Source: Collybia mongolica
Taxonomy: Eukaryota; Basidiomycota; Agaricomycetes; Agaricales; Clitocybaceae
Direction: 5' to 3'
DNA length: 64,000 nt
Assembly: GCA_013420905.1 (NCBI GenBank)
Contig: JAAXNY010000012.1
Coordinates: 1 to 64,000 of the forward strand
Numbering within the stretch: the first letter of the stretch is position 1; each line of letters begins with the position of its first letter. Below the pieces are notes generated by a model. That model worked only from the letters and a program-made list of their open reading frames with translations. It searched no databases and had not been told where the DNA came from. Below, piece after piece: positions 1 through 64,000 of the stretch. The position numbers and the translations under genes were made by a program.

Positions 1-603
1 TGCACTAAGGCCAAGTGCCTAGTAATTCCAACGGACAATACGGTACTAAGTTCCAAGTGAACTAAGTTTCTTTAATTCTGTGGTTCTCCAATCAATTCCA
101 ATCAAGACAGGTTGAAGCAATCTGATCCTTAATTTGGGCACGCAATAGTGTTTTAACAAATGTGATTTGTATACTCTATAGTCGCGCAAAGTGGGGGCAA
201 GATTCCTTGCCTTAGCGCTACTCATCTACAGTCTATTTATAGTGTACAAACTAAATATCATACGGAATTGTAAATTTTACACGGAACCGCGCTCCCGCGC
301 GCCAAGGATCTGTATTCAATGCTGATGCGTCCTTTACAACTTGGCGCACGTGCCATGCGTGCCAATTATGCCGTTTACTGGTTACTTATCAAATATTGAA
401 AGAGCTGGCTAAACTCTTATCAAGTCGCGACCGCGCGCTCCGTTATTTAAAACAGCGCGGCACTGTCATTTACTCCTCCTGATTGTCCCGGTTGCTATTC
501 ACGGGGTCCCGCCGCTTCTGGTAGTTAACACCAAGTACCCCTGACTAGGATCGGGTTGTGCAAGTCCCGAATTTATAATTACTTCTCCTATTAATGATGA
601 TCC
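1..603 (-). repeat. B1 3' LTR, first part (interrupted)
   Basis: This segment is homologous, base for base with about 1-2% mismatches, to positions 350-952 of the complete B-family LTR at 14331-15546. The first 349 bp lie left of the window. The element reads on the minus strand, so this is its 3' LTR. At 603 the LTR is cut by chromovirus A, whose 5-bp target duplication is GATCC (599-603 and 6694-6698). The uninterrupted target can be read at 15289 in the sister LTR. The LTR resumes at 6699. Confidence 0.92.
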
Positions 604-1018
604 TGTAAGGGGAACTCCATTTCCGCCTTACTTCGCCGATCTGCTTACTTCGCGCTCACTCCATTACATTCACTACATCGCACGTTCATTACCTACGCCC
701 ACACGCACCCCCACTCTCTACTTCGTGCGCAGTTCGCCGCCGGACTTCGCACTTGTTCGGACTATCAAGGGCACGGTCACGTGACCTTCGCTAACCCAAC
801 GCGTGTCGTCGTACCGCACCGGGAACGTGTATTTAATGTAGTACTAGGTATATAGCACACCCCCCTGATGGAGGCTCCTCAGAGAATTCTCTTAGGATCC
901 CCTCCACCAGGTGAGTAGTACATATGTCGTACAAGTGAATACATCTCTTAGGATCCCCTCCACCAGCGTCGGCCCGCTCTACTAAGTTCGCGCGCACTCC
1001 GCCGGAGTTGCCCTTACA
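604..1018 (+). repeat. Element A 5' LTR
   Basis: A 415-bp LTR bounded by TGTAAG...CTTACA. It contains a TATA-like stretch at 849-854, a predicted transcript start near 881, and a 23-bp direct repeat (889-910 and 945-966 by my reading) that flanks a GTGAGT splice-donor-like motif at 911. It is identical to the 3' LTR (6279-6693) except for a T/C change in the GTGCGC/CGCGC stretch and one in the GTAGTACA/GTAGCACA stretch. Confidence 0.95.
849..892 (+). promoter_or_regulatory. Element A core promoter and R start
   Basis: TATATA lies at 849-854. About 30 bp downstream is the palindrome AGAGAATTCTCT (881-892). Its first ten bases are complementary to the primer binding site at 1021-1030. In self-priming Tf1/sushi-type elements the mRNA 5' end pairs with the PBS, so 881 is a reasonable transcript start. 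The spacing from TATA fits. The assignment is inferred. Confidence 0.55.
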
Positions 1019-1020
1019 GT

Positions 1021-1030
1021 AGAATTCTCT
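1021..1030 (+). other. Element A primer binding site, self-priming type
   Basis: AGAATTCTCT begins two bases after the 5' LTR. It is not preceded by the TGG typical of a tRNA-complementary PBS. It is the exact reverse complement of AGAGAATTCT at 881-890, the predicted mRNA 5' end. This is the arrangement of self-priming retrotransposons. Confidence 0.6.
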
Positions 1031-1156
1031 CACCAGCAGAGACCGCGACCTCACCGCAGCCATTGCCAATTCCGATCGGCAGAAACTGTCAGCTCCGATA
1101 CAGAATCCGTCAAGACCGCGCGAGAATCGCCCTCTCCACCCTCCTCCGAACTAGAA

Positions 1157-2320
1157 GTGGAACTCCTACTCCGGCCGATGGACGCCGAAACAAGGATGGA
1201 TAACGTCGAACGAGACGTAGGAGATCTCAATAGGAAGGCGGAGGAACAAGCCGAGCAGCTTAAGAAGCTCACCGACAGCATCAACACGCTGATCGCGCTC
1301 CAAACCGCGGCTCCCCCACCCCCGGTCAATACCCCTGCACCCAGCGCCCCTGTAAATAATGTATCAACACCTCCCCCCGCGACCCACGTTAATTCGGGAC
1401 GACCTTCGGCACTCCGGCCATCGCTTCCCGATGACTTCGACGGATCGCGCGAACGAGGGCATGCGTTCATTAACGCATGCGAACTGTATATAAATCTTGT
1501 ACCACACCAGTTCGCGGATGAAGTGACTCAGGTACGGTGGGCGTACACCTTCATGAAGAAAGGCCGAGCGTATCTGTTTGCGGACCGGGCCATGCGATAC
1601 CAGACCGCTACCGGGAACCCGAAGTACGCGACATGGGCCCTATTCCGCGCCGACTTTGCGGTCAACTTCTTTGTGCAGAGCGAAGCGCAGCGGGCGATTA
1701 CGAGGTTGGAAACGAGCAGCTACCACCAAGGATCGCGATCGGTGGACGACTACACGGATGAGTTCAGGGATCTCATCGACAAGTCGGGATACAAGGAGGG
1801 GTTGACGATTGTGGTGAAGTACCGGAAGGGACTGAGCGGGGAGATTCAGTCGCAGATCGCGACGATGGCAGTGGGACGACCAGCGGACGATCAGCCGGAA
1901 CAGTGGTATATAGCGGCGATGAAGTGCGATGAAAACCGCCTCACCAACGAGGCCTTCCTGAGCACTAAACCGGCGGCTCGCGCACCTCCCGCACGCACTA
2001 CCTCGGCGTTTCGCGCACCGCCGCACTTCTCAGCCCCGACGCTGCAACGGATGGCGCCACCACCACCTCCGCCGCCCCCTGCTCTCCCTCCACCAGTTCC
2101 GATGGATGTAGACGCGATGCGGAGGGCTCGAACGAACATCGAGACCTGCCACCGATGTAAGCAGCCGGGCCATTTCCGGAAGGACTGCCCCCTCCGCTAC
2201 GACACGCGGTTCATGTCAATGGACGAGCAGCATGAGTTCGCGCAGCACATCTTCGCGATGATAGACGCACAAGTCGAACCGCCGGCGGAAGAAGAGGGTT
2301 TTGTAGCGGACAGCGAGTGA
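1157..2320 (+). CDS. gag: Element A Gag polyprotein
   Basis: Gag packages the element RNA into cytoplasmic virus-like particles. The open frame of 387 codons begins with GTG at 1157. The first ATG is at 1178 (380 aa) and is the more likely start, although the frame stays open upstream to the LTR. Residues 1-60 are a charged, coiled-coil-like N terminus. A Pro-rich linker follows, then a capsid-like region with AHINACELY/QWYIAAM-type motifs. A zinc knuckle CX2CX4HX4C lies at residues 331-344 (CHRCKQPGHFRKDC). The gene ends in TGA at 2318-2320, one base into pol. A -1 slippery heptamer at 2296-2302 links it to pol. Confidence 0.9.
   Translation: MELLLRPMDAETRMDNVERDVGDLNRKAEEQAEQLKKLTDSINTLIALQTAAPPPPVNTPAPSAPVNNVSTPPPATHVNSGRPSALRPSLPDDFDGSRERGHAFINACELYINLVPHQFADEVTQVRWAYTFMKKGRAYLFADRAMRYQTATGNPKYATWALFRADFAVNFFVQSEAQRAITRLETSSYHQGSRSVDDYTDEFRDLIDKSGYKEGLTIVVKYRKGLSGEIQSQIATMAVGRPADDQPEQWYIAAMKCDENRLTNEAFLSTKPAARAPPARTTSAFRAPPHFSAPTLQRMAPPPPPPPPALPPPVPMDVDAMRRARTNIETCHRCKQPGHFRKDCPLRYDTRFMSMDEQHEFAQHIFAMIDAQVEPPAEEEGFVADSE
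2296..2302 (+). promoter_or_regulatory. -1 frameshift heptamer GGGTTTT (gag/pol)
   Basis: In the gag frame this reads G GGT TTT, a canonical X XXY YYZ site, the same heptamer used by barley yellow dwarf virus. It lies 18 nt before the gag stop. The -1 frame is open from here straight into pol, which has no ATG of its own at its start. Downstream structure was not modelled. Confidence 0.75.
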
Positions 2321-5300
2321 ACAGTACGCCCTCGCTGTCATCTGTAAATAGGTTCGCGTGTTTAGAAGTTGAGAACACAATTGAAATTTCCCAAACACCC
2401 GAAACTACTACAGAAGCCGTACAAGATACCATCCCCGTCCCTAAACCGCCGCGCCAGAGACTCCCCCGATGGGAACGAGCTCTACCCAAGCGATTCGTAG
2501 TCGCCGCCACCCCCAGCACTCGCTCGCTGAAGCTCAAGATTGAACTTCAGACGACTGACACAGGCGAGACATTCGCGACGAACAGCTTGGTAGACTCGGG
2601 AGCAACGGGCCTTTTCATCGATTCTGAATTCGTGCGGAGGAACAGGTTGACCTCGCGCAAGCTAGTTCGCACTATTCCGGTGTTCAACGTCGACGGCACT
2701 CCGAACGAGAACGGGTCTATTTCGGAGATCGTAGACCTCATCCTCCGGTACAACGGTCACTCAGAACGCACCCACTTCGCAGTCACCAGCCTAGGGAAGC
2801 AGGATCTCATACTGGGCTACACTTGGTTGCAGGAGCACAACCCGGAGATCAACTGGCAGACCAACGAGGTGAAGATGAGTCGCTGTCCCGACAAATGTCG
2901 GACCTGCGCGAATGAGGTTAAATCGGAAAAGGCGGAGAAGCGTAAATTGGAGGCCCGCATCAACGCCTGTCGTGCAGGACCCATGCCCGAACCAGAAACA
3001 GAAATTGGAGAGGTTCCCGACTCTGAGCACGAAGGAGATATCGCCCTTGAAGATTGCATCGAAGAGGGCGACCGTATCTTCGTGGTCAACATCGGCGAAC
3101 CAGGACAGTTTCAGAAGGCACCGGAAGAGATTCGGACAACCCAAACCATCTCGCAGCGACTAGCGGAAAAGATCCAAACAGAAGCCCGGAAGAACGCGTC
3201 CCAGCAGATCGCAGACCCCTTTGATCGTAATGCGCAACCCAAGACGTTTTTCGATCTGGCACCGGCGCACGTCCATGAATTTGAGGAGGTGTTCTCCAAG
3301 ACGTCCTTTGACGCTCTCCCAGATCGCCGACCGTGGGACCACGCGATCAAACTCGTCCGCGACGCAGAAGGGAAATCCTGCAAGGTCTACCCGCTCTCAG
3401 TCGCCGAACAAGTGGAGTTGGACAAGTTCCTCGAGGAGAACCTCGCCTCTGGTCGGATCCGCCCCTCCAAATCGCCAATGGCTTCGCCGTTCTTCTTTAT
3501 CAAGAAGAAGGACGGTTCGCTACGCCCGGTACAGGACTACCGCGTTCTCAATTCGCTGACGATCAAGAACAAATACCCACTCCCACTCATCTCCGACCTC
3601 GTCAACAATCTTCGGGGAGCGAAATACTTCTCCAAATTCGACGTTCGCTGGGGATACAACAACGTCCGAATTAAGGAAGGTGATGAGTGGAAGGCCGCAT
3701 TTCGCACAAACCGCGGAATGTTTGAGCCCCTGGTAATGTTCTTTGGTCTCACTAACTCGCCGGCAACGTTCCAAACCATGATGAACGAGATATTCCACGA
3801 TCTCATCATGGAAGGAGTGGTATGTGTCTACATCGATGATATTCTAATCTACACAAAGACACTTGCCGAACACCGCCGAATTACGAGGTTAGTTCTCCAG
3901 CGACTCCGCGAACATAAACTGTACCTGCGACTGGACAAATGCGAATTCGAGAAGACCCGAATCGAGTATCTGGGGCTCATTATCTCGGAGGGGCAGGTGG
4001 AGATGGACCCGGTCAAGGTTGCCGGAGTAGCGGAATGGCCAACACCCACGAACAAGAAGCAAGTGCAGTCCTTCTTGGGCTTCACGAACTTCTATCGGCG
4101 GTTCATTCGCGACTTCTCCCATATTGCGCGGCCATTGTTTGATCTCACCGGTAAAGACGTGCCTTGGAAGTGGGGTGAGTCGGAGCAGGAGGCATTCGAA
4201 GGGTTGAAGGAAGCGGTGTCGTCTAAACCGGTACTGATGTTCGCAGACGACAACCGGCCGTTTAGGGTGGAGGCAGATAGTTCGGATTTCGCGACCGGCG
4301 CAGTACTTTCGCAACTCAGCCCGGAGGACGACAAGTGGCACCCGATCGCGTTTTCGTCAAAGAGCCTCAACGCGGTCGAGCGGAATTACGAGATACACGA
4401 CAAGGAAATGCTCGCCATCATTCGCGCACTCGAAGAATGGCGACACTTCCTTGAAGGCGCGCGACACGACTTCGAGATCTGGACAGACCACAAAAATCTA
4501 GAGTACTTCCGGACGTCCCAGAAGCTAAATCGGAGACAGGCCAGGTGGTCACTGTACCTCTCCCGATTCAACTTCTCGCTGCACCACAAGCCCGGACGAA
4601 GTATGGGTAAGCCAGACGCGCTATCTCGCCGAGCGGACCACAGCGATGGAAACGAGGATAACCGCGATCTAGTCCTCCTCAAACCGGAGTTGTTCACAAT
4701 CCGCGCGCTGGAAGGAATGGTCGTGGAAGGAGAGGAAAGGGACATTCTGCGGGATATTCGGAGAGGCAATCGCGAGGGACATCAGGAGGAAGCGGTGATG
4801 AAGGCAGCGCAGGAGTTGAAGAAGTCCGCAGGAAAATCGGTTCGGAGCGCAGAGTGGAGGGAAGCGCAGGAGTTGCTGTATTTCCGCGATCGCATCTACG
4901 TCCCAAAACACGCTGACCTTCGCAGACGTATAGTTGCGCAACATCACGATTCGCGAATTGCGGGACACGCCGGAAGATGGAAGACGTTGGAACTCGTATC
5001 GCGCAATTACTGGTGGCCTCAAATGTCGCGCTACATCGGCGAATACTGCAAGACATGCGACCTCTGTCTCCGAACGAAGGCTCAGCGTCAACTTCCAAGC
5101 GGCGAACTTAAACCGCTGCCGATTCCGGAAGGTCGCTGGGACGTCGCAAGCGTGGATTTCATCGTGGAACTCCCTGAGTCGCAAGGGCATGATGCGATCA
5201 TGGTAGTGGTGGACACGGTGGGTAAACGCGCGCACTTCATCCCAACCACGACGACAATTACCGCGCTTGGATTGGTGAGGCTTTACCTCCAGCATGTGTG

Positions 5301-6267
5301 GAAGTTGCACGGCTTACCGAAGGCTATGGTCTCCGACCGAGGGGTACAGTTCGTGGCGGAATTCACAAGGGAGTTATATTGCATGCTTGATATTAAACTC
5401 ACAGCGTCTACGGCATACCACCCACAGACAGACGGACAGACCGAGCGAGTGAACCAGGAACTGGAACAGTATCTCCGGTTATTCATCAGCGAGCGACAGG
5501 ACAACTGGGTCGACCTTTTACCGCTCGCCGAATTCCAGTACAATAACCACGTCCACTCCTCGACACAGCACTCGCCGTTCTTCCTGGACACCGGTCGACA
5601 TCCACGCATGGGCTTCGAACCACAGACCGCACCATCCCGGCTGGAAACCGCGAACGAATTCCGCGACCGAATGAAGGACACCCTCGAGGAAGCCCGCGCC
5701 ACATTAGCCAAAGCCAAGGACGAGATGGCGATGTACTACAATCGCCGCCGAAACCCAACACCCGACTACCAGGTTGGAGACCGGATGTATTTGGATTCGC
5801 GCGACATTCGTATCACTCGACCGTCGCAGAAACTGGCTCACCGCTACATCGGGCCCTACCCCATCAAAGCCAAGGTTGGATCGCACGCCTACCGCCTCAA
5901 ACTTCCGCCGGCGCTATCGCGCATCCACCCGGTCTTCCATGTTGTCAAACTCCTACCCGCGCCGCACGACCCAATACCCGGTAGAACGGTCACCGAAGTC
6001 CCTGAACCCACTCTCATAGACGGCGAGGTACATTATGAGGTTCAGGAGATCATGGACAGCCGGATTTACAGGAACAAGCTGCAGTACCTGGTCGCCTGGA
6101 AGGGCTACAGCTACGAACAGAACACCTGGGAACCCGCCGACAAGGTGAATGCGGACGAGTTGGTCGCCGAATTCTACAGACGCAACCCCGGAGCACCGCG
6201 ACTCGTACAACGCGTCCAATTCGCACAGATCCCGTTCCAACGCCGGCGTGAAGACACGCGAACCTAG
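2317..6267 (+). CDS. pol: Element A Pol (PR-RT-RH-IN-chromodomain)
   Basis: A 1316-codon frame in -1 relative to gag, opening at GTG and so probably made only as a Gag-Pol fusion. Domains in order: aspartic protease with DSGA at residues 93-96; reverse transcriptase with YIDD at 505-508; RNase H with the DSSDFATGA and TDHKNLEYF motifs; integrase with an HHCC zinc finger (HHDSRIAGH ... CKTCDLC) and the DDE core (VDFIVELP, SDRGVQF, TAYHPQTDGQTERVNQ); then a C-terminal chromodomain (YLVAWKGYSYEQNTWEPADKV) that in related elements directs integration to methylated histone tails. No stop or frameshift interrupts it. The stop TAG lies 12 bp before the 3' LTR, leaving no room for another gene. Confidence 0.96.
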   Translation: MNSTPSLSSVNRFACLEVENTIEISQTPETTTEAVQDTIPVPKPPRQRLPRWERALPKRFVVAATPSTRSLKLKIELQTTDTGETFATNSLVDSGATGLFIDSEFVRRNRLTSRKLVRTIPVFNVDGTPNENGSISEIVDLILRYNGHSERTHFAVTSLGKQDLILGYTWLQEHNPEINWQTNEVKMSRCPDKCRTCANEVKSEKAEKRKLEARINACRAGPMPEPETEIGEVPDSEHEGDIALEDCIEEGDRIFVVNIGEPGQFQKAPEEIRTTQTISQRLAEKIQTEARKNASQQIADPFDRNAQPKTFFDLAPAHVHEFEEVFSKTSFDALPDRRPWDHAIKLVRDAEGKSCKVYPLSVAEQVELDKFLEENLASGRIRPSKSPMASPFFFIKKKDGSLRPVQDYRVLNSLTIKNKYPLPLISDLVNNLRGAKYFSKFDVRWGYNNVRIKEGDEWKAAFRTNRGMFEPLVMFFGLTNSPATFQTMMNEIFHDLIMEGVVCVYIDDILIYTKTLAEHRRITRLVLQRLREHKLYLRLDKCEFEKTRIEYLGLIISEGQVEMDPVKVAGVAEWPTPTNKKQVQSFLGFTNFYRRFIRDFSHIARPLFDLTGKDVPWKWGESEQEAFEGLKEAVSSKPVLMFADDNRPFRVEADSSDFATGAVLSQLSPEDDKWHPIAFSSKSLNAVERNYEIHDKEMLAIIRALEEWRHFLEGARHDFEIWTDHKNLEYFRTSQKLNRRQARWSLYLSRFNFSLHHKPGRSMGKPDALSRRADHSDGNEDNRDLVLLKPELFTIRALEGMVVEGEERDILRDIRRGNREGHQEEAVMKAAQELKKSAGKSVRSAEWREAQELLYFRDRIYVPKHADLRRRIVAQHHDSRIAGHAGRWKTLELVSRNYWWPQMSRYIGEYCKTCDLCLRTKAQRQLPSGELKPLPIPEGRWDVASVDFIVELPESQGHDAIMVVVDTVGKRAHFIPTTTTITALGLVRLYLQHVWKLHGLPKAMVSDRGVQFVAEFTRELYCMLDIKLTASTAYHPQTDGQTERVNQELEQYLRLFISERQDNWVDLLPLAEFQYNNHVHSSTQHSPFFLDTGRHPRMGFEPQTAPSRLETANEFRDRMKDTLEEARATLAKAKDEMAMYYNRRRNPTPDYQVGDRMYLDSRDIRITRPSQKLAHRYIGPYPIKAKVGSHAYRLKLPPALSRIHPVFHVVKLLPAPHDPIPGRTVTEVPEPTLIDGEVHYEVQEIMDSRIYRNKLQYLVAWKGYSYEQNTWEPADKVNADELVAEFYRRNPGAPRLVQRVQFAQIPFQRRREDTRT

Positions 6268-6278
6268 AAGGGGGGTAA
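6266..6278 (+). other. Element A polypurine tract
   Basis: AGAAGGGGGGTAA immediately precedes the 3' LTR at 6279. A purine run touching the LTR is the expected plus-strand primer. It overlaps the pol stop codon. Confidence 0.75.
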
Positions 6279-6693
6279 TGTAAGGGGAACTCCATTTCCG
6301 CCTTACTTCGCCGATCTGCTTACTTCGCGCTCACTCCATTACATTCACTACATCGCACGTTCATTACCTACGCCCACACGCACCCCCACTCTCTACTTCG
6401 CGCGCAGTTCGCCGCCGGACTTCGCACTTGTTCGGACTATCAAGGGCACGGTCACGTGACCTTCGCTAACCCAACGCGTGTCGTCGTACCGCACCGGGAA
6501 CGTGTATTTAATGTAGTACTAGGTATATAGCACACCCCCCTGATGGAGGCTCCTCAGAGAATTCTCTTAGGATCCCCTCCACCAGGTGAGTAGCACATAT
6601 GTCGTACAAGTGAATACATCTCTTAGGATCCCCTCCACCAGCGTCGGCCCGCTCTACTAAGTTCGCGCGCACTCCGCCGGAGTTGCCCTTACA
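6279..6693 (+). repeat. Element A 3' LTR
   Basis: 415 bp, TGTAAG...CTTACA, two mismatches to 604-1018. It is followed by the second copy of the GATCC target duplication (6694-6698), after which the B1 LTR resumes. Confidence 0.95.
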
Positions 6694-6698
6694 GATCC

Positions 6699-6961
6699 CC
6701 GGACTAATGATATCATACTACAACGGTTACTTATGAACTAAGACACCGAGGTTGTAACCGGGCATGGTGAATAGGACTAATAATAGACCGTACTCATAGT
6801 CCTCTGTACTGATAGTGTATTATCCATTAGACTAGTTCACTCTGATTAGCCGTCTTGGAGCTCAACTCTAATCCTTTATTACCGTTTACTTGGTTATTAG
6901 AAATGATACTAATAGCCTTACTTGTCGACTTTACAAGTGCAAACAATTTCGGGCCCTATCA
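6699..6961 (-). repeat. B1 3' LTR, remaining part
   Basis: This continues the LTR interrupted at 603 and runs to its terminal CCCTATCA at 6961. In minus-strand sense this is the U3 start TGATAGGG. In intact B2 the base pairs next to this edge are a purine tract (GGGGGAGA in sense). In B1 the edge is joined directly to pol sequence. Confidence 0.9.
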
Positions 6962-7133
6962 GCGCGATCTGTCATTCCTTTTGGTCTCTTTTGTGGTCTT
7001 TTTAACCACTCTTTTATTAAAGGTAGGTTTTTATCCTGTTCCTGCACCGTAGGTGTTCGTTTAGACTCGTCATATACTTCCCTTACATTAGGGTCATATT
7101 TAAACTTTTCATCGGGTATGACAGTAGTATTTA
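6962..7133 (-). pseudogene. B1 pol fragment distal to the Tc1 insertion
   Basis: This matches B2 26053-26222, the pol stretch just after RNase H and before the integrase zinc finger. It is separated from the rest of B1 pol by the Tc1-like element. On its other side it abuts the LTR terminus with no purine tract. The integrase and the C-terminal tail are absent from this copy. Confidence 0.85.
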
Positions 7134-7344
7134 CAGTGGCTCAAAAAACTGCCCCAATGTTTGTACATTTTTGAAAGATCAATATGGTATGAAGTGCTGA
7201 CATAAGCAGGGGACCTGGGGTAATTATGTAAGATACTATGACATCGTGGCTTTCCAATGGACCCTGGATCATGTGATTTGGATCAATATCCATTAAGCTA
7301 TAAGCCAAACAAAATGGTTACTTATTGGGGCAGTTTTTTGACCC
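7134..7344 (+). repeat. Tc1 left TIR with inner inverted copy
   Basis: The TIR begins CAGTGGCTCAAAAAACTGCC and ends with the near reverse complement of that motif (ATTGGGGCAGTTTTTTGACCC region, 7324-7344). Each TIR is therefore itself flanked by a ~20-bp inverted repeat, the probable transposase-binding sequence. Confidence 0.9.
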
Positions 7345-7494
7345 TTATCTTATTTTCCATTATTCTGGCATTTATGATCCAATGCAAGAACATTATGGAC
7401 TGTGGGAAGAATAAACAATGTCATGTGACTTTATTTGTATCAATTTGACATGTTGGAATTGGTTCAATCATCTTCTTGACCTCTTACCACCATC

Positions 7495-8514
7495 ATGAAA
7501 GCCATTTCTACTGCTCAGCACAATACTGTTGTTTCTCTCCTCAATGAGGGCTATTCTCAGCGTCAAATCAAGGAGAAAACTGGTCTAGGGAAGGGTACCA
7601 TCAGTAGGATCAGCAAAGATGTGGATGGAAACAAAGAAAACAACCTTGGTGGCCGCCCCTCCAAGCTGTCTGTTCGTGACAAACAGTCAATTATTCGTCA
7701 AATCAAGTCAGGGAAGCTTGATAATGCAGTTCAGGCTACCCAATTCATCAATGGCATCATCCCCAATCCTGTCACACCCCAGACAGTCAGAAATGCACTC
7801 AAGGAAAATCAATTTTATGCTGCTACAAAGAGGAAAGCTCCTCTTCTCAAACGAGCCCATCGCATCCGGCGTCTCCAGTTTGCAAAATATCATGAAAGCT
7901 GGACTGTGGAGGACTGGAAAAGGGTTCTATGGACAGATGAGACCAAAATCAATAGGATTGGGTCAGATGGAAAGGTTTATGTCTGGAAACAAAGGGGAGA
8001 ACCACCATCTGATAGAACAACATCACCTACTGTCAAACATGGAGGAGGAGGAAACCTCATGGTATGGGGTTGTATGGGGTGGAATGGAGTGGGAAAGCTC
8101 ATAGAGGTGCAGGGGAACATGGACAAGGTTCAATACTGTGAAATTTTGGAGAGTGGAGTTCAGGAAAGTTTTGAGAAGTTGGAAATGGTGGATGGCGAGC
8201 GCTACTTTCAGCAAGATAACGACCCCAAACACACATCTGGACTGGCCACACAGTGGTTTGAAGACAACAACATTCAAGTCCTTGGCTGGCCTGCCCAATC
8301 CCCTGACATGAATCCAATAGAACACCTTTGGGAACATCTCAAGCGCCGTCTTAAAGAATATCCGACACCACCCAAAGGAGTACATGAGTTGTGGGATAGA
8401 TTGGCTGAAGAGTGGGGTGAAATTCCACCAGAGGTATGCCAAAACCTGATAGAAAGTATGCCCAGGCGGATACAAGCAGTTATAAAGGCAAAAGGTGGTC
8501 ATACAAAGTATTAG
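7495..8514 (+). CDS. Tc1-like transposase, DD34E
   Basis: A 339-aa cut-and-paste transposase starting at ATG. Residues 1-110 form the bipartite paired-like helix-turn-helix DNA-binding region, with a GRPSKLS linker near residue 53. The RNase H-fold catalytic triad is D148 (WTDET), D241 (QQDND) and E276 (NPIEHLW). There are 34 residues between the last two, the Tc1 signature DD34E. The PKHTS and SPDMNPIEHLW motifs are intact and there is no premature stop. It acts in the nucleus on the flanking 211-bp TIRs. The host TA duplication fits this family. Confidence 0.96.
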   Translation: MKAISTAQHNTVVSLLNEGYSQRQIKEKTGLGKGTISRISKDVDGNKENNLGGRPSKLSVRDKQSIIRQIKSGKLDNAVQATQFINGIIPNPVTPQTVRNALKENQFYAATKRKAPLLKRAHRIRRLQFAKYHESWTVEDWKRVLWTDETKINRIGSDGKVYVWKQRGEPPSDRTTSPTVKHGGGGNLMVWGCMGWNGVGKLIEVQGNMDKVQYCEILESGVQESFEKLEMVDGERYFQQDNDPKHTSGLATQWFEDNNIQVLGWPAQSPDMNPIEHLWEHLKRRLKEYPTPPKGVHELWDRLAEEWGEIPPEVCQNLIESMPRRIQAVIKAKGGHTKY

Positions 8515-8530
8515 ATAGAAAATTAATAGA

Positions 8531-8741
8531 GGGTCAAAAAACTGCCCCAATGAGTAATCATTTTGTTTGGCCTATAGCTTAATGGGTTTTGATCCAAATC
8601 ACATGATCCAGGGTCCATTGGAAAGCCACGATGTCATAGTATCTTACATAATTACCCCAGGTCCCCTGCTTATGTCAGCACTTCATACCATATTGATCTT
8701 TCAAAAATGTACAAACATTGGGGCAGTTTTTTGAGCCACTG
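8531..8741 (+). repeat. Tc1 right TIR
   Basis: Reverse complement of 7134-7344, with about five mismatches confined to the inner 60 bp. It contains the same inner inverted copy of the terminal motif at 8531-8551. Confidence 0.9.
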
Positions 8742-8743
8742 TA

Positions 8744-11168
8744 CAAGTTGCTTTAGATAAGCTTCTCTTTGAATACCGAACCGTCCTAAACCTAAGTGCT
8801 GTTTTACTTCTCCAATAAATGCTGCTTCACCAGCCCAGGCATTGTTTACTTCAACTTCAAAATCAGAGATTTCCTTCGCAAGTTGGAATAAATATCCGCC
8901 GCGCGTGTCGATCTCCTCTTTAAAATCTGACAGCTCCAAAGGGTCATCCAATCCTTCCGTTGGGTTGATAAACCTTAAAGGACCTGAGCGTTCGTTGTAA
9001 CCATCGTCTGGGTCCGGGTAGACAGGATCCCCTAGCCGCGCATCTCGTCTTGACAGACCATCTGGGCCAAAGCCTTTACCAGCTTTATGAACCAGAGTAA
9101 AGTGGAACATAAGTATCCTATCAATCCACCTATTTACCGTTGCATTAGGTCCTAGACTTGGGTTTGATAACATCCCCTTAATGTACTTTGCATCCGTTTC
9201 CACTACCAAATTTTGTACTCCAATAAACCAATAATAACATGCCATTAGAACTCTCATTAATCCGAATAGCTCTCGTTTGGGTTGTGAGAAGCGCGCTTCG
9301 CACTCATTCAGAGTTATCGAGTCAAATCTAGCATAGTGCTTTCTTCCAGGTATATCAGGGTCTTCCTGATAGATATAGTAGCCTACGGCTTTCCATGACG
9401 TATCTACTGACAATACCACTGGCGTATTCCAGGTGTAATTAATTGGACGGAGTGCAGGGCTATTTTTAAGTGCGTCTAACAATAGCTGCTGTGCTTCTTC
9501 TTGCTCAGGCCCCCATATCCAAGGTTCACTACTTCTAGTTAACTTTTGAATTGGTTGGCCTATACGGGCGAAGTCTTTAATGAAATTCCTGCATACACCA
9601 ATAGTTCCCATGTAAGCGTGTACTTCACTGACATCTTTGCATGGTCCCCATCTTTCAACTACACCGATTCTATCTGTAGTAGGTTTTCGTCCTTCATAGG
9701 TACATCTATGTCCTACCACTAGAATTTCACTTGCGCATAACATAGACTTATATCCTGAAAACGTTCCTCCAGAATACTTCATTCTCTGTACGACGCGATT
9801 TACATTTTGCATATGTTCCCAGAAGAAGCGCCTAACACCTGGAGCACCAGGTAGCTCTTCTTCTGTTCCGTCCGGCAGTTCGTAGCGCGTTTTTGGACCG
9901 CGCACGGGTACATCATCAATGTAGGGTATTGTGACATGTGGTACCTCATCCTGTAGGATGTATGTGACATCATCATGAAATATTGGAACTGAATTCGTCC
10001 ATCCCATAGGAAGTGTTACTAGTCTCAGCGCGCCAAACGGTGTTTGGAACGTGGTTAGATCGCGCGAGGTTTCTGCTAAAGGCCTCTCATCGTATCCTAC
10101 ATATAGATCCATCATTCCGCCACAAGCGCGCCCTGCAAAGTGTTCTGCTAGTTCTTCGGTAGCGGGTGGTAAACCCGAGTGCGCTATTGTGACTGCGTTC
10201 AGCAGTTCTAGACTATGTACAATTCTAAGCTTCTTTCCTGGGCCTTTCTTTAATACGGTAAACCATCTAGACCTATATGATGAATTGGATCTCTCATAGA
10301 CTCCTGCATCAATTTTAGTTTTGATGATTTTACAAACATCTTCATAGATCCCTGGTGGGATTCTAATGTTCCTCTCTGTCCACGGCGTATGTGGGACTAC
10401 TGGTATCTCGACGGGAGGAAAATATTCCTTCTTAAAGCTACCGCGCTCACTATCATTCCAAGCAAAACCATCATTATGTTTGCACATAAAGTCGTGGATT
10501 ATATCCATCTCTTTAGGTTTTAAGAAGCTCTCTTCTTCATGTACTCTTTGGAATTCCGCGCGCCTTTCCTCAGTATACCTTCCAGTTGGTTTAAATGGAG
10601 GTGGGTTAGGCGTTAGAACTGGTAGGGCCGCTAAAGGGTCACCCTTTATATCTCTGATAATTCTAAATTTATCAGGCAGGTCCGCCAGTGTTGGTTTTGT
10701 TTTCAAATGTACTGGTTTATACTTCTTTCCTACTAGCTGATCCATGGTCTCAATATTACACTTTTCACTTGTTGCCGTTCCAAGACTGCGCTCGTTGGTG
10801 CCAATTTGCCACTGCTTTAATTTACTTAAAGCTTTATCGATCATGGGCTGTTCTTGAGCGTATGTCATAGGTCTAGTGGGTGTACTTGCTGGGTCGCTGC
10901 TGTTCTGCTCGTAGTTTATTACTGGTCCATCGCGCTCATCTACGGAAGCCAAGTACGTGGCTAGTAATTCGCGTTCAGGTACTGTACTATTCATGTTCAC
11001 ATCACTTCTAGACAAAAAGACATCTCTAAGTTCTTTGTGACCAAAATTCCGCTTATCAGTAGGGTGTCTATAACCCGTTATAATAAAGTTTCCGTTCTCA
11101 TCTTCAGCAATTTCTACGGCTAGCTCTCCTTGATCACTTTGGATTAATTCATCGAAGGCCGAAAATCC
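8744..11168 (-). pseudogene. pol: B1 Pol, truncated (RT-RNase H part)
   Basis: The minus-strand frame matches the first ~770 residues of B2 pol: an acidic N terminus, reverse transcriptase with YIDD, and RNase H ([12 protein letters not shown] ... [11 protein letters not shown]). The frame is open upstream to the GGATTTT heptamer at 11162-11168. It then runs into the Tc1 TIR and stops there. The residual 172-bp piece beyond the transposon and the missing integrase mean no functional Pol can be made. There are a few amino-acid differences from B2, for example PKTRYEL against PATRYEL. Confidence 0.9.
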
Positions 11169-12358
11169 TGCTCCGGTTGTCTTTTCAACAGCTTAGGCGG
11201 TGATCCCTTTGCATGGGTAGGGATAGTACACCTTCGTCCCGTGTTAGGGTCCGTGATAGTGACTACTTGTCCCCTGTCCCGAGCATTTTTGATCTGACTT
11301 TCTGTGAGTGTATCAAATGGTCTCCCGAGCAATACTTTGTATGCGGGTGAATTTATGATATGTACTTGGAGGTAGATAGCCATGTCATTAAACAAGAAAG
11401 GGACATTGCGCGCTAATCCCGCTGTTTTCTCAACTTGTTTATTAGCACTCTGCATGTGTATGACAACGTCTGGATCCCATGAAATATCTAAGTCTAAAGC
11501 CGTTTGTTTAGCCATTGATACTATTTGGGATCCCCCATCTAATAAAGATTCCTCCGTTCCTACCCCATTTATTACTGGATATACTGCGCGCAAAGAGGCC
11601 GATTCTTTTGCTACATACAACTGTTTGGGCTCTTCCCCAGCTGGTAAAGATTCTAAATACTGTAGGACTGGGTCTCTGCATATTATAGATCCCTTAGGTA
11701 TTCCGCCGCAGTCATACTCCGAGATGAAGAAAGACTGGAATGGGATTGACTCTACTGGTAGCGCGTCATGCCGTAAGTAGTTATCATCAAGTTCCCAGTC
11801 CCCTCCAAAGGGTAAGACGTCTTCCTCATCTATTCCGTTTATTTGCAAGTTAGCGTCCCTTTGGGTGAGGGACTTACGTCTGGCAGTTACAATATTCTTT
11901 ATCCCATCTCTAATGGTTTTTGACGAGCCCATTAACTCTCCCGTGGTCAATGTGATAGGGTTGTCTAACACTTTAGCAATTATATTGCCACCTTTTAATT
12001 TTACTTCTATCGGGGACTTAGTTTCATAAGTCGGACCGCGCTTAGTGTTAAAATTAGGTAGCGGATCAACTGGTTCAGGGTTGCGTTCCGTTCTCCGGGG
12101 TATGTAGGGTACCACGGGCACATTGATGTAGGGTAATTCTTTTCGTACTGGAGACTTTACTGATGGTTCAACAAAATTTACTTTCTTTTTCCTCGGAGAC
12201 GGCGCTACCGGCGCTACCAACTCCTCTTCACTACTATCCCGACTACTCTCCAAATCGTTACTTTCTTGACGACTATTTCCGTTTTTATTTTGGTCCTCTG
12301 GCTGTCTCTTGGAACGCGACCTAGTTGTAGGTCTAGCGTGTTCCTTAGCCTCCTTCAT
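11144..12358 (-). CDS. B1 protease-region ORF
   Basis: A 404-aa ORF between gag and pol, nearly identical to the B2 ORF at 28625-29830. It has a charged, Ser/Glu-rich N terminus and a retropepsin-like domain with LLDGGSQIV at the active site. The usual Ser/Thr after the catalytic Asp is replaced by Gly. It lies in -1 relative to gag and carries the downstream GGATTTT site leading to pol. The frame is intact although the element is dead. Confidence 0.85.
   Translation of the reverse strand: MKEAKEHARPTTRSRSKRQPEDQNKNGNSRQESNDLESSRDSSEEELVAPVAPSPRKKKVNFVEPSVKSPVRKELPYINVPVVPYIPRRTERNPEPVDPLPNFNTKRGPTYETKSPIEVKLKGGNIIAKVLDNPITLTTGELMGSSKTIRDGIKNIVTARRKSLTQRDANLQINGIDEEDVLPFGGDWELDDNYLRHDALPVESIPFQSFFISEYDCGGIPKGSIICRDPVLQYLESLPAGEEPKQLYVAKESASLRAVYPVINGVGTEESLLDGGSQIVSMAKQTALDLDISWDPDVVIHMQSANKQVEKTAGLARNVPFLFNDMAIYLQVHIINSPAYKVLLGRPFDTLTESQIKNARDRGQVVTITDPNTGRRCTIPTHAKGSPPKLLKRQPEQDFRPSMN
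11162..11168 (-). promoter_or_regulatory. B1 PR/pol -1 heptamer GGATTTT
   Basis: Minus-strand frame: CAG GAT TTT CGG. Slipping back one base leads into the pol frame, which stays open. It is identical to the B2 site at 28643-28649. GGAUUUU is the heptamer described for dianthoviruses. Confidence 0.65.
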
Positions 12359-12363
12359 CGGAC

Positions 12364-13875
12364 CTAATTGAAACCCGACTCTTTAACCTTGTTTTGGTTA
12401 TTGAGTTCTGCTACCTGCCCTAATAAAGTACTCATTTGTGCTTGTAAGGCTACTATGTCAGGATTCGGCGCGCTCTTTGCCATAGGATTATAGTTATTAT
12501 TTATATATTCCTGTTTCTGCATCTGAGGCGGTACTGGCAACGCAGTTTGCGTGCTCTGTTGTCCTAACATTTGTTGCGCTTGAAATTGTGCCATTTGTGC
12601 CATTATGGCTTTCAAGGTTCCAATGTCGTTACTATTGTCTACTGCATTATGTGACTGCATAACGGACAATACTCCTGGAGCGGGTCCTTCCGTGACATCT
12701 CCGTAATAAAGGGCTGCTACCTTCTTTGAATGTAAGTGTTCCACTTTATCTTTCAATGATACCGTTTCTGGTTCTCTTGGGATATATGATCCGTCTGGTA
12801 AGCATACTCCTCCATTTGCATTGGTTTTTATTTTCCCTTCCTCAAAATGTTTCTGTTTCTCGGGACAGGCCATTATGAAGTGTCCGGGTGTAAAACAGTA
12901 ATGACATTTATACGCATTTGGTCTTTGCGGTTGTCCTTCTTTAGGCTTTCCGTACTGATTCTGATACTGATGCTGCTGGGGTGCGCTATTCGTGGCATGG
13001 TTCTGAACAGTTGCTTGTTGAAGCGCTTTCATTACATCCTCGAATCCACTCCTCGTATTCTTCTCATTTACTTGGAGACGGTCTAACAAATTAACTATTT
13101 GTTGTTTTATTTCATCCATCTCTACTTTGATTTTGGGCGCTGCTGTTGCTGTTACGGACGTTATAAATGATCTATTCGTGTCTGGAATATTCATGTTGGC
13201 TACACCTTCAGAAATGCTGATTGCAGTTGCTATAACTTCCTCCAGATCGTACTGATCCCCTTTTCGTCGCGCAAGTGCGGCGGCTTCGGCAATAGTATTA
13301 GGATCTGCTCGGTTGTTTGTAGCAACGGCTTGTCCTGCCTGTGTAGCATTAGACTGATTATTCCCTAGCAGGGTTAGCCTTCCTTGTACTTGGGATCTGA
13401 AGACTTCGTCTAGACATCCCAAGAACTTGGTAACTAATTCTCGGTTAGAGATAATAGGTGGCCTAACTCCCAAGAGTTTAATAGATTCTGCTTTGAATTC
13501 ACGCTTCAGCTTTTTCAGCGCGGCCTCATCGGTTACTCCAATACGTGGGTTGGCGCGACACACTGCTTCTAACTTGGCTACTGATCCTTCTACTTGATCG
13601 AGTGCTTCTGGATAACTAGAGATCAACTCTGTCTTGAAATCCGTCCAAGTGCCTGTCTTATAGTGGTCTAATGCCCTCCACTCATTCTCTGATTGTAGGT
13701 CTGCATATTTTCCTAACATTAACTTCTTTTCTTCATCATTTGTAATGTTACACTCCTTCCATAGGACCTCCATTCGCTCCAGAAACCGGATTAAACCTGT
13801 GGGCTCTTTTCCTTTGAATACTGGTGCATCACGGATGCCTGGTTGGGGCATATATTTACGAGGGGGTTCAGTCAT
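12364..13875 (-). CDS. gag: B1 Gag
   Basis: The ATG at 13875 gives MTEPPRKYMP, as in B2. The frame is open further upstream (GTG at 13950). Capsid-like region, coiled segment, then one zinc knuckle CHYCFTPGHFIMAC, followed by the conserved VCLPDGSYIPRE motif that also follows the knuckle in element C (ADGSQIPRG). A Gln-rich C terminus ends in TAG at 12364-12366. The -1 heptamer GGGTTTC (12370-12376, minus strand) precedes the stop by a few bases. Confidence 0.9.
   Translation of the reverse strand: MTEPPRKYMPQPGIRDAPVFKGKEPTGLIRFLERMEVLWKECNITNDEEKKLMLGKYADLQSENEWRALDHYKTGTWTDFKTELISSYPEALDQVEGSVAKLEAVCRANPRIGVTDEAALKKLKREFKAESIKLLGVRPPIISNRELVTKFLGCLDEVFRSQVQGRLTLLGNNQSNATQAGQAVATNNRADPNTIAEAAALARRKGDQYDLEEVIATAISISEGVANMNIPDTNRSFITSVTATAAPKIKVEMDEIKQQIVNLLDRLQVNEKNTRSGFEDVMKALQQATVQNHATNSAPQQHQYQNQYGKPKEGQPQRPNAYKCHYCFTPGHFIMACPEKQKHFEEGKIKTNANGGVCLPDGSYIPREPETVSLKDKVEHLHSKKVAALYYGDVTEGPAPGVLSVMQSHNAVDNSNDIGTLKAIMAQMAQFQAQQMLGQQSTQTALPVPPQMQKQEYINNNYNPMAKSAPNPDIVALQAQMSTLLGQVAELNNQNKVKESGFN
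12370..12376 (-). promoter_or_regulatory. B1 gag/PR -1 heptamer GGGTTTC
   Basis: On the minus strand the gag frame reads G GGT TTC AAT TAG. The -1 frame continues into the protease ORF without a stop. The same site is present in B2 at 29842-29848. Confidence 0.7.
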
Positions 13876-14310
13876 GATTACTGAACGGTTCTGAGTAGCT
13901 AACGAGTTCGGGTTTGCTACTGGGTTTACTATGGACGATCTTCCGCGCACTACTGGTCTACTAGTAGTCGATATGTTTCCTAAGAGCTCTGGAGTTCTAA
14001 ATACTTGCCTTGGTCCTGAAGATCCAAAGGCTGGTTGTGAAGATCCTCGTGTGCGCGCTTGCCTAGGAGGTGGTAACGACTCTGTTACTCCAGCGTTTTG
14101 CGAATTTTTAGTCTGCCGCGTTTTTGTAGCTACTTGTCTTGCAAGTGGCTGATTAGTTAGTCTGTTTGACGAGCTGGCTTGTGGGCGTGGCTCTTGAGAC
14201 AGATTGACTAAACTTTCTCCGCTCTACTTCAATTTGTAGATGACGTTACTCATCTTGGTATAATATTTTTCAAAGAAAGATGCTCTCTTTAGACTATTCA
14301 AAACTCTGAA

Positions 14311-14328
14311 CCCTCGCGGTGGGCTCCA
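14311..14328 (-). other. B1 primer binding site (tRNA type)
   Basis: In sense orientation TGGAGCCCACCGCGAGGG lies two bases inside the 5' LTR. Its complement ends in CCA and has A58 and C61 equivalents at the right distances, as in a tRNA 3' half with U73. The same 18 bases occur in B2 (31784-31801) and in element C (16651-16668). I could not assign the tRNA. Confidence 0.75.
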
Positions 14329-14330
14329 GA

Positions 14331-15546
14331 TGAAAGGGGGCTCCTGGGCTATACGTGCGCTGATGCTATGAAATGTAATCCCTTACACACACACACCAAA
14401 CCTAACAATCAACACACGAACAGTAGGAATTGCCTGTTTTGAGTTCGGGTTCAAGCGCTTAGAAGCACTAAGCTTTGAATAGTACTAGCCAAAGCCCTTT
14501 CCAATGATCTCTCAACAGGTTTGTTTTAGACAAAAGCTTCAACACAGGTTTAAAAACCTGCTAGGTATATTTATAATATCTCTCGATCCAATAGACTGAG
14601 TACCAAGTGTACGTTCAATTATTAATGATCCCAAGCGGATCTATAAGTCCAAGCGACTTATCAAACAATACAGTGCCAAGTGCACTAAGGCCAAGTGCCT
14701 AGTAATTCCAACGGACAATACGGTACTAAGTTCCAAGTGAACTAAGTTTCTTTAATTCTGTAGTTCTTCAATCAATTCCAATCAAGACATGTTGAAGCAA
14801 TCTGATCCTTAATTCGGGCATGCAATAGTGTTTTAACAAATGTGATTTGTATACTCTATAGTCGCGCAAAGTGGGGGCAAGATTCCTTGCCTTAGCGCTA
14901 CTCATCTACAGTCTATTTATAGTGTACAAACTAAATATCATACGGAATTGTAAATTTTACACAGAACCGCGCTCCTGCGTGCCAAGGATCTGTATTCAAT
15001 GCTGATGCGTCCTCTACAACTTGGCGCACGCGCCATGCGTGCCAATTATGCCGTTTACTGGTTACTTATCAAATATTGAAAGAGCTGGCTAAACTCTTAT
15101 CAAGTCGCGACCGCGCGCTCCGTTATTTAAAACAGCGCGGCACTGTCATTTACTCCTCCTGATTGTCCCGGTTGCTATTCACGGGGTCCCGCCGCTTCTG
15201 GTAGTTAACACCAAGTACCCCTGACAAGGATCGGGTTGTGCAAGTCCCGAATTTACAATTACTTCTCCTATTAATGATGATCCCCGGACTAATGATATCA
15301 TACTACAACGGTTACTTATGAACTAAGACACCGAGGTTGTAACCGGGCATGGTGAATAGGACTAATAATAGACCGTACTCATAGTCCTCTGTACTGATAG
15401 TGTATTATCCATTAGACTAGTTCACTCTGATTAGCCGTCTTGGAGCTCGACTCTAATCCTTTATTACCGTTTACTTGGTTATTAGAAATGATACTAATAG
15501 CCTTACTTGTCGACTTTATAAGTGCAAACAATTTCGGGCCCTATCA
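14331..15546 (-). repeat. B1 5' LTR
   Basis: A 1,216-bp LTR. On the plus strand it reads TGAAAGGG...CCCTATCA and the element is read on the minus strand. It is followed by CCGG (15547-15550), the likely target duplication; the other copy is outside the window. Confidence 0.93.
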
Positions 15547-15550
15547 CCGG

Positions 15551-15728
15551 CTTTGGCGATTGAGTCCAAAGGCTTAGTCGAGGATAAAGACCTCGACTGG
15601 GAAGATTTCGCCATCGCTGCGGCACGCATGATAACAGCTATGGAAGACGCCGGCTGGGGATCAGACCGAGTCCGAATGATGTTAGATTTCTGGTCAAACA
15701 TCCAGAGACACCCTTTCCGTTCTTCCGC
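15551..15728 (+). pseudogene. DIRS-type gag fragment, 5' piece
   Basis: The coding sequence LAIESKGLVEDKDLDWED...HPFRSS stops in mid-codon at the element C boundary. It resumes in frame at 41532 (ADPLNKKTLLLYQGEQW) once the 4-bp target duplication is removed. This shows that B1 and C both sit inside the gag of the DIRS-type element whose RT and recombinase lie at 42500-44670. Its upstream part is beyond B1, outside the window. Confidence 0.75.
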
Positions 15729-16647
15729 TGACAAGCATGGCCTCGCTCCATGCGTGTCAAACGGTCTTTTCCTTAACTGCACCATGACCTAGGAAATCCC
15801 CACTACCGAGTAAACATGCGCCGCCGCCGAGATCATACGGAATAACCACCGCCGGTCCCATATCACGAGTTCGCCGCCGCCGAAGTATTGACTCTCACCG
15901 AACATCATGCCGACCGCTTTCCTCAACGATTCCCGCCGTGGCTCCATCGCCGCCGCCGCCGCCGGATATCCCTTCGTCGATCGCGCCGCCGACCACCGAC
16001 TCCGAAGTCACGTCTTCATGTTCCTTCAACATGTACGTATCGTTGGTATGGCCACACCGACGTGCCCGGTGGGCACAGACACCAAAGTATAGAGTCCGCC
16101 TTGTAGTATGAAACATAACGACGCATTCCCACACCGACCCTGTATCTAATTTATCTATCTCCTCCTTCATGTTTCCTTGGTCACATCTGTAGACACAGAC
16201 TCCGGCCTAGGGTACAACTTTTAGTATAAATACCTCTGTATTTTACTTACTTGACAGATATCAACTACCTTCTCTCTCTCTCTCTCTCTCTCTATGGAGC
16301 TCTCGCTCTCTTATAAGACGCGTCCGAACTTTGCACCAAAGTTGCATCCCGCACCGAACCCGTTACGCCGAACGCTCGGACATCGCACCGCCGAGTCCTG
16401 TTCACCGTACAGTCGTACTGCGTCGCCGACCGACGCGCCTCCGAAGTTGTGACCACCGACTCCGACAATCTCCGACCCCCTTCACACCTGCCGTCTGACA
16501 CCATTCTCCGGTATATTCCCATTGCCTTTGCTACGCTGATCTTCGCTCTTTCTGCATAGGAATTCCTCTATTATTTTACAACTAGAGGCCCGCTCGGAGT
16601 TACAAGTCTGACGACTTAACACACTCCCAGTGAACTCGGTACTGTCA
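15729..16647 (+). repeat. Element C 5' LTR
   Basis: TGACAAGC...GTACTGTCA, 919 bp. It contains a CGCCGCCGC-rich block near 15945-15965 and a (CT)n microsatellite near 16270-16293. Mismatches to the 3' LTR include CGCCGAG/CGCTGAG and TATGG/TACGG. Confidence 0.95.
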
Positions 16648-16650
16648 TTT

Positions 16651-16668
16651 TGGAGCCCACCGCGAGGG
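16651..16668 (+). other. Element C primer binding site (tRNA type)
   Basis: TGGAGCCCACCGCGAGGG, three bases after the 5' LTR. It is identical to the PBS of B1 and B2 although the LTRs are unrelated. Confidence 0.8.
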
Positions 16669-17062
16669 ATTTCCAATCATTGAAGGCAGAAGATCCCGTG
16701 TTGCAGCACAGAATCTCCGCGAGGAGGTTAACCGCGCAGTTAACGACCCTATCAACCCGCAGATATCTCGGGTATCCTTTGAATCGCGTACGTCGGTAAC
16801 GCCTCCGAACACCGTTGTCCGGCAACGCGATAGTACAATCTATTCGGATATTGAGTTTTCGTTACCGCCCCTCCGTTCCCTCACCACGCCTGACCCTTCC
16901 ATTGCCTCCGACTTCTCCAGTGACGAATCATTCACCGCTCCGACATCCCCGTCCACTCCCACACTCTCTAATTTCTCCACTCCATCAACCCTATCCACTC
17001 TATCATCCCTTACTGTAACCAGTACACCCCGACTAGATCCGAACCACCTATCTCCACTCATC
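16669..17062 (+). other. Element C 5' leader
   Basis: 394 bp between PBS and the gag ATG. It is pyrimidine- and Pro/Ser-codon-rich. No convincing gene was found; packaging signals would be expected here. Short open frames on both strands overlap and share no features with known proteins. Confidence 0.5.
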
Positions 17063-18785
17063 ATGTCCGAAACACCATCCCCTGCTCTCGCAATGGGCCC
17101 GACCGTCTACCACATGCCGGCCCGAACACACAACACGGCGCCGAAGTTCGACGGCCAGGCCACCTCACTTCAGAGGTTCTTCACCGACTTCGAACACTTC
17201 GCCGACCTCGTCAAACTTCCCGATCCCGAACGCAAAAGGGACATCGTAAAGTACTTAGACGTCGAGACCGCGCACTTCTGGCAGAGGCGGCCCGAGTTCG
17301 CCGACGTCAATAAGACCTATGCCCAGTTCAAAGACGCAATCACGACCCTGTATCCCGGAGCAATCTTGGAAGAACGTTTTCGGATCAACAACCTCGATCA
17401 GCTCGTCGGAGCAACCCAGAGGAACGGTATTCAGACACTCGCCGAATTCGGAGACTTCTTCCGAAAATACTCCACCATCGTCGAATACCTACAAGGCAAA
17501 GACCGGATCGGGAAGCGGGAAGTATCAATGAACTTCCTCCGAGCTCTCCCGCCCGACGTTGCATCGAAGATAGTATTCCGCATGCAGATCCAGAACCCGA
17601 CGCAGCACATAGACGAGCCCTACAAGCTAGAAGATCTCTTCGAGACCGGCGTCATTATCATGCAAGGGTCGGCCATCATCGACATGCAGAACCCTTATTC
17701 ATTTTCGGCATCCTATGCGGCACCGGCACCGCAGACACAGCCCGCTCCGATCAATCATCATCCCTATATCGGCGCAGGGACCATCGTACCGCCGTTCGGC
17801 GCGCTATCACCGTCGTATCCACAGCAGCCCGGCACGTACCAACAGCCATACCAATACGGGCAACATCAGCCTCCGGCACCGGCCGCCGCCGCGGCACCAG
17901 CCCCGGAAATCTATCAACCTCTTCCCCGAGCCCCGGGAATCAAAGCCGAACCGGGGATCAAAACCGAAGACGTCATGACCATAGCGAACACCATCGCCGC
18001 CGCCTTCGCGAACCAGTTACAGCCGCTACTACAGCAGCAACGCGCGTCGGCGCCAACGCAGAATCGCGGCCTGTACATCTGCAACTTCTGCGGTGTCAAC
18101 GGGCACGGCGTCCGAAACTGCGACATCGCCATGCGGTACATCAACGAGAACCGTATCAAACGGGAAGGCAACCGGCTCGTAATGGCCGACGGTTCACAGA
18201 TCCCGCGCGGCCAAAACGGCGAAAACATGCAGATGTCCATCGATCGGGCACAACCTGCAACCCAAGGGCAGCGCACCGCCGCGATGCTCGAAATATACTC
18301 TCCCGCCGTTGAAAACAGCATCAACGAGCAGACCGCCGAGGTCAATATGCAAGAGTGTCTTGACGACGACGCCCGCGACGAAGCCATCGCCGAAATAGAG
18401 GCCGCCGAACACCAGCTGTTCGAACTCCGCCGAAGAGTCAAGGCCAAGTTTGACGGCGTCGAGTTGACCCAACGCAACAAAGGCAAAGCAAAGGAAACCC
18501 CGTCGGGATCGGGTTCCAACAACACCTCCGCCTCTCGACCCTCGGCATCACATTTGGCAACTCAACCGTCTGCCGCCGTCGCACCATCGGTACCGAAGCC
18601 TGCCGCCGACAAGGCCGCCGCACCTAAAGCCACTTACAACCGTGACGACCCTAAGCCGCGTGAAGAGCCAAACTTCAGGTACGCCGCTCCAGTCGAAGAC
18701 CGCGCCATCGGCACCAAGTTGTACGATCGAATTCTCGACGCACAAGTCACGGTCAGTGCCCGCGAAATCCTAGCCACCTCGCCGG
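17063..18785 (+). CDS. gag: Element C Gag, 5' part (split by B2)
   Basis: ATG at 17063 in a good context. Residues 1-215 are a capsid-like helical region (SLQRFFTDFEHFADL ... RFRINNLDQLVG). A Pro/Gln/Ala-rich linker follows, then a zinc knuckle CNFCGVNGHGVRNC at residues 340-353 with the following ADGSQIPRG motif. After that come acidic and Ala/Ser-rich stretches. The frame ends at the B2 insertion after 574 codons plus one base. It resumes in the same frame at 33025, so Gag and protease were a single ORF of about 784 codons before B2 arrived. The apparent continuation to 18826 is LTR sequence. Confidence 0.9.
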
Positions 18786-20002
18786 TGAAAGGGGGCTCCT
18801 GGGCTATAAGTGCGCTGATGCTATGAAATGTAATCCCTTACACACACACACCAAACTTAACAATCAACACACGAACAGTAGGAATCGCCTGTTTTTGAGT
18901 TCGGGTTCAAGTGCTTAGAAACACTAAGCTTTGAATAGTACTAGCCAAAGCCCTTTTCAATGATCTCCCAACGGGTTTGATTCAGACAAAAGCTTCAACA
19001 CAGGTTTATAAACCTGCTAGGTATATTTATAATATTTCTCGATCCAATAGACTGGGTACCAAGTGTACGTTCAATTATTAATGATCCCAAACGGATCTGT
19101 AAGTCCAAGCGACTTATCAAACAATACAGTGCCAAGTGCACTAAGGCCAAGTGCCTAGTAATTCCAACGGACAATACGGTACTAAGTTCCAAGTGAACTA
19201 AGTTTCTTTAATTCTGTGGTTCTCCAATCAATTCCAATCAAGACACGTTGAAGCAATCTGATCCTTAATTCGGGCACGCAATAGTGTTTTAACAAATGTG
19301 ATTTGTATACTCTATAGTCGCGCGAAGTGGGGGCAAGATTCCTTGCCTTAGCGCTACTCATCTACAGTCTATTTATAATGTACAAACTAAATATCATATG
19401 GAATTGTAAATTTTACACGGAACCGCGCTCCCGCGCGCCAAGAATCTGTATTCAATACTGACGCGTCTACTACAACTTGGCGCGCGCGCCATGCGTGCCA
19501 ATTATGTCGTTTACTGGTTACTTATCAAATATTGAAAGAGCTGGCTAAACTCTTATCAAGTCCCGACCGCGCGCTCTGTTATTTAAAACAGCGCGGCACT
19601 GTCGTTTACTCCTCCTGATTGTCCTGGTTGCTATTCACGGTGTCCCGTCACTTCCGGTAGTTAACACCAAGTACCCCTGACTAGGATCGGGTTGTGCAAG
19701 TCCCGAATTTACAATTACTTCTCCTATTAATGATGATCCCCGGACTAATGATATCATACTACAACGGTTACTTATGAACTAAGACACCGAGGTTGTAACC
19801 GGGCATGGTGAATAGGACTAATAATAGACCGTACTCATAGTCCTCTGTACTGATAGTGTATTATCCATTAGACCAGTTCACTCTGATTAGCCGTCTCGGA
19901 GCTCGACTCTAATCCTTTATTACCGCTTACTTGGTTATTAGAAATGACACTAATAGCCTTACTTGTTGACTTTATAAGTGCAAACAATTTCGGGCCCTAT
20001 CA
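18786..20002 (-). repeat. B2 3' LTR
   Basis: 1,217 bp, reading TGAAAGGG...CCCTATCA on the plus strand. It appears identical to 31804-33020. Relative to B1 it lacks a few CpG-to-TpG type changes. Confidence 0.95.
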
Positions 20003-20010
20003 TCTCCCCC
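20003..20010 (-). other. B2 polypurine tract
   Basis: On the minus strand GGGGGAGA directly precedes the U3 start TGATAGGG. Element C has GAGGGAGA in the same place. It marks the true end of the internal region, beyond the antisense genes. Confidence 0.75.
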
Positions 20011-20340
20011 ATACCACAAATGTAGACTGTCCTCAGTCTCCCTTTGCCGGCAGGTTGGTCCAATACTTCGGGTCTGCACGCGTCTAATCTTTCAGTACAA
20101 TGTTACAACGGTTCCGCTTTTAGACAGGTAGGCGCGCGATGTTGGGATCGAGCCCAGAGGTTTACTTCCCATCAGGATCGTGACAGCTATATACGTCTCC
20201 TGAGAGAGTACTTGACATTCGGACATCGCTTTACAGATATTTCAGTCATCTGGACATTTTTCTCGTTATGTTTCTGACACTTCAGCAAGAGATCGGTACT
20301 CCTGTTTGTTCTTTAGAGCTTCGCAATGCAGGGTTGTGCG

Positions 20341-20350
20341 TTTTAAAAAG
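20341..20350 (+). promoter_or_regulatory. TATA-like box of B2 antisense gene 1
   Basis: TTTTAAAAAG about 105 bp before the ATG at 20454. The 20011-20453 stretch holds no other supported gene; its short ORFs do not match anything recognisable and are probably leader and promoter. Confidence 0.4.
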
Positions 20351-20453
20351 CTCGCGTCCTTGCTAAGTTTTAGACAATTTGGACTTTATAGCCCATTTCT
20401 AAATCTCTTTGCTATCTGCATCGCTCAAACGCCCCGACTCTTTTCAAACAGAA

Positions 20454-22399
20454 ATGTCTTCCACTTCCACTTCCGCCATGGCTCGTGCTCTGCGCTCGCC
20501 TTCCGCGCTGTCTCTCCCGCTCTCTGCCGCGATTCTGCCGACTGAGGGCCGTTCCCCCACCATGGTCTATGTGGACCAGCCGATCCCTTCCTTCCCTGAC
20601 CTCCTCGAAGATGCCGAGGGCGACGTCTTCGTCGCTATGGAGCAAGGGTGGATTATCATGGCCGAGGAGCTCGCGCCCCGTATGGACCATCAGGGTCCGC
20701 TTGACCTTGACGACTTGATCGATTTTGTCGATCACTGCTCCATGCTCATCGTACGCCCATCTTTTACTTGTTAATTCCTTTTACTTATTTACTGGTCTCA
20801 GGATGCCATCACTGGCGTGGTCCGTGGCGCGCGTTTCTCGCTGCCATATCCGGCTATCCTCCTCCTGCGCGCGCTTCACCTTCAAGTGATGCGCATCCCA
20901 GTTGACGCGCGCGATGCTTCGTGGTCGTCCTGGCGTACGGTCATATCGACTGACCTGGGCGCCAACTCCATTCTTCTGGTAAATAACTTGTTTACTTCTT
21001 TACTCTGCCTCCCTTTGTCAAGCTGACTACCTTTTTCTTTTAGGGCCAGGCTCCCACAGTGGAGCAAGTCCTTGACCAGGTGGGGTCGCGCTTCGAGCGC
21101 GACAATGGTGATAGTATCTTTCGGGATACTTTCCTCGTCCCGCCTCGCATGGTTGGCGCGCCGCGCCGTTACCATCAGTACCAGGACAATTGGTCCGCCG
21201 CGCCCTTGCCGGCGCGCTCCCCGGTCTTGGTACCCGCGGTTCGTTTATTACTGCCTTTTTATTACTTTTCTTCGGTAGTTGACTTATTTTAATAGCCCCT
21301 CAAGCGGAAGCGTAATGCTGGGTCCAAGGGAAAAGGCCGTGCGGTTCCCCAGGTATATCCTTTACTTTACGAGTTTCACATTATTGCTGACTTGATTTCA
21401 CAATTCTAGTCCGACATGTCGCGCGCCCAGGGGACTGGCAGTGCTTCCGCGCTGCGTCCCTCGGAAGCAGGCCCGGTATGTCTCTTTCTGAAGTCATTTA
21501 CGTTCACTCATCTTTATCTCCTTAGTCCTCTGGGCAGCCGCCGGTGAAGGTTGAAGTCCCTGAGCTTCAGCTCTTCGATGATGAGGTCGCACGCCAGTTG
21601 GCTCAAGAGGGGTTCGCGGAGTTGTTGCCTCCCGCGGCCCCTTCTCCTCGTCAGTCGCGTAAGACCACCCGCTCTAGGGATAGGGCTCAGGCGACACACC
21701 GTAAGCACGCGCTGGTTCCCAACCGGGAGCTGACGCCGCTCCAGTCCCCTATTACCTCCCTGCTGGCTGACCTTGCGCCGCGGCGCTCTTCCGTATGTTT
21801 ATTACTACTTTATTTCTTGTTACTGATCATTTTTACTAGGTGGGCTATCCTTGCACGATGTGCGCCACCCGCGGCGACATTGAGTGCACCTTCAACGGTT
21901 GGGGTAAACCGTGCGTGGAATGCGCCACCGCCAAGAAGGGGAAGTGCAGCTTCAGCCTCACTCCCCAGAGGCGCGCTAGGCTCCGTGAGGATCTGGGGCC
22001 CATGCTTGGTGCGGGCATTTCTAGTAAGCCATCTTCTTTCCATCTTTTTGTTTACTACTGATTTTACTTATTCTACTAGCGGTTGCTGAAGCCTATGCTC
22101 AGCTCGGCAACGCGGACACCCTTGCCGCGGAGGTCATTCAGGCCGCTAACCGCGCGCTTGAAATGCGCGACTCCTTGTTGGCGCGCATAGTTGGCACCAT
22201 TGGTAGGTTGTACGAGGAGGAAGGCCTGGAGGGCCTTCAAAACCTCTTGCTGACTACGCCAGCCACGGAGAGCGCCCTCCTCTTCTACGCGGACTTCCAG
22301 AATCTCCCTTGGCCGCCCTTGGAAGAAGAAGTAGAGGTTGATGACAGTTCTTCATCGTCAAGATCTTCTGCGTCCGTGCCTGACAGCGAGGAGGAGTAG
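20454..22399 (+). CDS. B2 antisense gene 1: Zn2Cys6-like cluster protein
   Basis: Predicted 520-aa protein. Exons: 20454-20750, 20802-20978, 21044-21238, 21296-21352, 21410-21475, 21526-21792, 21840-22023, 22080-22399. All introns have GT...AG ends and are 44-65 nt long. The first six are phase 0. Exon 4 encodes a basic stretch (PLKRKRNAGSKGKGR) that could be a nuclear signal. Exon 7 carries six cysteines spaced CX2CX7CX8CX2CX7C, close to the fungal Zn(II)2Cys6 DNA-binding pattern, followed by basic residues. A helical segment and an acidic Ser/Glu tail (PDSEEE) end it. It lies opposite to gag-pol between pol and the 3' LTR. A nuclear, DNA-binding or regulatory role is inferred. The family is unknown to me. 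Confidence 0.8.
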
Positions 22400-22999
22400 C
22401 CGCGCCGCGCCCCCCCCCACCTACGTTTTTTTTTTTTTTTCTATATGTGTTTTCCCGGGCCCCTGGCCCTTTTATTACTGCTACCTAAGTTCCCCCGCCT
22501 TTCGTTGGGCTTCAATTCTTTAATTGAAGTCCAACACATGTCTTATATACAGTCCCTCGGACTATAAACAATGCTATTGATTTGGCTGTGGTTCTATTGT
22601 CTTCATAAGAAAGCTTCCGCCCTTGCCCCGGCTACTTAAGTTATAAATAGTACGGTTTAATTCTGGTGCAATTCTCTCGATCATTAAAAACCGTGGCGCG
22701 ATCACTGACTTTTTATAGACAATCTATTTCAATCCTTGTAACCTTGGTAGGTTTTTCCAATTCGATTTTGCTTATACCCATCTCCCCCTCAACACTGATA
22801 ACAACTGTCCCAGTTGTCATGCGGACACTGCCGCGCTCCACATGAATTTTTACGGAGCTCCTTTTTTTTTTTTAATTGGGCCCAGCATTTCAATTAGGCA
22901 CGCGTCTCGGACCTGTTCAGTTGAAATGTATAGATTTTTCTGGGGATAGAACGCGCGCAACGAATGAGAGACTGGGTAGCACTTCTCTAGTCGTAGAGG
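22400..22999. other. Spacer between B2 antisense genes
   Basis: About 600 bp with a T-run near 22427-22440, AT-rich stretches and the small inverted motif GTCC-CTC-GGAC near 22551. It presumably holds the 3' end of gene 1 and the promoter of gene 2. No further gene is supported. Confidence 0.5.
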
Positions 23000-23007
23000 T
23001 ATAAAAA
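23000..23007 (+). promoter_or_regulatory. TATA box of B2 antisense gene 2
   Basis: TATAAAAA followed by GGGC, 106 bp upstream of the ATG at 23106. It is the clearest TATA box in the antisense region and supports an independent promoter. Confidence 0.6.
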
Positions 23008-23105
23008 GGGCACTGGCTGTGCTTTTTGTCCCAAGACATCGCCCGACTCTATTATACTCTCTTTACAACGTTCTGGTTCGAAGAATCAATTTCCTCTGCA
23101 TCATT

Positions 23106-24483
23106 ATGACTAGCCCCCCCAACTATCAAGACATCGAGAACTTCAAGATGGTCCAAGCTCAGTGGCACACCTTTCAAGCTCGTTTATCGATGGACACCCT
23201 TGTTGAACAAAGGGTCAGCGTCCGGAAGTTAGGCGAAACCGCGGTACACTTTTTACCAATTAACTTATATACGCCGTTATCGTAACAACTTTTACAATTT
23301 ACAGCTACTCCTGACTGAGTCCAAAATGGTTTTGACGGAGCGGTCCTGGCAGAATGTTATCTTTGGCGTCCGTAAAGCATTCCAGGGACTACAACATGTA
23401 TACCCCGAGTTACTTCAAGAGCCCGTCTACCGCAACATTGTGACTCTTACTGCCGCTATTCACCGTCACCGTGAAAAGGTCCGCACCGAGCACCTGTCTC
23501 AAACCGCGGTGCGTGCTTTTTACCTTATCTTGCACTGTACTGTTCTTAAACCATGGTTTTCTGGTACTAGGTCCCTGCTACTGGTGGTGATGCGGATAGT
23601 CCCGCTATTCCAGGCGAGGTCATTGCTGGCGGTGAATATGACGGTGACATTGAAATGTCTGGTACTGACTCGGTATGTTTCTTTTTAGCTACCACGCTGT
23701 CAGTGCGCGACATACTCAATGGCGTCTCTTCTTTACTCAAGAATATGGTCATTGATTCCGGCGCTACGGCTAGCGCTACTGTCTCTGGACCAGTGACTAG
23801 TCGTCTCCTTAGTGAAGAACCAATCACCCGTAGTCGCAAGGAGAAGGAGAACATTAAGGTTCCCCGTGTCAAAAGGACTAAGGCTGAAAAGGCTGCCATC
23901 AAGGTACCCATTCTTGTTTTTGCTCTGTCTATTACTTTGTTTCTCATTCCTACAGGACGGTAAGCGTTCCGAGCTCAACCGCGGCAGTACTCTTCGTCCC
24001 AAAAAGCGTACGAGGCAGGACACCCCGGATGAAGATCCAAAGGCATCTGCTGAGGGTACGTTTTCTAATAATAGATGGTTCTAATTTTATACTGACTGTG
24101 TATCAGATACTCGTGTCTTTATTGACTTCCGTCCCTCCAAGGAGCACGATGTAGTCTTAGCGCGGGCGCGCTTGATTGCTGACGCGGGCGATCCCTTGTC
24201 ACACACCAAGCAAGCCCTCGGTAGGATGCTTTTAAACTACCGCGCTGAGTTGGAGGAGATCAGTCATACAGTGTCCTTCTTATTGAAGCGTCGTGACGCC
24301 ACTATGGACGAGGTTACTCGCCTCAACGGTCTAATGAACGAGGCCGCTCTGGAGGGAGGCTCTGACGAGGCTGCCACTGCGAGCGCTACCGAAGTCCATG
24401 ACCAGGATGACAATGATAAAGAGGAGGTAGCTCCGGCTGACGTGCCCTTGCCCGAGGTTGAAGACGACTTCATATCTGCTTGA
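23106..24483 (+). CDS. B2 antisense gene 2: helical hypothetical protein
   Basis: Predicted 360-aa protein. Exons: 23106-23243, 23305-23508, 23571-23672, 23742-23903, 23956-24055, 24107-24483. Introns are 51-69 nt with GT...AG borders and mostly phase 0. Intron 3 (69 nt) is itself open in frame and might be retained. The N terminus is helical (NYQDIENFKMVQAQWHTFQARL). The middle is Lys/Arg-rich with PKKRTRQ as a possible nuclear signal. The C-terminal part has a coiled-coil-like pair of helices (YRAELEEISHTVSFLLKRR) and an acidic tail. There is no cysteine cluster. It is convergent with pol, whose stop lies 147 bp away. I do not recognise the family. Confidence 0.72.
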
Positions 24484-24629
24484 GGGTAGTCCAATTAACT
24501 TCCTCCTTAGTTATGGTGTCCCTCCCCACGCTCCTTTGTATTACTGTCTTTACTCGGTTTAACACTGTCCTTACTACTTAGCTTCGTTGCTTACACTGTC
24601 TTTACTGCTTCTGTTTTCATACTGATTTA

Positions 24630-27600
24630 TCACTTATGCAACTTCCGGTGTGACATAGTAGTTTGTGGTAGCGCCGGCGCTATCCCCTCTTCAGTGTTTT
24701 CACTAGAGCTTGACTCTGAATCGGACTGATCCAATTGGACTCTGTCAAAGGTATAGTCACGCTCCTTATAAACTTGTCTATTAGCGGGATCTTTCGATTC
24801 CACTAAAGCATTTAATGTTTCGCTAGAGATGTCTATTAGATCTTGCAGATTATCCGGCAGTTCAATTGTACTCCTAGCAAAATAGGGAATAACCCTAAAC
24901 GCCCCCACTTTATGTTGCCACACCGATCCATCCATTTCACAAACAATATAGGCTCCCCCGCGGTTTCGTCTCAGGACTATCATTGGTCCCAGGTACCGTG
25001 GCTTCAGCTTTTTATCGAGCGAACTTTCGACCTCGGTATTTCTAACTAGTACTAAACTTCCTGGTTTGAAATCATAGTCTCTGATGGTCGCGCTGTGATC
25101 CTTCTCATACTGTAATAGTCTCCTTCGTTTTTCTATATTGATACGTTTCCTCATATCGGCCACATGCTGGACGTGCTTAGCTAGAGCCTGCGCTCTAAAC
25201 CCAATGAGTTCCTCTGTAGTCAATATTTTTCCTGGTAACTTTACTAACCAAGTGGCTTCAATGATATCTAACGGTAAGGTTGGGTGCGCGCCCGTAATCA
25301 TAAAATAGGGGGAGCAACCCGTCCCTCTCCGTATAGTAATCCTGTCAGCCCACATTACATGGTGGAAGAAGTAGTACCACTTCTTTACATCACCACCTGT
25401 AGCTTTGAAGACAGCTTGACGCACATCCCAATGTGCGCGCTCGGCGATCCCATTTCCTTTGGAATTGTATGGTGATATACTTATTCCTGTAATACCATAC
25501 TTGGATTCCAGCCACGCTTTGGCTGCGACAAAGGCAGGACCATTATCCGTTACAATTTCCGTTAGAGAACCCCATCTACAAATTACTTCTTCGAACAGCC
25601 ACCTTCCCAAGGTCTTGCCGTCCTCAGATTTGAGGGGCGCGCCTTCCATCCATGAAGACAGCGCACATCTTCCTTGGACAATGTATTTATAACCGTTAGA
25701 CGATGGGCTCATATACATGGTGTCCGCATGCAATACTTGGAATATAGACGGTGTGTGGGTTATAACAGGAGGGATTCTCAACAAAGTTAAAAGCCTTGTC
25801 TGACAGATGTGACATGACTTCACATACCATGATACATCGCGTTCCATTTCTGGCCACCAAAATCTTTTATCTATTAAAGATTTTGTTGCATAGAAACCCC
25901 TATGTCCAACAGAATCGTGAGACGCCTTCATCATATATGTTCGGTGATTTTTATCAACAACAAGCTGGTGCGCGCTATCGATATTTTTCCTATACATCCT
26001 GCCTTCTGGATCCAAAAAGAAATTAGACGCCTGCCTTGCAAACTTTAGGTAGGCGCGATCTGTCATTCCTTTTGGTCTCTTTTGTGGTCTTTTTAACCAT
26101 TCTTTTATTAAAGGTAGGTTTTTATCCTGTTCCTGTGCCGTAGGTGTCCGTTTAGACTCATCATATACTTCCCTTACATTAGGGTCGTATTTAAACTTTT
26201 CATTGGGTATGACAGTAGTATTTACAAGTTGCTTTAGATAAGCTTCTCTTTGAATACCGAACCGTCCTAAACCTAAGTGCTGTTTTACTTCTCCGATAAA
26301 TGCTGCTTCACCAGCCCAGGCATTGTTTACTTCCACTTCAAAATCAGAGATTTCCTTTGCAAGTTGGAATAGATATCCGCCGCGCGTGTCGATCTCCTCT
26401 TTAAAGTCTGACAGTTCCAAAGGGTCATCCAATCCTTCCGTTGGGTTGATAAACCTTAAAGGACCTGAGGGTTCGTCGTAACCATCGTCTGGGTCCGGGT
26501 AGACAGGATCCCCTAGCCGCGCGTCGCGTCTTGACAGACCGTCTGGGCCAAAGCCTTTACCAGCTTTATGAACCAAAGTAAAGTGGAACATAAGTATCCT
26601 ATCAATCCACCTATTTACCGTTGCATTAGGTCCTAAACTTGGGTTTGATAACATCCCCTTAATGTACTTTGCATCCGTTTCCACTACCAAATTTCGTACT
26701 CCAATAAACCAATAATAACATGCCATTAGAACTCTCATTAATCCGAATAGCTCTCGTTTGGGTTGTGAGAAGCGCGCTTCGCGCTCATTCAGAGTTATCG
26801 AGTCAAATCTAGCATAGTGCTTTCTTCCAGGTATATCAGGGTCTTCCTGGTAGATATAGTAGCCTACGGCTTTCCATGACGTATCTACTGACAGTACTAC
26901 TGGCGTATTCCAGGTGTAATTAATTGGACGGAGCGCGGGGCTATTTTTAAGTGCGTCTAATAATAGCTGCTGCGCTTCTTCTTGCTCAGGCCCCCATATC
27001 CAAGGTTCACTACTCCTAGTTAACTTTTGAATTGGTTGACCTATACGGGCGAAGTCTTTAATGAAATTCCTGCATACACCAATAGTTCCCATGTAAGCGC
27101 GTACTTCACTGACATCTTTGCATGGTCCCCATCTTTCAACTACACCGATTCTATCTGTAGTAGGTTTTCGTCCTTCATAGGTACATCTATGTCCTACCAC
27201 TAGAATTTCACTTGCGCATAACATAGACTTATATCCTGAAAATGTTCCTCCAGAATACTTCATTCTCTGTACGACGCGATTTACATTTTGCATATGTTCC
27301 CAGAAGAAGCGCCTAACACCTGGAGCACCAGGTAGCTCTTCTTCTGTTCCGTCCGGTAGTTCGTAGCGCGTTGCTGGACCGCGCACGGGTACATCATCAA
27401 TATAGGGTATTGTGACATGTGGTACCTCATCCTGTAGGATGTACGTGACATCGTCATGAAATATTGGAACAGAATTCGTCCATCCCATAGGGAGTGTTAC
27501 TAATCTCAGCGCGCCAAATGGTGTTTGGAACGTGGTTAGATCGCGCGAGGTTTCTGCTAAAGGCCTCTCATCGTATCCTACATATAGATCCATCATTCCG

Positions 27601-28496
27601 CCACAAGCGCGCCCTGCGAAGTGTTCTGCTAGTTCTTCGGTAGCGGGTGGTAGACCCGAGTGCGCTATTGTGACTGCATTCAGTGGTTCTAGACTATGTA
27701 CAATTCTAAGCTTCTTTCCTGGGCCTTTCTTTAATACGGTAAACCATCTAGACCTGTATGATGAATTGGATCTCTCATAGACTCCTGCATCAATTTTTGT
27801 CTTGATGATTTTACAAACATCTTCATAGATTCCTGGTGGGATTCTAATGTTCCTCTCTGTCCACGGCGTATGTGGGACTACTGGTATTTCGACGGGAGGA
27901 AAATATTCCTTCTTAAAACTACCGCGCTCACTATCATTCCAAGCAAAACCATCATTATGTTTGCACATAAAGTCGTGGATTATATCCATCTCTTTAGGTT
28001 TTAAGAAGCTTTCTTCTTCGTGTACTCTTTGGAATTCCGCGCGCCTTTCCTCAGTGTACCTCCCAGTTGGTTTAAACGGAGGTGGGTTAGGCGTTAGAAC
28101 TGGTAGGGCTGCTAAAGGGTCGCCCTTTATATCTCTGATAATTCTAAATTTATCAGGCAGGTCCGCCAGTGTTGGTTTTGTTTTCAAATGTACTGGTTTA
28201 TACTTCTTTCCTACTAGCTGATCCATGGTCTCAATATTACACTTTTCACTTGTTGCCGTTCCAAAACCGCGCTCGTTTGTGCCAATTTGCCACTGCTTTA
28301 ATTTACTTAAAGCTTTATTGATCATGGGCTGTTCTTGAGCGTATGTCAGTGGTCTAGTGGGTGTGCTTGCTGGGTCCCTACTGTTCTGCTCGTAGTTTAT
28401 TACTGGTCCATCGCGCTCATCTACGGAAGCCAAGTACGTGGCTAGTAATTCGCGTTCAGGTACTGTACTATTCATGTTTACATCACTTCTAGACAA
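24630..28496 (-). CDS. pol: B2 Pol (RT-RH-IN)
   Basis: 1288 codons from the first ATG. The frame is also open upstream to the GGATTTT heptamer at 28643-28649, so it is most likely made as a frameshift fusion. Reverse transcriptase has YIDD at residues 365-368. RNase H has [27 protein letters not shown] and [10 protein letters not shown]. Integrase has an HHCC finger ([15 protein letters not shown] ... CHICQ) and a DDE core ([26 protein letters not shown]). After the integrase come a basic GPMIV/RNRGGAY region and an acidic Ser-rich tail. There is no chromodomain. No interruption was found, so this copy may be active. B1 is a deleted version of it. Confidence 0.95.
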
Positions 28497-28624
28497 AAAG
28501 ACATCTCTAAGTTCTTTGTGACCAAAATTCCGCTTATCAGTAGGGTGTCTATAACCCGTTATAATAAAGTTCCCGTCCTCATCTTCAGCAATTTCTACGG
28601 CTAGCTCTCCTTGATCACTTTGGA

Positions 28625-29830
28625 TTAATTCATCGAAGGCCGAAAATCCTGCTCCGGTTGTCTTTTCAACAGCTTAGGCGGTGATCCCTTTGCATGGGTA
28701 GGAATAGTACACCTTCGTCCCGTGTTAGGGTCCGTGATAGTGACTACTTGTCCCCCGTCCCGAGCATTTTTGATCTGACTTTCCGTGAGCGTATCAAACG
28801 GTCTCCCGAGCAATACTTTGTATGCGGGTGAATTTATAATATGTACTTGGAGGTAGATGGCCATGTCATTAAACAAGAAAGGGACATTGCGCGCTAATCC
28901 CGCTGTTTTCTCCACTTGTTTATTAGCACTCTGCATGTGTATGACAACGTCCGGATCCCATGAAATATCCAAGTCTAAAGCCGTTTGTTTAGCCATTGAT
29001 ACTATTTGGGATCCCCCATCTAATAAAGATTCCTCCGTTCCTACCCCATTTATTACTGGATATACTGCGCGCAAAGAGGCCGATTCTTTTGCTACATACA
29101 ACTGTTTGGGCTCTTCCCCGGCTGGTAAAGATTCTAAATACTGTAGGACTGGGTCCCCGCATATTATAGATCCCTTAGGTATTCCGCCGCGGTCATACTC
29201 TGAGATGAAGAAAGACTGGAATGGGATTGACTCTACTGGTAGCGCGTCATGCCGTAAGTAGTTATCATCAAGTTCCCAGTCCCCTCCAAAGGGTAAGACG
29301 TCTTCCTCATCTATTCCGTTTATTTGCAAGTTAGCGTCCCTTTGGGTAAGGGACTTACGTCTGGCAGTTACAATATTCTTTATTCCATCTCTAATGGTTT
29401 TTGACGAGCCCATTAACTCTCCCGTGGTCAATGTGATAGGGTTGTCTAACACTTTAGCAATTATATCGCCACCTTTTAATTTTACTTCTATCGGGGACTT
29501 AGTTTCATAAGTCGGACCGCGCTTAGTGTTAAAATTAGGTAGCGGATCAACTGGTTCAGGGTTGCGTTCCGTTCTCCGGGGTATGTAGGGTACCACGGGC
29601 ACATCGATGTAGGGTAATTCTTTTCGTACTGGGGACTTTACTGATGGTTCAACAAATTTTACTTTCTTTTTACTAGGAGACGGCGCTACCAACTCCTCTT
29701 CACTACTATCCTGACTACTCTCTGAATTGTTACTTTCTTGACGACTATTTCTATTTTTACTTCGGTCCTCTGGCTGTCTCTTGGAACGCGACCTAGTCGT
29801 AGGTCTAGCGTGTTCCTTAGCCTCCTTCAT
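28625..29830 (-). CDS. B2 protease-region ORF
   Basis: 401-aa ORF in -1 relative to gag, starting at an ATG eight bases past the gag stop. The frame is also open upstream to the GGGTTTC heptamer. The N terminus is basic then Ser/Glu-rich. A retropepsin-like domain has LLDGGSQIV with the presumed catalytic Asp at residue 271, and ends with the [13 protein letters not shown] motif, which matches the C-terminal ILLGRPF-type strand of retroviral-like proteases. The Gly in place of Ser/Thr after Asp is unusual. Its 3' part contains the GGATTTT heptamer that leads into pol. Confidence 0.85.
28643..28649 (-). promoter_or_regulatory. B2 PR/pol -1 heptamer GGATTTT
   Basis: Protease frame: CAG GAT TTT CGG ... 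TAA. The -1 frame is open from here through to MSRSDVNMN and on into RT. Same site in B1. Confidence 0.7.
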
Positions 29831-29835
29831 CGGAC

Positions 29836-31347
29836 CTAATTGAAACCCGACTCTTTAACCTTGTTTTGGTTATTGAGTTCTGCTACCTGCCCTAATAAAG
29901 TACTCATTTGTGCTTGTAAGGCTACTATGTCAGGGTTCGGCGCGCTCTTTGCCGTAGGATTATAGTTATTATTTATATATTCCTGTTTCTGCATCTGAGG
30001 CGCTACTGGCAGCGCGGTTTGCGCGCTCTGTTGTCCTAACATTTGTTGCACTTGAAATTGTGCCATTTGTGCCATTATGGCTTTCAAGGTTCCAATGTCG
30101 TTACTATTGTCTACTGCATTATGTGACTGCATAACGGACAATACTCCTGGAGCGGGTCCTTCTGTGACATCTCCGTAATAAAGGGCCGCTACCTTCTTTG
30201 AATGGAAGTGTTCCACTTTATCTTTCAATGATACCGTTTCTGGTTCTCTTGGAATATATGATCCGTCTGGTAAGCATACTCCTCCATTTGCGTTGGTTTT
30301 TATTTTCCCTTCCTCAAAATGTTTCTGTTTCTCGGGACAGGCCATTATGAAGTGTCCGGGTGTAAAACAGTAGTGACATTTATACGCATTTGGTCTTTGC
30401 GGTTGTCCTTCTTTAGGCTTTCCGTACTGATTCTGATACTGATGCTGCTGGGGTGCGCTATTCGTGGCATGGTTCTGAACAGTTGCTTGTTGAAGCGCTT
30501 TCATTACATCCTCAAATCCACTCCTCGTATTCTTCTCATTTACTTGGAGACGGTCTAACAAATTAACTATTTGTTGTTTTATTTCATCCATCTCTACTTT
30601 GATTTTGGGCGCTGCTGTTGCTGTTACGGACGTTATAAACGATCTATTTGTGTCTGGAATATTCATGTTGGCTACACCTTCAGAAATGCTGATTGCAGTT
30701 GCTATAACTTCCTCCAGATCGTACTGATCCCCTTTTCGTCGCGCGAGCGCGGCGGCTTCGGCAATAGTATTAGGATCTGCTCGGTTGTTTGTAGCAACGG
30801 CTTGTCCTGCCTGTGTAGCATTAGACTGATTATTCCCTAGCAGGGTTAGCCTTCCTTGTACTTGGGATCTGAAGACTTCGTCTAGACACCCCAAGAACTT
30901 GGTAACTAATTCTCGGTTAGAGATAATAGGTGGCCTAACTCCCAAGAGTTTAATAGATTCTGCTTTGAATTCACGCTTCAGCTTTTTCAGCGCGGCCTCA
31001 TCGGTTACTCCAATACGTGGGTTGGCGCGACACACTGCCTCTAACTTGGCTACTGATCCTTCTACTTGATCGAGTGCTTCCGGATAACTAGAGATCAACT
31101 CTGTCTTGAAATCCGTCCAAGTGCCTGTCTTATAGTGGTCTAATGCCCTCCACTCATTCTCTGATTGTAGGTCTGCGTATTTTCCCAACATTAACTTCTT
31201 TTCTTCATCATTTGTAATGTTACACTCCTTCCATAGGACCTCCATTCGCTCCAGAAACCGGATTAAACCCGTGGGCTCTTTTCCTTTGAATACTGGTGCA
31301 TCACGGACGCCTGGTTGGGGCATATATTTACGAGGGGGTTCAGTCAT
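29836..31347 (-). CDS. gag: B2 Gag
   Basis: 503 aa from the first ATG. The capsid-like region starts with APVFKGKEPTGLIRFLERMEVLWKEC and includes KLMLGKYADL. A coiled segment (IKQQIVNLLDRLQVNEKN) follows, then a zinc knuckle CX2CX4HX4C at residues 324-337. The VCLPDGSYIPRE motif and a Gln/Met-rich tail complete it. The reading frame upstream of this ATG (31348-31783) is also largely open in B1 and B2, so a longer N terminus cannot be excluded. Confidence 0.93.
   Translation of the reverse strand: MTEPPRKYMPQPGVRDAPVFKGKEPTGLIRFLERMEVLWKECNITNDEEKKLMLGKYADLQSENEWRALDHYKTGTWTDFKTELISSYPEALDQVEGSVAKLEAVCRANPRIGVTDEAALKKLKREFKAESIKLLGVRPPIISNRELVTKFLGCLDEVFRSQVQGRLTLLGNNQSNATQAGQAVATNNRADPNTIAEAAALARRKGDQYDLEEVIATAISISEGVANMNIPDTNRSFITSVTATAAPKIKVEMDEIKQQIVNLLDRLQVNEKNTRSGFEDVMKALQQATVQNHATNSAPQQHQYQNQYGKPKEGQPQRPNAYKCHYCFTPGHFIMACPEKQKHFEEGKIKTNANGGVCLPDGSYIPREPETVSLKDKVEHFHSKKVAALYYGDVTEGPAPGVLSVMQSHNAVDNSNDIGTLKAIMAQMAQFQVQQMLGQQSAQTALPVAPQMQKQEYINNNYNPTAKSAPNPDIVALQAQMSTLLGQVAELNNQNKVKESGFN
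29842..29848 (-). promoter_or_regulatory. B2 gag/PR -1 heptamer GGGTTTC
   Basis: Gag frame: TCG GGT TTC AAT TAG, a perfect X XXY YYZ site just ahead of the gag stop. The -1 frame runs on into the protease ORF without a stop. Confidence 0.75.
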
Positions 31348-31783
31348 GATTACTGAACGGTTCTGAGTAGCTAACGAGTTCGGGTTTGCTACTGGGTTTA
31401 CTACGGACGATCTTCCGCGCGCTACTGGTCTACTAGTAGTCGATATGTTTCCTAAGGGCTCTGGAGTTCTAAATACTTGCCTTGGTCCTGAAGATCCAAA
31501 GGCTGGTTGTGAAGATCCTCGTGTGCGCGCTTGCCTAGGAGGTGGTAACGACTCTGTTACTCCAGCGTTTTGCGAATTTTTAGTCTGCCGCGTTTTTGTA
31601 GCTACTTGTCTTGCAAGTGGCTGATTAGTTAGTCTGTTTGACGAGCTGGCTTGTGGGCGTGGCTCTTGAGACAGATTGACTAAACTTTCTCCGCTCTACT
31701 TCAATTTGTAGACGACGTTACTCGTCTTGGTATAATATTTTTCAAAGAAAGATGCTCTCTTTAGACTATTCAAAAACTCTGAA

Positions 31784-31801
31784 CCCTCGCGGTGGGCTCC
31801 A
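31784..31801 (-). other. B2 primer binding site (tRNA type)
   Basis: TGGAGCCCACCGCGAGGG in sense orientation, two bases from the 5' LTR. It matches the PBS of B1 and C. Confidence 0.8.
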
Positions 31802-31803
31802 GA

Positions 31804-33020
31804 TGAAAGGGGGCTCCTGGGCTATAAGTGCGCTGATGCTATGAAATGTAATCCCTTACACACACACACCAAACTTAACAATCAACACACGAACAGTAGG
31901 AATCGCCTGTTTTTGAGTTCGGGTTCAAGTGCTTAGAAACACTAAGCTTTGAATAGTACTAGCCAAAGCCCTTTTCAATGATCTCCCAACGGGTTTGATT
32001 CAGACAAAAGCTTCAACACAGGTTTATAAACCTGCTAGGTATATTTATAATATTTCTCGATCCAATAGACTGGGTACCAAGTGTACGTTCAATTATTAAT
32101 GATCCCAAACGGATCTGTAAGTCCAAGCGACTTATCAAACAATACAGTGCCAAGTGCACTAAGGCCAAGTGCCTAGTAATTCCAACGGACAATACGGTAC
32201 TAAGTTCCAAGTGAACTAAGTTTCTTTAATTCTGTGGTTCTCCAATCAATTCCAATCAAGACACGTTGAAGCAATCTGATCCTTAATTCGGGCACGCAAT
32301 AGTGTTTTAACAAATGTGATTTGTATACTCTATAGTCGCGCGAAGTGGGGGCAAGATTCCTTGCCTTAGCGCTACTCATCTACAGTCTATTTATAATGTA
32401 CAAACTAAATATCATATGGAATTGTAAATTTTACACGGAACCGCGCTCCCGCGCGCCAAGAATCTGTATTCAATACTGACGCGTCTACTACAACTTGGCG
32501 CGCGCGCCATGCGTGCCAATTATGTCGTTTACTGGTTACTTATCAAATATTGAAAGAGCTGGCTAAACTCTTATCAAGTCCCGACCGCGCGCTCTGTTAT
32601 TTAAAACAGCGCGGCACTGTCGTTTACTCCTCCTGATTGTCCTGGTTGCTATTCACGGTGTCCCGTCACTTCCGGTAGTTAACACCAAGTACCCCTGACT
32701 AGGATCGGGTTGTGCAAGTCCCGAATTTACAATTACTTCTCCTATTAATGATGATCCCCGGACTAATGATATCATACTACAACGGTTACTTATGAACTAA
32801 GACACCGAGGTTGTAACCGGGCATGGTGAATAGGACTAATAATAGACCGTACTCATAGTCCTCTGTACTGATAGTGTATTATCCATTAGACCAGTTCACT
32901 CTGATTAGCCGTCTCGGAGCTCGACTCTAATCCTTTATTACCGCTTACTTGGTTATTAGAAATGACACTAATAGCCTTACTTGTTGACTTTATAAGTGCA
33001 AACAATTTCGGGCCCTATCA
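31804..33020 (-). repeat. B2 5' LTR
   Basis: 1,217 bp, apparently identical to 18786-20002. It is followed by CCGG (33021-33024), the second copy of the target duplication, after which the gag-protease frame of element C resumes. Confidence 0.95.
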
Positions 33021-33024
33021 CCGG

Positions 33025-33656
33025 AAGTGCGCAAACACATGAAAGAGGCGACCACAACGCGCAAAGTCCCCAATAACATCACTACCGCAGCCGCCTACGT
33101 CACCACCGACACCCATCAGGTCTTCCAGCAGTCCCTGGAAGCCCCACAAATCGGAAAGCACCTGGTCGTTGCCACGGAATCGCACGCGCTCCGAGCCATC
33201 ACCCCGATCATCGAAGGTCTCCATGAGATTGAATCCATTTTAGATCCCGGCTCCGAAATCGTCGCCATCTCCGAAGCCGTCTGGTTGACGCTCAACCGAA
33301 GTCTTAACCCAATGTACAAGATCTCCCTTACATCGGCGAACCGAACTACCGATACCACCAAGGGTATCGTCGAGAACCTCATGGTCGACGTCCACGGCAT
33401 CAAACTCTATCTCCAGGCTCATGTGATCCACAATCCCGCATACGACATCCTCCTCAGTAGGCCCTTCGACGTTCTCACCGCCTCCCAAGTCAACAACCAT
33501 CGGAACGGCGACCAAACCATCACCATACACGACCCGAACTCCAAGAAAGTCGTCGCATTGCCAACGGTCCGACGCGGCGCTCCTCGGTACAAGCTGCCGC
33601 CGCCCGATTCCATCCACAACAATGACTGCGACCACACTTACCAAGAAAGTTTTTGA
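33025..33656 (+). CDS. Element C Gag-protease, 3' part
   Basis: Continuation of the reading frame interrupted at 18785. The domain is retropepsin-like with ILDPGSEIVAIS at 33240-33275, and YDILLSRPFDVLTAS as the C-terminal strand. As in B, the residue after the catalytic Asp is not Ser/Thr (here Pro). Unlike B, protease is fused to Gag without a frameshift. It ends TTT TGA at 33654-33656, where pol starts in the -1 frame. Confidence 0.85.
33647..33653 (+). promoter_or_regulatory. Candidate -1 site AAGTTTT (PR/pol of C)
   Basis: The protease frame reads A AGT TTT TGA. The -1 frame is open onward as pol, which has no ATG here. The heptamer is not a strict X XXY YYZ but resembles the GGATTTT site used at the same junction in B. 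Confidence 0.45.
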
Positions 33657-36600
33657 ATATCGAGGATTTGAGTAACCCAAACGCTCAAGGAGATTTCCCA
33701 CTCGTCATATCGGCCTTCAAACTGGCCGAGCATATAGATATAAAGGCCGTCCCCGAAATATACGATACCCAGTCCATTCCCGGTTATGCCATCTCCCTCC
33801 GACCCGCTTCCCGAGTAGACACCGAGTCGGCGGACCCACCTCCGCCGACATCTATAGATACCCCTACTCCTCCATTCGTTACTTCTACATCTACTAGTTC
33901 AACAATCGATTCATTTATACCCTATTTCACGTCCGAACCGAAAGCGCGACCGAGCGACTCATTTTATCACCGAACCTCACCGACCGAATCGCCGGATTCG
34001 CCGAGATCACCGAACGCCGAAAGACCTACACTGGTGGGCAAGAAGAAGTACAAGCCCGTGGCTCGTAAAATCAAACCCGTAGGCGCAACTCTGCCCGAAG
34101 AGTTCCGAATAATCCGAAACATCACTGGCGACCCACTCGCCGAACTCCCCACTCTTTCCCCACACACCTCCGACTTCACTCCGACCGGTCGGTACGACGC
34201 CGCCGCCTACGACATCATTGAAGAAAACCATCCACCCGGCTTCCTCACCGACGAGGAACGCCGATTCATGCACAACTTCATGATGAAACACGAACAAGGA
34301 TTTGCCTGGACCGAAAAACAAAAAGGTTCATTCCGATCGGACTTCTTCCCTCCTGTCCGAATGCCGATCATGGAACACGTTCCATGGGTACTCAAAAACA
34401 TGCCGATCCCACCGGGGATCTACGACCAAGTCCTGGACGTTGTCCGTGAAAAGATCGCCGCCGGCGTCTATGAACAATCGAACTCGTCATACAGATCCCG
34501 ATGGTTCACCGTGTTGAAGAAAGCCGCTGGCAAGCTCCGCCTAGTCCACGATCTACAACCACTGAACGCCGTCACCATTCGGGACTCCGGCGTTCCCCCC
34601 TACACCGAACAACTCGCCGAATCATGCGGCGGACGCGCATGTTACGGGCTCCTTGATCTATTCGTCGGTTATGACGAACATGCACTCGCGCTAGAATCCC
34701 GAGACCTCACCACATTCCAAACACCTCTCGGTACTCTCCGCCTCACATGCGTTCCGATGGGATGGTCGAACTCCGTCCCGATCTTCCACGCTGACGTCAC
34801 ATATGTCCTCCAAGACGAGATCCCCGACGTCACCATTCCCTTCCTTGATGACGCACCAGTCAAGGGACCACTCACTCGGTACGAACAAGCAGACGGCACT
34901 TACGAAACCATCGCCGCCAATCCGGGCATTCGCCGCTTCGTCTGGGAACACTTCCAGAACCTCAACCGAATTGTCCAACGGATCCGGTACGTCGGATGTA
35001 CCTGGTCCGGACCGAAGGCATTCCTATGCGTGCCCGAGGCCCTCATCGTCGGCCACATGTGTTGTTACGACGGGCGCCGCGCCGCCGACAGTAAAGTAGC
35101 CAAGATCCGTGATTGGGGTCCCTGCAAGAACCTCTCCGAAGTCCGAGCATTCCTAGGCACTGCCGGACTCATGCGCATCTTCATCAAGAACTTTTCGATG
35201 ATAGCCCGACCGCTCACTCGGCTTACGCGAAAGAACGTCGACTTCGAATTCGGCCCGACAGAGATCGCCGCTCAAGAGGAACTCAAACGAGCAATCATTA
35301 CCTCTCCGGCGGTCAAAGCCATCGACTACCACAGCGACCGAACCGTTTTCCTCTCTGTCGACACTTCATATATCGCAATCGGCTATGTTCTTTCCCAACT
35401 CCTCCCCGACTCCGATACCAAACGATACCCGAGTCGCTTCGGCTCCATCCTTCTCAACGAACGCGAATCCCGATACTCCCAACCGAAGCTCGAACTCTAC
35501 GGACTCTTTCGGAGTCTCCGTGCCACACGCCTATACATCATCGGCGTCAAGAACCTGACTGTCGAAGTCGACGCCAAGTACATCAAAGGCATGTTGAACA
35601 ATCCCGACATCCAACCGAACGCGACGATCAACCGGTGGATTGCCGGAATCCTCCTCTTCGACTTCAAACTCGTCCACGTCCCCAGCACAACACATGGCCC
35701 CGACGGACTCTCTCGTCGGCCCGCGCAGCCCGATGACCCTCCGGAAGAAGAAGATGATTTCGAAGACTGGATCGACCGAGCATACGGTTTCATGCATATG
35801 ATCAATCCCCTGTCGGTTTCACGCGGTCAACGCGTTAGTATGTCACTTCTCACTCTCTCCACGCACGACTCCGAAGCCTACACCTTCAACTATCGACTCG
35901 CCGAACACCAACCACTCCCTCACCGAACAATCATGACCGACTCCATCGACGCGACTCCCGACTTCACTCCGCCGCCGACGCCGCCTGACACTGAAGTAGC
36001 AATTCCCCGAAACGCTCAACAAGACAAAGCAGACCTCAGACTCAACACTGTCGTAGCCCTCCTCCGAGACCTCAAGCGGCCCGACGGCATCACCGAACAG
36101 AACTTCAAGACGCTCCTCCGATACGCTCAACAGTTCTTTATGAAGGGTAAAGTATTATGGCGTAAGAACTTTCACGGATTTCATAAAGTTGTCATACCGC
36201 CGCTACGACGGCTACCGTTGATCATCGAAGCTCACGACTTCGTTGGTCATCGGGGTCTCTATCCGACGCGTTCACACCTCGTCGTCCGTTTCTGGTGGCC
36301 GTCTCTCCAAGCCGATGTCAAGTGGTTTGTGGATTCTTGCCACATCTGCCAAACCCGACAGACGCGACAAATTAATATACCGCCGGTAGTTGCTATGCCT
36401 GCCCCCCTGTTCCGCAAAGTCTACATTGACACGATGATGCTACCGAGGGCAGGCGGCTTCCGATACGTGGTACATGCCCGATGTTCTCTTTCTTCTTATC
36501 CCGAAGCCCGCATGTTACGTTCCGAGAACCATGAGACAATTGCTGACTTTATTTTCCAAGAAATCATTTGCAGGTGGGGAGCCCTCTCCGAAATGGTCAC

Positions 36601-37418
36601 CGACAATGGCGGCCCTTTCGTCAAAGCCGCGAAGTACCTCACCGAGCGGTACAAGATCAAGCACATACCGGTATCCGGGTACAACGCCCGAGCCAACGGC
36701 CTGGTGGAACGCAAACACTGGGACCTCCGACAAGTCCTCTACAAGATCGCCGACGGAGACGAGAAGAAATGGCACTGAGGATTCTATTCGGCGCTCTGGG
36801 CCGAACGCATCACGCCAACTCGGACATTGGGGTACAGTCCCTATTTCGCTGCTCACGGTATCCATCCCATACTCCCCTTCGACATCGACGAGGCGACCTA
36901 CCTCCTTCCCCCTCCTGACGCATTGCTCACCTCCGAAGATCTCCTCGCCCGACGCGCGCGCCAGTTGCAACGCCGAAAAGAAGACATCGAAGACCTCCGG
37001 CACCGAGTTCACCGTGCCCGCCAACAACACATGCACCGATTCTCGGAGGCACACGCTACAAAGATTAAAAAACTTCAACTTCGCCCGCGGCGCACTCGTA
37101 CTCATCCGGAACACCAAAATCGAAAAATCTCTAGACCGAAAAATGCGACCCCGGTACCTCGGTCCCTACGTTGTCGTATCCCGCAATCGCGGCGGGGCTT
37201 ATATTGTAGCAGACTTGGATGGTACGGTGCTAGCATCGCCGATCGGCGCTTTCCGTGTCATCCCGTATTATGCCCGAACCACTATCCCCACCAATGACCT
37301 TTTCGAGAAAATCGACATCTCTCGCGCCGAACTTCGGCGCCGCGAAACGTTGGACGAACCAGATGAAGAATTCCTCGGTACTGACTTCGACGACGAAGAT
37401 GAACAGGAGGAACAATGA
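33653..37418 (+). pseudogene. pol: Element C Pol, broken by TGA and frameshift
   Basis: The first 1041 codons encode a Ser/Thr/Pro-rich N terminus; reverse transcriptase with FLDD at residues 397-400 (instead of YIDD); RNase H ([24 protein letters not shown]); and the integrase finger (HDFVGHRGLYPTRSH ... CHICQ) with the DDE core (YIDTMML, TDNGGPF, GLVERKHWDLRQ). An in-frame TGA lies at 36776-36778. The same frame then continues with YSALWAERITPTRTLGYSPYF, which aligns with B2. Near 37064-37070, in an A run, the frame shifts. The remaining C terminus (FARGALVLIRNTKIEK ... DEQEEQ) is read in another frame to 37418. Confidence 0.9.
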
Positions 37419-37699
37419 TCACTAAACACCTCAACATCGCCCACCAAGTTCGTCATCTACGAACCATCTATCAAAAATCCTTCGAAAAACTCAATTGCGC
37501 CGCCGCCGTACATACCGCCGGCACCATACATCATAGGTCGCCGCCGTCGCTCGGACTTTGTATCAAAGTCCGAGGGACAATTATCTCCCTCTATCTTATT
37601 CACACTGATTTACCAAGAAGACTAATATATATATATTTAAAAGGCGTGACAATCTAAATATATTCTAAAGACATGTCCGCCGAACGATACCACTGCCGC
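37419..37699. other. Element C: pol / antisense gene spacer
   Basis: A short AT-rich stretch with an (AT)n run near 37624-37636, between the convergent ends of pol and the antisense gene. It is probably the 3' end region for both transcripts. No gene is supported. Confidence 0.5.
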
Positions 37700-39843
37700 C
37701 TATCGACTCCCAGACGCGACCCTATTCCTCTCCTCGATCTTCCTCTCCAAAGCGGCTTTCGCATCATGCAAGGCCGCCAGCATCGTATACTCAACGTCCA
37801 TGTCGCATTCGATCTCTTCAATCCGACCCAGGATCCGGGAAAGCTGGCGTTCCGCGCTTCCGATCCTATTGTCCAAATCCAATGTCGAGACCAAATGGCT
37901 TGCGACCGGGTGCCCGTGCAGTCCTAACCCCTGGCTTTGAGCTGACCGAACAGGCGTCCACAAGGGTTCGGCAACAGACGTCCTCCGACGGGCCGTCCTC
38001 CGTGTAGTCTTAGCTCTTTCGATCTTAACCGCGACCTTGTCTGTTGATCCGACGCCGTCCTCATCATCCTCCAACTCGTCGCTCTCCTTGTCATCCGCCG
38101 ATGCCTCCGGGTCCACGACTTCTATCGCCGGTGTCACAGCTTCCAGTTTCCCTTCCACCGGCGCCGCAGTCTTTCTGGCCAGCTTCGCCTTTGACCGAAT
38201 AACCTCCAACCCGTCGTCATCCACCGTCACCGACCGGCTCGTACCTTGGGACTTCAAAGTTGCCTTCGGTGCCGTCTTCCCCTTCCCTTTTACCTTGCCT
38301 TTCACCTCAGGATTGTCTTGTTCCGCTACGAACGCCGAGCACCTCTGTTTGCGTTTCTTGCACATGTAACAGACACCTCCCGGTGGGCCGCCACACATCA
38401 AAACCTTCGACGCGCGGCAACTAGCGCATCTGTCCGGGTACATCTACAATAAGCAAAGTCAATATCTTCCTTTAATAGGGACGCTTTATCACACACCTTG
38501 TCACTCGGGACCCGAGTGTTCAAAACGTACAAAACAAAAGAATCAAGGTGCGCTTTCGGCGCTGACTCCTGATCCTCGTAGAAGTATTCGACGGCTTTCG
38601 CCTCCTCGATGCGCCGTTGGTCATTACTAATCGTCCTCGCCACCCGGGGGATCTTCCTCGCCTTTCCACCTTTCACCGCCGAAGAGCCCGCAGCCTCGTC
38701 CTCATCTATCTCCATTTCCCCTTCCGCATCATCGTCATCCGGTATGTCGATCGCCTCCGGTTCCACGGTGGGAGCACTCCTTCCACTCAGAAATGCCTCG
38801 GAGCGCGGAGGCACCGACACCTCTAGCTGCAATCGCGACTCCGTCCGCGCTTGCTTGGTTTTCTTGAGGGAACCCGGTGGAGACGTAGCCGTTCGCTTCC
38901 TTTCGATCCGTTGCGCCTTGGAAGGAGTTGTCGGTTCCTCGTCCTCGCTGGTATCGATCGTGGGTTTGCTGACGATGCCACGGCGCGCAGCCGGGCGACG
39001 GGCCATTGTAGACTGCGAACCGGTATCCTTCCCTTCCAGTCCAGTAACCACAACTTCTTTTCTAACCACCGCCGTCGAAGCCCCACCAATGCTCCTTCCA
39101 ATCCTGCTAGTCGACATCATCGCAATTGGACGCGGTTGGGGACGCTCAGACGCCGGCGTTTTGACCATGTCCCGTCCCGACGATTCGGACCCTCCAAATG
39201 TACCACTTCTTTCTCGAGCTTCACCCTCCACCGCCTTCTGTTTCCCCGCTCTGACGGCGGCCCGAACTTCGCGTTCGTCCTCGGCATCTTCGTCTCGTAC
39301 CGCCGCCGGCGTCGTCTTCGGGCGTGCTACCGCCGAACTGGTCATCTCCCGTTCTTCCGTGACCTCCATCGCATCTTCCCTACCCTCCGCCGGACGTGAA
39401 CTTTTCTTCGGACTTCCATCCCTCATTTCTATCTCCTCTGGTGCCAAGGCATCCTCAGTAGTCACCGGCCCATCGTCAACCGGATTTGAATCCAACCACA
39501 CGGCGTATGGGACACCCAGAATGCGCCAGGTTTCGGTGATATGCGTCCGGATCCATGAGTGGAACTTCCCAATTTGCACCTTCAGGTCGACGTCCGTTAG
39601 CACTTTCGCGCGCGTAAGATGGTCGATCTTCTCCTACAAAGCTCCCTCGGTCACTAGGAACCAAATAATAGAAATAAAATCTCCACTCACCTTGGCCTTC
39701 ACCAGCCGTTTTGCCTTCAAAAACGCCAAGATCCCGTTCTCCGTCTCTTCCACAACTGCGTCATCGAGACCGAATCCACTCGCGTCGAGCATCCCTTGCA
39801 CATAGGCGAGGTCACCATTGAAGTCCGGAGCGGGGGTCGACAT
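37700..39843 (-). CDS. Element C antisense gene: Zn2Cys6-like cluster protein
   Basis: Predicted 677-aa protein. Exons on the minus strand: 39843-39691, 39633-38497, 38443-37700. The introns are 57 and 53 nt, start GTGAGT and GTGTGT, and are both phase 0. Exon 1 plus early exon 2 form a helical N terminus. A long Ser/Thr/Glu-rich disordered region with basic KTKQAR/ERKRT stretches follows. Exon 3 opens with MYP and then CX2CX7CX7CX2CX6C (CASC ... CYMC ... C), a Zn(II)2Cys6-like cluster followed by Lys-rich sequence. The end is coiled-coil (ERQLSRILGRIEEIE). It occupies the same antisense position as in B2 and has the same intron placement before the cluster. The frame is intact although pol is broken. 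Function unknown; nuclear DNA-binding is inferred. Confidence 0.82.
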
Positions 39844-40600
39844 GTTGAAGTAGTAAAGACTAAAGGGTAAAAAATGGCAAAGTCGAACACGCGATCACGC
39901 GTCGAGTCCCCACTAGCCACGTTTCCAAGAGTCCCCGTGCTTTGCGCACGTGGGATCGATCACACCCCTGATCCAGCAAATAAACGAAAATCTTACCAGT
40001 TGATCCACGCCGCCGGTCTCTCAAAACGCCGCCGCCGTTTATCAAGTAACCCGTGCCGCCGCCGCCGCCTTGACTCCCTCCCGCCGATGTCGACTACCTT
40101 TCGAACAACACCGACGCCTCCTCCGTTTCCCCTACATAGAATCCTCTGTTTCATTTTATCAGCCGCCTATTTCATTACTGTCGTCCTTTCTTTACCAAGC
40201 TCCGCTCAATCTCCAATCCTCATCTCACATATTTTATGTATTTTGATTTTTTTTAGTTTTTCTTTGATTCATCCTGATTTTATTTATCATGGACTTGTCT
40301 CTTTCGATCTGTCTATCCAATCACCGAATGCTTCCGCCCTCTCGACGGTCCCGCCATCGACTCCTATGGTCACCGATCCATCATTTCCCAACACCTACAA
40401 TCACCTTTAGGACGACGGCGCTGCCTCCACCCAGCTATTTTACGTGATCTCCGACAAGCGGGTACACTCATGAAGATCACCTTCCAGGCGAGATCTACAT
40501 TTCCGTGATGCTTCATAAATTACCGCCGATCGCCTTCGGGACGACGCCGCCATTTCTTCCGCCGAACCCCGATTACCCGTGGACGGTCAATTTTCAGTCC
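39844..40600. other. Element C spacer before the 3' LTR
   Basis: About 760 bp upstream of the antisense gene. It includes a CACGTG palindrome near 39947-39952, CGCCGCCGC clusters near 40030-40070 and a T-rich block near 40245-40265. It probably contains the antisense promoter. A plus-strand open frame (39874-40410) with hydrophobic stretches is not supported by any motif. Confidence 0.45.
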
Positions 40601-40608
40601 GAGGGAGA
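40601..40608 (+). other. Element C polypurine tract
   Basis: GAGGGAGA directly before the 3' LTR. It matches the B2 tract in position and type and places the antisense gene inside the element. Confidence 0.7.
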
Positions 40609-41527
40609 TGACAAGCATGGCCTCGCTCCATGCGTGTCAAACGGTCTTTTCCTTAACTGCACCATGACCTAGGAAATCCCCACTACCGAGTAAACATGCG
40701 CCGCCGCCGAGATCATACGGAATAACCACCGCCGGTCCCATATCACGAGTTCGCCGCCGCCGAAGTATTGACTCTCACCGAACATCATGCCGACCGCTTT
40801 CCTCAACGATTCCCGCCGTGGCTCCATCGCCGCCGCCGCCGCCGGATATCCCTTCGTCGATCGCGCCGCCGACCACCGACTCCGAAGTCACGTCTTCATG
40901 TTCCTTCAACATGTACGTATCGTTGGTATGGCCACACCGACGTGCCCGGTGGGCACAGACACCAAAGTATAGAGTCCGCCTTGTAGTATGAAACATAACG
41001 ACGCATTCCCACACCGACCCTGTATCTAATTTATCTATCTCCTCCTTCATGTTTCCTTGGTCACATCTGTAGACACAGACTCCGGCCTAGGGTACAACTT
41101 TTAGTATAAATACCTCTGTATTTTACTTACTTGACAGATATCAACTACCTTCTCTCTCTCTCTCTCTCTCTCTACGGAGCTCTCGCTCTCTTATAAGACG
41201 CGTCCGAACTTTGCACCAAAGTTGCATCCCGCACCGAACCCGTTACGCCGAACGCTCGGACATCGCACCGCTGAGTCCTGTTCACCGTACAGTCGTACTG
41301 CGTCGCCGACCGACGCGCCTCCGAAGTTGTGACCACCGACTCCGACAATCTCCGACCCCCTTCACACCTGCCGTCTGACACCATTCTCCGGTATATTCCC
41401 ATTGCCTTTGCTACGCTGATCTTCGCTCTTTCTGCATAGGAATTCCTCTATTATTTTACAACTAGAGGCCCGCTCGGAGTTACAAGTCTGACGACTTAAC
41501 ACACTCCCAGTGAACTCGGTACTGTCA
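40609..41527 (+). repeat. Element C 3' LTR
   Basis: 919 bp, near-identical to 15729-16647. It is followed by CCGC (41528-41531), the second target copy, and then by the in-frame continuation of the DIRS-type gag. Confidence 0.95.
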
Positions 41528-41531
41528 CCGC

Positions 41532-42546
41532 AGACCCCCTCAACAAGAAAACCCTCCTTTTATACCAAGGTGAACAATGGAGAATATGGCACTTTGCAAA
41601 CGAAGGTTCCGGCATTAAGTACAACTTATCTGAAATCAACGAGCAACTCCTCCGTGATACCAAGGACAAGCTCTACTGGGCGATGTGCCATCGGAGAGAC
41701 GAAGAGCGGGAAAACAACGTAAGAACCTAACCCCCCCTGTCATAACGAACCCACAACTAACTGTTCCTCCTCACCCCCTCCCACTACGCCTCTCTCCAAT
41801 CTTCCATCTCACCTCACGCTCGTTTCCCCCTTTTTTGCTCCATGCATGCCACCCACGCACATCATCCCTTGCCCACGTGCATACCACCGTCGCCCAACAC
41901 ACGTGACTCTTGCTCAATGCATGCAACTCATCTTGCTCAATGCATGCCACATTTCTTGCGCAACGCATGCCACTCCTTGCTCAAATGCATGCCACCTCAC
42001 CTCACGCACACTGTCACCCTTCAGTTCCGAAGGACATCAGAGCGTACCAACCACCACCATCTGCCTCGTCACGGCGGCCAACCTCCTGACACACAAGGCT
42101 ACGACACTCGCAGACATTCCCATTCCCCCCCACGGAGACGTTCCCGATCTCCTCCGCGCAGACGATCACGTTCCCCTTCCCGCAGGAAATCGCGCTCCCC
42201 AGACCAACGAACACGATTCCCAAAACATACTTCATCTTCCAAGATCAAGCAGGATTTTCGGCTGAGCGCAAGTGGAAAGCCCCTCTCCACTTGCACAATC
42301 TGCCTGGGCCGCCACAAACACAACGTCCGCGAATGCAATGCGACAACCCTCTGGGATGGGAGCCCCTCAGCCTCGAAACATGTCGACAAAGACATCTTTC
42401 TCCGCAGCCCCAACACACAGCTTTGCCTCGACTGGCAGAGAGAACAGCGCTGCCCCTCTGGGAGACACGACAGCCGCCATCGTTGCTCCGGCTGCGGAGA
42501 TGCTCAGCATGGCGCCCAGACATGTCCTCGAGCGCAGAAAGACTAA
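41532..42546 (+). pseudogene. DIRS-type Gag, 3' part with intron
   Basis: The frame continuing from 15728 encodes ADPLNKKTLLLYQGEQW...HRRDEERENN to 41718. A 306-nt GT...AG intron (41719-42024) is followed in phase 0 by FRRTSERTNHHHLPRH. An SR-like stretch with repeated RRRSRSP/SPPRRR units comes next. Then come two cysteine motifs: CTICLGRHKHNVREC, and a longer CLDWQREQRC...HRCSGCGDAQHGAQTC typical of DIRS-type Gag proteins. It ends at TAA before 42547, overlapping RT in another frame. RNA binding is the expected role. Confidence 0.7.
41835..42000 (+). repeat. Degenerate ATGCATGCCAC tandem repeat
   Basis: Four to five imperfect copies of a ~22-25 bp unit with the core TTGCTCAATGCATGCCAC. They lie entirely within the proposed 306-nt intron of the DIRS-type gag. 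A local minisatellite expansion could explain why this intron is much longer than others in the window. Confidence 0.65.
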
Positions 42547-44092
42547 GGCACTCTCCCCTTACAACCCTGACGTCTGGGAAGCTTCCCTCCGCGATGCCAA
42601 CCTACTCTCCACATACCACTCCATCCCCAACAGACTACGACATGGTTTCAACATTAATCTTCCGCAGATTCGACGAACCCAAACCCCCCCGAACAAATAC
42701 TCCATACTTGTCCACCATGAACATGTCACCACTATCATTGAGGCAGAATTTTCGAAAGGCAGATACATCGGCCCTTTCTCAAGCGTCGAACTTGAGGACA
42801 TTATCAGACCCTTTCAGTCCTCCCCGTTATCTATCATTCCCAAAACTACTCCAGGCAAATTTCGATTACTTCAGAATTACTCCTTCCCACACAACCCCAC
42901 ATCCCTATTCCCCAACAGATCCATTAATTCATTCACCAACTCCGATGATTTCCCGTCCACCTGGGGTACTTTCACCCTCATCTCCCTTCTCATCAGTCGG
43001 CTACCCCCAGGTTCCCAACTGGCAACAAGGGATGTCGCAGAAGCCTACCGAACCATCCCTCTACACTATTCTCAATGGCCAGCAGCTGTGGTCTGAATTG
43101 GGGAGGATAGCTTTGCTGCCGACACTTCCACCTGCTTTGGGGTGTCACCATCAGCAGGGGCATATGGGGCTGTCCGCGACGCAGGCAATGACATCATGCG
43201 ATCAAAAGGCATTGGCCCCATTTCTGCATGGGTTGACGATCATATTTTTGTACGTATTCTTAGGGTTCACCTTGAGAAATATAACTCTCAGCGGAAACTT
43301 TGGCATCAGGAGGTTACGAAAACAGGGTGACACCAGGCCGGTGGGCGCCTATGGTATGGCGGTGCACTCTTGCCTGACGGAACCCTTGAAGAATTTGATG
43401 AAACTTTTCAATTTCCTTGTGCAGATCTTTCGCAACAATCAACTCGGTCGGCCGAAGACTCACTCTACACCTACAACTTCGAAGACATCAATGCCATCTC
43501 CAATCCTCTCGGCATTCCCTGGGAACATTCCAAAGACCAACCATTCGGTTTTTCCACCATGTACATCGGCTTTAACTGGGACCTCACCACTTACATGGTC
43601 TCTCTCACCTCAGCCAAACAGGAAAAATATCGCCACGCTATACAGAAATGGCTCGACAGACCGAAACACACCCTTGAAGATGTACAAAAACTGTATGGCA
43701 AGCTCCTTCACACCTGCTCAGTCATACCTAGAGGACGTGCTTACCTCACTAACCTGGAATCCATGCTTAGCACCGGACGTGATCGTCCTTTCGTTCCTCA
43801 CTCCGCCCCCAAAGGAACACATGCCGACCTCGAATGGTGGAGTTCCATTCTCCAGCAATCATTTATCGGCACGACAATCCCTAGACCTGTTCAGCTGCAC
43901 GATGTTGGGGCCTACTCCGACGCCAGTTCAGGTTTCGGAATCGGCATCGTCGTGGATGCAAAATGGAGGGCTTGGAGGCTCATCCTGGGATGGCAAACTC
44001 TTGGAGGAGGTAAACGAGACATTGCATGGGCCGAAGCTGTTGGCTTCGAGTGCCTTGCTTGCCTCCTCTCTCAGCATGAACCGCTTGCTTGA
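42500..44092 (+). pseudogene. DIRS-type RT-RNase H with two TGA codons
   Basis: Frame of 42272: LSPYNPDVWEASLRDANL...FRLLQNYSFPHN (fingers), TRDVAEAYRTIPLH (RT motif A region), then TGA at 43094-43096. In the same frame FGVSPSAGAYGAVRDAG follows with WVDDHIF as the catalytic VDD box, then a second TGA at 43328-43330. After that come WYGGALLPDGT, FGFSTMYIGFNWDL and the RNase H-like DVGAYSDASSGFGIGI...DIAWAEAVGFECL. It ends in TGA at 44090-44092. Both internal stops are TGA, consistent with CGA to TGA changes. The long open frame at 42291-44126 in another register is a by-product of the sequence. Confidence 0.82.
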
Positions 44093-44670
44093 CCACCACT
44101 TTCTGGACCGTCGCTCGAACAGGTGAATTTACGGTCCCATCCATTGACAAGTTTGACCCCTCCAAACATGTCAAACGATCCGACATCCGCCCAGATCAAG
44201 ATCGTAATGGGAAAAAAGTCACGGTCTTTTTTCTACCCACAACAAAATGCTCACCCACAGGCGAGGATGTCTACTGGGGGACCCAAGAAGGCCCCACCGA
44301 TCCCGCAGCACTCCTCAAGAACCATCTCCTGATCAATGACGCCTCTTCCACAGCCCACTTATTTGCTTACAAACACGCCAGAGGCCTCCGCCCCTTAACG
44401 AAGAAGGTTTTCATGGACCGTCTTAACTCCATTGCATCATTAATTGGACTTGACCCCCTTAAAGGCCACGGTATCCGCATTGGGGGCACCCTTGAATACC
44501 TCTTGAGAGGAATTTCCTTTGACGTTGTCAAATCCATTGGCCGCTGGAGTAGTGAAGCCTTTCTACTTTATCTGCGACAACATGCAGTTATCCTCGCTCC
44601 ATACATGCAAGCCCACCCACTTTTGGAAAGCTTCACCCACTTCACAATGCCACCTGTTCGCAGACATTAA
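44089..44670 (+). pseudogene. DIRS-type tyrosine recombinase catalytic domain
   Basis: 193 codons opening at TTG in -1 relative to RT-RH. Recognisable catalytic residues are Arg in VARTGEF, His-x-x-Arg in KGHGIRIGG, Trp in IGRWSSEAF and the nucleophile Tyr in FLLYLRQH. These mark a DIRS/Crypton-type tyrosine recombinase that integrates circular cDNA. The N-terminal SAM-like core-binding domain and the end of RNase H are absent, so a deletion probably fused the two genes. No internal stop is seen in what remains. Confidence 0.8.
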
Positions 44671-45015
44671 CCAGGTGTGTTTTCTCTCACCTGCTCCTAA
44701 CACTTGGGAGTCTCCACTTCGCTTGACGCGTCGCTGGGCTCCTAAAACATTGGGAATCACAGCTCATTGGTTTTCCCCATAGGTGCGGGTCTACGTTTCG
44801 GGTCAAAAAACCCTCCGGGTTTTTGCCCAAACCCTTACTGCTACTACACACATCATTCACCATGGACATCTACACACATCACTCATCATCACACAATAGA
44901 ATACCTTTAATCTAATCATCATTATTCAACTCTGAATCAGGCAATACATAGAACTAGGAATGAGAAAACCCTCAAAACTACCTCTGCTTTTGTACCTGCT
45001 ACAGGAAGTATCTCT
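44671..45015. other. DIRS 3' flank / upstream of peptidase gene
   Basis: A short-repeat-rich stretch (ATCATTCACC, ACACATCACTCATCATCACAC) that shifts from the GC-rich DIRS element into an AT-rich region. It has no supported gene. CTACAG at 44999-45004 could be a splice acceptor for the next gene. Confidence 0.4.
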
Positions 45016-45906
45016 GTGTCAAAAAAGCGAAAAATAGATGAAGATAATAATGAAATGTCTCCTATAAAAAGGAAACTAGCCAAATCTCATACTTTCCAGA
45101 TCCAACCACCACTTGGATTATCTTGGGATAAAGATAATTACAGCTGCTCATATGATAGTTTGTTTGTTATCCTTTATGATATTTGGAAACATAACCCAGA
45201 CCAGTGGACTGAGAATCTGCATGATGTTGATAGCACATATACTGACTTGTTGGTAGAAGGTTTCAATGAAATCCATCTTGGCCAGTCCTTAGAATGTGTC
45301 AGAGATAATGTTAGACAGTTATTACATAACAACTACCCTGATATATTTCCTCTTGGACATGAAGGTGCCAGTATTGGACAGTTAGCTTATCATCTCCTCA
45401 AACCAAGAGGCTACAATGCTACATCTCAAGTTGTATGTACTAAGTGCAACTATGAAGGTATGGAAGTGGATGAAAGACATGCATATGCTGTACATGCTAT
45501 TGATTCAACTCCAGGATCTACCCAAAAATGGATAACTTCATTTGATTATCCAGTAGCATATACATGTCCAGAATGCTTATATCCCATGGTAAAGCAGCTT
45601 CAGTACAACTATGTTCCAAACATTCTGGCACTTGAGTATCCTCACACCAATATAGAGACCAGCCACAAGATCAAATTTTTGAGAGATGAAAAGTGCACCA
45701 CACTCTATCTGAGGGGGGTTGTGTATCATGGAGAAAATCACTTTACCTCCAGAATAATTTCTAGTAAAGGCAAAATATGGTACTATGATGGGATGCTTAC
45801 TGAACAAATATCTATTGAGGACAGAAGTTTAAGGGATTTATATGATAATGACTTGAGAAGGTATCAGAACAGAGATCTAGTAGTAGCTGTATATGCTCAA
45901 AAATAA
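45016..45906 (+). CDS. USP-like cysteine peptidase, mobile-element type
   Basis: A 296-codon frame opening at GTG; the true 5' end (ATG or upstream exon) is not resolved. The N terminus has basic KKRK and KRK clusters. The cysteine box GLSWDKDNYSCSYDSLF has Cys44. Two CX2C pairs at 141-144 and 184-187 match the zinc finger of ubiquitin-specific proteases. The His box GENHFTSRI has His242, and WYYDG has Asp258. This order (Cys, CX2C/CX2C, His, Asp) is that of the USP fold, implying ubiquitin or ubiquitin-like deconjugation. It lies in AT-rich sequence between mobile elements. I recall similar proteins accompanying DNA transposons in Agaricomycetes. Confidence 0.6.
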   Translation: MSKKRKIDEDNNEMSPIKRKLAKSHTFQIQPPLGLSWDKDNYSCSYDSLFVILYDIWKHNPDQWTENLHDVDSTYTDLLVEGFNEIHLGQSLECVRDNVRQLLHNNYPDIFPLGHEGASIGQLAYHLLKPRGYNATSQVVCTKCNYEGMEVDERHAYAVHAIDSTPGSTQKWITSFDYPVAYTCPECLYPMVKQLQYNYVPNILALEYPHTNIETSHKIKFLRDEKCTTLYLRGVVYHGENHFTSRIISSKGKIWYYDGMLTEQISIEDRSLRDLYDNDLRRYQNRDLVVAVYAQK

Positions 45907-46975
45907 TATTTATATAAAAATAACTTGTAATACAATTATGATGGTCAGCTTCTGTGAAATGGACTTCTGATTCCCATTACCAAAAAAAGGATGAGTACCT
46001 GCTACTCCAAGCATTGGCCCTCTAAGTCAAAATCAATGTCTTAGTTGGTCTGCTCTACAGAAAAAAACACAAAAATCATCAGAACTAACTTTTGTCTATA
46101 ATAATGGGTAGTGAATGGGCATTTGGATTGTTTTCATGTATTTGGCATGCTTATGTGATGGAATAGATCATGTGACATTTGTCAATAAAAGAGAATTCAA
46201 TCCTCTTTGTATTTTAGGTAAATATAGTGATAGTTGTTGATTTTTCCAATGTTTAGGATAATTTCCCACAAGGGTCATATTTGGTAAGGGTCATTGTTGT
46301 TTTAAGATGTTTGTTTACCCCTGACATAACACACAGACCTTCAAAACTAGCTGAATCTGGACATTTCTGATATTTTGCTCAAAATGGACTGTGGGAAAAT
46401 TATGCTCAACAAGGAAATTGTAGAGCCATGTTTGTACATTCCAAACATATAAAAACAAAGTTAATAGCTTTACTGGTTATGGAGAAAATCACAAAATAAA
46501 TTTTGAAACGCGACGCTCAGAAATATTAGATATGCATAATTTTGATGGCATCATCAAAGGCATTATGTAAGCACCCCAAATACATGCAAATTATGTCACA
46601 ATACTTTGTATTTGTGGAGAAATGCTGTAAAAAGCCATAAGGGAAGAAAATCCCATTATGGAAATGTTTTCCCGCGGTGTTGAAATATGAATCAATGAAT
46701 GAATGAATGAATCACCTTTCTGCCCGAAAACTGGGTTGATAAAGAACTCGTAACATCAGTAAGACTTTGTAGTTGTGGAAATATTTTTTTCTAACTGTGG
46801 GAATCAAAATTAGCCGATGCACAGATTTCGAGCAAAAAAGGCAACTGCTAACATGGGCTGCATTTAATAATATAAATTTGAGTTAATTGGCCTTTTTCTT
46901 GGGATATTTCAAGAATTAATTAATAACTGTCCACTGCATAATCATACTTATGTTTGTCAACTATGCTGTTAGCTT
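45907..46975. other. AT-rich non-coding stretch
   Basis: About 1.07 kb without a convincing ORF on either strand. It has a (TGAA)n tract near 46687-46712. Base composition is like the preceding peptidase gene and unlike the GC-rich retroelements, so both may belong to one decayed transposon. No terminal repeats were identified. Confidence 0.5.
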
Positions 46976-47241
46976 TTTTTTTTTTTTTTTTTTAACACTG
47001 AGTACCGCCCCTAGCCTGTTTAGGACTAAGGAACATCAAATGCAAAAGTGCTCTCGTTCTCCGAGAGGAAGTCAACCAGCCATGCATAGTGCAGCTGATG
47101 GCTGGGCTTGTCTTCCTGTCCATGTTGTGGACAGTCATATAGGACGTGTTGTACGGTTTCCAGGGGGAGCACTGCACCTACAGGAGATAGATTCCTCCTT
47201 GAAGAATCGGGATTGGAATGCCCCAATTGGAGCATGTCCAG
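46976..47241 (-). mobile_element. LINE 3' end fragment with poly(A)
   Basis: The T run at 46976-46993 is a poly(A) tail on the minus strand. Upstream of it the minus strand encodes LETVQHVLYDCPQHGQ. With one frameshift, a preceding Cys-x-Cys gives the CX1-3CX7-8HX4C zinc motif found at the C terminus of many LINE reverse transcriptases. The fragment is cut off at 47241 by the B-family LTR D. Only about 70 residues remain. Confidence 0.6.
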
Positions 47242-48195
47242 TGAAAGGGGGTTCCTGGGCTATAAGTGTGCTGATGCTATGAAATGTAATCTCTTACACA
47301 CACACACACCAAACCTAACAATCAACACATGAACAGTAGGAATCGCCTGTTTTGAGTTCAGGTTCAAGTACTTAGAAGTACTAAGCTTTGAATAGTACTA
47401 GCCAAAGCTCTTTCCAATGATCTCTCAACAGGTTTGATTCAGACAAAGCTTCAACACAGGTTTAAAGCTTGCTAGGTATATTTATAATATCTCTCAATCC
47501 AATAGACTGAGTACCAAGTGTACATTCAATTATTAATGATCCCAAGTGGATCTATAAGTCCAAGTGCACTAAGGCCAAGTGCCTAGTAATTCCAATGGGC
47601 AATGCAGTACTAAGTTCCAAGTGAACTAAGACTCTTCAATTCTGTGATTTCTTCGAACAATTCCAGTCAAGACAACTTTGAAGCAATCTGAGCCTTAATT
47701 CAGGCATGCAATAGTGTTTTAACAAATGTGATTTGTATACTCTATAGTAGTGCAAAGTGGGGGCAAGATTCCTTGCCTTTGCACTACTCATCTACAGTCT
47801 ATTTATAGTGTACAAACTAAATATCATATGGAATTGTAAATTTTATACAGAACCATGCTCCCCCGCGCCAAGGATCTGTATTTAATGCTGATGCATCCTC
47901 TACAACTTGGTGCGCATGCCATATGTGCCAATTATGCCATTTACTAGTTACTTATCAAATATTGAAAGAGCTGGCTAAACTCTTATCAAGTCCTGACCAT
48001 GTACTTTGTTATTTAAAACAGCGCGGCACTGTCATTTACTTCTCCTGATTGTCCCGGTTGTTATTCATGGTGTCCCGTCTCTTCCGGTAGTTAACACCAA
48101 GTGCCCCTGACTAGGATCAGGTTGTGCAAGTCCCAAAAATACAATTACTTCTCCTATTAATGATGATCCCCAGACTAATGATATCATACTACAAT
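47242..48195 (-). repeat. B-family LTR D, first part
   Basis: Homologous to the B LTR from its TGAAAGGG edge. It is strongly CpG-depleted: positions that are CG in B1/B2 read TG or CA here (for example GCGCGCTCCG has become GTACTTTG-like). It is interrupted at 48195 by chromovirus E, with ACAAT duplicated at 48191-48195 and 54837-54841. Confidence 0.88.
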
Positions 48196-48573
48196 TGTCA
48201 GCGATGCAACAATAACAGTCACTGCAGGATATCAGAGAGTAGAAGAGGAGAGATAGCACAAAAAATAGAGAGTTGAGAAGACCTGTCTGTATTGCAGAGA
48301 ATAGACGAGATCAAGACTACAGAACAAGTAGCTAGAGGAGCAGTATATATACAACTACCTAAGGGGGACCAGAGTGGAATAAATACGGAGAAAGGTAAAC
48401 CAAACATAACCAGGGTAGTGAACAGCATCAATCAAATGATGAAATGGAATGATGGGAATGATGGGAGAATTATAACTACTGGGGATAGATGAAATAACAG
48501 CCAATCCCCCTAGATAAGAGATAAGATAAGATCAAAAAGACGGAGATAAGATGGGAATATAATTTTCATGACA
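48196..48573 (-). repeat. Element E 3' LTR
   Basis: 378 bp. Compared with the 5' LTR it has changes such as CACAAAAAATAG against CACAAGAGATAG, and AATACGG against AATATGG. It is followed (towards 48915) by about 340 bp of element 3' untranslated sequence without a gene. Confidence 0.93.
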
Positions 48574-48915
48574 TCACCCCCCAACTAGCTTTGTGTTTTC
48601 CACAACACGATTCAGTCATTGTGTGTGGTTTGTGGGTGACTCTTCTAACTGTCTCTTGGGGAGAGTAAAGATAGGCAGATAGTACCTTCTATCTTCCTCT
48701 AGGTCTTGTTCAACAGACCACCGTGATTTGGGAGTGTAAGGCTCCACAGAGTCAAACCAAACGCGCGCAGGTGGTGGGAGTGATGGGAGGGGAGTGGATT
48801 CAGTTGTTGTATGTGCAGATGGTGGAATTGATGTAAGAGAAGTGAGTTCAATTGGGGCAGAAGGATTCAGGATGCGATGGGGGTGAAGAGAGCGAGGGCG
48901 ACGACGTCCAGCTGT

Positions 48916-49089
48916 TCAAGGGCTGCGGTTTTGACCCTCAGCTTCGGCTTGGATTGCCTGAGACAGCCAGTTCAACCAACTGTCTGGGTTTCTTTGCTCC
49001 CTATAGGTAAAATAGACTGCCACCAGGAAGAGGGTCCAGAAGACAACAGCAAATATGATGATGAGTATTGTAGCAGTTTGGTCAGACAT
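48916..49089 (-). CDS. Element E small membrane ORF after pol
   Basis: A 57-aa frame whose ATG (CACCATGT) lies 14 bp past the pol stop at 49104. It begins MSDQTATILIIIFAVVFW and has one strong hydrophobic segment (about residues 6-28), then a charged YREQRN and an amphipathic tail. Position and a single membrane span recall accessory or envelope-like ORFs after pol, but the sequence is too short to assign. Chance cannot be excluded. Confidence 0.35.
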   Translation of the reverse strand: MSDQTATILIIIFAVVFWTLFLVAVYFTYREQRNPDSWLNWLSQAIQAEAEGQNRSP

Positions 49090-49103
49090 GGTGTAGGATG
49101 ATG

Positions 49104-52100
49104 TTATGGTTGTGAAGGGGTTAAGCAGTCGTTGTCTGGCTCGGTTAAGTTGTACAGTGGTTTCCACGTGATCTGATTATATAATGCTCCAATTTGCCGA
49201 GGGGCCCCTGGCCTGGAGCGATGGAATTCCTGAACAGCATCCTTTGCATGTCCCATATTATGCGCAGGTTCCCAAGTGTTCTCTTCATGCGGATACCCTT
49301 TCCACTTGACAAGGTAGTAGAGGCGTTTCCGGATCATTTTGGAATCTAAGATCTTCTCAATCTCATATTCTTCTTTGTCTTCAATGAGTACTGGTGGTTT
49401 GGGTACCTCTAGAACTTTTCCAGGAATATCATCTGCAATGTGGGGTTTTAATTTTACCACATTAAATACAGGGTGAACCTTCCAAGTTGCAGGGAGTTTG
49501 AGTTTGTAAGCACAAGATCCAACCTTCTCCAGAATTTCAAAGGGGCCCAAGCATTTATCATCAAGTTTCTTTGAAGGTCGGTTTGTCCGAAGGTCTTCAG
49601 CATCCAACCATACCTTTTGGCCAATTGCATAATTGGGTGCCTCCTGACGTTTTGCATTGTAGAACCTGGACATGTCTTCTGCCGCCTTTTTCAATGCAGC
49701 TTGGGCCTCCTCTCGTGCCTTCTTCATTCGTTGTGCAAAGTTGTTTGCTGCCTCTACTGATGATTCCCTGTTGATTTCCATTCCTGTATAGGGGTGTCTG
49801 CCATATTCCAGAAAGAAGGGGGATTGTTTAGTTGCACTTTGGATTTTGTTGTTGTAAGAGAATTCTGCAATTGACAACCATTCCACCCAATCATCCTGGT
49901 GATAGTTAACAAACAGGTGTAGGTACTGCTCTATCTCCTGATTCAGTCGTTCTGTTTGACCATCAGTTTGTGGGTGATAGGCAGTGGATAGCATAGTCTC
50001 TACTCCAAGCAGTTTGTTTAAGGCCTTCATAAATTGAGATGCAAATTGTGGACCCCAGTCTGATATAATTCTCTTAGGAATTCCATGGTGTTTCCACACA
50101 TGATCACAATAGAGGCAAGCTGTTCCTTCTGCTGTTTGTTCTATATTTGTAGGGAATATGTAAATCCTTTTGATCAACCTGCACACAACAACTTGGATAG
50201 CATTGTATTTTTGGCATGATGGTAACCCTACAATCATATCTGTGGAGATGTCCTCCCATGGTTGGGTTGGTATATGATTTGGAGATAGTGTTCCACTTGG
50301 TTTTGCTGGAAATGTCTTTGTACGTTGACAAGCTTGACATGAGCGGACATATTTCAGAACATATTGGTGAAGGTTTGGCCACCAGTAATTCCTAAGGACT
50401 AGCTCAGCTGTTTTATATCATCCTGGATGTCCAGCAATAGGGGTACTATGGTGTTGCTGGATAATTTTGTAGCATAACTTCTCATCCCTTGGAACATAGA
50501 CCTGACCTCTGTGTAAAATGAGACCCTGTTCTTCAGCCCATTCTCCATCCCTCTCCTTAGCTCCTGTACTCTGCCTCAGCTCTTGTACTGCCTTGAGGAC
50601 ATTGTCATCATAATCCTTATAGTTCCGAATCTTCTTCAGAATCACGGATTCCACACCTTCAACTTCTAGATGGCCTTCTTGAAGAGCATTGATGCGAAAG
50701 AAATTTGGTTTGAGTAGGATAACATCCTCATTGTCATCCTTCCCCTTTCCATGGTCTGCTCATCTTGACAGACCATCCACCTTTGCATTTGACTTCCCAG
50801 GTCAGTGTTTTAATGTAAAGTCAAATCTTGACAGGAACAATGACCAACGAGCTTGCCTCCTATTCAACTTTTGAGCCTTCATAAAATATTCCAAGTTCTT
50901 ATGATCATTATATATTGTGAACCTGTGCTTAGCCCCTTCCAGAAGGTTTCAGCACTCTTCCAGAGCTCGTAAAACAGAGAGCAGTTCTTTATCATGGATT
51001 TCATAGTTCCGTTCTACTTCATTCAGGGATTTGGACAAAAAACAGACTGGATGCCATTTTCCATCTGAATGTAGTTGTGAAACAACTGCTCCTGTGGCAA
51101 AATCCGAACTATCACATGCTAGTTTGTATTCTCCATCATCTAGTGGAAGCACTAAAATAGGGGCTGTGGTGATAGCTGACTTCAAGTTGTCAAAGGCCTG
51201 TTGTGTCTCAATGTTCCATTCCCATTCATGATTTCCTGTAAGATTGTGTAGCAGCCATGCTATCTTTGAATAGTCCTTGATAAATCTCCAGTAGAAGTTT
51301 GTGAAACCCAAAAATGACTGAACATCCTTCTTAGATTTGGGTATAGGCCAATGGGTGACACCCTGAATTTTGACTGGGTCCATTTCCACATGGCCATTTG
51401 AAATCATGAGACCCAAGAATTCTACTTTCTCTGCTTCAAATGTGCATTTCTCTGGTTTTAAGTAGAGTTTGTTTTTCTCAAGAATTTCAAGAACCTCTTC
51501 CACAATCCGTTGATGTTCCTCCAAGGTTTTGGTAAATATTAGGATATCATCAATATAGACAACAACTACGCCTTCAACAATCAAGTCACAGAATAAATGG
51601 TTCATCATTGTTTGAAAGGTTGCTGGTGAGTTCGTAAGTCCAAAGAACATCACAGTAGGTTCAAATAATCCCCTGTTTGTCTGAAAGGCCCCCTTCCACT
51701 CATCCCCTTCTCGAATACGTATGTTGTTATATCCCCATCTCACATCAAATTTGGTAAAGTATTTGGCTCCCCGAAGTTTGTTGGTAAGTTCAGATATAAG
51801 GGGTAGGGGGTAATGATTCTTAATGGTCATCTCATTTAGGCATCTGTAGTCCTGGACTGGGCGTAATTTCCCATCCTTCTTCTTGACAAAGAAGAAAGGT
51901 GAAGCCATGGGTGATTTTGAAGGTCGGATTCTACCTGTCCTGAGATTTTCATCTAAAAATGCATCCAACTCCTTTTCTTCAGTAAGGGATAGTGGGTAGA
52001 CCTTACACCCTTTCATTTCCACATCAGGTACCAGTTCAATTGCATGGTCCCATGGTCGTTTTGGGGGTAACTCATCAAATTGAGCCTTTTCAAACACCCT

Positions 52101-53081
52101 TTTGTATTTGAGGTATTTAGGGGGAATCATCTCTTCTATTGGTTTGTCACCCTTGTCCTTCAGGGCCTCTTCTGCCAATCTTTGTGAAATATTGGATGTA
52201 GCTCAGATGTATTGCATGGAAATGTAATTTGCATTTACAGAGATGAGCCTGTCTCCCTCCTCAATATTCATTTCAGCAATGTTACAGATTGTCTGAATGT
52301 AATCTCCATGATCTTCTTCATCCATGAGGTTTGGTAGATTACCATGCATGTTACATCCTGGAGGACATCTATCCAAGAGGACCTTCCCTGATTTCCAGTT
52401 GACATTTGGGTTATGCTTCTTTAACCATGAATAGCCAATAATGACATCATGACTACCAAGTGATGTAACGGCAAATGAGGCACGTTCCACATGGTCTCCA
52501 ATACTTAGTTGAAGATCAACCAGGTCTGTAATTGAACCATCCCGGTTTGTAGTTCCATCAACATTATACACTGGAATTGGGCGTGGCAGTGGAGAGGTAT
52601 TTATATTATTTTTTTCAGTGAAACTTCGGTCAATAAAGAGTCCAGTGGCTCCACAGTCCAATAAGGCTTTAACAGCAATATTTTTCCTGGTATCCACTGT
52701 TCGAAGGACTATTGATAGAACCAGGGAATTAGATGGTTTGAGATTACAAATATATTGCCTTGGTTGTCTCATTTCACTAAGAACTTGAAGGGCAAGCTCG
52801 GAAGGGAGTGATATGAGTTGTCTGATGGTTTCTACAGATGCCTCCTGTTTACGGCCTTTGTGTACCCAAGAATTTAACACTTTAACCTTTGCATCCACAT
52901 TAGGTAGTGTGAGAATTTTTTCAAGGGTAAACTCTGCAGTTCCTTTCTTGTGTTTGGATTTTCTCTGAGTCCTAGGATGATCCTGAGGAGTATGCGATGC
53001 AGTATTGGGTTGTTTTTCAATAGATATATTCTGAGGCTCTTCAATCATACTAGAAAGTACTGAAAAACTATTTGAGAACAT
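49104..53081 (-). pseudogene. pol: Element E Pol with multiple TGA codons
   Basis: Protease LLDCGATGLFID; reverse transcriptase YIDDILIFTK; RNase H DSSDFATGA; integrase finger HHSTPIAGH; DDE region (SDWGPQF, TAYHPQTDGQTERLNQ); chromodomain YLVKWKGYPHEENTWEP. The whole frame can be followed from A by alignment. In-frame TGA codons lie at 53082-53084 (just upstream), 52203-52205, 50949-50951, 50802-50804, 50760-50762 and 50418-50420. Three or four of these fall where A has arginine (IRTTQ, EEWRHF, LSRRADH, HAGRWKT), so CGA to TGA is likely. SDRG has become SDWG, also a CpG change. No functional product is expected. Confidence 0.92.
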
Positions 53082-53110
53082 TCAGGATGCATCTTTCACT
53101 GAAGTTCCTT

Positions 53111-54127
53111 CTAAAAATCCATCTTCTCTTCTGATTCGGTTACAATCTTTCTAATCTCCTCATAGGTCATCTCCATGACATTGATTCTTTCTTTACAATC
53201 AACTGCACGGTGACCAGGCTTTCAACATTTCCAACATATCAATGGTTTACACTCTCCAAAATTCCTACTGCGAGATTGGTCAATATCCATTGGGACATAC
53301 TGGCTTTCTGCAGGTTTAGGTGTGGCTCTAAAATTGTTCGTAGAAGGCAGAGATCCAGATGGGGCAGGATGGTTTGCTGGTTTGCTGTAGCCAGCAAGTT
53401 GTCTTTTACGTCCTTCCCTCTTCCTCCATTGTCTATCTAACTTCTGAGCCCAAAACTTCCAATTGGCAATAGTAACTGGGGCCTGAGGCAGTCTGCAAAT
53501 TGCATCAGCCAAGGCAGGGGAGAGTCCTTCCTCAAATCGTTCCATAAGGGCCACCTCATCATAGCCACTTTCATGTTCATACATCTCAAAGGATACAACA
53601 TATTCTTCTGCAGTGGAACATCCTTGACGGAGTTCCTTGAGTTTAGTACGAGCAGTATCTCCTTCATCAGGATCAGCAAACTGCTGTGTGAGGGCCTGTA
53701 CAAATGTCTTCCAGGTATGGGCATATCTGTCCTCAGACTCTCTGATCATGTTGTCAGCCCATGAGCCAGCTGTACCATCCTTCATGTAAGACAGGGCTAA
53801 GGTAATGTGGTTGTTGTCAAGTTCATAATCAACAGGGTTTGCCTGGAAGTAAAGGTTGAGCTGGCGCATGAAGATAGGGAATTTCGCACGAGCCCCATCA
53901 TATGGATCAGGGTGAGCAACTTTAATCCTTTTATGAGGGTGGAAGGATTGTTTGATTTCCTCAGTTGCTTGGGCAACTTCCTGATGATACTGCCGTTCAA
54001 GCTGCTGAATTCGGGCTTGGGCTGCAAGCAGTTGTTGTTCTAAAGTTGGTTGAGAGGGAGGGTCAAGGGATTCCATGGATGGATCACTGGGTGTGGATAG
54101 GAGAGTAGGGTCAAATTGAGAAGGCAT
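53111..54127 (-). pseudogene. gag: Element E Gag with TGA in the zinc knuckle
   Basis: ATG at 54127. The N terminus has a Gln-rich coiled segment (LEQQLLAAQARIQQLERQ). The capsid region is KFPIFMRQLNLYFQANP ... FVQALTQQFADPDEGDTARTKLKELRQG, similar in layout to A. The zinc knuckle begins CWKC, is hit by TGA at 53222-53224, and continues KPGHRAVDC in the same frame. After the knuckle the gag frame ends GAT TTT TAG (53111-53113), and pol follows in -1 through the GGATTTT heptamer at 53114-53120. Confidence 0.9.
53114..53120 (-). promoter_or_regulatory. Element E gag/pol -1 heptamer GGATTTT
   Basis: Sense: ATG GAT TTT TAG. The -1 frame reads on towards the protease ORF, blocked only by a TGA at 53082-53084 just before its ATG. 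Same heptamer as the B PR/pol junction. Confidence 0.55.
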
Positions 54128-54445
54128 AATGTAAATCTAATAGATGGGAAAAGAGTGGATGATGAGGCTCCCGGGTACTCTGTCCGGATTTTCCCCAGTC
54201 AAGCCCTATGCACACCTCTTGCAAGAGAACTGCTCCTGTCTTCTCTGTCCAACCAGGCAACAGTGGTGATTTAGCACCCTTAGCAATTGCTACTTGAGAC
54301 GGACTCAACGTTTCTCAAGGTCAGGCACAATCAGTGTCTCTTTAGTGGATGTACACGAAGGAAAGAAGATAGTCTGGTTTGGTCAGTGTGGGTTTGGTGT
54401 GAAGCTGGGTGGTTACGTAGCGTAGCAGCAGTGAGTGTAGAAGGG

Positions 54446-54456
54446 AGTCTTGATCT
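54446..54456 (-). other. Element E primer binding site, self-priming type
   Basis: Sense AGATCAAGACT begins two bases inside the 5' LTR. It is exactly complementary to AGTCTTGATCT at 54581-54571 in the LTR, 30 bp downstream of a TATATATA box (54604-54613). Eleven complementary nucleotides and the TATA spacing are what Tf1-type self-priming requires. Confidence 0.75.
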
Positions 54457-54458
54457 TC

Positions 54459-54836
54459 TGTCAGCGATGCAACAATAACAGTCACTGCAGGATATCAGAG
54501 AGTAGAAGAGGAGAGATAGCACAAGAGATAGAGAGCTGAGAAGACCTGTCTGTATTGCAGAGAATAGACGAGATCAAGACTACAGAACAAGTAGCTAGAG
54601 GAGCAGTATATATACAACTACCTAAGGGGGACCAGAGTGGAATAAATATGGAGAAAGGTAAACCAAACATAACCAGGGTAGTGAACAGCGTCAATCAAAT
54701 GATGGAATGGAATGATGGGAATGATGGGAGAATTATAACTACTGGGGATAGATGAAATAACAGCCAATCCCCCTAGATAAGAGATAAGATAAGATCAAAA
54801 AGACGGAGATAAGATGGGAATATAATTTTCATGACA
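54459..54836 (-). repeat. Element E 5' LTR
   Basis: 378 bp. It contains the TATATATA box and the predicted mRNA start at 54581. It is followed by the second ACAAT (54837-54841). Confidence 0.93.
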
Positions 54837-54841
54837 ACAAT

Positions 54842-55078
54842 GGTTACTTATGAACTAAGATACCGAGGTTGTAACCGGGCATGGTGAATAGGACTAATAA
54901 TAGACCGTACTCATAGTCCTCTGTACTGATAGTGTATTATCCATTAGACTAGTTCACTCTGATTAGCTGTCTTGGAGCTCGACTCTAATCCTTTATTACC
55001 GTTTACTTGGTTATTAGAAATGATACTAATAGCCTTACTTGTTGACTTTATAAGTGCAAACAATTTCGGGCCCTATCA
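54842..55078 (-). repeat. B-family LTR D, remaining part
   Basis: Continues LTR D to its CCCTATCA edge at 55078. The sequences outside the two edges of D (CCAG on the left, ATGT on the right) are not a duplication. On the left it touches a LINE tail and on the right a hAT transposase. Confidence 0.88.
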
Positions 55079-57531
55079 ATGTCCTTCATGCGATTACTCA
55101 GTTCATCACCGTTGACAACCAGGTAAGACTTACAGTTGAGTCACATTGAATATGCCTCACCAGTCCCCCCAGTCACTTGCAGTCACAAACAAAGTGACAT
55201 TTTGAAATTGTTTAGTTGCGATGTGGCTGAAATCAATGTCGGTTGACTTACCAAGCACTCATGATGTCATCAATCACCTACATAATGAGTTTGTATGTTG
55301 GATGCATGAGCTGGAAGCGGATATCAAGGTTCTTAGCACCATTCATAGCAAAAAATGTTGCTGACTTACCAGTGATAATCAAGGTAGCCCCAGGATTAGT
55401 CTCAACAACCGCAGATGGTTGGACAGTTGATACAACAAAGGTGGGGTTCCTTGGTGTGACAGTGCACTGGATTGAGATAAAGGCAGGTAAGTGGAAGATG
55501 CGAGCTGAGGTTATCGGTTTTCAGTCGATATTGGGGGACCACAGTGGGCAGAACTTGGGGCAATACTTTGTGGGAGTGTGCAACCGGATTGGGATAATGG
55601 GTAGGGATCAATCAAAGGTACAACAAACAAACCTTGAAATGGCAACGTTTATCTGATCATCTGACAGTTGCTCACTGCCATGCTCAATAACACATCAAGT
55701 AACACAATGCAGTGCAAAATGGTTGAAGACATCCACCAACAGTTACAGCTTGCCCAATGGTTGGCAGATGAGAACCAGCTACCATATGTTATTGCTTCAG
55801 TTTGCTTATGGATCTACTGACTCACTGTATTACAGTTGCCTCAGTCATGTCATCAACCTCGCAAACATTGATGTGATGGATCACATCACTAAGATTGCAG
55901 TGGTGGAAACGGCCACTGCTATTTGGGAGTACAACCCGTCCTTGCCTGACAACTGTGTGCTTAATGGTTCACTCAACATCATTGCAGCAATACGCATGCT
56001 TGCAATCAAGGTCTGTCATCTCTTCTTGTTCGCCTTCTCCTGAAATCTGACTTGCTGGTGTAGATTCAGTCTTCTGGGCAGTGCATTGAGGCATTTGAAG
56101 CACTTCAGCTTGAATGCGGACTTGTCACCACCCTCACTATCCCTCTTCATAGCAATGTAAGGTGGGGAACCGCATATCAGATGCTGAGCATGTCACACAA
56201 ACTCCATCAGGTATGATATTCTGTTTTCTTTGAATTCCCATCAGTAACATCAAGCAAAAAGGCTGTCAATCTCTTTGTCTCTAGTGCCAATCATTGCTAT
56301 GGCCCCATCATGACCATTTGACATGAAGGATGGATTGCCAAGCATATCCCATGGTCCGCATTCAAGTTTTTGGAGAGGGATTGGGAAAGGGTCTCAGAAG
56401 CAGCCGAAATCTTAACTGTATGTGAACATTGCCTTGCCCTCCTGTAAAAGCTAATTCTCCTCTGATATTACAAGGATTCTAACAGAATCCAACAGTATTT
56501 CTCCACAGAGAAACATCCAACCCTATGGCGAGCTCTCCCAGCAATTGAAGAGCTTCAAACTGCCTGGGAAGCTAAGCAGGACAACGAGTACTTCTCGACT
56601 TATCAAATGGCAATAAACAATGGTCTTGCAAAGCTGAACAAGTACTATTTGCGGTTCGACAAAAAGCCCACCTATATCCTTGCCCTCAGTGTGTCTTTTT
56701 CCAAGTTTCAAGCCTCTTGAATGACTATTGCTAACTTCCATAGCGCTGCACCCATACTTTAAACTTGCTTACATCAAGCTTGTATGGGGAGGGCCAGCGG
56801 AACAAGCAGTCAAATGCAAGGCAGGGAATCCTTTCACAAAGGATTGGCAAGATGAGGCTCAGCAGATACTTGAAGGAGTGGTATGTGCCCATTCTTTCAT
56901 TGATGTGACATATCTAACTTGCATTCTCACAGATGGAGCATTACTACAAGAGCCAGCCTAATACAAACCCAGTGCTGACTCAACCTGCTGCCACTGAAGA
57001 TGGTTCAATCCTTTTGGAGTTCAATCATCATCAGCTCACATTGCTATTGCACCAAGAAGAGGGGGAGGGGTGGCAGGCAGAGCTACGCCAATATCTTAAG
57101 GACATGCCCACAGATGTCACAAAAGATACTGACATTGTAGAATGGTGGCAGGTATGGATCTGGCTTCAACATGCTCAGTGGTACCTATTTCTAATGACTT
57201 ACAGAATAATGGACACCATTACCCCACTCTCTGCTATATTGCAATCAATTTCCTTGCCTGCCAAGCTTCCTCTGTGCCTTGCAAATGGCTTTTCTCTGGT
57301 GGCGGCAAGATTGCAACAAAGCATTGTGCTCAGTTAGGAGCAACATGTTTCAAAGAATTGCAAAACATGAAGTTCACATAGAGAAATAACATTGGAGACC
57401 TCGTAGCTTGGAACTCGAACCAGGTAGAGGAGATAGATGACAAACTGAAGGAATATTGTGACTTGCTGGCTGTGGATGGGGAGCAGGCAAGGTGGGACAA
57501 TGACACTGTGGGTGAGGTTGTGTCATTTTAG
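55079..57531 (+). pseudogene. hAT-family transposase, truncated and decayed
   Basis: Intron-containing hAT transposase without its N terminus, which is cut by LTR D. Recognisable blocks in order: VLHAITQFITVDNQ; FVCWMHELEADIK; STTADGWTVDTTKVGFLGVTVHWIEI (start of the RNase H-like core); LGQYFVGVCNRIGIM; CLSHVINLANIDVM; SGQCIEAFEALQLECGLVTTLTIPLHSNVRWGTAYQML; ALHPYFKLAYIKL; and the C-terminal dimerisation block (DIVEWWQ, YPTLCYIAINFLACQASSVPCKWLFSGGG...FKELQNMKF). Several blocks are separated by GT...AG introns of about 50 nt. TAG at 57379-57381 falls where Trp is expected, and the frame continues to 57531. Nonfunctional. Confidence 0.82.
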
Positions 57532-57540
57532 AGTAGAAAA

Positions 57541-57740
57541 ACTGGTCTAGACTGATGATAAGACCGAATGCAACCAGTCACAACTGGTCCATAGACCATA
57601 ACATAACCAAAATGGACCGGTTTTCTCCAGTTTGGTCCAGTCAAGGGTATTTTTGACTACGGTCCCAACCGGTTACAGTTATGGTTAAGTCCAAATGAGG
57701 TCCAAAAACCGGACTTAACTGGACTTGAAAACACTATTCA
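57541..57740 (+). repeat. GGTCC/CCGGT repeats at the hAT 3' end
   Basis: At least eight copies, in both orientations, of GGTCCA/TGGACC and ACCGG/CCGGT within 200 bp just after the transposase. Clusters of short motifs next to the ends are typical of hAT subterminal transposase-binding regions. No terminal inverted repeat was found on the truncated 5' side. Confidence 0.5.
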
Positions 57741-58501
57741 CAAATATTGATTTACTTCTTACTGACACTTTAACCCTGTACTATTTGCACAGCTCTAGTG
57801 GGCTGATATAGACTTCTGGTACCCCTATAGTATTTATCCAATGTACTTATATATAGATTGGGTTGTCCAATTACAGATAGCACCTTTGCAATGAACTAGG
57901 CCCAGATTTCTTGCAATAAAGCCCACTTAGTCCTGTGTTGCCCCCTTCCCTGTGTGGCTGAACCCTGCTGCTCATATCAATCCCCCTTCTAACACTCAGT
58001 GTGATGCAGCCCTTTACAGTATGGTAGGGTGTGGGCAGTATTTCATTAATGCATCATAGACAACCCCCACCCTCTAGAACACCACTGCATATAGGAGGCC
58101 ACCTACTGCAGCAGCATGCAAACTTAATCCATCCCCTGCACATCTCATACCAGCAAGCACTAATGCAAAATCAAATAAGGGGGCAGTGATAGCTAAGGAC
58201 AGCAGTGGAGTGGCAGGCTTGTGTGGGGACAAGTTCTTGTGTAGACTTATATTTTGTGTGATGTAAGGAAGTAATATCAATCCAAATGCCTATAATAGAA
58301 AACAAGTTCCCACAATATTGAAATGTATATCAACCATTCAATATTTAACAATTTATTTCTAGCCTTGCATCCTGGGTTAATCAAGAACTTACCAGATATA
58401 CTAAAGATAGATATCATCATCAAAGATAAAGTTCAAACAAATGTACATATGCCTGTTAAGTGTTTTTTTCTTGTATTATCACGTACTATATTTAACCATA
58501 C
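57741..58501. other. Intergenic stretch
   Basis: AT-rich sequence between the hAT remnant and the membrane-protein gene. Short ORFs on both strands show no recognisable motif. I see no gene or repeat here. Confidence 0.5.
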
Positions 58502-59362
58502 TCATATGTAGACTCGATTGGAGGAAGTATAATCAGGTGGTGGTTCCACCACTTCCATCAGCTGAGCTTCGAGTTCCGTGATCTTATTATTCATGCACTC
58601 CAATTCTTGTCGCAACCTCTCTTCAATTTCTCGCCCCTCCAAGTCGTGCCAGAGCCCTTCATTGGTTGCATTTCTACGGCTACGTGTGCTCAAACTGGAA
58701 CGCAGCAACTCACACTGTCTTTGCGTATCGTCCATCTCTTGCTGCACCCGAAGGAAGTGCTCTGTTATTAGTGAGGTTGGGCTATGTATGATATGTGACG
58801 CTCGACTACACACCACGTTTGCCTTCTGGCTGACGATAGTCTTCCTCGATTATCATGGGATCGGTGGTGGTATTTACCACACTGTGGTTGTGGAAAAAAG
58901 AGCAGAGGTTATTACGAGACATCAGCTCTGTGGTTTTCCTCAATTTCGAAATTCGAGAAATGTAAACAATTCTGACATACTGCCGGGGTCGTCAATGGAA
59001 TGCTGGAGCGTTCCTGCGTGTGACTGACGGGTCCTTCTATGTCGGAGGTAGAGAAATCCAAAACCTACAAATAGAGCAAGGAGCACCAGGCCACCAATGA
59101 CTCCCCCAATAAGAGCAGCTCGAGACGAAGTACCAGATGTATGAGATGCACTCAGTGTAGTGATAGCTGATGTGGTGAGACTTGATGCAGACACAGGACT
59201 GCCTAGTCTGAATTTTGTTGGTGAGTAATGTTAAAAATATCTGGTATGTTCTCCGAAGAATCATTATCTCACGGCTGCGTTGAGGCTACTATTGATGAGG
59301 GCCCATCACTTCCTAATGCAGAACTAGTTGGCGGCGTTGTCATAGTAGTTGTCGGGGGTTCC
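58502..59362 (-). CDS. Single-pass membrane protein, Ser/Thr-rich ectodomain (partial)
   Basis: Exons on the minus strand: 59362-59273, 59207-58981, 58927-58814, 58761-58502. The introns are 65, 53 and 52 nt, with CTCAC or CTAAT branch-like motifs. The product has a Thr/Ser/Pro-rich external segment, a transmembrane helix (AALIGGVIGGLVLLALFVGFGFLYL) with stop-transfer RHRRTRQ, and a cytosolic part. That part has a heptad-like coil (EERLRQELECMNNKITELEAQ) and a PPPDY motif near the C terminus. This layout is common in Agaricomycete cell-surface or sensor-like proteins of unknown function. A CTAACAG acceptor precedes the first exon, so a signal-peptide exon should lie upstream; I could not find it. 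Confidence 0.65.
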
Positions 59363-59820
59363 CTGTTAGACTAGCAGATGAGTTGGACGTCTTTGACTAT
59401 CGCATGACATCAGCAAATCCTGGGTCCCCTGTGGAGATCTGCTAGCAGCCCTGCATAGATACCCATAGACACCCATAGTGCCATAGATGCCATAGAGTAG
59501 GTTCTGTTGCTGTACAATTCTGTGCAGACCTCCACAGCTCTCAGCAGTCATAGTTCAATTTATGCCCTCCTGTAAAGTGCTACAAGGTTCTGAATAGCTC
59601 CACTTATTACTGGGCAGAGCATAGGAGATTACACCTATTACTGTGCAGAGCATAAGAGAATACAGTTCTAGTCTGCAGATACACCCCTTGCTTTTGAGAT
59701 TTGTACAGCCTGGAAGAATAGGGCAAACAGTATTCCATTACATTGCCATATTTTTGGTGTGGTGGGCCATTGTCTACGAATTTAATGGGTAACAAGGATT
59801 CTAGTAGCTAAGTCCAACAA
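59363..59820. other. Upstream region without identified gene
   Basis: It contains a short imperfect repeat of CATCTATGGCACTATGGGTGTCTATGGGT type near 59455-59495, and duplicated GGGCAGAGCATAGGAGA/TGCAGAGCATAAGAGA motifs at 59611-59655. The missing first exon of the membrane protein may be here, but none is convincing. Confidence 0.4.
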
Positions 59821-62553
59821 TCAATCAAGAACATTACAAAAACCGAGGTCAATCTTGTTAGAATCTTTCCCTGATTGTACCCTAAATACCATATCAGCAC
59901 CACTAAATGATTGATCAAAAACTACATACCCTCCTGCCCAAGCAATGTCCTCCAATAACTGAGTAATTCGGGAACTATGATAGGTATGGTTATCGAGCTC
60001 ATGGATCAGGTCAAGCATTGAAGTCTGTACTGGTCCAAACACCTTGCCTTCGAAGCTGATGGAAATGTGTATTCCTGTCACATACTCGCGGAGGCAGTTA
60101 ACAAGCTGCAAGGTGTTTTTAGGGTTAGTGAGGCAAGGCTGAGGCTCAAATACTAAACATACACAAGCACATGCCATGGCTAAACATGGGCGCGGGAGCT
60201 CCGAGCAGAAATGATTTGGAAATAAAATACCCAGACTATCTTTATTTCCGTAATAAAATTGTTGACATAGGTCTGCAAGGACGGCATGTCCAAAGTTCTT
60301 TGTCTTTCCCTGGTATAGAGGAAGGTTAATATATATTTTCAAACCCGAAGAAAATATCCGATACATTTTTATCAAGACCACCTCGCAAAAATGACCCATG
60401 GTGCAGCAAGGCCTCGACATCACTAACAATTTTTGCAAGGCGCACTGATTTGTTTTTGAAGGTCTTCTTGTCTAGACGGGGCCGTAGAACATCTTGGAAG
60501 TGGGCGAGCAAAATCTCGCGGCCCATAGTCTTCATTTTACCACGGTAGGATGCACCATCCTCAAATATCTTGAAATCGCACGAGATTAGAAATACAAGGG
60601 GGAGATGTTAATATGACATACAAGAATTGACAAAGCATGTTTATCAAAGTAATCTAACGAAAAGCATGATTCAGCATGAAGTGGTGTGAAATTCAAATAC
60701 TCACAGTCATCGAGAGGCTCAGAGTCAGGATCACTCTCATGAATCAAGATACCTTGCATAATACTTTTTAATGCAATACCCAAGGTGGCTGCTGCACGTT
60801 CAGGGAAACTGTTCTTGCTGGTATAGAGATGTAGGCGGTGGTGATTCTTCGCGAACTCAATAAGGTTCATCCACACAGGACTGTTGCTGTAGAAACCCAA
60901 CTGTGTATGTGTTGGGGATTTGTCAGTAATATTTTGAGAATTCCGTGGCATGCGGGTCTTCGAGGGGGGCAGTATGGGATCATCCCCATCATCAGCATCC
61001 TCGTCACTGGCATCCTCATTGTTGACATCCTCATCATCGACGTCCTCATTGTTGGCACCCTTAGTGCCATGTGAATGATTGCGGCGGTGCCTTGAAGGGT
61101 TGGTGATAGGGTTTCGGTGGCTGTTAGGATGATCAAGATCAATGGGATCTGGGGCACGGATTTTTCGGTTCGTTGCATGGTGCAAAGCCAGCACAGAGTA
61201 TGCGTCAGGCGATTGGGGTGCATCAGCTATAGAAGTATAATACTGCTGTGAAATTGATGCAACCGACTAAACTTTATGCTTACCTGGGATGGAATGCCGG
61301 TGAAGTTCCCGAGCATAATGTTCATCCTCTTCGCCTGGTGATTCTTCATCAATATCCATATTTTCTATGTTAAAGTTGATGTCAGAAATGTAGTTGTCAA
61401 CAAGAAACTCACAGTTTTCATTGTATGCATCATTTGCGTTCGGATCTTGTTGCATTTCTATCATGTCATCTGGGTCATGTTTATCAACCAAATCAAGGAG
61501 ATTAACTATTGTATCACCTTGGCCTTCATCAAAAGGGTTCTCTCTGTCCCCCCCACTGTCGCTGCGAACTGAGCCTTTGGAACCTCCATCCTCCTCCCCA
61601 CTACAGCTGTCACTCTTGTCTTTTTGACTCTGTTCCGAATCACTGTGGGAGCTTTGATGCTCTTCTTCAGAGTCTGGAATAACCTCAGAAAGTGCACGGT
61701 CTGGTTGAGGTGTCAGTATACAGTCCAGAATTTGGGCTTTTGTTGATAGAAGAGTTGGGCAATGTTTTTCACCTGCGGCAACCCTAGACGTGGCTTGCTT
61801 GAGTTTCTTTTGTTCTACTTGGCTTTGATGGTCCGCGTGCAGTTGGAATTTGGGCAGTAGCACAGGTCTTCGATGTACTATTGAGGCTGGCACGTGAGTG
61901 GCTGGAATGGGTATGTGAGATCCCAGGGCTTTTGAATGTGATGTACATGTACCACGTGGACCAGCTCGGAACCCAAAGCGAGTGTCTGTGTTGTCAATGT
62001 GGTTTTGGGCAATAGGCTGTGGAGCACCTGATCCAAGGGGAGGGTCTTCCTTACGCAAGGGGATAATCATGGGCTATTGATGTCAGTTGTGATTGAGATG
62101 AAAAGCCAAGTACTCACAATGCTTTCCATGCCTTTTCTAACCCTGGTTTTCACTACTGGCGGAGCCATTATGTTCGGAGTTACTTCTTTAGGCATATTAT
62201 TTCCCAATTTTGTTGTGATTGGTTTCTTCTTGTGTGTTTGAGTTATCTGTTCGCCCACCTTTAGAAGTTGGGCGACTACTCCTCCTTTGCTGCGGTTAGC
62301 CCGTTTTGGTCGTTTGTCACTGTGGCCTGGATGGGAATGTCTCATAATGCAAAAGGTAATAAATAAAACAAAGCTTACCCTCGTGACCTTGGGATGGTCG
62401 TATCAACTGAGTTTCTAAAGATTGACTTGATAACGTGAATATGACAGGAGTATGTGAATGCTCACCTTCAATGTCTGCTGTCCTCTGTGACTTGTTCACC
62501 GGTTGCTGACACTCATCCTCATCCTCCGATAGTATATGTTTGCCTTGCACCAT
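59821..62553 (-). CDS. DUF6532-domain protein
   Basis: Multi-exon minus-strand gene starting at ATG 62553. Modelled exons: 62553-62379 (possibly with an intron inside), 62326-62118, 62073-61284, 61226-60705, 60568-60365, from 60309 with an intron at GTATGT...TTGCAG, then to about 59821. The N-terminal half is low-complexity: basic (KRPKRANRSKGG), then strongly acidic (VIPDSEEE, DVDDEDVNNED repeats). The C-terminal half matches the DUF6532 pattern: NHHRLHLYTSKNSFPE, KNFGHAVLADLCQQFYYG, LGILFPNHF, LPRPCLAMACA, YVTGIHISISFEGKVFGPVQ. The junction between 60705 and 60568 does not keep frame with obvious splice sites, so this copy may be mutated. The function of the domain is unknown. Confidence 0.62.
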
Positions 62554-62915
62554 GAGTGGGAGAGTTACAGAAGGATGGTCAATGAGACGATGTTTTGAGT
62601 GTTGTGCATAGGCTCCAGGTGAGTAGGACGTGGCAGTGTGACTGGTGAATTTGGTTCAGTATGCAATCACGTGTCAAATAATATTATACAACCCTAAATG
62701 CACGAAGTTGCAGCCACTCCGCCCCCAGAGCTGTCACGACATATTTGGACACCACCAGATCTGCACGCGACGTTGTTACTTCTGCCTGGGAGGACTCGAC
62801 CGTTTTTGCTTGGGCCACTCCCAGTCCTTCTTTAGTGGTCTCCAACTCTGTCCGCATGGTGAGTCAAACAAATTGCAAGTCGAAACAGGTAGATTAAGAC
62901 GAACATATACACCTT
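62554..62915. other. Spacer, possible distal exons of a DUF6533 gene
   Basis: No independent gene recognised. The minus strand might contain further exons of the gene starting at 63236, but reading frames and splice sites could not be followed with confidence. Confidence 0.35.
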
Positions 62916-63236
62916 TTGTTATACTCCAATGACTCTTCCATACAGGTCGACCTTGTGCACACGCGTCAGTATCTATAGTGACATAGAGCTTGTGGAGGTG
63001 TTATTACTTCTTCACGTAAACTGATGAGGTAGTCATATCTGACATGATATTAGACACGAACTGTCCCGATTCGAGGTTTAAATTATTTGACGAACATGAG
63101 CAAAGTCAACGAGGCAACTTTGAAATATATCAGTGTTAGAAAGGTCATACGAGCCAACCTACTCACCTACGAAATAGTTGGTATTGTTCGCGTCCCACAT
63201 CAATTCACGAAGGTTGAAGCCTCCATCGGGTTCCAT
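62916..63236 (-). pseudogene. DUF6533-type membrane protein, N-terminal part
   Basis: ATG at 63236. Exon 1 (63236-63167) encodes MEPDGGFNLRELMWDANNTN and YFV. Exon 2 (63117-63096) encodes VASLTLLI. Exon 3 from 63038 encodes YDYLISLREE. The introns are 49 and 57 nt (GTGAGT and GTTCGT donors). The string VVASLTLLIYDYLISLREEV matches the N-terminal first-helix block of DUF6533 proteins, which precede seven-helix membrane proteins in basidiomycetes. Further on, RPVWKSHWSITKGVYV is also typical but is in a register I could not join. The rest of the protein was not found, so this is probably a fragment. Confidence 0.5.
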
Positions 63237-63835
63237 GAATTCGGTTAATTACAAGATACGGTGTTGACGGTTGCTTTGATTGGCTTGAAGAGTGGTTTTA
63301 CTGGAAGAGCCGTTGTGTATCGCTAGCCCAATGGACAGAAAGCCAAGTGTGACACGGTCGAATACAACAGTTCTACACACAAGCTTCACCAAGCACCGGT
63401 TTCAGCGGACTCCAAGCCGTCAACGGGCCAAGGCCAACAAGTGCGACGAGAGATCAGAGAGCACCAGAGTTGTCAAGCTCAGTAAAAAAAAATAGTCACA
63501 AATTTCGACATTAGTCAAAAAAAAAAAAAATATAAATTTCGGCTAACTTTGAGCTGATTTTTTAACACAACTTTTCCCCGGCTATGTCGAAATTTCGGAC
63601 TAGGAACCGTCTAACACAATTTTTTTTCACTGAGCGTCACGGCCGTCCGACTCATCTCAAGGAACTGACTGATTCTGTACATGATTATCGGCTTGACCGG
63701 GCTGGCAGTTGATTACGTGATATGGAACTGTACAGTTCCACAGCCACCCTACACAGCCACCCCTTCGTCCAACAATCAGAGATGGTAGCTTATGTAAAGT
63801 AGCCTTCAGGCAAGTTCTCCTCCTCCCTCTAAGCC
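63237..63835. other. Intergenic region with a 12-bp inverted repeat
   Basis: AAATTTCGACAT (63500-63511) and ATGTCGAAATTT (63584-63595) form a perfect 12-bp inverted repeat around two A/T-rich runs. The remainder contains the divergent promoters of the DUF6533 and uL23 genes. No other gene is supported. Confidence 0.5.
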
Positions 63836-64000
63836 ATGGCCACGACAACAAAATCGACCATTGTGTTACCGCAGCACCAAGGACTAAAAACAAAATTATG
63901 ATCAGCCAAAACTTCGCCCAAGGAGAGCAAGGCTAGGGCAGCGAAAAAGGCCGCGCTGCAGGGGGCCCATGCTCATGCCTCCAGGAAGACGAGGACATCC
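63836..64000 (+). CDS. RPL25: 60S ribosomal protein uL23 (L23a/L25), 5' end
   Basis: The last exon in the window encodes SKARAAKKAALQGAHAHASRKTRTS up to base 64000. This matches the basic N-terminal extension of fungal uL23 just before the conserved FRRPKTL block, which would follow outside the window. uL23 sits at the exit of the ribosomal tunnel. An ATG in good context lies at 63836, behind a pyrimidine-rich leader typical of ribosomal protein genes. An intron starting GTGTTACC at 63863 and ending at ATCAG (63905) or CCCAAG (63920) joins the two parts. Only the second acceptor keeps frame. Start and splice site are tentative. Confidence 0.6.

Follow-up and report, generated by a model that had tools for sequence, protein, structure and literature searches.

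Intron-containing genes antisense to gag-pol are kept under purifying selection in Ty3/gypsy elements of the mushroom Collybia mongolica

Within the 64,000 nucleotides of Collybia mongolica DNA analysed here (the window), a retrotransposon, B2, carries between its pol gene and its 3' LTR a 4.6-kb block with two multi-exon genes, g1 and g2, on the strand opposite to gag and pol. This arrangement raises the question of whether the two genes belong to the element and, if so, what the element might use them for. B2 occupies 18786-33020 on the minus strand, is inserted into another element, C, and comprises the following features:

18786..20002, minus strand: 3' LTR, 1,217 bp, identical to 31804-33020, TG...CA ends, outer flank CCGG at 18782-18785
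20003..20010, minus strand: purine tract, GGGGGAGA as read on the minus strand, abutting the 3' LTR
24630..28673, minus strand: pol (RT, RNase H, integrase), an open frame of 1,347 aa
28625..29854, minus strand: open frame between gag and pol, putative protease region
29836..31695, minus strand: gag, with a CCHC knuckle slightly below the Pfam cut-off
31804..33020, minus strand: 5' LTR, the same 1,217 bp sequence, outer flank CCGG at 33021-33024

The identical LTRs, the 4-bp target site duplication and the purine tract at the 3' LTR are thus as the preliminary description gave them, and together with the TG...CA termini and the order of RT and RNase H before integrase they identify B2 as a Ty3/gypsy element. 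The frame between gag and pol contains a DGGSQ stretch, which suggests that it may encode the protease. In Pfam, B2 pol matched RNase H and the integrase zinc-binding domain above cut-off and RVT_1 and rve below theirs; its best relative in the PDB is Ty3 Gag-Pol (E 7e-28). Among 7,999 scored candidates, 1,216 were relatives of the B pol, and no locus related to B was found in viral and genome contig collections. Neither the B pol nor the pol fragment of C, which stops short of the C-terminus, gave a Pfam Chromo match, and on this basis B would not be classed as a chromovirus.

We found both antisense genes in the block as previously proposed:

20454..22399, plus strand: g1, antisense to gag-pol, 520 aa, 8 exons (20454-20750, 20802-20978, 21044-21238, 21296-21352, 21410-21475, 21526-21792, 21840-22023, 22080-22399)
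21852..21947, plus strand: six-cysteine motif of g1, in exon 7, located by a regular-expression scan
23000..23005, plus strand: TATA-like box TATAAA, upstream of g2
23106..24483, plus strand: g2, antisense to gag-pol, 360 aa, 6 exons (23106-23243, 23305-23508, 23571-23672, 23742-23903, 23956-24055, 24107-24483)

All 12 introns are GT-AG introns of 47-69 nt, and on the sequence evidence as a whole g1 and g2 are predicted to be transcribed and spliced. A TATA-like box had been proposed for each gene. That of g2 stands: it recurs unchanged, with its 18-base context, in 28 of 30 block copies, and the box itself recurs in three of four more divergent ones. Upstream of g1 lie only the weaker candidates TATATA (20188) and TTTAAA (20342).

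The block recurs throughout the family: 34 places are listed in the genome, corresponding to about 33 copies, and 35 of 40 copies of the B pol have an antisense gene at their 3' side. In the 30 block copies that were fetched, g2 is open with intact GT-AG sites in all and g1 in 28. In copies whose exons are free of gaps, the annotated frame never contains an internal stop, whereas every such copy has one or more stops in each of the remaining five frames of the joined exons. Variable columns fall at codon positions one, two and three in the numbers 33, 29 and 97 for g1 (28 sequences, p 1e-12) and 19, 14 and 34 for g2 (30 sequences, p 0.008). The stops in the other five frames, together with this third-position excess, rule out chance open frames. 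The refutation envisaged in the preliminary description, a block missing from all other B copies or frames that are not conserved between copies, did not come about. Between subfamilies, dN/dS is 0.18 for g1 and likewise 0.18 for g2, the latter at a dS of 0.02, and when copies L005 and L030 are excluded the indel columns (15 in g1, 7 in g2) are confined to introns. Of the four more divergent copies, two have g1 open, at a dS of 0.24 and with dN/dS of 0.24 and 0.22. g1 and g2 are therefore coding genes in a fixed position and under purifying selection. The block's standing as a fixed component of the family, and the selection on it, lend strong support to the idea of a retroelement bearing accessory genes that the preliminary description put forward. 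Five B pol copies have no detected block, and show that it is dispensable for the persistence of a copy; in one of these, B1, the block has been deleted, and of the other four one lies at a contig start. A single shared deletion does not account for them, the LTR-pol junction of B1 being present at one place only (up to 2 mismatches allowed).

Selection of this kind also bears on what the block supplies. Any plus-strand transcript of it would be complementary to the genomic RNA, and such a transcript might pair with that RNA, feed RNA interference and so limit the element, an idea that has been discussed for the antisense ORFs of plants (PMC7264820). The RNA rather than the protein would then matter. 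We think this improbable, since selection acts at the codon level, as the third-position excess, the low dN/dS and the restriction of indels to introns indicate. Since selection keeps the antisense genes intact, the element probably uses them, perhaps for the control of its own activity.

Antisense genes are not limited to B. They are present at the same position in two related families, C and E, and a decayed locus, F, retains a remnant, so that three families carry such genes and F a trace. The C gene of the window is as follows:

37700..39843, minus strand: accessory gene antisense to C, 677 aa with a six-cysteine motif, exons 39843-39691, 39633-38497 and 38443-37700

Pairing by hand, we found an antisense gene on the 3' side of six of seven C pol copies and of all seven E pol copies. 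The C and E proteins are homologous (E 2.6e-8 and 5.7e-7); g1 reached only E 0.09 with the C protein, its sequence comparison with E or F gave no match in the motif, and no counterpart of g2 was found in C or E by sequence comparison. The accessory gene is broken in one of four other C copies and in two of three E copies, and dN/dS is 0.34-0.46 for C and 0.20-0.41 for E, with few changes underlying either range. It is very improbable that the genes came from the host and ride along as neutral passengers, or that they are left over from some other transposon nested there. Intron-rich genes look host-like, and the host genome does have ordinary Zn_clus genes (20 matches). Yet C and E have related genes at the corresponding position, dN/dS is well below 1, which argues against neutrality, and in B the block keeps one position and is not flanked by inverted repeats, which speaks against a nested DNA transposon.

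What g1 and the C and E genes have in common is a six-cysteine motif with a phase-0 intron before it; in g1 this intron lies four residues ahead of the first cysteine. In the window the motif occurs in g1 and the C gene only, and it occurred in none of 100 codon-shuffled windows. Fungal Zn(II)2Cys6 proteins have the spacing C-x2-C-x6-C-x5..12-C-x2-C-x6..8-C. The motif resembles this family, to which we do not assign it: its first loop is x7 rather than the textbook x6, and in Pfam the C fragment scored 13.5 bits against Zn_clus (cut-off 21), over 14 residues, while g1 gave no match. The fold of the family is a two-helix binuclear zinc fold; the structures predicted here are poor (mean pLDDT 52.6 for C and 45.5 for g1), and only the C model has a short helix behind each CxxC. 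No Pfam family, TRP28 included, matched g1 or g2 at E up to 1, no NCBIfam family matched g2, and PDB sequence searches with the cysteine fragments of g1 and C gave no relevant match. With g1 and with residues 405-677 of C as queries, 5.8 billion proteins yielded no homologue, a weak null since introns would disrupt the gene calls made on fungal contigs. Basic clusters of the form K-K/R-x-K/R are present in g1, g2, C and E, and together with the six-cysteine motif they would fit a nuclear protein that binds nucleic acid.

These features would fit equally well a protein that serves the life cycle of the element rather than its transcription, by nuclear import of the cDNA, targeting of integration or a nucleocapsid-like helper function. 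The distribution of chromodomains points the same way: the elements that carry the genes gave no Pfam chromodomain match, whereas a chromovirus in the same window, element A, has a Chromo match and no accessory gene. We nevertheless judge such a role unlikely, since separate antisense promoters would be an odd supply route for a particle component and no integrase- or gag-like similarity was found in g1 or g2 with Pfam.

From these observations, we lean towards the hypothesis that g1 and g2 are true accessory genes under selection, with g1 and its C and E counterparts encoding C6 nuclear regulators that act in trans and g2 a second nuclear factor. Internal promoters would drive their transcription, against gag-pol. 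With the genes on the other strand, splicing could not remove their introns from the gag-pol-sense genomic RNA, and the introns would thereby survive retrotransposition. The protein of g1 and of the C and E genes would most likely use a C6 zinc cluster to bind nucleic acid and act on the LTR or the internal promoter of its own element, to set transcription or to withstand silencing; the preliminary description had likewise raised regulation of the element's own or the host's silencing as a possibility. g2 might supply a partner of the g1 protein. Expression, splicing, nuclear location, binding of zinc and DNA, and regulation by g1 and g2 are all predictions of this hypothesis. More tentatively, and with rather less confidence, we suggest that antisense genes with introns, encoding a dedicated zinc-cluster regulator that is joined in B by a second factor, characterise one lineage of Ty3/gypsy elements in mushrooms, and that the opposite strand offers an intron-safe compartment in which host-style spliced regulatory genes are never spliced out by the replication cycle.

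Antisense accessory genes are already known from plants and from at least one ascomycete element. The preliminary statement that none had been described in fungi was mistaken: a review (PMC7264820) credits Zhao et al. 2011 (Virology 417:248) with brtn, an antisense gene that Boty carries in Botrytis cinerea and Sclerotinia sclerotiorum. As described there and in PMC8365987, Boty resembles B in being a Ty3/gypsy element of a fungus whose extra antisense gene lies between pol and the 3' LTR. Its host is an ascomycete, and one additional gene is named, whereas B has two and its related families one; the likeness of brtn to g1 and g2 drawn here is one of position. In plants, elements of the Retand/Tat type carry antisense genes (gene23 of maize Grande, rice RIRE2, Silene Retand); Grande is described as encoding a nuclear protein from its own promoter, and TRP28 is predicted to bind DNA (PMC7264820, PMC11963269). 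The word intron is absent from both papers, whereas introns are many here. A regulatory role has been proposed for plant Retand proteins, as in our reading of g1 and the C and E genes; the host here is a fungus, and with no TRP28 (PF04195) match in g1 or g2, B would not be grouped with the Retand/Tat elements, whose antisense ORF has that domain. HBZ of HTLV-1, a bZIP protein, has its start in the 3' LTR, whereas here the promoters seem to be internal and the motif is rich in cysteine, and we claim no homology. By analogy, HBZ is nonetheless an antisense-strand regulatory gene of an LTR element whose product is nuclear (PMC11963269), as we suspect for g1, and it regulates its element in a manner of its own. 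A partial literature search, covering titles and the starts of abstracts, found no basidiomycete example, and within that search four features look new: antisense genes in three families of a single basidiomycete lineage, their many introns, the presence in B of a second gene, and a motif that resembles a zinc cluster. With three families, many copies, measurable selection and introns in a single lineage, function becomes testable with reporters; the introns reveal the strand that serves as template for replication, and the motif, with an intron next to it, is a handle for finding such genes in other fungi, where counterparts may be annotated as hypothetical proteins.

The minus strand of the window carries B2, a Ty3/gypsy element inserted into another element, C. 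The two LTRs of B2 are identical, CCGG is duplicated on their outer sides, a purine tract adjoins the 3' LTR, and the primer-binding-like site, TGGAGCCCACCGCGAGGG, is common to C. Three open frames (gag, a middle frame and pol) overlap one another. In pol, the RNase H and integrase zinc-binding domains score above the Pfam cut-offs and the reverse transcriptase (RT) and integrase core match below them; among solved structures the best-scoring relative is Ty3 Gag-Pol (E 7e-28). From pol to the 3' LTR there are 4.6 kb, where no stretch longer than 135 aa is free of stops on the gag-pol strand; the corresponding distance in the same window is 11 bp in chromovirus A and about 530 bp in the Ty3/gypsy element D. 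Two genes, g1 and g2, are predicted in this block, antisense to gag-pol.

18786-33020, minus strand: element B2
18786-20002 and 31804-33020: the 1,217-bp LTRs of B2
20454-22399, plus strand: g1, predicted from sequence as 8 exons, 520 aa
23106-24483, plus strand: g2, predicted from sequence as 6 exons, 360 aa
29836-29854, minus strand: gag/middle-frame overlap, 18 nt
28625-28673, minus strand: middle-frame/pol overlap, 48 nt

By hand count, both frame steps, from gag to the middle frame and on to pol, are -1 shifts. A slippery-type heptamer, G GGT TTC, lies in the gag frame within the first overlap, and is also present in B1, a second B copy (1-15546).

The preliminary description had claimed two multi-exon antisense frames of 520 and 360 aa, and the models agree with it. 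The 12 introns measure 47-69 nt, and all have GT-AG ends. In each gene the last intron is in phase 1 and those before it (1-6 in g1, 1-4 in g2) are in phase 0.

The same description took the block for an accessory part of the element, and it indeed recurs in other B copies: in the 46.0-Mb genome (26 contigs) we found it at at least 34 places, one copy among them being split in two. We fetched 30 of these, including the window itself. The 3' part of pol flanks the block on one side in all 30, and LTR sequence flanks it on the other in 28, with at least 1,215 of 1,217 bases in 26 of those 28 (LTR absent in L012 and L030, partial in L022 and L029). Whereas g1 is open in 28 copies, the exceptions being L005 (frameshifted) and L030 (cut by a contig end), g2 is open in all 30, and every splice site checked is GT-AG. 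Searching the genome with the g1 protein gave at least 184 exon-level matches. An antisense gene lies 3' of pol at 35 of the 40 scored B pol places listed, the g1 matches paired being a selection; one of the five places without a detected gene is at a contig start. In B1, chromovirus A interrupts the 3' LTR (pieces 1-603 and 6694-6961). This LTR adjoins pol directly (window position 6962 corresponds to 26053 of B2), so the antisense block has been deleted from this copy. The junction occurs once in the genome.

Selection was measured as pairwise Nei-Gojobori dN/dS between and within two B subfamilies. Between subfamilies the mean was 0.18 for g1 (dS 0.11; 195 pairs, excluding L005 and L030) and likewise 0.18 for g2 (dS 0.02; 210 pairs, excluding L030), as expected under purifying selection; inside subfamilies it was 0.16-0.43. 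Variable columns at the first, second and third codon positions numbered 33, 29 and 97 in g1 and 19, 14 and 34 in g2, and the 15 indel columns of g1 and the 7 of g2 fell in introns only (excluding L005 and L030). Among four divergent B copies, g1 is open in L032 and L033 (dS 0.24-0.25, dN/dS 0.24 and 0.22); in L034 its first 51 bases are unmatched and the frame is not assessable, the remainder giving 0.29; and L031 has decayed, carrying a stop, indels in exons and two lost splice signals. The g2 frame is open in L034 and, to the end of the stretch, in L033, and has a large internal deletion in L031. Judged by sequence, g1 and g2 are coding, spliceable, selected and fixed in position.

With 24 of the 30 loci aligned over about 6.1 kb, the subfamilies show 67 fixed differences, every one of them within 1.16 kb inside g1, at 20583-21741. 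Fixed codon changes in g1 amount to 31.5 silent and 17.5 non-silent; g2 has none. This mosaic suggests exchange between copies as the likelier cause.

We hypothesize that internal promoters drive transcription of g1 and g2, because the TATA-like context of g2 is exact in 28 of the 30 block copies and three of the four divergent ones. The introns would outlast retrotransposition because they lie opposite to the strand of the genomic RNA. The g1 product may regulate the element in the nucleus, with g2 as a possible partner.

Element C has an antisense gene of three exons (677 aa) between its pol and 3' LTR, open in three of four other fetched copies and broken in one. A third family, E, has a pol 76-78% identical to that of C and an antisense gene that is open in L035 and broken in L036 and L037; its position was judged from the pol side, the 3' LTR of E not having been located. 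By hand pairing, the gene lies on the 3' side of pol in 6 of 7 C and 7 of 7 E copies. Comparing C copies with one another gives dN/dS values of 0.34-0.46, and comparing E copies gives 0.20-0.41, few changes underlying both ranges. A decayed locus, F, retains related sequence opposite the end of a pol, with five of the six cysteines.

The C and E proteins align near the N-terminus (E 2.6e-8) and across the cysteines (5.7e-7), and C and F across the cysteines (5e-5) and downstream (3e-8). The g1 and C proteins reach E 0.09 only, and g2 aligned to neither the C nor the E protein. A motif, C-x2-C-x7-C-x7/8-C-x2-C-x6/7-C, is common to g1, C and E, and a phase-0 intron precedes its first cysteine by 4, 5 and 5 residues, respectively. 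Across six frames of the window only g1 and the C gene contain it, and 100 codon-shuffled windows had no occurrence. On motif and intron position, g1 and the genes of C and E are likely, though not proven, to share an ancestor. The motif appears zinc-cluster-like; it does not reach the Pfam Zn_clus cut-off, PDB sequence searches with the cysteine fragments gave no relevant match, and structure models of the region are weak. Host genome matches number 20 for Zn_clus, 39 for STE3 pheromone receptors (several clustered) and 50 for DUF6533, with none of the three in 14 control genomes; such a combination would suggest an Agaricomycete host.

The window holds further features:

7132-8743: Tc1/mariner-like element within B1 pol, with a 344-aa DDE transposase frame and terminal repeats beginning TACAGTGGCTCAAA
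42090-44670, plus strand: clustered overlapping frames (276, 253 and 196 aa), by eye resembling a tyrosine-recombinase element that includes an RT-like portion; Pfam gives no match for the frame at 42266-43096
44911-45906: open frame of 331 aa that contains paired cysteines and looks by eye like a ubiquitin- or SUMO-protease, with no match in Pfam or NCBIfam
47242-48194 and 54829-55078: B-type LTR pieces, 88% and 96% identical, interrupted by D
48196-48573 and 54459-54836: LTRs of D

Among known systems, the word antisense is absent from the available part of a survey of fungal LTR elements (PMC3248453). The gene brtn, known as the antisense gene of the fungal Ty3/gypsy element Boty, is named as the additional ORF of BcGypsy1 (PMC8365987), and in the plant lineage Retand, antisense coding regions are reported for all clusters studied (PMC11963269).
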